A stretch of 39,811 nucleotides of DNA, from the IMG/VR virus record IMGVR_UViG_3300028025_003046, positions 1 to 39,811 of that record; one strand, given 5' to 3'. Origin of the DNA: a virus. How positions within the stretch are numbered: position 1 is the first letter of the stretch; every line of letters begins with the position of its first letter. Position numbers and translations under genes: made by a program. The notes below the pieces were generated by a model. That model saw nothing but the letters and a program-made list of their open reading frames with translations. It did no database searches and was not told the DNA's origin. This document shows positions 1-39,811 of the stretch, one piece after another.

Positions 1-103
1 AACCGTTATCAAAATCAGTAGCAGGATCTACTTGGCTCTCTTGAGCTAATCGATCTAAGAGTCTTAAAATGTGTTTATAATTTTCAATTGGAATTGTTAC
101 CAT
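1..103 (-). CDS. Hypothetical protein, 3' end cut by window edge
   Basis: An open frame starts with ATG at 103 and runs off the left edge after 34 codons (MVTIPIENYKHILRLLDRLA...). It overlaps the end of the preceding 63-aa gene by 20 nt, which is normal in this compact block. The visible part is a predicted amphipathic helix rich in Leu, Arg and Glu. No family is recognised and the full length is unknown. Confidence 0.55.
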   Translation of the reverse strand, partial: MVTIPIENYKHILRLLDRLAQESQVDPATDFDNG

Positions 104-275
104 TAAGTCTTTCTAAAATACGTTTTAGCCTATTTACACTACTCTCGTATTGCATGAGTAATTCCTTATCTGTACCAAACGAGGCAGAAAATTTCCAATA
201 GTTATCATTGATTTCTTTAGATACTTCTTTTAATTCATAATGTAGCCAATCTTCAATGTCTTTTTCACTTATCAT
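84..275 (-). CDS. Small hypothetical protein, 63 aa
   Basis: A complete ORF starts at ATG 275 with an AAGG Shine-Dalgarno five bases upstream. The product is charged and probably all helical (heptad-like spacing in the second half, ending in Asn-rich residues), with no membrane segment and no recognised motif. It is the first gene after the hairpin that follows the ClpP-like gene, so it may be read through from that unit or lie at the start of a weaker downstream segment. Function unknown. Confidence 0.65.
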   Translation of the reverse strand: MISEKDIEDWLHYELKEVSKEINDNYWKFSASFGTDKELLMQYESSVNRLKRILERLNGNNSN

Positions 276-284
276 GTGTACCTT

Positions 285-318
285 AATAAAATAGCCCCAA
301 CTATTTCTAGTCAGGGCT
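285..318 (-). terminator. Stem-loop with GAAA tetraloop after the ClpP-like gene
   Basis: On the minus strand an 11-bp stem (arms 308-318 and 293-303, two G-T wobbles) closes a GAAA loop, a stable GNRA tetraloop. It is followed by ATTTTATT. It begins five bases beyond the ClpP-like stop codon. The T-tract is interrupted, so it may be a partial terminator or an RNA-processing or stability element rather than a strong terminator. Confidence 0.6.
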
Positions 319-322
319 TGGT

Positions 323-1006
323 TTACGGATTCTTAATTACTTCATCTACAATACCATGTGTAACTGCTTCATCTGGGGAAAAGAAACAATCTGATTGTTG
401 TAGCAAATGTTTACGGATATATGTAACAGACTTACCTGTGCATTTGCGATAATGATTTAACATTCTTAGCGAGTCTAGCTGAAAGTCCTTTGAGGCTGCA
501 GCTATCTCATGTTCTTTGCCCACAACTCCACGAGAGAATTGATGTGACATAACAGAACAATTTTCGGTAATAAACCGATTACCTTTATTTCCTGACATCA
601 ACAACATGACACCTGCTGAGGCTACTTCACCAGTACCAATAGTAATTATTGGAATATTGGATTGTTTAATAGTATCAATTAAATGGTATGCTGAAGAAAC
701 AAATCCACCTGGACTGTTAATAAACAATACAAGTTTATCTGGTTGATCTTGCTTAGCCATTAGATTGTATTCCATAATAGCCATAATAATAGGCTGTACA
801 GATTCATCTTCTACTTCTCCCATAAGATACATTACGCCATTACGCATAATATTCTTACCAAACCAGTAGTACCCATTATCACCATCTTCCTGAGTTACAG
901 GTTGAGGTGGATTAGGGGAGTCTGGTGCTTCAGGCGCTTTAGGTTTAGCTTTAGCGTTAAGCACACTTGAGTACTTGTTGAACTGGCAACCGAATAGTTT
1001 GCTCAT
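323..1006 (-). CDS. ClpP-like (S14) serine protease, 227 aa
   Basis: The core matches the ClpP peptidase fold. There is an oxyanion-hole segment NSPGG (97-101), a nucleophile in GEVASAG (Ser130), a histidine in SVMSHQ (His155) and an aspartate in SDCFFSPDEA (Asp206) followed by HGIVDEV. All three catalytic residues are present in the order and spacing of the family. The N-terminus (about residues 17-40) is a Lys/Pro-rich linker, unlike the processed propeptide of bacterial ClpP. Phage ClpP-like enzymes commonly serve as head-maturation proteases, but this gene follows the ribonucleotide reductase genes rather than a portal gene. A head role is possible if head genes lie past the left edge. 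The ATG at 1006 overlaps the upstream gene by 50 nt. Confidence 0.88.
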   Translation of the reverse strand: MSKLFGCQFNKYSSVLNAKAKPKAPEAPDSPNPPQPVTQEDGDNGYYWFGKNIMRNGVMYLMGEVEDESVQPIIMAIMEYNLMAKQDQPDKLVLFINSPGGFVSSAYHLIDTIKQSNIPIITIGTGEVASAGVMLLMSGNKGNRFITENCSVMSHQFSRGVVGKEHEIAAASKDFQLDSLRMLNHYRKCTGKSVTYIRKHLLQQSDCFFSPDEAVTHGIVDEVIKNP

Positions 1007-1295
1007 GTGATAATTCCTTAGTTGAAATAAATAACTCTGCAGGTTCTAGAATAATATCAGCTGGAAGTGTTACCTTCCATCGACCGATAGATCCTGAACG
1101 ATTAATAATTTTATTGTTTAGTTCATTTAGTGCAACTAAATCTGTTCCGCTTACAATAAATGTAATGCCAGTGGGCCATAAGTCCTCAATAAGTTGAGTA
1201 GTAGTTTTGTTAACTTCATCTACAACTAACCTAAACTCAGACACATGACCTTTGCTATTATTGATTATTGCTTTGATTTCCTCCAATAGAGTCAT
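957..1295 (-). CDS. Hypothetical protein, 112 aa
   Basis: The start chosen is ATG 1295 (MTLLEEIKAI...). A longer reading to 1415 would need a non-ATG codon and a Ser/Thr-rich extension that lies entirely over the neighbouring charged gene. The protein looks globular with mixed alpha and beta. No motif is recognised. It overlaps the 64-aa gene upstream by 38 nt and the ClpP-like gene downstream by 50 nt, so the three are probably translationally coupled. Confidence 0.6.
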   Translation of the reverse strand: MTLLEEIKAIINNSKGHVSEFRLVVDEVNKTTTQLIEDLWPTGITFIVSGTDLVALNELNNKIINRSGSIGRWKVTLPADIILEPAELFISTKELSHEQTIRLPVQQVLKCA

Positions 1296-1452
1296 CTTCG
1301 TCTTCTTCGGAGCTGTACTCGTCCCACCAACGTCCTTGTTGTCGCTCTCGCTTATAAGGTCGTTTGTGTCTGTCTGAGTGAGAAGTTCGCTCGTCTTTAA
1401 ATTGCTTTTCTTCACGTTCTAATTCCTGCCAGTTAATATTATTTTTGGTCAT
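1258..1452 (-). CDS. Highly charged small protein, 64 aa
   Basis: ATG 1452 lies inside the last codons of the preceding gene (GCAGATGACC). The product begins MTKNNINWQELEREEKQF, continues with a basic stretch (RHKRPYKRERQQGR) and then an acidic one (SSEEDEDDS). This split charge suggests an intrinsically disordered protein that binds nucleic acid or protein. No family is recognised. The dense overlap with the next frame makes it less secure than its neighbours. Confidence 0.5.
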   Translation of the reverse strand: MTKNNINWQELEREEKQFKDERTSHSDRHKRPYKRERQQGRWWDEYSSEEDEDDSIGGNQSNNQ

Positions 1453-1684
1453 CTGCGTAACTACGTTTAACACCTAATTTATCAGCCTTCTTCTGGAGAT
1501 ACACTGAAAAGAATTTTACTAACTCTTCAGAATCTGCAGGATCAGAGCCCTCTACAATAGACAATGCTACTCTTTCAAAGTGATTCATAATCTCTTCTCT
1601 ATCTGTAATATCTAAAGTAGCTAGTGTATGATTAACACCTTGATCAACCATATTTGTTAGTTTAATTTTATCCGATGGAGTCAT
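1439..1684 (-). CDS. Hypothetical protein, 81 aa
   Basis: ATG 1684 shares a base with the NrdB stop (TAATG), a classic coupling junction. The protein (MTPSDKIKLTNMVDQ...) is predicted to be helical and mildly acidic, with a basic C-terminus (KKADKLGVKRSY). No motif is recognised. Its position directly after nrdB suggests co-expression with nucleotide metabolism, but no function follows from that. Confidence 0.65.
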   Translation of the reverse strand: MTPSDKIKLTNMVDQGVNHTLATLDITDREEIMNHFERVALSIVEGSDPADSEELVKFFSVYLQKKADKLGVKRSYADDQK

Positions 1685-2634
1685 TACCAGTCCCAATCTC
1701 CGTTCATGCCATTAACACTGTACTCTGTAACACGCTTCTCAAAGAAGTTGTCATGAGAAACACCTGAGAGAACCCAGTCTAGCCAAGGCATTGGATTGTC
1801 TCGGTGGTCAAAGATAGTCTTTAAACCTAATTGTAATAATCTACGATCACTAATATAGCGAATGTAACTCTTTACATCTTCTTTACTAATACCTTCAATT
1901 TTGTAGTTAGCAAAGGCAAGCTCAATAAACTTATCTTCAAGATCAACTGCGTCTCTCGCCATCTGATAAATCTTAGATTTAAGTTCATCATTGACAATTC
2001 TTGGATGTTCATTACAGAACTCTCGGAACAGTCTAGCGCCACCTTCTACGTGTACTGTCTCATCACGGATAGACCACTCTACTACAGTACCCATGCCTTT
2101 CATTTTACCGAATCGTTGGAAATTTAGTAACATAACAAATGAGGCAAACAAAGCTACACCTTCATTCATAACACCTTTAGCAAGAGCAAGTGCTACACCT
2201 GTCTGACTATTAGTATCATTATTTTGCATAAAGTCAATTTTCTCAGACATTTCTTTATACTCTAGAAACTTGTGATACTCTTCATCAGGCAATCCAAGTG
2301 TGTCATTTAATAGTGCGTATGCTCGTTGATGTGTACCTTCACGAGAAGCAAAGGAGCCAAGCATAACACGTACTTCATTGTTCTTGAACTTTGGGATTAA
2401 ATAGTCGTAATAGTTTTGACCAACCTGAACATCACCTTGAGTAAACAATCGGAGAATATTTGTAATAAACTCTTTCTCGCCTTCATCAAGTTTTAACTTC
2501 CAATCAGAAACATCTTCAGACAAGTCAGCTTCATCTTCAGTCCAATGAATTTCTTCATGTTTCTTTGTGATATCAACTGCCCAGTCATGCAAGAAAGGTT
2601 TGTATGTTTTATTAAACTCTGTTAGTGTAGCCAT
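1684..2634 (-). CDS. nrdB: Ribonucleotide reductase class I small subunit (NrdB), 316 aa
   Basis: This is the radical-generating subunit that works with NrdA to make deoxyribonucleotides. Diiron ligands are readable: Asp68 (QGDVQVG), Glu99 and His102 in REGTHQRAY, Glu158 in MNEGVAL, and Glu192/His195 in RDETVH. Tyr106 is placed four residues after His102 exactly as the radical tyrosine of E. coli NrdB, so a standard tyrosyl radical is expected. Length is normal for a phage NrdB. ATG 2634 is chosen because AAGG lies just upstream and only one base separates it from the NrdA stop. A GTG four codons earlier would overlap nrdA. Confidence 0.96.
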   Translation of the reverse strand: MATLTEFNKTYKPFLHDWAVDITKKHEEIHWTEDEADLSEDVSDWKLKLDEGEKEFITNILRLFTQGDVQVGQNYYDYLIPKFKNNEVRVMLGSFASREGTHQRAYALLNDTLGLPDEEYHKFLEYKEMSEKIDFMQNNDTNSQTGVALALAKGVMNEGVALFASFVMLLNFQRFGKMKGMGTVVEWSIRDETVHVEGGARLFREFCNEHPRIVNDELKSKIYQMARDAVDLEDKFIELAFANYKIEGISKEDVKSYIRYISDRRLLQLGLKTIFDHRDNPMPWLDWVLSGVSHDNFFEKRVTEYSVNGMNGDWDW

Positions 2635-2635
2635 A

Positions 2636-4660
2636 TTAACCTTCACATGCCTTGCATTCGTTATCCTCTACAACTTCACTTGGGGTAGTGAGTTTAGCGT
2701 AGAGTTCCGTAAATCCGCCAACGTACGCTCCATCAAGGTAAACTTGTGGAAGAGAACGGACATCTGCTCTTCCAGTAATTTCTGCTGCTGATTTACCTGT
2801 TGTAGTGATGTCAACATAAGAATAAGCAATTCCCTTGGACTCAAGCAAGGACTTGGCCATTGTGCATTGGGGGCAGTTTGGTTTTCCATAAATAATAGTT
2901 TCTTTAACTTCTTTCAATTTGTTTTCCTCAACCTTTTGTGAAACATTTTCAGCACGAACTTTAGCCTCTGTACGTAAATAATACAGACCTTTAAGTCCAG
3001 CTTCCCAAGCATAAATATGAGCATCCTTAACCACAGAGCGATCAGCACCTGCAGGGAAGAACAAGTTTACTGATTGACCTTGACAAATATACTTTTGTCG
3101 ATCACCAGCATGCTTAACAATCCAGTTCTGATCTAACTCAAAACTAGTTTTAAATACGGCTTTTGCATTATCATCTAAGAATGGTAAGTGTTGAACCGAA
3201 CCACTATTAGTAATAATGTTTGACCATACTTCACTCGTATTATGATTGATACCCTCTAAGTACTGCTCAAGATATTTATTCTTTACTAAGAATGATCCTG
3301 CACGGGTACGATGGGTATAAGCATTAGCTTTATTTGGCTCAATAGAGGGTGAGGTTGATAGCAAAATACCAGAGGAAGCATTTGGAGCAATAGCTAGCAA
3401 ATGTGAATGACGAATCATTAGTGGACTCATATCGGGAGCAGGTCCACGCTTTTCTGCTAGGGAATTAGATACATTCCTTGCCTCAGTTTTAATGTGTTTA
3501 AAGATTTCAATATTTAATTTACTTGCCAATTCACTCTCAAAAGGAATGGCTTTACTCTGCAAGTAATTATGGAAACCCATTGCACCTAGACCAATAGAAC
3601 GTTCACTCTTTGCTGAAAGAATAGCCCTATGTAGTGCTGCAGGAGCATTCTCAATAAAATACTCTAATACATTGTCTAGCATAGTTACTAAGTCAGCAAC
3701 CATACTAGTGTTTTTCCATTGATCAAAGTACTCTAGGTTAACGGAGCTTAAGCAACAAACTGCAGTGCGCCCTTCAGCTGTAGGTAAATGGATTTCATTA
3801 CACAGATTACTTCCGTGAATCTTTAACCCTTTGCTCTTTAACTGTTGTGGTAACGCATCATTAGCGGTATCGATGAAATTAAGATAAGGCTCACCTGTGC
3901 GAAAGCGAGTCTCCAGTAATTTTCCAAATACTTTTCTAGCATCGAGAAACTCCCCTGTGGGTCCTTTCTTTGGATCAACAAGTTCATATTCTCTACCTTC
4001 TTTGACAGCTTCCATGAAAGAGTCAGTGATATTAATAGCGTTGTGTAGGTTAAGGCACTTACGATTATTGTCGCCTGTGGGTACCCTAATACTAACAAAT
4101 TCAAGAATATCAGGGTGGTCAATATCGAGATATGCAGCATAAGATCCTTTGCGTGTTTTTCCTTGCCTGTAGGCAGTCATGTCAGCATCGATAGTACTTA
4201 GAAAGGGTATAGGGCCAGGAGCAATGTCAGACACGCTGCGAATGTCACTCCAATGACCGCCAACACCGCCTCCCATAACCGAAAGCCAACGAATTTCAGA
4301 GCTATGATCGATAAGACCAGGAACAGTATCGGGTACATAAGTTAGAAAACATGAGATTGGCATACCTTTACCTTTACCGTCAATGTCAGGTGCATTAGAC
4401 AAGACTGGTGAGGCAAACATAAACCATTTGTTAGAGATATAGTCATACAGTCTTTGAGCTAAAGCTAAATCTGTTTGACCTTTAAATGTGCTCCATGCAC
4501 GACATGCCCTTGCATAAACTTGTTGTGGCGAGGTTTCAGCACTCTGTGCATAAAACTCTAAGACCATGTCAAAGGCATAGTCTGTTAAAAGATTATCCTT
4601 TTCTAAATCAATTTCAATGTCGTAGTATTTCATTATTTTCTTATTTTTATTGTTAGGCAT
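2636..4660 (-). CDS. nrdA: Ribonucleotide reductase class I large subunit with internal glutaredoxin (NrdA-Grx), 674 aa
   Basis: The catalytic core carries Cys104 (MPISCF), the Asn285-Cys287-Glu289 triad in SNLCNEI, Cys302 (CCLSSVNL) and the radical-transfer pair in GLYYLRTEA. There is no room for an N-terminal ATP-cone, so overall allosteric inhibition by dATP is probably absent, as in other phage enzymes. Between the core and the tail lies a glutaredoxin domain with the active site CPQC (596-599) and a SLPQVYLDGAYVGGF glutathione-fold segment. The extreme C-terminus is CKACEG, the usual NrdA thiol-shuttle pair (669, 672). The start is uncertain: ATG 4660 overlaps the upstream gene by 8 nt, and ATG 4633 is an alternative without a better ribosome site. 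Confidence 0.95.
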   Translation of the reverse strand: MPNNKNKKIMKYYDIEIDLEKDNLLTDYAFDMVLEFYAQSAETSPQQVYARACRAWSTFKGQTDLALAQRLYDYISNKWFMFASPVLSNAPDIDGKGKGMPISCFLTYVPDTVPGLIDHSSEIRWLSVMGGGVGGHWSDIRSVSDIAPGPIPFLSTIDADMTAYRQGKTRKGSYAAYLDIDHPDILEFVSIRVPTGDNNRKCLNLHNAINITDSFMEAVKEGREYELVDPKKGPTGEFLDARKVFGKLLETRFRTGEPYLNFIDTANDALPQQLKSKGLKIHGSNLCNEIHLPTAEGRTAVCCLSSVNLEYFDQWKNTSMVADLVTMLDNVLEYFIENAPAALHRAILSAKSERSIGLGAMGFHNYLQSKAIPFESELASKLNIEIFKHIKTEARNVSNSLAEKRGPAPDMSPLMIRHSHLLAIAPNASSGILLSTSPSIEPNKANAYTHRTRAGSFLVKNKYLEQYLEGINHNTSEVWSNIITNSGSVQHLPFLDDNAKAVFKTSFELDQNWIVKHAGDRQKYICQGQSVNLFFPAGADRSVVKDAHIYAWEAGLKGLYYLRTEAKVRAENVSQKVEENKLKEVKETIIYGKPNCPQCTMAKSLLESKGIAYSYVDITTTGKSAAEITGRADVRSLPQVYLDGAYVGGFTELYAKLTTPSEVVEDNECKACEG

Positions 4661-4853
4661 TAAAGCAAGATCCAGGACGCAGTAGTATCTCTGCAATCTT
4701 GCCATTCATCGACTCATCTGAAACACATATAAATGCAGCAATATCGTAGTCAGTAAAGACACCTAATGCTGTTTCACATTCTTCATAATTATCATATATA
4801 AACTCACTATACTGTCTAACTGATTCATCATAGGCAAATATGGCGTATCTCAT
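4653..4853 (-). CDS. Small hypothetical protein, 66 aa
   Basis: The start ATG 4853 overlaps the primase-helicase stop (ATGA), and the 3' end overlaps nrdA by 8 nt, so it is locked between the two. The acidic product (MRYAIFAYDESVRQY...) has two cysteine-containing stretches but no clear metal motif. Its start resembles that of small beta-alpha proteins (YAIFAYD). No function can be assigned. Confidence 0.65.
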   Translation of the reverse strand: MRYAIFAYDESVRQYSEFIYDNYEECETALGVFTDYDIAAFICVSDESMNGKIAEILLRPGSCFNA

Positions 4854-6478
4854 ATTGTTAAATCCTCAAATGAATCACTGTTAATTAATCTACCAGTATC
4901 TTCTATAAACCTGTATTGACCCATCGGACCAGTTCTACCTGTCCAACGATCTTTTAAAACCCATAACTTACTTGTATGGCGCTGAATAGGGTCAGTTTCT
5001 AGCTTATTACGGCTAATAGCAATTAGTTGTGCACCGATTTGCTTTAATGAACCTGAGCCTTTCAAATCATCATCGGAAGGTACAGCACCTTCTTCAAAGG
5101 ACTTTTGGTTATTGTTTGTCTTTCTTAAGTGACTAACAACACCAATCCATACACTATGGCGTTTAGCTAGCTTTAACAAGTCTGACATAAGTTTATCTGT
5201 AGCTCGATTTACATCATTATCCTCAGCATCTGATACTGCAATAGTAATGTGATCAAGATAAATAAACTTACAGCCACTTAAAGCCATAAACTCCATCTTA
5301 TCAATAAGTGAATCATCTCCCATAGAACCTTGATGGTCTAGAAACATAATTCTACCTGTACCCATAGTCTCTGACCAAGCGGTACGCTCTTCATCCTCAC
5401 CAACTTCAACATCAGGTAATTGGATACGCTTATTCAAATGTAATGCCATAATACCTTCAACTGTTTCAGAGACACTTTCCTCTAAAGAACAAATACCAAT
5501 CTTTTCATTTGTTGTCTGAAGTAAATGATACTGATCTTCTTTTAAGAATGAACTCTTACCCATACCTGTACCTGAGCAAAGTACAGTAATAGAACCTAAG
5601 CATCTACCATAAATCTTTTTGTTAAGCTCTACTGCAAAGTCTGGCCAAGGTACATAGTCAATTTCTGACTCTGCTTTGTATAAATCCCAAGTATCTGCTG
5701 AGTTAACAATACCTACTGGGCTCCAAGGTTGTGCATCCCATACTTGTCCTAAAACAGCTATATGACCTTCTTTTACATAAAGCTCATTAGCATCTTTAAA
5801 CTTAGTATTCTTAACAATTTTTACTTTATCAAAGCCAATAATTTTTGCAGCACGATCTGCAGCTTCTTTCCCTGGCTCATCGTTATCAAACCAGATAACT
5901 ACTGAATCAAAACTACGTAACCAATCACGATTATTAAGTAAAATACTAGTTTGACTTGCAGAGGGAATAGATACTACAGGATACATCTTTTCATATTTAT
6001 CGAACCAAGCCTGAGACACTGTTAGTGCATCAATTTCACCTTCGGTAATTACTAACTGTTTACCCCCATTACCCGCTTGCATTTGTCCAAATAGACTTTT
6101 AATTTTGCCGATAACTGTAAACTCTTTTGGGAGAATACGTTTCTTATAGCCTGTAATCTCATTAATACCATAGGGGTAATAATGTGAATCCACTTCACCT
6201 TTCTCATTTACTGTAACCTTTACATTAAAGTGTTCTGTAATTTTCTTTTTGATCTTTCGATCTTCAAAACCTCTTACGGCATAACTAGCAATTTCTTCTA
6301 GTGTTTCAGTACCATAACTTTCCTTTTTAGTTGACACAAAAGTATCCTTCTCTTGATTTGGAAACCATCCTCTACATGAAAAACAATATGATGTTCCATC
6401 TTCGTATACCTGTCTAGCATCACTACTACCACAGTCTTCACTTAGGCATGGTTGATCCTTTACAACTATTTTTCCCAT
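4850..6478 (-). CDS. Bifunctional DNA primase-helicase, T7 gp4-like, 542 aa
   Basis: This protein unwinds DNA and lays down primers at the fork. The N-terminus has a zinc ribbon (Cys11, Cys16, Cys32, Cys35). A TOPRIM primase core follows, with ITEGEIDALT (Glu146) and WFDNDEPGKEA (Asp198, Asp200). The helicase half has Walker A SGTGMGKSS (302-310), the Walker-B-like segment FIYLDHITIAVS and the switch VVSHLRK, as in RecA-type DnaB/T7 gp4 helicases. The length is close to that of T7 gp4. It sits beside exonuclease and nrdA and together with the polymerase and SSB forms a full T7-like replisome. Confidence 0.96.
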   Translation of the reverse strand: MGKIVVKDQPCLSEDCGSSDARQVYEDGTSYCFSCRGWFPNQEKDTFVSTKKESYGTETLEEIASYAVRGFEDRKIKKKITEHFNVKVTVNEKGEVDSHYYPYGINEITGYKKRILPKEFTVIGKIKSLFGQMQAGNGGKQLVITEGEIDALTVSQAWFDKYEKMYPVVSIPSASQTSILLNNRDWLRSFDSVVIWFDNDEPGKEAADRAAKIIGFDKVKIVKNTKFKDANELYVKEGHIAVLGQVWDAQPWSPVGIVNSADTWDLYKAESEIDYVPWPDFAVELNKKIYGRCLGSITVLCSGTGMGKSSFLKEDQYHLLQTTNEKIGICSLEESVSETVEGIMALHLNKRIQLPDVEVGEDEERTAWSETMGTGRIMFLDHQGSMGDDSLIDKMEFMALSGCKFIYLDHITIAVSDAEDNDVNRATDKLMSDLLKLAKRHSVWIGVVSHLRKTNNNQKSFEEGAVPSDDDLKGSGSLKQIGAQLIAISRNKLETDPIQRHTSKLWVLKDRWTGRTGPMGQYRFIEDTGRLINSDSFEDLTI

Positions 6479-6479
6479 T

Positions 6480-6653
6480 TTAATTGTTTAATACCTTATT
6501 AACTGCAAAACAAGCTGTTGAAATAAAGCTAAGGGCTACAGACATTAACAAAAAGTCTGATGACCCCCATACCTCTGTTGACAATAGGTTTATAGCCTGT
6601 GTGAGAATTACTCCCAAAGAACATAAACCGAATACAAAACCAATTAATCTCAT
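6480..6653 (-). CDS. Small membrane protein, 57 aa
   Basis: ATG 6653 overlaps the GIY-YIG gene stop (ATGA), and its TAA lies one base before the helicase start. The product begins MRLIGFVFGLCSLGVILTQA and has two hydrophobic segments (about 3-20 and 34-51) separated by a short polar loop, so a hairpin inner-membrane protein is likely. Such small membrane proteins are frequent between phage replication genes, and their roles are mostly unknown. The plus-strand ORF over the same bases is a shadow. Confidence 0.7.
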   Translation of the reverse strand: MRLIGFVFGLCSLGVILTQAINLLSTEVWGSSDFLLMSVALSFISTACFAVNKVLNN

Positions 6654-7096
6654 TTTAAACCTGCCAATTTACTTAATCTCCTACGATGTCTTACTGAGAC
6701 TACCTCAGCAGAACGCCATTGAACTTTGTCAATAAAACGGTTATACCAGATATGATTATTAGTAGGCACTTCTACATGGCATTGTGACCATGTTTCTGCC
6801 CAGCTTAAACCACCTCGAGTATAGTACTGTTCTAACACATAAAACTCAAAGGAATCAATACCTCTTTCTTCAATTAGTGCATTAATATCCTTGGATGAAC
6901 TTGTATAGACTCTCCAGTTACTTGGCTTACCCTTATTGATTTTGCCAGTGCCTCTAAAGATCTTTTTACCGATATACATCATACCTGTAGTTGTATCTTT
7001 AATTAAATAGATAAAACCAAAGGCATTCTCATGATCTAATTGTTCAGGAAAGTCCCAGTGCCCGTTATCCTTCTTCTTTGATTTGGAAGTGGTCAT
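6650..7096 (-). CDS. GIY-YIG-type endonuclease, 148 aa
   Basis: The N-terminal third has the signature of the GIY-YIG fold: GFIYLI (27-32), a short turn, then MMYIGKK (39-45). It is followed by the WRVYTSSSKDI segment and an ESFEFYVLEQ-like strand, with glutamate in AETWSQ as a possible metal ligand. This layout resembles the short free-standing GIY-YIG nucleases (Seg-like) of T4-type phages. It could be a homing endonuclease or a phage-adapted nuclease replacing an endonuclease I, which is not seen here. It overlaps the exonuclease gene by 32 nt. Confidence 0.75.
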   Translation of the reverse strand: MTTSKSKKKDNGHWDFPEQLDHENAFGFIYLIKDTTTGMMYIGKKIFRGTGKINKGKPSNWRVYTSSSKDINALIEERGIDSFEFYVLEQYYTRGGLSWAETWSQCHVEVPTNNHIWYNRFIDKVQWRSAEVVSVRHRRRLSKLAGLK

Positions 7097-7769
7097 TAAT
7101 ATAGCGCCAGATGTGGATCAACCTGCCATTGGCAAGTAAGTAAGGTTTCCACTGGTCACCATAATGTTGTTTGTAAGCATTTATTACTGCTGCCTTTCTT
7201 TTCTTATTATTATCACAGCCCTCTAAGATCTTATTAGCCTTCACTGGACCTACTTTATTAAGTCCAGGAATATTATCTACTGCATCGCCAGTAAGTATCT
7301 GTCTCCAATAGTGAGTGTCTGCTGACTCTTCATCTACTTCATAATATTCATCTCGTCCTGGTTTAAAGTGTTTACCAGGAATACAATCTAGGTCTTTGTC
7401 GATTGTGCACACAATATAAGGATCACCATCCCTAATAGCCTCGAGTGACCAAATTCGGAGTAAGTCATCTGCTTCAAATCCGTGGGCAACTACTGCATTA
7501 GGGTGCTGGCAAAACCATTCTTTTAATTCATCAAAATATTCTGATCTATTCTTCTTAGATGCAAGTCTCGAAGGACTCTTTTTATACTCTGAGAAAAATT
7601 CTTCTCTCCAATTATTAGGACCACCAATTGCAATGAGATAGTCAGTGCAAAAGGTGTTTTCAACAACAGCTTGAAGAACTTCGTCTAATTTAATTTTAGC
7701 TTCTTCTACGTCTTCAGTACCCCAAATAGCCTGATAAAGTAGAACGTCTCCGTCTACTAATGCAATCAT
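7065..7769 (-). CDS. 5'-3' exonuclease (FEN/T7 gp6-like), 234 aa
   Basis: Flap-endonuclease family signatures are ordered correctly: the N-terminal metal site LVDGDV (Asp6, Asp8), the acidic cluster FEADDLL (99-104), TIDKDLDCIPG (123-132) and GDAVDNIPGLNKVGPVKA (161-178). The last joins the second metal site to the helix-hairpin-helix DNA-binding turn. In T7 the homologous enzyme removes primers and degrades host DNA for nucleotides, which fits the adjoining nucleotide-salvage genes. The ATG overlaps the previous stop (ATGA). Confidence 0.92.
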   Translation of the reverse strand: MIALVDGDVLLYQAIWGTEDVEEAKIKLDEVLQAVVENTFCTDYLIAIGGPNNWREEFFSEYKKSPSRLASKKNRSEYFDELKEWFCQHPNAVVAHGFEADDLLRIWSLEAIRDGDPYIVCTIDKDLDCIPGKHFKPGRDEYYEVDEESADTHYWRQILTGDAVDNIPGLNKVGPVKANKILEGCDNNKKRKAAVINAYKQHYGDQWKPYLLANGRLIHIWRYINDHFQIKEEG

Positions 7770-7954
7770 ACTGGGTAAGTTACTTTCTCGTAGCCATATT
7801 TCTTAACACGAGCAAGGAGCTTCTGGCCTACTTTATTTCGAACTTTGTACTTAATAATTGTAGGACGATCTACAAAGCTAAGATACAAATACTTATCACC
7901 TCGTGGATAAGTGTATGTTGCTGATGGAACACGATATACTAGTGATTTTTTCAT
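7766..7954 (-). CDS. Small basic hypothetical protein, 62 aa
   Basis: It is linked by ATGA overlaps to the deaminase upstream and the exonuclease downstream. The product is strongly basic and rich in tyrosine and lysine (MKKSLVYRVPSATYTYPRG...). It looks like a compact beta protein with a KVRNKVGQKLLARVKKYGY basic helix. Nucleic-acid binding is possible but unproven. Confidence 0.65.
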   Translation of the reverse strand: MKKSLVYRVPSATYTYPRGDKYLYLSFVDRPTIIKYKVRNKVGQKLLARVKKYGYEKVTYPV

Positions 7955-8367
7955 TTTTGTTGTACTCTTATATTACTGTGGATTAGTGTTAAAATACCTG
8001 AATCTGTTTTATATCTGTCTGAGAAAACAACTCTCTCAACACCAGATTGGATAAGTAATAAGGAACAATTGTCACAAGGAGCAGTTGTTACGTATACTGT
8101 TGATCCTCTTAGACTCAAGCCTTCTGCAGCAGCCTTAGATACAAGGTTTGCTTCGGCATGAATCACATAGGATAATGTTTTATTATACTCATTCTCGCAT
8201 TTATTAGGAAAGCCCTTAGGTGTACCATTAAATCCGAAACTGAGTATATTGTTATTTTTTACTGCAATTGCTCCAACTTTACGCTTCTCAGCATAGGACA
8301 TTAAAGCAATTCTTTTCGCTAGATCTAAATAGAGGGAATCATAGCGATCTGTTTTTGCATCCACCAA
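7951..8367 (-). CDS. dCMP deaminase-like protein, 138 aa
   Basis: The zinc-dependent deaminase signature is complete: HAEAN (His70, Glu72) and TTAPCDNC (Cys98, Cys101). The protein therefore should convert dCMP to dUMP, feeding dTTP synthesis. It belongs with NrdA/NrdB in the same transcript. No thymidylate synthase is seen in the window. The frame has no ATG near its 5' end. TTG 8367 (or GTG 8364) is chosen because AGAGGA lies seven bases upstream of the TTG. It overlaps the upstream gene by 43 nt. Confidence 0.88.
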   Translation of the reverse strand: MVDAKTDRYDSLYLDLAKRIALMSYAEKRKVGAIAVKNNNILSFGFNGTPKGFPNKCENEYNKTLSYVIHAEANLVSKAAAEGLSLRGSTVYVTTAPCDNCSLLLIQSGVERVVFSDRYKTDSGILTLIHSNIRVQQK

Positions 8368-8816
8368 GGAGCGTTCCTCTTTGTGTATTTCATTAAGTTT
8401 ATCTTTTCTGTTAAATAATAGTTTCTATATGATTCAACAGCACTATCTAATTGACAATGCTCAGGCATAGCTAAAGGCGGATCTTTCCACCCTAGTGCTT
8501 TAATGTCTCTTGGTGTAAAGAACAAAGAATCCCTGTGTTCTCGGATTGTTTTATGTTCTTTATTAAATCGATGTGTATACTCTTTACCTAATTCTAGCAT
8601 AAGGATATATAACCAACTATAATGAGCCACCGATTGTCTAACCCATACAGCTGAAGGATGATTCTGGTGAGTAACTTTATACGGTCCACCGTCACCACAT
8701 AAGTGATGAGCAGTAGACAATAACTGAGCTGACTCTAGAATCATCTTTACTACATGGGTATCGTAGTGACCCTTAGCACATTCTGCAGGGTCTTTGTCTA
8801 AAAAGAAGACGTTCAT
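8325..8816 (-). CDS. Conserved phage protein of unknown function, 163 aa
   Basis: The N-terminus reads MNVFFLDKDP, then HYDTHVVKMILESAQLLSTA, HPSAVWVRQS and YSWLYILMLELGKEYTHRF. I recognise this pattern as a conserved tailed-phage family without an assigned role. Several invariant-looking histidines and acidic residues (HxxxH, Glu, His, Glu) suggest an enzyme or metal-binding protein. The gene is coupled to the nucleotidyltransferase upstream by ATGA and to the deaminase downstream by a long overlap, which hints at nucleotide metabolism. Confidence 0.7.
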   Translation of the reverse strand: MNVFFLDKDPAECAKGHYDTHVVKMILESAQLLSTAHHLCGDGGPYKVTHQNHPSAVWVRQSVAHYSWLYILMLELGKEYTHRFNKEHKTIREHRDSLFFTPRDIKALGWKDPPLAMPEHCQLDSAVESYRNYYLTEKINLMKYTKRNAPWWMQKQIAMIPSI

Positions 8817-9451
8817 GCTTCGTAGATAGGAGTATAGTCTGGGTATTTAGCCTGAACTTTGGCAATATATCTTGGATCATCACCCTTCTTAACTAGATGA
8901 ACTTGGAACTGTTTACTGATATCAAACTCTAGTGTAGTTTGTAACTCAAAACCATCAAAGTCTGAATCAGGAGTCCAGTTATCACTTCTAACATAAGCTA
9001 CTTTAGATAAACTACCATGGAACTTATTTAGCATATCAATTGGCCTACAATCACATAACACGATTTGTATTGGCATAAAGCAACCCTTGATATTAAATAC
9101 ACCAAGAACACCATTATCTAAACTATCAATATAGCTAGACTCTTTTGTTACATCTTCTATCTCATAGGGTTGAAGATCTAAGGCTTGGGTTACTCTAACT
9201 TTAACACTTTCTCTAGATTCGTCAGGATATCCTTGTAGATAAATATCTAGATCTTTTGCCATTTTCCCTAGTGCCCAATCTCGTGGTGCTCCACCTAAAA
9301 CACAAGATTGTGGGTCTACTACATTAAGCATTCTTAATGCGGCATTTGCACTTACTTTTTGAGACTTAATAAGTTTGTCTTCTAACTCATCTCTTGAAGA
9401 AATATAATTTGAAACTGCTTCTTTTATTCCAGCACTCATAAGATCAATCAT
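8813..9451 (-). CDS. Nucleotidyltransferase-fold protein, 212 aa
   Basis: Residues 52-72 contain LGGAPRD, then KDLDIYL. This is the GG...RD...DxD arrangement of the polymerase-beta-type nucleotidyltransferases, close to the head domain of tRNA CCA-adding/poly(A) polymerases (catalytic Asp67, Asp69). The second half (QIVLCD, FDISKQFQVHL) fits a small beta-sheet domain. The target (RNA end, nucleotide or protein) cannot be told. ATG 9451 is chosen because AGGA lies six bases upstream and it starts just after the DNA polymerase stop. An upstream non-ATG start would overlap the polymerase gene. Confidence 0.72.
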   Translation of the reverse strand: MIDLMSAGIKEAVSNYISSRDELEDKLIKSQKVSANAALRMLNVVDPQSCVLGGAPRDWALGKMAKDLDIYLQGYPDESRESVKVRVTQALDLQPYEIEDVTKESSYIDSLDNGVLGVFNIKGCFMPIQIVLCDCRPIDMLNKFHGSLSKVAYVRSDNWTPDSDFDGFELQTTLEFDISKQFQVHLVKKGDDPRYIAKVQAKYPDYTPIYEA

Positions 9452-9462
9452 TTTATTCCTGT

Positions 9463-11340
9463 TTAGTGTACATCGTACCAATTATTACCAATTTTGGATT
9501 CACCATCCATAATATCCACACCGAATAACTTAGGACCATCTTGGAAAGCTTTCTTAGCAATCTCAGCGGCTCTTTCAGCATACTCAGTAGGAACTTCAAA
9601 TTCAATCTCATCATGATAAAAGATCAAGGGATTGAATGGTATGTTCTCCTCTTGGAGTCTAACATAGGTAAGAGCAGTAGCTGCTTTACATGTAATAGCT
9701 TCACAACTCTGTAATAAATAGTTGAGAGACTTATGGGCAGATTCACAAGGAATCTTACGGCCATCTAATGCAGGGATCCAAGGATTACCGTGGTTCTCTG
9801 TTTTGTTATAGACTGCATTAATACGTTTGATTAATGAAGCTAGTCCTGGAATACGCTTTGCAAACTCAGCCTTAATTTTATTGCCTAGTTTAGCATTACG
9901 AACACCAGTTAAAATTAAAGAAACCTTCTCACCACCAGCACCAAACAAATAAGCATAAATGAATGGCTTTGCTAGCTTACGAGAAATAGTTGGGTCTTTA
10001 ATAATTTTAGGAAAGTTTGCTTGTTCTTCAGTCATTACTGCTGTAAGCACATCAGCATTCTTTTGGTGTACATCTCCATTTAAAACTTCATTAGTATACT
10101 CATCATTCTTTAGATAATGACATAAAGCTCTAAATTGATTACCAGAAGAATCAGCGCCAATGATTGTATAGCCAGGAGTGGCAATAAATAACTTTCTAAT
10201 ATCTGCACCCCACTCGGAATCAGCGCCTGGAACATTGACAATACCGCTATGTCTAGCACGACCAGTTGGAGTAGAGATAGTAAAACAACTACCATGTAAT
10301 CGACTATTCTCATCTAAGTTCTCCATCCATCCAGACAAAATAGAATGTCTAGATCGAGTAGTATAGTATTTATCAATTAACATACCTACCTCACCTAATT
10401 TCTCAAGTGAACTAGTTGTTAGCTTTTCAGAAACTTTAATAAACTCGTTTCCTTGTTTCTTCCAGTTCCAATCATCAGGAACCCATCCGATTTTATGCAG
10501 ATAAATTTTAACCGAATCAATATTGCCTAGATCAGGTTGTACATACTCAAATCGTTGATAAGGGCCCTCTACCAGACGTACATCCCTGCCATTAGTAGCA
10601 TCAATATTAAAATATCGAGCAGTAGTGGCATCGTAGTTACCGTTCTTAATCCATCGTGGTATCTTAGGTTCTTTATCCAAGACTTTAGTTTCAACACTGA
10701 GTCTCGGCTCAATAATTGACTGAACTTCTGCCATCTGAGCTTCCATGTCAGCCAATAATTTTGTAGCAGCGTCTTTATCAAATTGCCATCCTATATATTC
10801 TGCATCAGCACAAAACTGTGCAGTTAGATGCTCGTTCTTAATAGAGGTCTTAAGATATTGTTTCTTTTCAAACATACCTTTTAGTTCTTTGTTAATGAAC
10901 TTAAAAACTCTTACGTTAATTTTTACGTCTTCTCTACACCGATGTAGCATCTCTGCTGAATATTGACTCCAGTCTTCATGCTCAACTTTAGATTGCCCAA
11001 GGTATTCACCCCATACAGCTAGAGAATGCTTTCCATTAAATCGATCATAGTCAACTACCTGAGACAATAGCATTGTATCAAATAGTTTAGTCTCTTTATT
11101 GGGAGCCCAATTGTATAGTTTTCGGAGAACAAGTAAATCATAGCCAATAATGTTATGACCAATTAAACTTGTTGCTTTCGATAGGTGTTGTAAGCCTTGT
11201 TCTAAGCTTGGATATTGAGGATCATAATCAGTAAAGATTAACTCCTCACCTGTAACAGTGTCATTTGTTACGATCATCCAGACTTTACTTACGGTGTCTA
11301 GTAGACCATCGCTTTCGATGTCAAATACTAGATTACTCAT
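9463..11340 (-). CDS. DNA polymerase, family A, T7 gp5-like, 625 aa
   Basis: The proofreading domain has FDIES (Asp7, Glu9), HNIIGYD (Asp68) and YSAEMLHRCREDV (Asp138), so the exonuclease looks active. Polymerase motif A is GADSSGNQFRAL (Asp397), motif B is RKLAKPFIYAYLFGAGGEK (Arg454, Lys458, Tyr462) and motif C is YHDEIEFE (Asp577). The Tyr462 position matches Tyr526 of T7 polymerase. The length is shorter than T7 gp5 (704 aa), mainly in the inter-motif regions, and the thioredoxin-binding loop cannot be confirmed by eye. It overlaps the upstream gene by 8 nt. Confidence 0.97.
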   Translation of the reverse strand: MSNLVFDIESDGLLDTVSKVWMIVTNDTVTGEELIFTDYDPQYPSLEQGLQHLSKATSLIGHNIIGYDLLVLRKLYNWAPNKETKLFDTMLLSQVVDYDRFNGKHSLAVWGEYLGQSKVEHEDWSQYSAEMLHRCREDVKINVRVFKFINKELKGMFEKKQYLKTSIKNEHLTAQFCADAEYIGWQFDKDAATKLLADMEAQMAEVQSIIEPRLSVETKVLDKEPKIPRWIKNGNYDATTARYFNIDATNGRDVRLVEGPYQRFEYVQPDLGNIDSVKIYLHKIGWVPDDWNWKKQGNEFIKVSEKLTTSSLEKLGEVGMLIDKYYTTRSRHSILSGWMENLDENSRLHGSCFTISTPTGRARHSGIVNVPGADSEWGADIRKLFIATPGYTIIGADSSGNQFRALCHYLKNDEYTNEVLNGDVHQKNADVLTAVMTEEQANFPKIIKDPTISRKLAKPFIYAYLFGAGGEKVSLILTGVRNAKLGNKIKAEFAKRIPGLASLIKRINAVYNKTENHGNPWIPALDGRKIPCESAHKSLNYLLQSCEAITCKAATALTYVRLQEENIPFNPLIFYHDEIEFEVPTEYAERAAEIAKKAFQDGPKLFGVDIMDGESKIGNNWYDVH

Positions 11341-11893
11341 TTAAAATTTTTTCTATGTCTTTAATTTTGATTGGTTGATTATTGTTCTTAGTATAAGCAA
11401 GTAGAAACTTTAAATACCACAATGCTTTACCTAATTCTTGTTGTTCAGCATCTTTACCACCTAAACGGTCTAGATACTTTCGTACTTGTAGTTCAACTGC
11501 AGCTTTGAAGCAAGCAGGATCTCTGAAGCTTGGTAGATACTGCATAGTCTCTAACCATTGTAAATCCATTACATAGCCTTGATAATGGCTAGGGTTAATG
11601 GCGTCTTTCTTTTGAGGATTTTCTTTTAAGTATTTCATAAGCTGATCTACTTCCCACTCATCATCATTATCTTCAATAGCCCACGTATTTAATAAGTTAC
11701 GATAGTCATTTACAGCACCAATTGTATTTAACTCCTTAGATCTGTTTTTTACAGATGTAGGCCAAACACATTTGATAGTAAAAAAGTTTTCATTTTCTTT
11801 CCATGCTTTTACGGCATTTTCAAAATCATTGAATGTTGCTACTACGCCCCTTTTGTCATCATAGGAATATACTTCATAAACTGGTATGTACAT
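11333..11893 (-). CDS. DUF3310-containing protein, T7 gp1.7-like at C-terminus, 186 aa
   Basis: The second half (from about residue 97) carries INPSHYQGY, QWLETMQYL, AAVELQVRKYLDRLGGKD and LGKALWYLKFL. This is the DUF3310 pattern found in many phages and in T7 gp1.7, which was shown to have thymidylate kinase activity. The first 95 residues are an unrelated alpha/beta region (YEVYSYDDKRGVV). A role in nucleotide supply fits its place before DNA polymerase, but the kinase activity is inferred. Confidence 0.75.
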   Translation of the reverse strand: MYIPVYEVYSYDDKRGVVATFNDFENAVKAWKENENFFTIKCVWPTSVKNRSKELNTIGAVNDYRNLLNTWAIEDNDDEWEVDQLMKYLKENPQKKDAINPSHYQGYVMDLQWLETMQYLPSFRDPACFKAAVELQVRKYLDRLGGKDAEQQELGKALWYLKFLLAYTKNNNQPIKIKDIEKILNE

Positions 11894-12056
11894 CTGAATC
11901 CTCTACTTTATATTTTTTACCTTCTGCAACTGCCTTTTCTAGCAGGTTAATAAAAGCATAGTTAATAAGATATTCTCTTGCCTCATTGTCTAGATCTATA
12001 CTAACATTAGCACTACCATCTTCATTTTCTTTAATGGTTGAAACTATAATTTGCAT
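11874..12056 (-). CDS. Small hypothetical protein, 60 aa
   Basis: ATG 12056 overlaps the stop of the preceding gene (TGATG). A TTG one codon earlier is possible but unnecessary. The product (MQIIVSTIKENEDGSANVSI...) begins with beta strands and ends in a charged helix. It overlaps the next gene by 20 nt. It resembles short phage proteins of unknown function, and no motif is assigned. Confidence 0.65.
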   Translation of the reverse strand: MQIIVSTIKENEDGSANVSIDLDNEAREYLINYAFINLLEKAVAEGKKYKVEDSDVHTSL

Positions 12057-12319
12057 CAATATACATCTCCGTTTTCTTTGATTTTAAGATCTTCATACGG
12101 TGCTGCTACTCTTCGATAAAACTCAATCTTAGCGCCTTCTAAAGCACCTACAATATCATTGATGGCTTGATAATTACCCTTGTCTGTACGATTGAAGTAA
12201 TCTCGTACAATTGAGGTAATAACAAAGTTTAATTCTCCTGGAGTAGTACATAGGTCGCCTACTTCCGCTACACTCTTTGTGTGTAAAAAATGTTTAAAGT
12301 CTTGTCTAATATATGGCAT
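12056..12319 (-). CDS. DUF6899-like phage protein, 87 aa
   Basis: The protein starts MPYIRQDFKHFL and has the family features GELNFVITSIV, a central ALEGAKIEFYRRV and the C-terminal signature YEDLKIKENGDVY. I recognise this as a small conserved phage family of unknown function, named from memory. ATG 12319 makes a TAATG junction with the gene before it. The longer upstream reading would need a non-ATG start inside that gene. Confidence 0.75.
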   Translation of the reverse strand: MPYIRQDFKHFLHTKSVAEVGDLCTTPGELNFVITSIVRDYFNRTDKGNYQAINDIVGALEGAKIEFYRRVAAPYEDLKIKENGDVY

Positions 12320-12510
12320 TAATTCTCTTCCCAAAGGCTTGCATGATAAACCCTAACTTTTAATTTTGGATAGTGAGCTTTAACATCTCTCACTTTAACT
12401 GCTACTTGTTTTAAACTAGTAAAAACGCACTCCTGAGTTGCTTTACTAATAGGGATATTATGCTCTATAGTCTCATCATCAGGATCTACGTAAGTAACAA
12501 AGAATGGCAT
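12319..12510 (-). CDS. Small hypothetical protein, 63 aa
   Basis: TAATG junctions at both ends show that it is translated with its neighbours. The sequence (MPFFVTYVDPDDETIEHNIP...) is a probable small alpha/beta protein with a basic C-terminal strand (YPKLKVRVYHASLW). No family is recognised. Confidence 0.65.
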   Translation of the reverse strand: MPFFVTYVDPDDETIEHNIPISKATQECVFTSLKQVAVKVRDVKAHYPKLKVRVYHASLWEEN

Positions 12511-12923
12511 TAATCAATATACTCCGTGATAATGGTGTCACAGGCTTTATTTACTGTAGATCTCCACTCTGTGACTAATGACTCAAAGAATGGGTGAATA
12601 GTAGAGGCATCCGCTTTAAATGCAATTACTGGTTTACGTAGTACATAAGAAGCATAGAATACTTCCATGGCAGTACCGTGTTTAGCAATTGTAGGATTAT
12701 CTAAGTTAACAAGAATCAAATCTGACTCTTGAATATCACGAAGATCTAACTCAAATATCCTTTTCATATATTTGGGTTTAAAGTCATGAACCCTACGAGT
12801 AGGATCAAGAACTTTTTGATCTGCTTGCTTAAGTAATTGAGTAGCAATATCACGCCAACCTTTTGCATCTTCAACAGAGACATGCTCCATTGGACCTGCT
12901 AAATAAATTGTTCTTTGTTTCAT
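12510..12923 (-). CDS. Nucleoside 2-deoxyribosyltransferase-like protein, 137 aa
   Basis: The N-terminal IYLAGPME motif, WRD, a DPTRR loop, DLRDIQESDLILVNL and GTAMEVFYASYVLRKPVIAF follow the nucleoside 2-deoxyribosyltransferase (DUF4406-like) Rossmann-type fold. The catalytic glutamate would lie in GTAMEV. These enzymes move deoxyribose between bases or hydrolyse nucleoside bonds, so salvage of host deoxynucleosides is likely. ATG 12923 is preferred because GAG precedes it by about seven bases and it starts one base from the previous stop. ATG 12935 is an alternative. Confidence 0.8.
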   Translation of the reverse strand: MKQRTIYLAGPMEHVSVEDAKGWRDIATQLLKQADQKVLDPTRRVHDFKPKYMKRIFELDLRDIQESDLILVNLDNPTIAKHGTAMEVFYASYVLRKPVIAFKADASTIHPFFESLVTEWRSTVNKACDTIITEYID

Positions 12924-12924
12924 T

Positions 12925-13224
12925 TTATAACTCATTTAAAATACGCATATAATTTGCTGTATACCAGAGACCACCTTGACTTTCAGGTCGTTGATGTCTT
13001 GTATAGTCTTGAATTTCAATCTTACACCATACTCTACCTTTAGGGCTTAAGTGTGGTGCATTAGGTGTAGAACAGCAATGCCATCCCGGACGATAGGCAT
13101 AACCTACAGTAGGATGAGATTCTGCTCCATAAAGAACACCTGATTGTATTTTCTGTTTCCGATTAATAAACAATGGTCCATAAGTACCATCTTTTCTTTT
13201 CTTAAAAAGTTTATATGCAATCAT
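12925..13224 (-). CDS. Conserved hypothetical protein, 99 aa
   Basis: The sequence opens YKLFKKRKDGTYGPLFINR and contains AESHPTVGYAYRPGWHCC, RVWCKIEI and RPESQGGLWY. This is a recurring family in phages and some bacteria, but its function is not known to me. Conserved Trp, His and Cys residues suggest a compact, perhaps metal-binding, domain. It starts at a TAATG junction with the gene before it. Confidence 0.75.
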   Translation of the reverse strand: MIAYKLFKKRKDGTYGPLFINRKQKIQSGVLYGAESHPTVGYAYRPGWHCCSTPNAPHLSPKGRVWCKIEIQDYTRHQRPESQGGLWYTANYMRILNEL

Positions 13225-13466
13225 TATGAATTATATGTTAACCAATCAGGTTCCATTGTTACTAGATGTTGGATTAACCCGATGTTTTCTACTACAGTAA
13301 TTTCAGAGACTTCTTTGAGAAATTCTCGTTCACTCATTGGAGTCTCAATTGTGCAGACAGTAAAGTCTTTATTGTATGAAAAGTCATCTCCAAGTTTACA
13401 TAGGAGAAGCATTTCGAATTCACTAATAGGGTCAGTGAACGTCAGTGTGTATTCAGAAGTAACCAA
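13224..13466 (-). CDS. Hypothetical protein, about 80 aa, non-ATG start
   Basis: The frame has no ATG at its 5' end. TTG 13466 is chosen because GGAG lies six bases upstream and the overlap with the membrane-protein gene is then only 14 nt. TTG 13511 would give 95 aa but lies deep inside that gene. The product (LVTSEYTLTFTDPISEFEML...) is acidic and appears to have two helix-strand units, with ETPMSEREFLKEVSEITVV in the middle. Unknown function. Confidence 0.55.
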   Translation of the reverse strand: MVTSEYTLTFTDPISEFEMLLLCKLGDDFSYNKDFTVCTIETPMSEREFLKEVSEITVVENIGLIQHLVTMEPDWLTYNS

Positions 13467-13632
13467 GAATTGCTCCGATAAAAGGTACAAAAACACCGAT
13501 AATACGGCCAATAACCCAACCTAATGGGGTATCAGCATTCATTGCTAATATAGCTATAAAGTTTGCAATCCATCCGTAGATAGAAGCTACTACAACAGCT
13601 AAACCAACTAAACCTGCAATAATATTTGCCAT
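13453..13632 (-). CDS. Small glycine-rich membrane protein, 59 aa
   Basis: ATG 13632 has a good AAAGGA site. The product starts MANIIAGLVGLAVVVASIYG and ends WVIGRIIGVFVPFIGAILGYF. It forms two hydrophobic segments (about 3-30 and 38-58) with a short MNADTP loop, typical of a two-pass membrane protein with GxxxG-like packing. A holin is conceivable, but there is no adjacent lysin and the site is a replication block, so I do not assign lysis. Confidence 0.72.
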   Translation of the reverse strand: MANIIAGLVGLAVVVASIYGWIANFIAILAMNADTPLGWVIGRIIGVFVPFIGAILGYF

Positions 13633-13644
13633 TTAATTTCCTTT

Positions 13645-13670
13645 GATAAAATAGGAGACCGAAGTCCCCT
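13645..13670 (-). terminator. UUCG-tetraloop hairpin after the SSB gene
   Basis: On the minus strand the 7-bp stem AGGGGAC/GTCTCCT (one G-T pair) closes a TTCG loop, the most stable tetraloop type. It is followed by ATTTTATC. It sits between SSB and the 59-aa membrane gene. The broken T-tract suggests partial termination or 3'-end protection of the abundant SSB message. Confidence 0.6.
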
Positions 13671-13678
13671 AAATTTAA

Positions 13679-14182
13679 TTAATAAGGATTGTCATCCTCA
13701 TCATCACCACCGTCAGCATCTGCTACACGAACGATCTCTGTCTCAGTCATTTCAAACTCATCATCAGATGCCTTTGGAATGTATTCATTGAGCTTAGTAA
13801 TTTGAACTGCCATCAACATAGATGCAATTTTACCTTCATCACCATACTCATATTGGAAAATACGAACATTACCTACTGAGCCATTACCAATGCTCATTGG
13901 GTTAATATCATTTAAACCACCATCAATAACCTTTACAGGCTGGTTAACTTCACCATCTTTCTTTTTAGACTTCTTGCGAAGAGTAACAGAATAAAATACT
14001 TTACCGTCATCATCTTCTACAGTCTTAGGCTTTAAGTTGAGTGCGACCCACTCATTCTTAACTTTCTTGTCTCGAGTTCGAATCTGAACTTCCCATGTAG
14101 GTTGCTCTTTATTAAACTTAGCATTTGGTTTCTTGGGATCAAGACGTGGGTAGAATAACTCAACATTTTTTAAAATAGCCAT
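13679..14182 (-). CDS. Single-stranded DNA-binding protein, T7 gp2.5-like, 167 aa
   Basis: The N-terminal two thirds form a basic beta-barrel-type sequence (PRLDPKKPNAKFNKE, WEVQIRTRD, VTLRKKSKKKDG). The C-terminus is a long acidic tail ending ADADGGDDEDDNPY, with a terminal aromatic residue as in gp2.5. In T7 that tail contacts the polymerase and helicase. It is the first gene after RNA polymerase and the new phage promoter, the place of early-replication genes. A TAAGGA lies about 12 bases before the start. Confidence 0.85.
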   Translation of the reverse strand: MAILKNVELFYPRLDPKKPNAKFNKEQPTWEVQIRTRDKKVKNEWVALNLKPKTVEDDDGKVFYSVTLRKKSKKKDGEVNQPVKVIDGGLNDINPMSIGNGSVGNVRIFQYEYGDEGKIASMLMAVQITKLNEYIPKASDDEFEMTETEIVRVADADGGDDEDDNPY

Positions 14183-14222
14183 AGCTTTTTAGTTCCTTAC
14201 TTTTAATTTCCAATTAATAAAA

Positions 14223-14245
14223 GGTATACATCACAAATGCATACC
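14223..14245 (-). other. 5'-leader hairpin of the SSB/replication transcript
   Basis: On the minus strand GGTATGCAT and ATGTATACC pair over nine positions (one G-T) around a TTGTG loop. The stem begins at +8 of the transcript predicted from the promoter at 14252. A TTTTATT tract follows, so it could also attenuate transcription. The same placement is seen at the fibre promoter. Confidence 0.55.
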
Positions 14246-14251
14246 ATTGTG

Positions 14252-14269
14252 CTTTAGCGTACCCTGGTA
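14252..14269 (-). promoter_or_regulatory. Phage RNA polymerase promoter, replication block
   Basis: Minus-strand TACCAGGGTACGCTAAAG spans -17 to +1, with the start predicted at the G at 14252. It matches 17 of 18 positions with the site before the tail-fibre unit. It ends in the CTAAAG core of the T3 promoter and shares C(-7), C(-5), T(-4) and A(-3) with T7. It begins five bases after the RNA polymerase stop, like the first class II promoters of T7. Confidence 0.78.
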
Positions 14270-14273
14270 AAAC

Positions 14274-16442
14274 TTAACAAAAAGCATAATCTGAGTACAT
14301 AATCTGTTTTACATCAAGATTACCCCTTTCAGGAATAAGGTCTTCGCATTGAAGCTCAGACAATAATTTCTCTAAAGGTTTAGCTTTGTAAAACTCTACA
14401 AACTGCTCTCTTACTCTATAAAACAAATCATCCATACGTCCCGGTAAAGTACCGAAAGAATCATGGACAACAGTCATTTCATATGGGGCAGATACTACAG
14501 TCATTGTCAGATGAGCAGCATCGAAACTATGAACGATATTTGGTGCAGCACCTGTCTTTTGGGAATCTTTGTTAATAGTTGCTTCTTCCCAAGTCTGAAG
14601 TTGAATTTTTAATTCTTCTTCTCCGTACTTCAACTTAGTACGTACAATAGATGGCTTACGATATGCCTGAACTACTGGAAAGTTAGTTACAGGTGTAGTC
14701 CATTTTAAGAACACTTCTTTTTCATTAGATCTTTCTGCAAGATTCTGAAACATACGAAGCATTGTAGCTGGTCCTTTAAGTTTCTCATAACAAGTCTCAA
14801 AGACTAAGTCACCTAGCAAAGCACCCCAGAGGTGTTCCTTGTCACGGAGATACTCAGACATATCACGGGTATCATCAATAATTTGTTGACCCATGCCGTA
14901 TGCAGTACCACCGTAACCGAGAGTCATTACATTTCTTTTTACTACTTTACGCTGATCTTTTGGATTATCAATGTTAAGCCAGTAAATAGGAAATAACTTT
15001 TCTCGTATAGCTCGATTTTGATTACGCCATTCTTGAGCAGCAGCATAGGCTAAGGCTTTCTGCTCTGTCTTGTCTGGTGCATCAAAGTAAGCCTTTTGGA
15101 GTTCCTTAGCTTTACTGTAAACTGAATCAAATTGATTACGTTCTTCATCAGTAAGCTTATCTGCCATTTCCTGTAAATGTTGCCATACATATTTTGCAAT
15201 ATACATGTACACATCACCAGGAAGATCTTGAGGAACTAAATTAACTAATGGTGCAATGTCTTCATCTTGAGACATAGCTACTAGGTGCTGAACACCGTTA
15301 TTAGAACCATCGATATACACTGGAAGTGCACACTGATAGTCTTCTAACTTGTTACCTAGCATTAGCCATTCTTTGATTTTTCTTAGTTCATTACAAGCAG
15401 CTAAGAAAGAGAATGGAGCATCAGTATCAATCCAACCTTGATTAATAGTTGGTTTTTCTGCATAAGATAAGAATAAATTAATGTTCTCATCTACGAACTC
15501 AGCCCTCTGCTTTAGCGTCACCTTGTCGTTACCAAAGGAATTGGCAGTATGTACTTTTAGCCAGAACAAGCCATTTTCACCAAGAGGTGTAGCTTGATCT
15601 AGTAATAGTAGACCCTTTGCGTTATCACTAGACTGCTCGTGTAAGAATGCAGTGTTGACATACACTCGACCACGAAAGTCAAAGTTATACACATGGTAGA
15701 AGGCATTATCTAAGTGAGTTAAGGCTAATTGTTCAATAGCCTCCGCCTCAATTAACAATGACTTTCTTTTCTCTTCATCAATCTCAGAGTGTAGTTTAAA
15801 AGGACTAGTCGGATTCTCTTTATGGAGGAAATGCTGATATACTTTGAATACATCTTTATTAATCCGCCATCCAGTAGCCTGTAGCTTATTCAGAATATCA
15901 TACAAGGTCTGCTTGTCATTATTCTTAAATTGAGCTAATGCTGTAGAATGACCTTTCTTAATAATTGGTACACCTAAGTTATTGTAAGCAGAGTCCCAGG
16001 GTGTTGCTTTTTCTCTAAGAGGAAATATATCAACTTTAGTTTGATCTATTAAACTCCAGAGATCTTTAATTGCTTTCCAATCTTTTACTTGAAAGAAATA
16101 AGCTTGATATTTACTTTTCTTGCCATTCTTGTATGTGTATTTCAATCTAAAAGAAAGAACTCCACATTCAATATAAGCAATACAAATAAACCAGCCAACC
16201 TGTGCATCAGAGATAGTATCGTTAGGTAGGTCAAGTGTTTGTCTAACCCTTCTACCAATGGTAGCGATAATGTCTACTAATGTACCTTGTCTCTCAAGTC
16301 CACGTAGTATATGAGGATATGAGATGTCTATTAGTGTCTTTGGATCTACGTCCTTCAAGTAATGTGTGTAAATATTTCTATCTGCACGCAAGGATACTTG
16401 ACGTAGTGTTATATCATTAACTAATTTATCTAGAACAGTCAT
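14274..16442 (-). CDS. Single-subunit DNA-directed RNA polymerase, T7-type, 722 aa
   Basis: The polymerase palm and fingers are clear. DGSNNGVQHLVAM (Asp378) aligns with T7 Asp537, VKRNVMTLGYGGTAYG (Lys502, Tyr510) with Lys631 and Tyr639, APNIVHSFDAAH is conserved, and VVHDSFGTLPGR (Asp661) with Asp812. The region before the conserved IVHS motif holds the specificity-loop equivalent (KPSIVRTKLKY, Arg601 and Lys603). At 722 aa it lacks about 160 residues relative to T7 (883), mostly in the N-terminal promoter/RNA-binding domain. It ends SDYAFC where T7 ends DFAFA. No Shine-Dalgarno is visible; the start is coupled to the upstream 42-aa gene. Confidence 0.97.
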   Translation of the reverse strand: MTVLDKLVNDITLRQVSLRADRNIYTHYLKDVDPKTLIDISYPHILRGLERQGTLVDIIATIGRRVRQTLDLPNDTISDAQVGWFICIAYIECGVLSFRLKYTYKNGKKSKYQAYFFQVKDWKAIKDLWSLIDQTKVDIFPLREKATPWDSAYNNLGVPIIKKGHSTALAQFKNNDKQTLYDILNKLQATGWRINKDVFKVYQHFLHKENPTSPFKLHSEIDEEKRKSLLIEAEAIEQLALTHLDNAFYHVYNFDFRGRVYVNTAFLHEQSSDNAKGLLLLDQATPLGENGLFWLKVHTANSFGNDKVTLKQRAEFVDENINLFLSYAEKPTINQGWIDTDAPFSFLAACNELRKIKEWLMLGNKLEDYQCALPVYIDGSNNGVQHLVAMSQDEDIAPLVNLVPQDLPGDVYMYIAKYVWQHLQEMADKLTDEERNQFDSVYSKAKELQKAYFDAPDKTEQKALAYAAAQEWRNQNRAIREKLFPIYWLNIDNPKDQRKVVKRNVMTLGYGGTAYGMGQQIIDDTRDMSEYLRDKEHLWGALLGDLVFETCYEKLKGPATMLRMFQNLAERSNEKEVFLKWTTPVTNFPVVQAYRKPSIVRTKLKYGEEELKIQLQTWEEATINKDSQKTGAAPNIVHSFDAAHLTMTVVSAPYEMTVVHDSFGTLPGRMDDLFYRVREQFVEFYKAKPLEKLLSELQCEDLIPERGNLDVKQIMYSDYAFC
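15510..15527 (-). promoter_or_regulatory. Possible weaker phage promoter inside the RNA polymerase gene
   Basis: Minus-strand GACAAGGTGACGCTAAAG matches 15 of 18 positions of the two intergenic promoters, including the whole GACGCTAAAG core. It also looks like SP6 (AGGTGAC-CTA-AG). It lies in codons for DKVTLKQR of the polymerase, so the likeness could be chance. If active it would produce an internal message from the 3' half of the gene into SSB. Confidence 0.35.
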
Positions 16443-16571
16443 TTAGGAAAAATTTAAAGATGTTTGATAGTTTTCTTGGTTGTCCTTAGTATTCATAATC
16501 TTTTTATAGAGCCACACAATAAATGTTTCTAGTAAAAGAATTAAAACTTCAAATAGGATTGCTTTTGTCAT
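16443..16571 (-). CDS. Small membrane protein upstream of RNA polymerase, 42 aa
   Basis: ATG 16571 to TAA 16443, ending directly before the polymerase ATG (TAAATG). The product MTKAILFEVLILLLETFIVW continues with a basic LYKKIMNTKD and a polar tail, so it is one transmembrane segment with a cytoplasmic C-terminus. It is too short for routine gene callers. It may serve chiefly to couple translation of the polymerase, which has no ribosome site of its own. Confidence 0.6.
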   Translation of the reverse strand: MTKAILFEVLILLLETFIVWLYKKIMNTKDNQENYQTSLNFS

Positions 16572-16578
16572 TATTATT

Positions 16579-16584
16579 ATTATA
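16579..16584 (-). promoter_or_regulatory. Possible host-type -10 box (TATAAT) before the polymerase unit
   Basis: A perfect TATAAT lies between the terminator at 16605-16636 and the 42-aa gene. No convincing -35 hexamer is visible. A start about seven bases downstream would fall at the ATG of that gene, giving an almost leaderless message. The AT-rich setting means chance occurrence is plausible. Confidence 0.3.
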
Positions 16585-16598
16585 TCCCGTTTTTGATT

Positions 16599-16636
16599 AA
16601 AAAATTCGAAAGAACCCCAAGGCGTTAGCCTCGGGG
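16599..16636 (-). terminator. Intrinsic terminator between early genes and RNA polymerase unit
   Basis: On the minus strand CCCCGAGGC and GCCTTGGGG form a 9-bp stem (one G-T pair) around a TAAC loop, followed by TTCTTTCGAATTTTTT. It begins 11 bases after the stop of the 69-aa membrane gene. The GC-rich arms in AT-rich surroundings make it stand out. The wobble pair fits only minus-strand function. Confidence 0.7.
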
Positions 16637-16646
16637 AACTTTTTAA

Positions 16647-16856
16647 TTAAGATGCGAATTTTGCATCCATTGGTATTTCAGTAGCATCTACTTCGACAAT
16701 ACCATCTTTTCTATCTTGATACCACGTAACAATTTTATTTGCTACAAAGAAAGAAAGACCAACAACCAGAACTTCTTTGGCAACACTCAAGGTAACGATT
16801 GCAGCCAAGAAGCCAAGTAACCAACCAAGAAAATAACCAAGTGATGTTATAGCCAT
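16647..16856 (-). CDS. Small membrane protein, 69 aa
   Basis: ATG 16856 has GGAG nine bases upstream. The first 45 residues (MAITSLGYFLGWLLGFLAAI...) are hydrophobic, probably two helices with a KE at the turn. A polar tail follows (WYQDRKDGIVEVDATEIPM). It is the last gene before the terminator. No family is recognised; roles in superinfection exclusion or host membrane alteration are possible for such early proteins. Confidence 0.7.
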   Translation of the reverse strand: MAITSLGYFLGWLLGFLAAIVTLSVAKEVLVVGLSFFVANKIVTWYQDRKDGIVEVDATEIPMDAKFAS

Positions 16857-16868
16857 TTTAATACTCCA

Positions 16869-17003
16869 TTAGATGAAAGGTTTTGGAAAAGGTCCACTGG
16901 TAAAAACTAACAGTAGATAGAGAATGAGTAGAACAAAGAAGAGTCGACGTGACATCAAAAATGTTATAAACATTATTAATAGGAAAATTGTAAATAAGCT
17001 CAT
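16869..17003 (-). CDS. Small membrane protein, 44 aa
   Basis: ATG 17003 shares its first base with the stop of the 77-aa gene (TAATG) and ends at TAA 16869. The product MSLFTIFLLIMFITFLMSRR is followed by a second hydrophobic run (LFFVLLILYLLLVF) and the tail TSGPFPKPFI. This is a two-helix hairpin with a basic turn. Short membrane proteins with a proline-rich tail are common in phages, but the function is unknown. Confidence 0.62.
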   Translation of the reverse strand: MSLFTIFLLIMFITFLMSRRLFFVLLILYLLLVFTSGPFPKPFI

Positions 17004-17236
17004 TATTTTCTAATGGTATTTACATGACCTACTCGTTTGAATCTTTGATTTACATGTGCCAACGGATTAGCTTTCCAATGATCAAGTTCCTCACCGATTT
17101 TATTAAAGAATTCTAAGCTATGCGGTTCATGACGAACTTTAGCATAGTTAAAAATCTCTTTACTGACTTGGTAGACATAACCTTCCTCATCAGCAATTTT
17201 TACATCAGAATACACAGGTGGACATTTAGTACACAT
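17003..17236 (-). CDS. Small early hypothetical protein, 77 aa
   Basis: ATG 17236 has GGAG seven to eight bases upstream. The product opens MCTKCPPVYSD, with a single CxxC pair that could bind metal with other ligands (two His in the C-terminal half), then an acidic middle and a basic tail (VNQRFKRVGHVNTIRK). It belongs to the cluster of tiny genes downstream of the tail-unit terminator, where host-takeover proteins are usually found. Confidence 0.65.
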   Translation of the reverse strand: MCTKCPPVYSDVKIADEEGYVYQVSKEIFNYAKVRHEPHSLEFFNKIGEELDHWKANPLAHVNQRFKRVGHVNTIRK

Positions 17237-17238
17237 TT

Positions 17239-17493
17239 TTAAACTCCGAGTTTTTTATCTACAAAGACTAAGTCTTCAACCGCTTTGAAAATCCTACGAA
17301 AGTCTTCAGCAGACTCTGTAAGGACAGAAGCTACAGTTTCTCCGGTCATGTATGCTGAGTTAACATCATACAATTTAGGAGACACTACAGCCTGCAAGAA
17401 GTCGTCATATACAGTTACTTCAACAGAGTCGAAGGCATTGTACTGAACAGCTTCTATAGTATAATCACCAGCTTTTAAAGTTAGTCTAGGCAT
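17239..17493 (-). CDS. Small early hypothetical protein, 84 aa
   Basis: It is separated by two bases from each neighbour. The product (MPRLTLKAGDYTIEAVQYNAF...) starts as a beta-rich domain and ends in a helix (ESAEDFRRIFKAVEDLVFVDKK). It is acidic, and no motif is recognised. It is part of the early cluster. Confidence 0.65.
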   Translation of the reverse strand: MPRLTLKAGDYTIEAVQYNAFDSVEVTVYDDFLQAVVSPKLYDVNSAYMTGETVASVLTESAEDFRRIFKAVEDLVFVDKKLGV

Positions 17494-17495
17494 AA

Positions 17496-17789
17496 TTAAT
17501 TCTCAAATACTTGATCGTAAATTGTACTGAATTCAATAATAGAGCCATCAAGTTGAACTTCATTGCACATTCTCTCAATTAAGTCTTTAGAGTAACTTGT
17601 AGCATAAATTGCTGGTATACCCTTAGTGTCATTTGAGAAAATATAAGTGAGGCCAAACTCTTCTAATGATTCGATTACTTCTTGTGCTGTAACTCCAAAG
17701 TTATCCCCATACAGAGGATTCAACAGTAAGTACCTAGGCATAGACTTTCCTTTATCAAGTTCTTTGATTCGATTTGAGTTACTGTTCAT
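17496..17789 (-). CDS. Small early hypothetical protein, 97 aa
   Basis: ATG 17789 overlaps the stop of the 39-aa gene (ATGA). A second in-frame ATG 16 codons later (MPRYLLLNPLYGD) follows GGAAAGTCT and may be the true start, giving 81 aa. The protein looks alpha/beta (QEVIESLEEFGLTYIFSND, YSKDLIERMCNEV). It resembles small inhibitors in size, but no family is recognised. Confidence 0.65.
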   Translation of the reverse strand: MNSNSNRIKELDKGKSMPRYLLLNPLYGDNFGVTAQEVIESLEEFGLTYIFSNDTKGIPAIYATSYSKDLIERMCNEVQLDGSIIEFSTIYDQVFEN

Positions 17790-17905
17790 GCTATTACAAC
17801 CTCTACTAGTTCTGGAAGATATGCTTCAAGATCTTTTAGATTAGTTGTTTTAGTAATCAAGTAACCACTTTTCTTAGAATACACGTAGTACATTACTTCA
17901 GTCAT
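17786..17905 (-). CDS. Tiny early protein, 39 aa
   Basis: ATG 17905 is chosen because GAAGGA lies six to seven bases upstream; ATG 17911 is too close to that site. The product MTEVMYYVYSKKSGYLITKT continues to PELVEVVIA. Ribosome site, ATGA junction with the next gene and a sensible residue mix support it, though at this size the call is tentative. Confidence 0.5.
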   Translation of the reverse strand: MTEVMYYVYSKKSGYLITKTTNLKDLEAYLPELVEVVIA

Positions 17906-17922
17906 TTTCATTCCTTCGTTGA

Positions 17923-18021
17923 TTAGAACAGAGCGTCAAGACCGTGCAGTACCAAAGCTAACAAACCCATTGAGACTGCAACTACTGTAACAGCATCCAT
18001 AAGCTTTTCATTTACTTTCAT
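17923..18021 (-). CDS. Tiny membrane peptide, 32 aa, first gene of the early cluster
   Basis: ATG 18021 has AAGGA eight bases upstream. The product MKVNEKLMDAVTVVAVSMGL, then LALVLHGLDALF, has a short basic head and one hydrophobic helix. It is the first gene after the tail-unit terminator and the candidate -10 box. The good ribosome site is the main support. Confidence 0.5.
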   Translation of the reverse strand: MKVNEKLMDAVTVVAVSMGLLALVLHGLDALF

Positions 18022-18050
18022 GATTTTCCTTTTTGAGTTAATAAGATTAG

Positions 18051-18066
18051 AGTCCTATCTTTTAAG
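18051..18066. promoter_or_regulatory. Short inverted repeat near the early promoter
   Basis: TATCTT-TT-AAGATA is a near-palindrome with 6-bp arms, placed between the candidate -10 box and the first early gene. It could be an operator, but arms this short and AT-rich arise easily by chance. Confidence 0.25.
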
Positions 18067-18076
18067 ATATTCTTCT

Positions 18077-18082
18077 ATTATA
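18077..18082 (-). promoter_or_regulatory. Possible host-type -10 box (TATAAT) for the early cluster
   Basis: A perfect TATAAT lies 29 bases downstream of the tail-unit terminator and 56 bases upstream of the first early gene. A host promoter is expected here because early genes must be read before the phage polymerase exists. No clear -35 box is visible; the upstream stretch is A/T-rich. Confidence 0.4.
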
Positions 18083-18110
18083 GATACGTCATTTTTCTCA
18101 CTTTTTTGAT

Positions 18111-18140
18111 AAAAAAGGCCACCCTTTTTACGGGGTGACC
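18111..18140 (-). terminator. Intrinsic terminator ending the tail-fibre unit
   Basis: On the minus strand GGTCACCC and GGGTGGCC pair (8 bp, one T-G) around an A-rich loop and run directly into TTTTTT. It starts seven bases after the stop of the 77-aa gene. It is the strongest terminator in the window and marks the boundary between late fibre genes and early genes. Confidence 0.85.
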
Positions 18141-18147
18141 ATTAAGT

Positions 18148-18381
18148 TTAAGCAGGTACTGGTTGAGTCTCTGCTGGTTGCTCTTCTGACAAAGCTTTCT
18201 TAAGCATCTCAAAGAACGTGTTACGACCTACTTGGAGTTGATCCAAGTTAAATTTAGAGGAGTCGATTTTGCGATCTAAGTCTGCAACATGGTTTAACAA
18301 CATTTGCTGTTGCTGACTCATGTCCTCATACTTGTATTCTACGCCATCGATATTTACAGGGGTCTTTTCATTTTTTCCCAT
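18148..18381 (-). CDS. Small tail-region protein (DUF6447-like), 77 aa
   Basis: The sequence VNIDGVEYKYEDMSQQQQML, then LDRKIDSSKFNLDQLQVGR, is a short beta hairpin followed by two long helices likely to form a coiled coil, with an acidic/proline-rich tail. Small proteins of this layout (DUF6447 in name, from memory) occur beside fibre genes of aquatic phages. AAGGA precedes the ATG. It is the last gene before the terminator of the fibre unit. Confidence 0.68.
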   Translation of the reverse strand: MGKNEKTPVNIDGVEYKYEDMSQQQQMLLNHVADLDRKIDSSKFNLDQLQVGRNTFFEMLKKALSEEQPAETQPVPA

Positions 18382-18401
18382 TTTAATTTCCTTTTTAAAT
18401 T

Positions 18402-18424
18402 GTCACTAAATGTCAGGTAGTGAC
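18402..18424. other. Inverted repeat GTCACTA...TAGTGAC
   Basis: Perfect 7-bp arms separated by nine bases lie in the 74-nt gap before the 77-aa gene. No T-tract follows on the minus strand, so it is more likely an RNA-processing site or stability hairpin than a terminator. Confidence 0.45.
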
Positions 18425-18455
18425 TTCCTGTTATATTTGTTTGATTATCTTTTAG

Positions 18456-19076
18456 TTAGAGGTAACCGTTAGATAGTGCAATAGTGATACCAGTTCGTGT
18501 AGTTAATACAGGTGAGCCTGAAGAGCTTGAAGATATTTCTACAGTATATGTAGCACTAATTTGGGTAGCTGAGGCTTGGTAAATAGTGATTTCTCTACCT
18601 GGGGAATCTAATTGAACCCAACCAGTAGAAGCAGTAGAAGCAGCAGCTGCACCAAAACCGTCTGTTGCTGTTCGGGTAAACCGAATCCAGTAGTTTGAGC
18701 CTATCCCAGAAGTAGTTGGATTCCCCCAAGTTTCCCCAAGAGGTTGATATCCAAAATCATACCCGTATTGATCCATAGTTCCATTGGTATTCCACCGAAT
18801 ACCTGCGCCAGCTGGTTCTCCGAAGCCATAAAACACATCATCAATAAAGTAACCATTACCAAAGCCGCTTGAGTACGCTACTGTAAATGCAGGACTTGGT
18901 CCTTTACCATAAAAATCACTAAATGATATTACTCCAGAACTAAAAGTACCAGAGCTACCACCAGCTGTATACCAAGTGGTACCTCTATAAGCGCCTATAT
19001 TTTGACCCCGTCCATCAAAGACAGAGTTAATTTGAGACATGGATATTGATCCACTGCCTTGAAGGTATCCAGCCAT
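18456..19076 (-). CDS. Putative minor tail/virion protein, 206 aa
   Basis: The N-terminus (SISMSQINSVFDGRGQNIGAYRG) and the nearby SGVISFSDFYGK form a pattern seen at the start of many phage tail-associated proteins. The rest is Gly/Ser/Tyr/Trp-rich and beta-like (GFGNGYFIDDVFYGFGEP...), lacking charged helices. A decoration or receptor-contact role fits its site behind two fibre genes. No catalytic motif is visible. Confidence 0.65.
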   Translation of the reverse strand: MAGYLQGSGSISMSQINSVFDGRGQNIGAYRGTTWYTAGGSSGTFSSGVISFSDFYGKGPSPAFTVAYSSGFGNGYFIDDVFYGFGEPAGAGIRWNTNGTMDQYGYDFGYQPLGETWGNPTTSGIGSNYWIRFTRTATDGFGAAAASTASTGWVQLDSPGREITIYQASATQISATYTVEISSSSSGSPVLTTRTGITIALSNGYL

Positions 19077-19084
19077 GATTAAGC

Positions 19085-19444
19085 TTATGCCTCAGTCGGT
19101 GTTGGCTCAGGAGTCTCAACCACAGGTGCCCAAGGCATTGGGGTAGATACTAAAGATGCCCTAGCAATTTCCTTTTCTAACACATATTGAATATGTGCTT
19201 TGATATTGGGAATGCGTTCATCTGTAGCTTCAACCCAAGCCATAACAGCAGCTTCTGTCAGACTAGTCAATGGTACAAAGTTGGAAGAATCAGGATCACC
19301 AAGATTTGTTGTCTGTGGTAACTCAAACTTTTGACCAGCCTCTTCACCAGTTAAAGTCCATTCAACTTGTTTTACTGTGTTTTCTAATCCGTTTACTGTA
19401 GCAGTACGGATACCGTTAATTTTAATTGTAAATGTGGTTGCCAT
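19085..19444 (-). CDS. Fibre-associated accessory protein B, 119 aa (paralogue of 23970-24335)
   Basis: The protein shares its plan and its C-terminus with the 121-aa protein downstream of the giant fibre. Both have a VTSLKT/INGIRT-like start, a strand reading VEWTLTGEE or TYWTKTGVD, an FVPLTSLTEAAVMAWVEA / FIPFSELTEEIILNWIKA core and a tail MPWAPxVETPxxTP. This is a widespread phage family of unknown role near tail fibres (DUF7936-like, from memory). It starts two bases after the 1497-aa fibre stop. Confidence 0.75.
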   Translation of the reverse strand: MATTFTIKINGIRTATVNGLENTVKQVEWTLTGEEAGQKFELPQTTNLGDPDSSNFVPLTSLTEAAVMAWVEATDERIPNIKAHIQYVLEKEIARASLVSTPMPWAPVVETPEPTPTEA

Positions 19445-19445
19445 A

Positions 19446-22400
19446 TTATTCCTTAATTAATTTTTCAATGAGTGCTTCTAGTTGAGCTACTCTAGTTTTC
19501 AAATCTACGATTTCGTTATCTTGTTCTTTAATGGCCTCAACCAATAAAGGAGTTAAACGTTCATAGTCAATTGTTAGATAGTTACTATTAATTGGTGCAT
19601 CTGTAACAATTTCAGGTAAAACGGATTGCACAGCCTGAGCAGAAACCCCAACTTCTCTTTTAGGTTTATAGCCAAAACTTTGTGCTAACTCATTAGCTTC
19701 GTAATAAAAGCCTTCAAGCTGGCAAACTTTGTGTTTAGCATTCTCAATTTTACCTAAGTACTTTTTAAGACGCATGTCTGAGTAATATGCGGTAATATTT
19801 CCAGCAACCCTTAATGAAGTTCCTGTATCATTAGGCGCTAGATAATAGCCTGTATCAGTATTATGGTAGTATATTGGTGAGAAACTATTTGAAGAAGCCC
19901 TTATAGTAGATGCTCTACATTCAGCTACAGATACACCGCTACCAGTCGCAGAGGACCATACATCATTTAATATAGATGTCCTTGCATAATGCGAAGTACC
20001 ACCGTAGTCATAACCATTTGCATATAAACTAATACTAGTATCTAGGCCGCTAACCTGAACAAAATATCTTCCGCCACCTCGCAAATAAACAAATTCTAGA
20101 CTAGCTTGATTGTTTTGTGATATGCCTCCGCAAGGATTAACATTACTCCATCCGTAAGTAAATGCGTTAATCTGCCTTTGTTGAGTTGTTGTACCCCAAC
20201 CACCACCGTTATTTTCCCAGTCCATTACTAAAGTAAAACCAGCAGGATGCGTAGACCAAGACGGAGTGGAACTTGAGTTTAACCCAACATTAATTTTAAT
20301 ACGGGTTGTTTGGGAAGCGGACAGAGATATACCTACTGGGTAATAGGTATTTTGGTCATATCCTGTAAGATCAATAGTTGCTGAACAACCTATTGAATAA
20401 CCTGCAACATTTAATAGCTTTAAACTAGAAGTACTTGCTGGGTCAACATAGTAATTAGTATCATTACTATCATAAAAAAGAGGAGCTCGCATGGATGAGC
20501 CGTCAGCAAGTGTATAATCACCGCCTACAACACGTAATCTCCAGTTACCATTATTATTTAAAAATCCAATACTATTTCCAGTATCATAATAAACATAGCC
20601 TCTGACGGTTCCATTATGAGTATCCCTAAACCTAATACCTTGACCGCCATTATTTCCGCCCATGTTCCAATATGCACTATCATCAGAATACCAATGTTGA
20701 CCTGTAGCTTGGTTATACATTCCATTACCACTGCTATTACTACGGAACCAATTATTAGCATAGATGTTACCAAATGTCCAAGTAGACCCAGAGCCAGGCG
20801 AGTAATTTGTATAATTAGCTGCGTCTAGAACAATGGCATCTGTACCTCCACCGTATGAATTCTTATATACATGTAATTCCCCGCTTGCCCAACGAAACTG
20901 CCAGCCAGAATTGTTATTGTGGAAACCGCTAGTATTACCATCACTACCTATCATCAATACGGTATTACCGTTACTTGAATCAAACTCAATACCATGCCAA
21001 CCGTTTCTTGACCCCGCTGAACGCCAACCACCGTACGTTCCATTATTTGGGTAAAAGTGAGCTCCGTTCTGCGGGCTGTATAGGCCAGAATAACCACCAA
21101 ACTCAATCCATTCATTTGAGTAGTTGCGACCCGAAGTAGTCCAGCCAGGAGAAATCGTCAAGCGGCCAGACATGGTTCCACCGCTCAAAGGTACAGCGTA
21201 GGAGCTGTAGTTACTACTATGTAACACCTCTCTCCACGCACTCCAATCTGAGCCGGTTTGACGACGGAACCACATACCATCCTGATCCCACGGAAGTGCG
21301 ATTTGTGAGTATCTTCCACTCGAACCAATTTCGATTGATCGATAATTAGCACGACCATTTGGCGTACTGGTCATTGACCCGTCATACTGATAAAGTCCGG
21401 GGGCTTTAATAGCATCAAAATTACTAACGCTGTAACCAGCAGTTAATTGGCTTATATTAGGCGCATAGCTTGTGTAGTTACTAGTTGTTAAACCATTGGT
21501 CACTGAACCAGCATTACCCGTAATATTAATACCCCATGTACCACTAGCATTGCCGCCTGTTAATGTTGGGCTGTAGCTGTTGTAGTTTTGATTTGTTAAA
21601 ACCTTGTTCCATGTCTGCCAGGCATTTCCATTCCACCCGCCACGGAAAATTAAATCATTACCTGCGTGACTAATAAAAATCTGCGCCTGTGACGAACTCA
21701 TTGCCGCAAAATTTAGCAATGTACCATAGGTATACGAGGCAGCAGTAGGGCCATTAGTCGTACTAGAGAAATTTGATGGATCAACCTGAATAATACTATT
21801 CTGATATCCATTGCCAAGACTGTTCCAGTCATTGCTGCTTGACGGATAACCCAAGGCTCGAATAATACTATTAAAGCCAGTGTAATTACCTGCATGAAGA
21901 ACCTGATTTCCACCTTGGGTCAATGAACCATTAAAGACATCTAGACTAGTACCTGGACCATCACGACCTATGTATACAGTACTTGCAACGCTTGAATAAA
22001 TATTTAATCCACCGCTCCACCCATGAAATGTCCAGTTAGGTGTAGTGCCATCAGCCCGAACAAAGCTAAGTTGGTTTCCATTAGCAGACAAGGTTACCTG
22101 TCCAGTGACTGTACCTCCGCTTAATGGCAGGGCGTAGGAACTGTAGTTACCTGCATGTAATAATTGATTACCAGTAATTTGAACATTAGAGGTAGAAGCA
22201 AAATTAACTGTGCTATCTGAACTAAAATCAGAAATATTGGTTGGAGTTGGAGCAGAGTTAATGAAAGTAGTGCCAGCGCTTGGTGGGTTTGATGTAGTAG
22301 TTGTGCGATTTGTCGTAACACGAACATCAACACCAGCATAGTGACGAACATCAACAAAAACAGAAATGTAATAATTATCGCCACTGACTTGAACAGGTGA

Positions 22401-23939
22401 GCTAATACGACATTGGAAGTTGTTGTCACCGCTGCCGCTGTATTCGATTAACTGGATGCTCGAAGTTTGGGTATAGCCATAGCTAATAACGTATTTCTTC
22501 TTAAGACCCCGAGAATAGTACTTTTCATACAGTTCAACTTCAAATGGCCCGCTACCGCCATTCCAGTCGTTAAAATCAATGGCTATGCGGGCTATTTCAA
22601 AAGTTCGTGCTTGACTGCCCGAAGCCCCTAGGTCATTCCAAAAGAATTGTTTTATAGTACTATTCGGACCAGAAAAAGAAGTACTATCATATCCATCTAA
22701 AAGATTAGAGTCTGCTGCTTTTCCACTCGTAGTTAAATACCCTGACAAAGCAGAACTAGTAATATACCCACTAGGATTACTAGAGTTATAAGGAATATAC
22801 CCCAATGCAGTAGTAACCATTCCAGAAGTAATACCCGAAATATAACCGCTAGGGTTAGTGGAGTTATATGGAGTAAATCCAAGAGCAGTAGTTACATTTG
22901 AACTAGTAATGCCTGTAATATACCCATTAGGATTAGTAGCATTATAGGGAGTAAACCCTAAAGCCCCCGTAACATCTGCAGAGCCAATAGTAACTGCACC
23001 AGTACGGCTATTAACACTAGTAACTCCACCAGTAACTGTAATAACACCAGTGGTGGAATCATATGAACCAGATCCAGTAACAGAGATTGCTGAACGAGCT
23101 TGAGCTACTGTAATATAGTTGTTTGGGTTAGTAGCATTATAAGGTGTAAACCCTAATGCTGTTGTAACCATTCCAGACGTAATGCCGCTAATATATCCAC
23201 TTGGATTAGTAGCATTATAAGGCGTAAACCCTAATGCACCAGTAACATCTGCTGAACTCAGAGTAATAGCACCAGTGCGAGTATTAAAGCTAGTTACACC
23301 ACCAACAATGTTAATAACACCAGTGGTTGAGTTGTATGAACCAGCACCAGTAACGCTAATAGATGCCCTAGCACGAGCATCCGTGAAATAAAGATTTGTT
23401 CCCTCTACAATACCTGAAGTACTGGGGGTTGTATAACTAAACACACCTGTTGCAGAGTTATAGCTTAGGTCACCAGAGGCACTAACCGCACCTCTAGCTA
23501 AAGTATCCGTATATTGTGTAATAGTAGTGCTAATAGCACCAGTAGTAGAATTATAACTAATCCCAGTACTGGCACTTAGAGCACCTCTAGCACGAGCATC
23601 TGTATAGTAAAGGTTAGTACCCTCACTAATTCCTGATGTCGAAGGAGTTGTATAGCTGAAAACACCAGTTGCTGAATTGTAACTGAGGCTTCCAGAAGCA
23701 CTTACAGATGCCCGAGCCCGAGCATCCGTAAAGTACAAGTTTGTATTCTCTACAATATTTGCAGTTGTAGGTTTATTTAGTAAGTCTGCATAGGAGCCAC
23801 TTGTAGCTACGGCATGCAAGCCTAGGGCGGCCTTAGCATCAGCTTGTGAGCCTCCGCCAGTACCGCCATAAGCAATGCCTAGTACACCACTAGAATCTGT
23901 GCCTTCTGCTAACTTAGATAAATTACGTGGTATACTCAT
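19446..23939 (-). CDS. Tail fibre with C-terminal S74 self-cleaving chaperone, 1497 aa
   Basis: The N-terminus (MSIPRNLSKLAEG, GIAYGGTGGGSQADAKAALG) is a fibre attachment type. It is followed by repeats of NLYFTDARAR, SYNSATGVFSYTTPSTSGI and GALGFTPYN, then Gly/Asn/Ser-rich beta modules (HAGNY, ALPLSGGTVTG, FYDSNDTNYYVDP). Residues 1387-1497 are an intramolecular chaperone of the S74 peptidase type. SDMRLKK supplies the Ser1387/Lys1392 dyad, LPEIV and LLVEAIKEQ follow, and a terminal coiled coil closes the domain. Cleavage is expected just before Ser1387, releasing the chaperone after trimerisation. It should bind host surface glycans or proteins. Confidence 0.92.
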   Translation of the reverse strand: MSIPRNLSKLAEGTDSSGVLGIAYGGTGGGSQADAKAALGLHAVATSGSYADLLNKPTTANIVENTNLYFTDARARASVSASGSLSYNSATGVFSYTTPSTSGISEGTNLYYTDARARGALSASTGISYNSTTGAISTTITQYTDTLARGAVSASGDLSYNSATGVFSYTTPSTSGIVEGTNLYFTDARARASISVTGAGSYNSTTGVINIVGGVTSFNTRTGAITLSSADVTGALGFTPYNATNPSGYISGITSGMVTTALGFTPYNATNPNNYITVAQARSAISVTGSGSYDSTTGVITVTGGVTSVNSRTGAVTIGSADVTGALGFTPYNATNPNGYITGITSSNVTTALGFTPYNSTNPSGYISGITSGMVTTALGYIPYNSSNPSGYITSSALSGYLTTSGKAADSNLLDGYDSTSFSGPNSTIKQFFWNDLGASGSQARTFEIARIAIDFNDWNGGSGPFEVELYEKYYSRGLKKKYVISYGYTQTSSIQLIEYSGSGDNNFQCRISSPVQVSGDNYYISVFVDVRHYAGVDVRVTTNRTTTTSNPPSAGTTFINSAPTPTNISDFSSDSTVNFASTSNVQITGNQLLHAGNYSSYALPLSGGTVTGQVTLSANGNQLSFVRADGTTPNWTFHGWSGGLNIYSSVASTVYIGRDGPGTSLDVFNGSLTQGGNQVLHAGNYTGFNSIIRALGYPSSSNDWNSLGNGYQNSIIQVDPSNFSSTTNGPTAASYTYGTLLNFAAMSSSQAQIFISHAGNDLIFRGGWNGNAWQTWNKVLTNQNYNSYSPTLTGGNASGTWGINITGNAGSVTNGLTTSNYTSYAPNISQLTAGYSVSNFDAIKAPGLYQYDGSMTSTPNGRANYRSIEIGSSGRYSQIALPWDQDGMWFRRQTGSDWSAWREVLHSSNYSSYAVPLSGGTMSGRLTISPGWTTSGRNYSNEWIEFGGYSGLYSPQNGAHFYPNNGTYGGWRSAGSRNGWHGIEFDSSNGNTVLMIGSDGNTSGFHNNNSGWQFRWASGELHVYKNSYGGGTDAIVLDAANYTNYSPGSGSTWTFGNIYANNWFRSNSSGNGMYNQATGQHWYSDDSAYWNMGGNNGGQGIRFRDTHNGTVRGYVYYDTGNSIGFLNNNGNWRLRVVGGDYTLADGSSMRAPLFYDSNDTNYYVDPASTSSLKLLNVAGYSIGCSATIDLTGYDQNTYYPVGISLSASQTTRIKINVGLNSSSTPSWSTHPAGFTLVMDWENNGGGWGTTTQQRQINAFTYGWSNVNPCGGISQNNQASLEFVYLRGGGRYFVQVSGLDTSISLYANGYDYGGTSHYARTSILNDVWSSATGSGVSVAECRASTIRASSNSFSPIYYHNTDTGYYLAPNDTGTSLRVAGNITAYYSDMRLKKYLGKIENAKHKVCQLEGFYYEANELAQSFGYKPKREVGVSAQAVQSVLPEIVTDAPINSNYLTIDYERLTPLLVEAIKEQDNEIVDLKTRVAQLEALIEKLIKE

Positions 23940-23969
23940 TAAGTACCTCTTTTGGTTTTGTTGTTAACC

Positions 23970-24335
23970 TTATGCAGGTGTTGAAGCAGGTGTCTCCACA
24001 GGAGGTGCCCAAGGCATCTGAGCCTCGGTGATTGGATTGTGCTTCTCATCAATCTGCTTTTGAATTTGAGCATTTACGTGCTCTTCGTAACCGCCAACAA
24101 CTACGGCTTTAATCCAGTTCAGAATGATCTCTTCAGTTAGTTCTGAGAATGGAATAAAGGTTGAACCTTCAGGCATGGTTGTTGAAGTAAATGGGGTTGC
24201 TCCCGAGAAAGTACCCTCGTGTCCATCCTCATCTACACCAGTCTTGGTCCAGTAAGTTTGAACAACAGCGCTCTGATGAGCACCTTCGGTTTTTGTCTTT
24301 AAGGAAGTAACTTTCCATGTGTATGTAACGGCCAT
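23970..24335 (-). CDS. Fibre-associated accessory protein A, 121 aa (paralogue of 19085-19444)
   Basis: It begins MAVTYTWKVTSLKTKTEG and contains TYWTKTGVDEDG, TFIPFSELTEEIILNWIKAV and the C-terminal MPWAPPVETPASTP. The family is common next to phage tail fibres, and its role is not settled. It lies between the two fibre genes with AGGAG before the ATG (TAGGAGAAAATT). Its paralogue follows the second fibre, so each fibre seems to have its own partner. Confidence 0.78.
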   Translation of the reverse strand: MAVTYTWKVTSLKTKTEGAHQSAVVQTYWTKTGVDEDGHEGTFSGATPFTSTTMPEGSTFIPFSELTEEIILNWIKAVVVGGYEEHVNAQIQKQIDEKHNPITEAQMPWAPPVETPASTPA

Positions 24336-24366
24336 AATTTTCTCCTAAAATTGGCTATAGTAAAAG

Positions 24367-27300
24367 TTAGCGGTTTGCTAACAAGGATTTGACTAGTGAT
24401 TTTAACTCATCTAGTTCTAATTGTTGTTGATTTAGTTTAGACTTTAGATCTACGACTTCTTGGTTTTGTTCCTTTAAGGCTTCAACCAGCAACGCTGAAA
24501 AACCACGATCTCGTAATGAAAGATATCCATCATCACCTTTACGAACCATTGCTGGAAGGATTTCCTGAACTTCATCGGCAATAAAACCAATATCTTCAGA
24601 TAGTCCTACATATTCATGCTCTCTAGAATCTTCTTTCCAAGTAAATGTGCAACCTTGAAGTTGTAGTACTTTATTTAGAGCGCCTGTTATCGGTTGGATA
24701 TTTTCCTTTAACCTACGATCAGATGGTGAACCATATGCTGTAATGTTTCCACGAGCAATTAGATTTCCAGAATGATCTAAATTTAACATTATTAGATTTT
24801 GTGTGCCACTCCAAAATGTTAAATCATCTGTAGAGTTTATACCTGTATAACCAAGTGCCCAGTTTCCAGGACCAGACGCACCACTTCGATTCCAACGAAT
24901 ACCACCCCATGTTCCAGCAGTGGGTACATTAATTCGGATACCTTCACCCCAAGACTCACTTCGTGCGGTTAATTCAATATTGCCGTTAACAATCATTGAC
25001 TTACCTGCGGAAGATGGGTCTAAGTAAAAACCAGTGCTGTTGCTGTCGTAAATAATACTCGAATACAACGCACCACCGCCTTGATTGGCATCAAACAATG
25101 GAACTAATCGATTTGCACCATATAAATCTATGCCGCCATAGAAGTTGCCATCTGTGTAAACATCGATATAACCACTAGTGGAACTAAAACCAAAACGGCT
25201 GTTGCCGCCAGTAAATTGATATCCGGGATAACCACCCGTACCTGCCCAAAGTCCGGTGTCAAACATATATGCGTCACTACCGCCAAACTGTAATCCGTTT
25301 GCGCGGACGACATACAAACGAGATACGCTATTTGGATCGCAATAATAGGCAGTGTCGTTGCTGTCGTAAAAGATTGGTGCTCGGCTGCTTGTTCTAGATT
25401 GGGAATTGCCGCTTTTGTCAATCCACATATCATTATTGTTCCACGCGCCAATAGTAGTTCCGTTAGCTCCGTCCAAATTGATTGAGCCAGCAGATGTACT
25501 TTGTAACGTACCGCTTTGCCATGCAGTTGAAAATACATGGATGGTTTGGTTATTGGTGCCAGCTTGATAGCAGCGGCCAACTACAGCGTAGTCTCCTGCA
25601 CCGCCACCATAGTTAATAAATAAACCAGTGTTAGCCCCACTGTTACCAATGGTCACATTTCCTGCGGCATTCATTGAAGTGCCGGTACTGCTTGGGTCTA
25701 AATAATAGGCAGTGTTGTTGCTATCGTAGAAGATTGGTGCTCTTGAAGAACCACTAGCAAACACATTACCACTAGTATCGATTCCACAAACACTAGCACT
25801 AACAGCCTCAGAGTAAAAATGAAAATCTGCCGAGCCAACTATTACGTTAGCTGTTCGTTTACCAACATACCAGCTATTACCAGAACCACCATTATAACGC
25901 ACCATAGCTTCGTAGCCGTTGCCGGGGTTGATAAACAAGTACTTGTGCGAAGATCCCGTAATAGTTAAATCGAAAAGGTTTGATGTGCTACGTGGGTCTG
26001 TATAGTATCCAGTATCATTACTGTCGTAGAAAATTGGTGCGCGAAAACTCCCCAATGCTTCTACATATCCGTTGTAAGTTCTTTGTTGCCAAGCGTCTGC
26101 ATAGCGAATCTCAAAGCGATCCGAGTACCCTAGTAATGAAGTTGTAGGCGTTCCTGATGTGCCTGAAGCGCTGAACGCAATAACAGAAGCACCATTTGGC
26201 GCATTAAACAAGCGAATGTTTTCGTTATAATTGCCAGAGTTTGTGCCGTTATTGATCCAAACAGAACCGTTGCTAAAGGTGCCTCGGGGTAGGTTTACGT
26301 TTCCAACATGGTCAATCGACATTGAAGTCTTTGAGCCTGTTGCAAACGAATCGGTCGTACCAAAATACATCTTGGTGCCATAAGAACCAGATGACTGAAC
26401 GTAAATGCCCGCTTGTGCGTTAGTTCCTGACCAACCCCACGTAATACCTTGCGCATTATCAGTAGAACTAGACCCAGAAAAAGCAATGCCATACGTTGCT
26501 AAACCGGGCGTTGTAGTATTAATCCCCGCTACATGACTAGATTGAATTCCAGTTGATGACGAGGTAGAAACAGAAGTAGAAGAACCGCCAGCATTACCAG
26601 TGATATTGATACCCCAAGTGCCTGAAGCATTACCTCCCGTTAAACTAGGAGCATAGGAGTTGTAATTACCATCATGTAAAATAGTTCTCCAAGATTGATT
26701 AGTACCATTTACTTTACGCCTAAAGGATAAAATATCTGATCCAAAATCTAATGCAATAGTTCCTGAATAATAAGTTTCAGCATCTCCATGAGACATACGT
26801 AATGCGTAATGCCAATTGCTATTTGGATTAATGTCAGGGCGGTCATAAATTTGCCAATATTGAAGTGCACTACCTTTTGAACTTGTATCGCTGCTCAATT
26901 GCAACGAGCTACTAGCATTACCTGAGACGCTAATACCCCAAGTACCCGAAGCACCGCCACCTGTTAGTGTAGGTGCATAAGAATTATAGTTACTTGCATG
27001 AAGGATTGCATTGCCTCCAGCAGTCGGAGTGTTTCTAAAGTTAGCAATACCAGTTGCAGCACTTATTGAAAGTTCATTTTGACCAGAGCTGTAGTTGTAT
27101 AACCCAAAAGCATTAGAACTATTATAAATTTCCCATTTATTTACACCACTATGACGTAGAAAGATTCCGGCTGTTGGTCCTGATGTAGCATCAATAATTA
27201 ATTGATTATCATTACCTGTTATAGTAACCGGCCCTGCAACTGTACCACCGCTAAGGGGCAATGCGTAAGAGCTGTAATTACTAGCATGAAGTACTTGGTT

Positions 27301-30300
27301 TCCAGCTTGCGTTAAAGCACCAGCAAAATTAGCACTTCCATTAGCAAGAGAAATCCAAGCTTGTAGCGCACTAGTACCCCCTCCAATAAAACCAAGAGAG
27401 TTTGCTGGCAAACCGCTTACGGCTGAATCAATTTGTCTATGATAAATACCCCAGTTACTACCTGTGTCTGCGGAATCTAAATAAATCCAAGCATCTCGGT
27501 CACCGAGTGGACTATATAAATACACATTAGAGGCTGGATTTACCGTTGTGTATGTGTTTAAAACTAAACTGTTTACGCCCCGAATCCGAGTAGCAGTCAA
27601 ATCACCACTCATCGTACCGCCACTTAAAGGCAAAGCGTAAGAGTTGTAATTCCCAGCATGAAGGATGTTGTTATTATTAATAAAAGCAAATGAGCCATCA
27701 GCAGCGATACGTGTTGACAAACTGCCATCAGCCTTACGCAACAATAATTCACCAACATTCGTAGAAAACCAAATACCTGAATAATTTTCGTATCCAGAAG
27801 TTCTTGAGTATACACCCCAGGAGCTAGAATCCGTAGTAGTAAGAACAGGGCCAGTTAATGTACCACCAGATAATGGTAAATAGGAGCTTAACGCAGAACT
27901 TGTAATATACCCACTTGGATTAGTAGCATTATAAGGTGTAAACCCTAAAGCTGTTGTTACATTAGAGCTAGTAATCTCACCTCTAATTGTAGCAGAACTC
28001 TTGTTTTCTACACTACCTAGACCAACATCTGAGTTGTTTAAAGTTACAACGCCTGTCTTACCCGCAACTGAATCTACAGCACCACTAGTAATATAAATGT
28101 AGGTAGTTCCAGACCAACGATAAGTTTTGTTAGTGTCTAACGCTACATAAATCTTTCCAGTAGTTCCTGCTCCGGGAAATGAAGCTAAGTTAGTGTACTC
28201 AAGTACATCATCGACATAGCTAGGCAATTGACTTGCAGGTACTAAACCTGATCCATCAAGACTAGCGTAGCCATTGGCATTACCTTTGTTAGCAACATTT
28301 TCAGGACTATACCCTAATGCTGTTGTTACATTGCCAGAAGTAATTCCAGAAATGTAGCCATTTGGGTTAGTACTATTATAAGGTGTAAAGCCAAGAGCAC
28401 CAGTAACATCGCCTGAAGTTAAACTAATTGCACCTGTACGAGTATTAAAACTTGTCACTCCTCCAACAATATTAATTACCCCAGTACCAGAATCATAAGA
28501 TCCTGCACCTGTAACCGAAATTGCAGAACGAGCACCAGCAGTAGTAATATAGCTGGATGGGTTAGTAGCAGGGTATGCACCAAGATTAGTTAGGGCACCA
28601 CTTGCTGTAGTAGCTCCTGTACCCCCATTAATAATTGGTAGAGCACCTGTTACATTTCCAACATCCACTAAAGACCAAGAAGTTTCTGTACCATTTGTAT
28701 TTAAAAACTTATTTGCATTAGTTGTTTGAGAAGGCAATAAACTAGCCTTTACTGCAGCAGATACGGTTCTAACATTATCCACATGTAAATACTGTGGATG
28801 ATCGTCATCACTGAGACCTGATAAGTTAGAATGATCATTTACAGCAGCAGCAGAGACACCTGCAGATTGTACAGCCCTAAGATCGTAGATTTCTCTTAAT
28901 CTTGCATTTGGAGTATTATCGTATCCATCATTTCCCTGGAAAATAAGTTTATATAAAGGTCTAAACTCAAGAGAGGGGAAGTTAGTTAATATCAGTTCTT
29001 CAAACTTTGCAGATTGAGCATTAGATAATGTAGTTAGGTTTGATTGGCTGATAATAGCCATAACAGGATGGTTAAGGTTATTAGTCGCAATAATCCAAGA
29101 ACAGGTATAATCATTATTAAGTACATCTGCTGTTAGCCACACTCCTCCAGAATAATAGTTATACTGAGGTCTGGCAGTACCCTGTTTTAAAGGATAGTCT
29201 GTCGCAGTATCTAAAATCCATTCGGAAGCACCACTAAGACGCAATACAGGAATCTTTGCAGGAAACAATAGATTTTGTGTCCAGGTATTTTGAGTAGGTG
29301 TTGCTGTTGAAACAACATTAATTTCTAAGTCTTCATCAAAGAATGTACCACTCTCAATACTAATCTGTGCATCTGAATTAAGGTCACCTGTACCAGATAG
29401 AGTATAACCATTTGCTGCAAATCCACTAGCAATAACTGCTCCACGAGTTCTATGTAAGTACTCATGGGTAGCCCAATCTAGGGTTGTACCATGTCTTTCA
29501 TCAGCAAAGTATGTAGCTTGTCCAGTTGTTGCATTCCAATAAACATAAGATACTGGAGTATCAGTGTCCCAAGTAAAGTAGGTAGTTTTATAAGATAATA
29601 CACCTAAGCTACTATAGTAAATATAATATAAGGCTGTTGTATTAGGTAAAGTTATTGTTTGTGCAGTTGAAACTACATTCTTAACACCTTTACACCATAC
29701 TTCAAAAGAACCACCTACTGGGCTAATTGTAAATACTCTAGTAGTTGAATTAAATGAAATACTAGAATCATTTTTATTAACAAAACCAATTGGCTCTTTA
29801 GTCGCTGAAACAATATTGTCAATTAGAGCACCTTGAGCAGCAGTAGCATAAGCCGTGCTGTCTGTTGTAGCCGCAGTACCCAATCCAAGATTAGTTCTTG
29901 CGCCAGCAGCTGTAGTGGCTCCTGTACCTCCCGATTCAATATCAACAGTACCAATAATGTTTTCAGCAAGTACTTGACCAACACCATAAACATTATAAAC
30001 CAAGGCATCAACTGCCGCTCCTGCACTGGCAGGTACAGTTAGTGTAAATGAAGTTTCATTGGTTGCTGTGTAGTCTGAAGTTTTTAACAATACACCGTTA
30101 ACATAAACTTGAATTGAACCTAGTGGATAAGTTACATTAAATGTAGTCTGTCCAGCAGTAGCTGTAAAGCTTGTACGTGTATAGGCACTTGTAGGTAAAT
30201 TAACTGTTGCCCAATAAGCTGCTGTACCATCAGTTCTCAGGAACTTATCAGCATGAGTAGCTTGTGGGGGCAAAGCATCTACAGTAGCCCAAGAAGCATT

Positions 30301-33300
30301 TGTTCCGTCTGTTGTTAAAAATTGTCCATTATGAGTTGCCTGTGTAGGTAACGCATTAATTGTTTTATTTTTCCATGTACTAGTGGCTGATTCATATTCT
30401 AGAATCTGGCCATTAGTGGCCGAAGTAATTGTTACATCTGTTAAGCCGTCTAAGTTATATCCATTAGCTAAAGCTGAAGTACCAAGACCTAGATTAGATC
30501 TTGCTGTTACAACGTTAGTCAACTCTGAAAGATTATTACTAGCAAGTAAATAACCATCACCAGACATATAAGCGGCAACCCATGCAGTACCTGTATAAAC
30601 TCTCATTCCTTGAAGAGTAGTGTTAAAGTACAATGCACCAACAACTAAGGTGTTACCATCGTTGTCTAATGTTGGATTAGAAGCTTTTTCGCCTAGATAT
30701 TTATCGTCAAAATTGTCAAAAGCAGCTAGAGCTTGATCACGAGCAGCTTCAGCGGCAAGTTTAGCGGATCCTGCAGCAGTGGCACTATTAGCCGCACTGG
30801 TAGCAGATGTATTTGCATTAATAGCTGAAATATTTGCAGCACTTGCAGAAGTACTAGCGGAAGAAGCAGAAGCTGCAGCATTACTAGCTTGGGTACTCGC
30901 AGTTGTAGCTGAGGTGCTTGCATTACTAGCGGAAGTACTTGCAGCTGTTGCTGAGTTACTAGCATTAGTTGCTTGTGTACTCGCAGTATTAGCCGATGCA
31001 GTGGCACTAGTAGCAGAATTAGCCGCACTAGTAGCAGAGGCGCTTGCCTCATCAGCTTTAGTGCTTGCCGTATTTGCATAACCAGTAACGGTAGTAACTG
31101 TATTTGCAGCAGCAATAGAACTTGCTAAAGCATTGTCTGCATAGATTTCTGCGTTAGACTCAGAGGTATCAGCAGAGCTAGCTGAAGTAGCGGCATTAGA
31201 CGCATATGTATTTGCAGCACTAGCACTAGTAGCCGCATTAGTTTCGCTAAGAGCAGCAGCATTCGCAGAGTTACCTGCAAGAGTTGCGCTTGTACTAGCC
31301 GAAGCAGAACTTGTAGTTGCACTTGAGGCAGAGTTAGCTGCATTAGTTGCGCTAGTTGCGGCATTAGTGGCACTTGTGTTTGCACTTGTTGCGGCAGTAG
31401 TTGCTTCAGCAGCTTTAGTAGTTGCTGTTGTGGCTGATCCACTAGCACTTGTTGCAGATACACTCGCTTCACTAGCTTTGGTTGTTGCAGTAGCTGCAGC
31501 AGTTGTAGCCAATCCTTCGCTTAATGCAGATGAGGTAGCACTTGCCGCAGAGTTAGTAGCACTTGTGGCTGCATTAGTAGCGCTTGTAGAAGCTTCAGCA
31601 GCTTTGGTTGTTGCTGTATTTGCACTAGCCAGAGCATTTGCTTCGGATGTATCTGCGTTAGCTTCAGAGACACCTGCATTAGCGGCTGAAGTAGCGGCAC
31701 TAGCGGCTGAGTTAGCAGCATTAGTCGCTGAATTAGCAGACGCTAAAGCGCTATTAGCTGAATTAGTAGCTGAAGTAGCACTTGCTGTTGCGCTATTAGC
31801 AGAGTTAGTTGCTTGTGTAGTTGCTGTGGCTGCACTTGTTGCGGCATTAGTAGCACTTACTCCAGAAGCCGAAGCATATGAAGAGGCTAAGTCAGCGCTT
31901 GTTGCAGCAGCATTTTTATAGTTAAGAGCATAGTTCTCAGATGCACTAGCATTAATCTCAGAACTCTCAGCAGCATTCTCAGAGGCCAGAGCAGCATCAG
32001 CACTTGCATCAGCGGCATTAGCAGAAGTAGCGGCTTCAGCGGCTTTATTAATCGCTGTAGTAGCATAGCTCTGTGAAGTAGCAGCACTAGAGGCGGCTTG
32101 GGAAGCACTTAATGCGGCATTCTGAGAAGCCGTTTGTGCAGTAGCATCATAGAACTGCCAGCCAGTAGATGTATAAACTTTTAATTTGTTTGCTGCGCTA
32201 TTAAAGTACTCAGCACCAATCATTACTGGATCGCCATTACCGTCCAAGGTAGGATCAGCATTAAGTTCACCTAAGTAGGTACTTCTAAAGGATGCTAAAC
32301 TAGCTTCAGCGGCAGCTTGGGCAGCAGCAGCATCAGCGGCACTCTGAGCGGCTTCAGCGGCTTTTAATGTAGCTGTACTAGCTGAGGTAGATGCAGAGGT
32401 AGCACTAAGAACTGCTTGAGCAGCACTTGCAGACGCTTCTGTAGCTTTAGTTGAAGCAGTAGCAGCACTATTAGAGGCTTCAGAGGCTTTTGTTGTAGCA
32501 GTTGATGCACTAGCACTTGCTGAGTTCTTTGAGACCAAAGCATCAGCTTGACTAGCGGCAGCTGCAGTAGCACTATTAGTAGCACTTGTAGCTTGTGTAG
32601 TAGCTGTAGTAGCTGAAATAGCAGCTTGGTTAGCACTTGTGTTGGCACTTGTAGCACTATTAAGAGCAGATGTTGCACTAGATGCGGCATTGTCTTCACT
32701 GTTGTCTGCATTAGTAGCACTTGTTGCAGCACTTGCAGCACTTAAACTTGCAGCTAAGGCTTGAGCATTTGCATTAGTAGAACTTGCACCTGCACTTGTT
32801 GCAGCAGTTTGAGCTTCATTACGATACAATAAAGCATTAGCTTCTGAACTTGCAGCAGCATCCTCACTAGCTGCAGCATCAGCGGCAGAAAGCTCAGAGT
32901 CAATAGCACTGTCTTCTGAGGCATCTGCATAGTTACTTGATTCTAGGGCACTAGCTGCTGAGTTAGTTGCGCTCTGTGAAGAGGCATTAGCTTGGGCAGC
33001 AGCAGTGACTGCACTCTGAGCGGCAGCATTGGCGCTAGCACTTGCGGCACCTGCACTAATAGAAGAATTGCTTGCACTTGCGGCAGAGGCAGTAGCACTA
33101 TTAGTAGCGGAAGTAGCTGAGGTAGCTGCAGCAGCAGCAGACGCAACAGCTAGGGCTGACTTCTCAGCAATTGAAGCTAACTCATCAGAGAACTCTTGAG
33201 CTGTGCCTGTATATCCATTTTGAACAGCAATTTCGTATGCACTATAACCTTGTGCACCTTGACCACCAGTACGAGACAAAGACATTATGTAGTCAACTGT

Positions 33301-33387
33301 CTGTACTGTTAAAATATTATTTTGAGTTGTTAAGTCTAGTGTAATCGCATTCGGATTGACTGTAACTTCATAATTTTGTGTAGCCAT
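24367..33387 (-). CDS. Giant tail fibre with Ala/Ser/Thr stalk and C-terminal S74 chaperone, 3006 aa
   Basis: Residues 1-75 include GGQGAQGYSAYEIAVQNGY, a fibre N-terminal element. About 75-345 and 405-880 are Ala/Ser/Thr-rich heptad-like repeats as in lambda side-tail fibres, broken by two similar modules (STYLGELNADPTLDGNG and DKYLGEKASNPTLDNDG, each followed by an ALYFN, VYTGTAW pattern). The distal half repeats LPLSGGT, LTGGNASGTWG and APIFYDSNDT-YY-DP. Residues 2889-3006 form the S74 chaperone, with SDRRLK giving Ser2889/Lys2894. The predicted mature fibre is 2888 aa. With about 700 residues of helical stalk it should be a long, flexible adhesin. Confidence 0.93.
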   Translation of the reverse strand: MATQNYEVTVNPNAITLDLTTQNNILTVQTVDYIMSLSRTGGQGAQGYSAYEIAVQNGYTGTAQEFSDELASIAEKSALAVASAAAAATSATSATNSATASAASASNSSISAGAASASANAAAQSAVTAAAQANASSQSATNSAASALESSNYADASEDSAIDSELSAADAAASEDAAASSEANALLYRNEAQTAATSAGASSTNANAQALAASLSAASAATSATNADNSEDNAASSATSALNSATSANTSANQAAISATTATTQATSATNSATAAAASQADALVSKNSASASASTATTKASEASNSAATASTKATEASASAAQAVLSATSASTSASTATLKAAEAAQSAADAAAAQAAAEASLASFRSTYLGELNADPTLDGNGDPVMIGAEYFNSAANKLKVYTSTGWQFYDATAQTASQNAALSASQAASSAATSQSYATTAINKAAEAATSANAADASADAALASENAAESSEINASASENYALNYKNAAATSADLASSYASASGVSATNAATSAATATTQATNSANSATASATSATNSANSALASANSATNAANSAASAATSAANAGVSEANADTSEANALASANTATTKAAEASTSATNAATSATNSAASATSSALSEGLATTAAATATTKASEASVSATSASGSATTATTKAAEATTAATSANTSATNAATSATNAANSASSATTSSASASTSATLAGNSANAAALSETNAATSASAANTYASNAATSASSADTSESNAEIYADNALASSIAAANTVTTVTGYANTASTKADEASASATSAANSATSATASANTASTQATNASNSATAASTSASNASTSATTASTQASNAAASASSASTSASAANISAINANTSATSAANSATAAGSAKLAAEAARDQALAAFDNFDDKYLGEKASNPTLDNDGNTLVVGALYFNTTLQGMRVYTGTAWVAAYMSGDGYLLASNNLSELTNVVTARSNLGLGTSALANGYNLDGLTDVTITSATNGQILEYESATSTWKNKTINALPTQATHNGQFLTTDGTNASWATVDALPPQATHADKFLRTDGTAAYWATVNLPTSAYTRTSFTATAGQTTFNVTYPLGSIQVYVNGVLLKTSDYTATNETSFTLTVPASAGAAVDALVYNVYGVGQVLAENIIGTVDIESGGTGATTAAGARTNLGLGTAATTDSTAYATAAQGALIDNIVSATKEPIGFVNKNDSSISFNSTTRVFTISPVGGSFEVWCKGVKNVVSTAQTITLPNTTALYYIYYSSLGVLSYKTTYFTWDTDTPVSYVYWNATTGQATYFADERHGTTLDWATHEYLHRTRGAVIASGFAANGYTLSGTGDLNSDAQISIESGTFFDEDLEINVVSTATPTQNTWTQNLLFPAKIPVLRLSGASEWILDTATDYPLKQGTARPQYNYYSGGVWLTADVLNNDYTCSWIIATNNLNHPVMAIISQSNLTTLSNAQSAKFEELILTNFPSLEFRPLYKLIFQGNDGYDNTPNARLREIYDLRAVQSAGVSAAAVNDHSNLSGLSDDDHPQYLHVDNVRTVSAAVKASLLPSQTTNANKFLNTNGTETSWSLVDVGNVTGALPIINGGTGATTASGALTNLGAYPATNPSSYITTAGARSAISVTGAGSYDSGTGVINIVGGVTSFNTRTGAISLTSGDVTGALGFTPYNSTNPNGYISGITSGNVTTALGYSPENVANKGNANGYASLDGSGLVPASQLPSYVDDVLEYTNLASFPGAGTTGKIYVALDTNKTYRWSGTTYIYITSGAVDSVAGKTGVVTLNNSDVGLGSVENKSSATIRGEITSSNVTTALGFTPYNATNPSGYITSSALSSYLPLSGGTLTGPVLTTTDSSSWGVYSRTSGYENYSGIWFSTNVGELLLRKADGSLSTRIAADGSFAFINNNNILHAGNYNSYALPLSGGTMSGDLTATRIRGVNSLVLNTYTTVNPASNVYLYSPLGDRDAWIYLDSADTGSNWGIYHRQIDSAVSGLPANSLGFIGGGTSALQAWISLANGSANFAGALTQAGNQVLHASNYSSYALPLSGGTVAGPVTITGNDNQLIIDATSGPTAGIFLRHSGVNKWEIYNSSNAFGLYNYSSGQNELSISAATGIANFRNTPTAGGNAILHASNYNSYAPTLTGGGASGTWGISVSGNASSSLQLSSDTSSKGSALQYWQIYDRPDINPNSNWHYALRMSHGDAETYYSGTIALDFGSDILSFRRKVNGTNQSWRTILHDGNYNSYAPSLTGGNASGTWGINITGNAGGSSTSVSTSSSTGIQSSHVAGINTTTPGLATYGIAFSGSSSTDNAQGITWGWSGTNAQAGIYVQSSGSYGTKMYFGTTDSFATGSKTSMSIDHVGNVNLPRGTFSNGSVWINNGTNSGNYNENIRLFNAPNGASVIAFSASGTSGTPTTSLLGYSDRFEIRYADAWQQRTYNGYVEALGSFRAPIFYDSNDTGYYTDPRSTSNLFDLTITGSSHKYLFINPGNGYEAMVRYNGGSGNSWYVGKRTANVIVGSADFHFYSEAVSASVCGIDTSGNVFASGSSRAPIFYDSNNTAYYLDPSSTGTSMNAAGNVTIGNSGANTGLFINYGGGAGDYAVVGRCYQAGTNNQTIHVFSTAWQSGTLQSTSAGSINLDGANGTTIGAWNNNDMWIDKSGNSQSRTSSRAPIFYDSNDTAYYCDPNSVSRLYVVRANGLQFGGSDAYMFDTGLWAGTGGYPGYQFTGGNSRFGFSSTSGYIDVYTDGNFYGGIDLYGANRLVPLFDANQGGGALYSSIIYDSNSTGFYLDPSSAGKSMIVNGNIELTARSESWGEGIRINVPTAGTWGGIRWNRSGASGPGNWALGYTGINSTDDLTFWSGTQNLIMLNLDHSGNLIARGNITAYGSPSDRRLKENIQPITGALNKVLQLQGCTFTWKEDSREHEYVGLSEDIGFIADEVQEILPAMVRKGDDGYLSLRDRGFSALLVEALKEQNQEVVDLKSKLNQQQLELDELKSLVKSLLANR
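30730..33150 (-). repeat. Ala/Ser/Thr codon repeat encoding the fibre stalk
   Basis: Imperfect GCN-TCN-ACN tracts fill this stretch, interrupted at about 32140-32290 by a globular module whose relative lies just beyond the end (about 30550-30705). The bias produces long leucine-rich or alanine/valine-rich frames on both strands that are not genes. Repeats of this kind readily expand and contract. Confidence 0.85.
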
Positions 33388-33388
33388 A

Positions 33389-33826
33389 TTATACCTCTGT
33401 TGGAGAATATCTTACTTCGATCAGACCCCTAAAAGGTTTCCACACTTGTTTACGAGTACCAATACCAGTATCACGAATTTCTAAATCAATAAAACCGTAT
33501 ACGGGTTTGTTTGGTGTTGGTTGTGTTGCCCAGCCAGTAATTAATGTTTCTGGAATAACCATAATAAACTGGTTATTAGTGTCAGCTGTATCCAATAAAG
33601 GAATAGTTACAACTGCACCACCTGGTCTTACTGAATCAGGAATAGCTCCTGATCCATCATTATTCGCTTCTACGACTTTACTAAAGATTTCATAATCAGA
33701 AATGTTAGTAAGCCAAGATAGGGTTAAATTTAAATGTATCTGTTCACCCTTGATAACAGACACTAATACTGCACCATCATCAGATATTAAATCTTTTGAT
33801 GCAGACGTAATTTTACTTCTTGCCAT
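33389..33826 (-). CDS. Putative virion structural protein, 145 aa
   Basis: The product (MARSKITSASKDLISDDGAV...) is beta-rich and hydrophobic-polar alternating (VSVIKGEQIHLNLTLSW, VVTIPLLDTADTNNQFIMVIP, YGFIDLEIRD), and ends FRGLIEVRYSPTEV. The layout recalls the N-terminal domain of baseplate-upper/receptor-binding adaptor proteins, but that likeness is weak. It sits one base upstream of the giant fibre, a suitable place for a fibre adaptor. AAGGGA lies about eight bases before the ATG. Confidence 0.62.
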   Translation of the reverse strand: MARSKITSASKDLISDDGAVLVSVIKGEQIHLNLTLSWLTNISDYEIFSKVVEANNDGSGAIPDSVRPGGAVVTIPLLDTADTNNQFIMVIPETLITGWATQPTPNKPVYGFIDLEIRDTGIGTRKQVWKPFRGLIEVRYSPTEV

Positions 33827-33862
33827 TTTTGTTCCCTTCTCGATCCTCAGATGGAGTTCAGG

Positions 33863-34321
33863 TTAATCAATTGGATAAATTAAACTTTTGTTTCTTTTTA
33901 TCCAGCCTTGTTTGAGTAACACTCGATTGAATGTTTCATAGTTATCTAGTTCACTAGACGTAACCACTAGACGAATATTCTTTTCTCTAGCAGCTTCTAT
34001 CATTGCTTCATGGACAAGAATTAATGCTTTTACAGCAGAATATCCAGATAAGCTACAATGGTAATATAATTGATACAACACTTTTTCTCTAGAATGCAGA
34101 TATGGACTACTTACTTTTGCAGCTATCCAACCAACTAGTTCATCATTGTATTTAACAATCCTGAAGAAATCACCACGTTTAGCAAGAGCTATCAGGTTTT
34201 CCCTACAGTAAACTTCATCTATTCCGATTTCATTTGATTCATAATGACTAAATAATCCTAATGAAATATCTAGGCATTTATCGAGTTCTTCTAATGTTCT
34301 TATTTTATCTATTAATATCAT
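33863..34321 (-). CDS. GNAT-fold acetyltransferase-like protein, 152 aa
   Basis: The sequence has the order of a small GNAT enzyme: helix 1-2 region (LEELDKCLDISLGLFSHYES), strand FFRIVKYNDELVGWIAAKV, a central helix SLSGYSAVKALILVHEAMIE and a late strand-helix ending LKQGWIKRNKSLIYP. The acetyl-CoA P-loop (QxxGxG/A) is degenerate, so activity is not certain. Acetyltransferase-like proteins often appear at this site in phage tail or fibre units. It is the first gene of the fibre transcript and has no strong Shine-Dalgarno. Confidence 0.6.
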   Translation of the reverse strand: MILIDKIRTLEELDKCLDISLGLFSHYESNEIGIDEVYCRENLIALAKRGDFFRIVKYNDELVGWIAAKVSSPYLHSREKVLYQLYYHCSLSGYSAVKALILVHEAMIEAAREKNIRLVVTSSELDNYETFNRVLLKQGWIKRNKSLIYPID

Positions 34322-34334
34322 ATATAATATATTA

Positions 34335-34350
34335 CCTAGGGGAGCCTAGG
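34335..34350 (-). other. 5'-leader hairpin of the tail-fibre transcript
   Basis: CCTAGG-CTCC-CCTAGG on the minus strand is a perfect 6-bp stem with a four-base loop. It begins exactly at +8 of the predicted start (34357). The start codon of the acetyltransferase-like gene follows 14 bases after the stem. Confidence 0.6.
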
Positions 34351-34356
34351 ATCTCT

Positions 34357-34374
34357 CTTTAGCGTCCCCTGGTA
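34357..34374 (-). promoter_or_regulatory. Phage RNA polymerase promoter, tail-fibre unit
   Basis: Minus-strand TACCAGGGGACGCTAAAG covers -17 to +1, with initiation predicted as GAGAGA. The initial sequence and CTAAAG core are those of the T3 promoter, and only position -9 differs from the copy after the RNA polymerase gene. It lies in the 59-nt gap behind the chaperone-like gene, the longest gap of the tail region, and controls the fibre genes down to the terminator at 18111. Confidence 0.8.
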
Positions 34375-34380
34375 AATTGA

Positions 34381-34806
34381 TTAATTTGGTTTAGTTGGCC
34401 AAATAACATCAAAAGGATAACCTGATTGTGTGGTTATATCCCTAAGCTCTTGACGATAATTTGTCCAAGCTGTTTGTTTTTCTACACTTAATGGATTATT
34501 AGGTAATTGAGTCCAGTCAGAACTTGATAACAGCATATATCTCTTTCGTTTAACCTCAACTTCTTTTAACTGAGAGTTTTCTACCCAAGAAAAAGTTGTA
34601 TCATTCCAAAAACAAGAGTTTGATGGTTTTTCTGATTTCTTTATAACTGCACCATCCTGAAAATAATGAGTATCAGGTGCGCATAAACTATCTGTTTCTA
34701 GGAATATATCTTCTGGATATTTTTGCTTTGTTACTTCAAAGGAATCTTCATCTAGTCCATAACCTTGTTGTAAAATGTTGTTAGATATTCTTGCATAAAA
34801 TTTCAT
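34381..34806 (-). CDS. Phage tail assembly chaperone-like protein, 141 aa
   Basis: The C-terminal half has KRYMLLSSSDWTQLPNNPLS, then AWTNYRQELRDITTQSGYP and FDVIWPTKP. This is the signature of phage tail (fibre) assembly chaperones (PF16778-type). The N-terminus (MKFYARISNNILQQGYG) is less familiar. Members usually follow tail-tip or fibre genes. Here the ATG overlaps the stop of the gpJ-type gene by one base. Confidence 0.75.
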   Translation of the reverse strand: MKFYARISNNILQQGYGLDEDSFEVTKQKYPEDIFLETDSLCAPDTHYFQDGAVIKKSEKPSNSCFWNDTTFSWVENSQLKEVEVKRKRYMLLSSSDWTQLPNNPLSVEKQTAWTNYRQELRDITTQSGYPFDVIWPTKPN

Positions 34807-37800
34807 TAGCGTCTCCGAATAAATGCACTTAAAACAATGTTTTGAAAAGCGTAAGAACCACCATTACCAAAACCACCTGCTAATCCATAGGAATAACCAT
34901 TTAAACTTAAAGTCTGAGTACCACTTGTACTAACTGTTGCTGTTGCTCGAATAACTTTAGAAGACACCCAGCCCTCTAAAGCTGTGATAGGACTAGTGTC
35001 ACTTATGCCGCCAAGGTTTGTAATACTAGAACTCTTTGTTTCTGTAACAACAACTCCATTAAACTGAAGTTGAGCTCTTAAAACAGAAATGTAGGTGTAC
35101 TCATCCCAAATATAGGGATAAAGTGTATTAACCCTAGGATCAAAGGTTGCTTCAAGTAATACCACATCTCCTGCATTAGCATAAAATGAGATTGATGCAA
35201 AAGTATCAACGAGAGGCCCGTATACAGAACCTTGCCACCATCTATGGAAACCATTATAAGAACCATATGCGGCTGTTGTAACAGCGTTAGTATTGATATT
35301 TCCAGTAGCAACTACATTACCATTAAGCGTCATTTGACTGCCATTATAGCTAATGTTAGTAGAACTATTACCTAAAGCAAAAGTACCAGTGCTATTTAAT
35401 ATGCCACCTGATCCAGTCATTGAAGTACCAGATACAGCAGGAGAACCTCCTACTTGAAGAGAATTTGTAAATACTGTACCGCTGTTAATTTTATCAGCAG
35501 TAATCGTATTTGCAGCAATTTTACTTGCATCAATAGTTCCAGCTCCAATATTTCCAGCAGTTAATATGCCAACCTGAGCCGTACCTATAGCTGCGCCTGA
35601 AATGTATGTAGAAACATTACCGCTTGTAATTGTGTTTAGAGTAGCAAACCCACCAGCACCAAGAGTACCTAATGTTATATTACTATTTAATATACCAGCA
35701 GGAGCATTTACTAAATCTGTTCTAACAGCGCCTAAACCACCAGCGGTAACTACGCCCCCACCAGCACCATATAAAGTACCATCTGAACCAATTGAAATAG
35801 CGCTATTAGCTACTGCTGTACCATTTCCAGTTCCAATACCATTAATGGTGTTCCCTGAAACACTAATTGCAGAATTGGCAACTGCAGTGTTATTGCCAGT
35901 TCCAATACCAGTAATATTACCGCCAGACACAGCTATTGCACTATTAGCAACTACTGTTCCAGTACCCGTACCAATACCTGAAAGTGCTCCATTAACAATA
36001 TTAATTTCATTATTAGCTACTACTGTTCCAGTACCTGTACCAATACCATTAATTGAGCCACTAGAAATAGTAATAGCTGAATTAGCAACTAATGTCCCAG
36101 TACCTGTACCAATACCGCTAATAGCACCACCTGAAATAGTAATTTGGCTATTTGCAACAGCGGTGCCTGCACCAGTAGAGGTACCACGGATTATACCTGA
36201 AGCATCTACAGATGTATTATTGGCTGCTAAGACCCAGCTACCAGAAATTTTCTGATATAACTGGAAAATATCTGTTGCATAAAAGATATCACCATCTGCA
36301 CCAGTAGGTCTACTTGCAATTGCACCTTGTGTAAATACATTTTTAGTTGCATCTAATGCACCTGAATAACCAAGACCACTAATTGTTACTGTACCACCCC
36401 CAGCATTATTAAGTGTACCATTACTACTTAAGCTGATATTACTATTTAGTATTCCAGCAGGAGCATTGCCTAGGCTAGTCTGTACTGCGTTAATACCAGT
36501 AGCTGTGACTCCACCTGATGCAACAGGTCCACCAGAAACACTTAATGTGCCATTAGAATTGAGAGTTAATCCGATATTATTGTTTAAGATGCCAGCAGGA
36601 GCATTGCCTAGGCTAGTCTGTACTGCGTTAATACCAGTAGCTGTGACTGTACCCCCGCCTGCCCCAGACAAAGTACCATTTGATGCAATAGATATATTAC
36701 TATTTAACCATCCTGATGACGCTGTAATTCTTGAGTAATCAAGATTAGTTCCTGAACCAAAGATTACATTACCTGAAGCATCTTTAATTGTAAGTCCACG
36801 AGTATCAATGTTACTTGGTACTACAACTTGTCCATTAAGTGTTATAACACTACCGTTATAAGTAATATTATTATTAGTATTACCAACGGCAAACTGACCA
36901 TTTGAGTATACAACTGCACCTGCACCAGTCATTGTTGTACCGCTAATTTCAGCTGTACTAGATTTGATTGTACCAGATACTGTTAGGCTACCTGTGTTAG
37001 TTGTAATAGCTGATAGGCTACCTACTTTTAAAGCGGACAAATAAGGTACATTCCAAATAGTGTTATTTGTTACTGGATCATAAACACCATCAGATTGATA
37101 AACAGATTCACCCGCACTAATAACTGGAGGAGTAGCTTGCCATACTGTATCTGCACCCCATGATCCATTTACAGGATATGAACTAATACCAGATGTGGTA
37201 ATGGTAGAGGGTGTAGAAGCTAAAGAAGTTAAGGCTGTTTTAGTATAACAAATTCTAGCAGAAGCACCTTGTTGTCCAGGAGAACCAGGAGAACCGTTAG
37301 TGCCATTTGTACCAGCATAACTTATAGCAACTATACTGGCATTAGTCCAGTTAATTTGAGTACTTGTAGTAGTTGCACTATCGGATATATTTACACTTGC
37401 AGCCCATAAGGTAAATCCTGGACTAGGCGGATTCTGAATTGTTGAATTCCAATCCGTAGGTACATTATTAAATGAAGATGTTGCCCAAGTATAAGTAGAT
37501 GATCCTACTGGTCCTGCAGGTAAAGAGGCTGCCCAGCGATAAATTGTAGGTCTAGCTACTTGTAGTCCAGGAAGTCCTGTTGCACCATTTGATGTAATTG
37601 ATGCTACAGTAACTCCACTTGACCAGTCTACAACGGTATCAACTGTGCCTCCAGCAGCTGTGATTGACTTTGTAGCAGTCCAAAGTTGAATACCTGAAGT
37701 TCCTGGATTTGTAGAAATATAAGTTAGCCAATTATTACCTCCCGCATAAGCGGAATTTGTTCCTGTAGTCCAATTATACGCAGAAATATTATTTGGGTTT

Positions 37801-39811
37801 CCGGGTTGAGTTGGAGACCACTGATATAATGTAGCTGTTGCATATTTAGCTCCAGGGTCTCCTGGATCTCCTTTAACTCCAATTCCAGTTGCACCAGTTA
37901 TTGCCTTTGCTAAAGAAATTTCCTTTGAAAGAATAATATTATCAATACCTAAGGTTAAATAGATAGTTGCATATTGATCATTAATTGCAGTTATAGTAAC
38001 TACACCTTGAGAAATAGTAGCGTTACAACCTACTGGATTAATTGAGTATGAAATTTCTGCTGGAGGTACTACATTTAAACCCCTATAGAGATACATTTCT
38101 ACGGTTTTAGGTAGTTGGCCAGCTAGGGGAACCCCATCTTTATTACAAGTAAAGGTTAACGAATCATTTGATAGAACTATTGCATAAGGTAAGGCATCTT
38201 CTGCAGGTATTAAAGTTGTCAGCGCAGTTGTTGCCATGTTAGACAATCTACCCGCCTTAGATAAAGCTCTTACACCAAAGATTGTTTTACTTATCCTTAA
38301 TGCTGGAAGATTAAAGCTAGTGTCTGTAGTTCTGCCTAGTTCAGTCCATATAATTTGATTATTTACATCTGTATTTCCTGGGATATAATAATAAGTAATA
38401 TAGGTATCTAATGAACTTGTATCTACTCCAGTCCAGGATAATCGACCTGAAGAATTTAAGATTTCAGTGTCTTGTTGAGTATAGGATAAGTTAGTAGGAG
38501 TGCCAAATACAAAGTTGTAAATATTAGGTGTTTTAATATACTCGTTATCATTGACATTCCATGCTAACTGCGTAGAATCAAACCTAGTAGCATTAACTTC
38601 ACAAACCCCTTCTTCAGTAATCTTTACTTCATTTACTCGTAAATAAAGATCAGTACCTACTCCTAGATTTAAAGTAGTACTGTTTAACTTTATAAAGTCA
38701 CCTGGCTCTAAGAATTTATCTTTAATTACATATTTAAATTGTATACCGAAGGCACTACGACTAACACGAACCAATTCTTCAGCCTTAGCCAATGCATGGT
38801 AGTAATCTGTAACACCATCAGCAAAAATATCTGTTTCTAATTCTAATCCATTGTCCTCAGCTTTCATTGCATTATAGATAGCTGCATCGTTAACAATAGT
38901 CAAAAAGCTAGTATAGTTTTCAGATCTAGTAGTCCAAAAGATAAATGCGCCCTTACTAATTTTAACAGCAACACCTTTAGAGCCGACGTTATCATCAGTA
39001 CCATGTACTCGAATACGATACTCAGTGTTTGCAGTTAAAGCAAAACTACCTGTTTTAGTAGTATTAAAGTTTCCATGACTATCAGAGTAAACTGGAGTAC
39101 CGTTAGCAGTAGTTACTGTAATTGTACAATTATTATCTGCTGTAAATTCAATACTAAAAGTTCCAGTTTCTTTTACAAAGAACTTCCATGTTTGATCAAA
39201 GGAAGAACCTGAACCAGACCATACTGCGTACTTTTTGAGAAGGCTACCACCTGCATTATCAGGCCAACCTTTGTCTTCTGCTACTGGATATTTAAATCCA
39301 CCAATACCTCTTAAAGATGTACCTGAAACTTTTGGAGGCCAAGATACTGTATCTTCTTTAAAATTTTCAGATTCATTGTGAAATCTTACAGTACATTGAT
39401 TTAGTCTCTCACTAGAGCTTGGCCAATTAATATTGACTGTGTTATCTAGTACTAAATCAGAATCTGTCAAACTTGCAGCAACAATTACTGCTTCATTGTT
39501 TGCAGGATACTGTAAATTAAGTTTATATTTTCCCGCTGACCACACTAATCTAGCATCACCCATTGTAGAAAGAATACTCTCTACATTCTCTCTTAACGGC
39601 TTTTGAGTATCAATAATTGCATTGCACTCATACAGTCTGACATCCCTAGAAGCAGATAAAGGAGTTACACCCTCTGCTCCTGCACTACCATTTGTGGGGA
39701 AATAAACTTTACCTCCGACAAGAGCATCTTGTAATACAATTTGATCACATATTACTTTTGCATTGTAGAAAGACTCTAGGTCTACTAAAGAAATATCCAT
39801 TCCTTTACCAG
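34806..39811 (-). CDS. Tail-tip attachment protein, lambda gpJ-type, 5' end cut by window edge (over 1660 aa)
   Basis: The frame is open to the right edge, so ATG 39800 is not the true start. Visible residues 1-120 (ESFYNAKVICDQIV, YECNAIIDTQKPLRENVES, GDARLVWSAGKYKLN) match the middle of gpJ-type tail-tip proteins. About 195-285 is a beta domain like a carbohydrate-binding module, 310-405 belongs to the gpJ region again (DYYHALAKAEELVR, DFIKLNSTTLNLG), and 430-535 looks like a fibronectin III domain. Collagen-like GDPGDPG and GSPGSPGQQG segments, repeats and a glycine-rich C-terminus follow. It should cap the tail and contact the receptor. Confidence 0.9.
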   Translation of the reverse strand, partial: GKGMDISLVDLESFYNAKVICDQIVLQDALVGGKVYFPTNGSAGAEGVTPLSASRDVRLYECNAIIDTQKPLRENVESILSTMGDARLVWSAGKYKLNLQYPANNEAVIVAASLTDSDLVLDNTVNINWPSSSERLNQCTVRFHNESENFKEDTVSWPPKVSGTSLRGIGGFKYPVAEDKGWPDNAGGSLLKKYAVWSGSGSSFDQTWKFFVKETGTFSIEFTADNNCTITVTTANGTPVYSDSHGNFNTTKTGSFALTANTEYRIRVHGTDDNVGSKGVAVKISKGAFIFWTTRSENYTSFLTIVNDAAIYNAMKAEDNGLELETDIFADGVTDYYHALAKAEELVRVSRSAFGIQFKYVIKDKFLEPGDFIKLNSTTLNLGVGTDLYLRVNEVKITEEGVCEVNATRFDSTQLAWNVNDNEYIKTPNIYNFVFGTPTNLSYTQQDTEILNSSGRLSWTGVDTSSLDTYITYYYIPGNTDVNNQIIWTELGRTTDTSFNLPALRISKTIFGVRALSKAGRLSNMATTALTTLIPAEDALPYAIVLSNDSLTFTCNKDGVPLAGQLPKTVEMYLYRGLNVVPPAEISYSINPVGCNATISQGVVTITAINDQYATIYLTLGIDNIILSKEISLAKAITGATGIGVKGDPGDPGAKYATATLYQWSPTQPGNPNNISAYNWTTGTNSAYAGGNNWLTYISTNPGTSGIQLWTATKSITAAGGTVDTVVDWSSGVTVASITSNGATGLPGLQVARPTIYRWAASLPAGPVGSSTYTWATSSFNNVPTDWNSTIQNPPSPGFTLWAASVNISDSATTTSTQINWTNASIVAISYAGTNGTNGSPGSPGQQGASARICYTKTALTSLASTPSTITTSGISSYPVNGSWGADTVWQATPPVISAGESVYQSDGVYDPVTNNTIWNVPYLSALKVGSLSAITTNTGSLTVSGTIKSSTAEISGTTMTGAGAVVYSNGQFAVGNTNNNITYNGSVITLNGQVVVPSNIDTRGLTIKDASGNVIFGSGTNLDYSRITASSGWLNSNISIASNGTLSGAGGGTVTATGINAVQTSLGNAPAGILNNNIGLTLNSNGTLSVSGGPVASGGVTATGINAVQTSLGNAPAGILNSNISLSSNGTLNNAGGGTVTISGLGYSGALDATKNVFTQGAIASRPTGADGDIFYATDIFQLYQKISGSWVLAANNTSVDASGIIRGTSTGAGTAVANSQITISGGAISGIGTGTGTLVANSAITISSGSINGIGTGTGTVVANNEINIVNGALSGIGTGTGTVVANSAIAVSGGNITGIGTGNNTAVANSAISVSGNTINGIGTGNGTAVANSAISIGSDGTLYGAGGGVVTAGGLGAVRTDLVNAPAGILNSNITLGTLGAGGFATLNTITSGNVSTYISGAAIGTAQVGILTAGNIGAGTIDASKIAANTITADKINSGTVFTNSLQVGGSPAVSGTSMTGSGGILNSTGTFALGNSSTNISYNGSQMTLNGNVVATGNINTNAVTTAAYGSYNGFHRWWQGSVYGPLVDTFASISFYANAGDVVLLEATFDPRVNTLYPYIWDEYTYISVLRAQLQFNGVVVTETKSSSITNLGGISDTSPITALEGWVSSKVIRATATVSTSGTQTLSLNGYSYGLAGGFGNGGSYAFQNIVLSAFIRRR
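35772..36185 (-). repeat. Six tandem 69-bp repeats in the gpJ-type gene
   Basis: Six consecutive 23-aa units of the form GIGTGTGTVVANSAI plus eight variable residues (GTSTGAGTAVANSQ... to GIGTGNGTAVANSAIS...). Glycine-Thr turns and a short strand suggest a stacked beta repeat. The DNA copies differ at several sites, so the array is old or diversifying. Confidence 0.8.
36454..36510 (-). repeat. 57-bp exact direct repeat, copy 1 (in the gpJ-type gene)
   Basis: Identical over 57 bases to 36592-36648, 138 bp away. It encodes VTATGINAVQTSLGNAPAG. Perfect identity at synonymous positions implies recent duplication or gene conversion. Confidence 0.85.
36592..36648 (-). repeat. 57-bp exact direct repeat, copy 2
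   Basis: Second copy of the repeat at 36454-36510. The spacer between copies (81 bp) encodes a related but diverged stretch (NSNGTLSVSGGPVASG). Confidence 0.85.

Follow-up and report, generated by a model that had tools for sequence, protein, structure and literature searches.

In phage T7, the class I early region places small genes ahead of gene 1. The host takeover module of SPO1 comprises 26 genes in the terminal region of the genome (PMC6873191). In the roseophages DSS3_VP1 and DSS3_PM1 (Naomviridae), the interval from the tape-measure gene to the RNA polymerase (RNAP) gene contains 16 annotated genes, including a PF12917 protein and a protein with a cell wall hydrolase domain. A dTMP phosphatase of DSS3_VP1 has been characterised biochemically and is assigned to the PF12917 family in PMC12697855.

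We analysed a 39,811-base virus record (referred to as the window), in which the minus strand carries nearly all genes. Its single-subunit phage RNAP (14274–16442, minus strand; phrog_414) is 50% identical at 100% query cover to the RNAPs of DSS3_VP1 and DSS3_PM1. As expected for Naomviridae, RNAP and replication genes are related to those of DSS3_VP1 and similarly ordered, the order of the other genes being compared by annotation alone. Some uncultivated IMG/VR contigs are more closely related, their RNAPs being up to 98% identical to that of the window. The phage is a marine-type relative of the DSS3_VP1/PM1 roseophages and belongs to an apparently aquatic group. A megablast search of positions 14000–20000 against named phages gave no match, and an Rfam search of the whole window found nothing. 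A permissive Rfam search of 16400–18400 resulted in a single sub-threshold match, scoring 17.3 bits where the gathering score is 88, which was taken as chance.

Eight minus-strand open reading frames of fewer than 100 codons tile positions 16443–18021 and encode products of 32, 41, 97, 84, 77, 44, 69 and 42 residues (A32 to H42). In transcription order from position 18381 downwards, the region consists of a 77-aa gene (phrog_21153, unknown function), a terminator (18140–18117), A32-B41-C97-D84-E77-F44-G69, a second terminator (16636–16615), H42, RNAP and the replication genes. Spacing is tight, with overlaps of C with B and of F with E, and gaps of 2 bases ahead of D and ahead of E. A sequence-only reading had placed the whole cluster between two terminators. 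This applies to seven genes rather than eight because the second terminator sits between G69 and H42, leaving H42 beyond the hairpin.

Comparison with relatives shows that the eight small genes are real and conserved. We searched 37 RNAP-bearing records by tblastn, of which 35 were viral contigs and two were named phages. Orthologues of A, C, D and E were found in conserved order in 15 of them, relatives of B41 in 10 (plus a marginal, distant one in L012) and relatives of F44-G69-H42 in six. L075, a contig fetched later, is a seventh for G and H, with clear relatives of both; the similarity of its F-like hydrophobic peptide to F44 is not significant (87 of 500 shuffles were as good). Relatives of E also occur in L008 (partial) and L030 (weak), and they extend to phages with 63–64% RNAP identity (L028, L030). 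Records without matches are either distant (RNAP identity 28–68%) or begin inside or after the region. No homologues of A–H were detected by tblastn in the stretch of DSS3_VP1 that was searched, and D84 and G69 had no tblastn match among named phages at E ≤ 10. Pooled pN/pS ratios were 0.44 (A), 0.50 (B), 0.26 (C), 0.18 (D), 0.26 (E), 0.32 (F), 0.36 (G) and 0.45 (H), compared with 0.19 for the neighbouring SSB-like gene; synonymous sites are close to saturation in many of these pairs. The highest values (B, H and A) belong to very short genes, for which the evidence is weakest. Conservation in relatives had been put forward in the sequence-only reading as a check on the small genes, and relatives do carry them.

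The predicted products (all encoded on the minus strand) fall into membrane and soluble types. A32 (17923–18021) is a putative single-pass membrane peptide with the conserved C-terminus LHGLDAL. F44 (16869–17003), whose start overlaps the stop of E77, is predicted to be a strongly hydrophobic membrane peptide. G69 (16647–16856) has hydrophobic N-terminal two thirds, which may form a hairpin or two segments, and a hydrophilic tail. H42 (16443–16571) is a short putative membrane leader peptide. The description of such products as almost wholly hydrophobic is accurate for A32 and F44 and not for G69 and H42, whose C-terminal tails are hydrophilic. Membrane-type products account for four of the eight small genes in the cluster versus 5 of 18 small genes overall in the window (p 0.09, a weak enrichment). 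Enrichment is stronger in the 80-kb relative G001, with five of eight in the cluster versus 11 of 50 (p 0.009). B41 (17786–17911) appears to be a small soluble protein, D84 (17239–17493) is the most conserved soluble protein and E77 (17003–17236) is a soluble protein with near-invariant Cys2 and Cys5. The true starts of C97 (17496–17789) and B41 are probably downstream of the called ones, resulting in 81 aa for C (17496–17741) and 39 aa for B, because these are the starts used in relatives and Shine-Dalgarno-like bases accompany them in the window.

A structure model of C97 (pLDDT 78.6) predicts a ferredoxin-like α/β fold with moderate confidence. Fold searches, in which PII-like and acylphosphatase folds were considered, gave only widespread ferredoxin-like neighbours (best Foldseek E 0.015; best VIA Z 6.4, r.m.s.d. 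2.6, 69 aligned residues). The fold names no function because it is too common. A search of the genome contig collection with the C97 profile gave 86 pattern stretches, none of which was confirmed. An AlphaFold model of D84 was poor (pLDDT 50.2). None of the products had been thought to resemble a known inhibitor, and this was borne out by searches of Pfam, PHROGs, NCBIfam, PADLOC and PDB sequences. The eight proteins had no match in PHROGs or Pfam at E ≤ 0.001, a search whose power is limited for very short proteins. No family match regarded as real was obtained from NCBIfam or PADLOC, and none from PDB-sequence searches of C, D and E. Two hits were taken as chance, a PDB profile match of D84 to the AI-designed barrel 7mcd (E 9e-4) and a PADLOC match of A32 to a 2TM effector (E 0.03).

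Both terminators are intrinsic and on the minus strand. The one at 18117–18140 (8 pairs followed by a T-run; fold z −3.2) closes the upstream, tail-side transcription unit, and the one at 16615–16636 has 9 pairs, 7 of them GC (fold z −5.6). The ATG of RNAP immediately follows the stop codon (TAA) of H42, and RNAP lacks a Shine-Dalgarno-like sequence in front. This arrangement therefore suggests translational coupling of RNAP to H42.

A candidate early promoter, P_E (AAAGTGAG-N13-CTATAAT), is located at 18076–18104 on the minus strand and is the sole copy in the window. It was first spotted as a block kept between diverged contigs. The block around it (18127–18036) is 96.8% identical to L005, and the DNA on either side does not align. 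A scan of a viral contig collection with the 23-base core of P_E gave 30 exact matches in 23 stretches of 22 contigs. The flanking bases AAAGT, which lie outside the searched pattern, are present at all 31 sites including that of the window. Relative records with P_E contain one to three copies, upstream of RNAP wherever the record includes it. RNAP is found downstream of P_E in 21 of the 22 contigs, and the remaining contig stops 167 nt past the site. The distance to RNAP is 1.58–2.66 kb in 18 of 24 loci. Five of the other six begin at or downstream of the expected place, and in L017 the copy is weaker, with 27 of 35 positions matching. The RNAPs of three P_E-bearing contigs are merely 37–39% identical to that of the window. 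In DSS3_VP1 (75 kb), the only two occurrences of the bipartite motif (35792 and 36239) head the gene block that leads to RNAP. With one mismatch tolerated in each box, ten shuffled versions of VP1 yielded four matches altogether and ten of G001 yielded none. The distant contigs L025 and L026 retain the outer boxes with a different middle, and a search with the boxes gave no match in the distant contigs L016, L017, L023, L024, L029, L031, L032, L034–L036 and L100. On inspection, P_E has a perfect TATAAT and no sigma-70 −35 consensus. A sigma-70 scan did not list P_E, and the promoter-like sites that it reported were no commoner than in shuffles (21 vs 24.9).

A second promoter-like element, P_L (ACCAGGGGACGCTAAAG; full form TTTACCAGGGGACGCTAAAGAGAGA), which we take to be similar to T3-type promoters, immediately follows RNAP and also precedes other modules. 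The window contains two copies on the minus strand, one directly after RNAP (TTTACCAGGGTACGCTAAAGCACAA; 14247–14271, 20/25) and one ahead of the tail-fibre-side genes (TTTACCAGGGGACGCTAAAGAGAGA; 34352–34376, 25/25). At a threshold of at least 19/25, five copies were found in each of the near-complete relatives G001, G002 and G003. In these four sequences the sites follow RNAP and precede the genes for cell-wall hydrolase, packaging, tail and tail fibres. None lies ahead of the small cluster, inside which the best match is 15/25. In all 24 loci the P_L core is present at 15–17 of 17 positions within 1.4 kb 3' of RNAP; on the 5' side, wherever a measurement was possible, no core match scored above 14/17. 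P_E was also considered as a promoter of the phage RNAP; this was dropped, as it shares no evident consensus with P_L and its middle varies in distant relatives. P_L was not found in the stretch of DSS3_VP1 searched (best 18/25, opposite strand), which may be expected if the VP1 RNAP reads another sequence. A limited literature search found no published account of these elements.

The region from the E77 stop to the RNAP start (16432–17003, minus strand) is an exchange slot, a 570-bp block containing F44, G69, the terminator and H42. Window and L015 share 95.5% nucleotide identity over 18460–17003 and 95.6% over 16432–14271, with no alignable sequence between. The L015 slot is filled by unrelated small membrane proteins; in L015 and L020 it contains three other hydrophobic open reading frames. 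The F-G-H block of the window is common to L005 (84%) and L021 (81%) in straight alignments. In type II loci (L004, L006, L007, L009, L010, L011 and L013) the slot contains a 76-aa two-segment protein, whose frame was seen for L004, L006 and L009 only (ATG starts only), and/or a 29–32-aa leader peptide. By sequence comparison the slot types are old, because relatives of the type II protein and of the 51-aa protein of L015 occur in L012 and L017, respectively (each beats 500 of 500 shuffles). L012, L028 and L030 likewise have a short membrane peptide immediately ahead of RNAP, which is similar to that of L009 (beating 500, 500 and 498 of 500 shuffles, respectively). The similarity of H42 to the type II leader is marginal (12 of 500 shuffles were as good).

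Based on these observations we propose the following scheme. Because P_E stands solely ahead of this region and P_L never precedes the cluster, the cluster is likely to be, together with RNAP, the immediate-early operon of the phage. After DNA entry, host RNAP would start at P_E and read A32 to G69. The terminator just upstream would insulate P_E from tail-gene transcription, and the second terminator would limit read-through into H42 and RNAP. The phage RNAP, translated by coupling to the membrane leader H42, would next fire from the P_L sites that follow its own gene and precede the remaining modules. Before this polymerase appears, the soluble products of C, D and E may already act on host targets. 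A P_L-like 15/17 match inside the RNAP gene (15526), the missing sigma-70 −35 consensus of P_E, the weak enrichment of small membrane-type genes in the window and the lack of A–H homologues in the VP1 stretch searched count against this scheme.

That the position marks host takeover, as the sequence-only reading had argued from gene placement, has gained support from the motif comparison, namely from a distinct P_E ahead of the cluster and no P_L there. The VP1 interval adds a precedent. DSS3_VP1 has one match to PF12917 (HD hydrolase), at 40244–40420 in DSS3VP1_00050 (22.5 bits, below the curated cut-off), which falls between P_E and RNAP and which presumably corresponds to the characterised dTMP phosphatase. 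If so, the P_E-to-RNAP interval can hold a host-nucleotide takeover enzyme. PF12917 was found in none of eight uncultivated relatives of the window group, some of them fragments, and the precedent is therefore positional, not homologous.

Genes that turn over under pressure from hosts or rivals would be expected to show such non-homologous slot contents. Our best guess for F44, G69 and H42, although a doubtful one, is a role at the inner membrane in exclusion or anti-defence. Somewhat less doubtful, and still short of even confidence, is the proposal that the slot is dedicated to swapping unrelated membrane-peptide cassettes, with RNAP output tied to it via the terminator and the coupled leader, as an early exclusion or anti-defence module within the host-to-phage transcription switch. 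A special case of the early-operon reading would have the slot peptides act specifically as early superinfection-exclusion (immunity) proteins. The early position and the exchange of non-homologous proteins between close relatives in three slot types are consistent with this. The same pattern is predicted by anti-defence, however, and no exclusion family was matched in PHROGs, Pfam, NCBIfam or PADLOC, so we regard it as possible and no better than tentative.

The cluster might instead have no takeover role and be transcribed late, either by phage RNAP or through read-through of the tail unit. All genes are on one strand after the tail-fibre genes, and P_L units are long. This is nevertheless rather unlikely, given the intervening terminator at 18140–18117, the conservation of the P_E block between unalignable flanks, and the finding that no P_L site lies within or ahead of the cluster. 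A part in lysis, with F44 and G69 (and A32) as holin and antiholin, is unlikely and has still less to recommend it. The proteins are of holin-like size and the slot holds membrane-type peptides in all types compared, but in G001 the endolysin (phrog_181, E 6e-76; GH19), o-spanin (LysC) and Rz-like i-spanin genes lie together beside the terminase gene, accompanied by a phrog_3427 holin (E 7e-6), in a part of the genome that the window does not reach. Orthologues of these genes are present in G002 and G003. In all three relatives the cluster is not adjacent to the endolysin or spanin genes, and a P_L site precedes the cell-wall hydrolase, whereas the cluster is in the P_E zone. No cluster protein matched a holin family in PHROGs, Pfam or NCBIfam. 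That one of the proteins C, D and E inhibits uracil-DNA glycosylase, as expected of a dU phage, is highly improbable: the RNAP kinship to the dU phages VP1/PM1 and a dCMP-deaminase-type gene in the window speak for it, but no such entry was among the PDB-sequence matches of C, D and E, and from the dU-DNA gene set (Dcd and an HD-type dTMP phosphatase) the deaminase-type gene was seen in the window and the phosphatase was absent from the eight uncultivated relatives searched.

The early-operon reading would give the first directly testable transcription map, with two motif classes, for an uncultivated group near the dU roseophages. Eight very small protein families with no previous characterisation, including four of membrane peptides, are thereby named at a position that phages often use for host takeover. 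Natural swaps of alleles are available in the slot, since relatives that are near-identical on both sides differ in their peptides, and their function can thus be tested. If the proposal is true, a swappable early membrane module is built into the host-to-phage transcription switch.

We know of no link between the SPO1 module and a single-subunit RNAP, and no families shared with it were found. Both are dense clusters of mostly small early genes, many with no known target in SPO1 (PMC6873191). As in the T7 early region, small same-strand genes lie directly 5' of a single-subunit RNAP, and their promoter class differs from the phage-RNAP promoters, here at the level of motifs. Unlike in T7, a terminator separates cluster and RNAP, a membrane leader peptide abuts RNAP, and no homologues of T7 early proteins (such as gp0.3 and gp0.7) were detected in PHROGs or Pfam at E ≤ 0.001. 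The DSS3_VP1/PM1 interval differs in its lack of detectable A–H homologues and is alike in its arrangement, with the P_E motif at the start, genes of unknown function, and RNAP at the end. New here are the division into early and late motifs, the exchange slot and the way in which the leader peptide is arranged.

In the type II relatives, which carry a 76-aa two-segment protein and/or a 29–32-aa leader peptide in the exchange slot before the single-subunit RNA polymerase (RNAP) gene, the terminator-like element 5' of the RNAP leader peptide is compatible with an H-type pseudoknot. Stem 1 (ACTCCC/GGGAGT) is followed by a covarying stem 2 and finally by a T-run. The element occurs as a single copy in the contig stretches L004, L006–L011 and L013 and in tandem in L012 (3295–3385), L028 (2650–2742) and L030 (1818–1908). 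A structure scan for this layout resulted in 13 matches, every one located before an RNAP leader peptide, and in none for shuffled sequences. Both sides were altered in 6 out of 12 pairs. Among the loci tested, an Rfam search gave no match. At the corresponding place the window contains a plain hairpin, unlike the pseudoknot-like element of the type II loci.

The same layout was observed in an apparently unrelated phage contig (L128, 1020–1075), with no RNAP match within the stretch examined. This copy lacks the T-run and is followed by a ribosome-binding-site-like stretch. The layout may be a wider RNA motif.

The core of P_L, the T3-like promoter-like motif, is matched at 15 of 17 positions within the RNAP coding sequence of the window (15510–15526, minus strand). 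Before the RNAP gene of L015 (approximately 7915–8000) a leader-peptide-like frame seemingly lacks an ATG; judged from its sequence, it may use an unusual start codon.

Relatives of C97, the cluster gene with a predicted ferredoxin-like fold, were found at 48–50% in L100 (5019–5270) and L099 (3233–3481). No RNAP-sized ORF follows within the stretch examined, and the candidate early promoter motif P_E was not found within the stretch of L100 searched.

Elsewhere in the window, two very large tail proteins of 3006 aa (24367–33387) and 1497 aa (19446–23939), both encoded on the minus strand, end in a C-terminal S74 chaperone-of-endosialidase domain. Overlapping the exonuclease gene is a 148-aa ORF (6650–7096, minus strand) with matches to homing-endonuclease PHROGs, as well as to a PHROG labelled 'NAD synthetase'.

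Just 5' of P_E, the 80-kb relative contig G001 (locus L042, 9939–11142) carries genes for a heme oxygenase (PF01126) and a ferredoxin-dependent bilin reductase (PF05996). PMC11480375 reports HemO/PcyX cassettes in aquatic phages.
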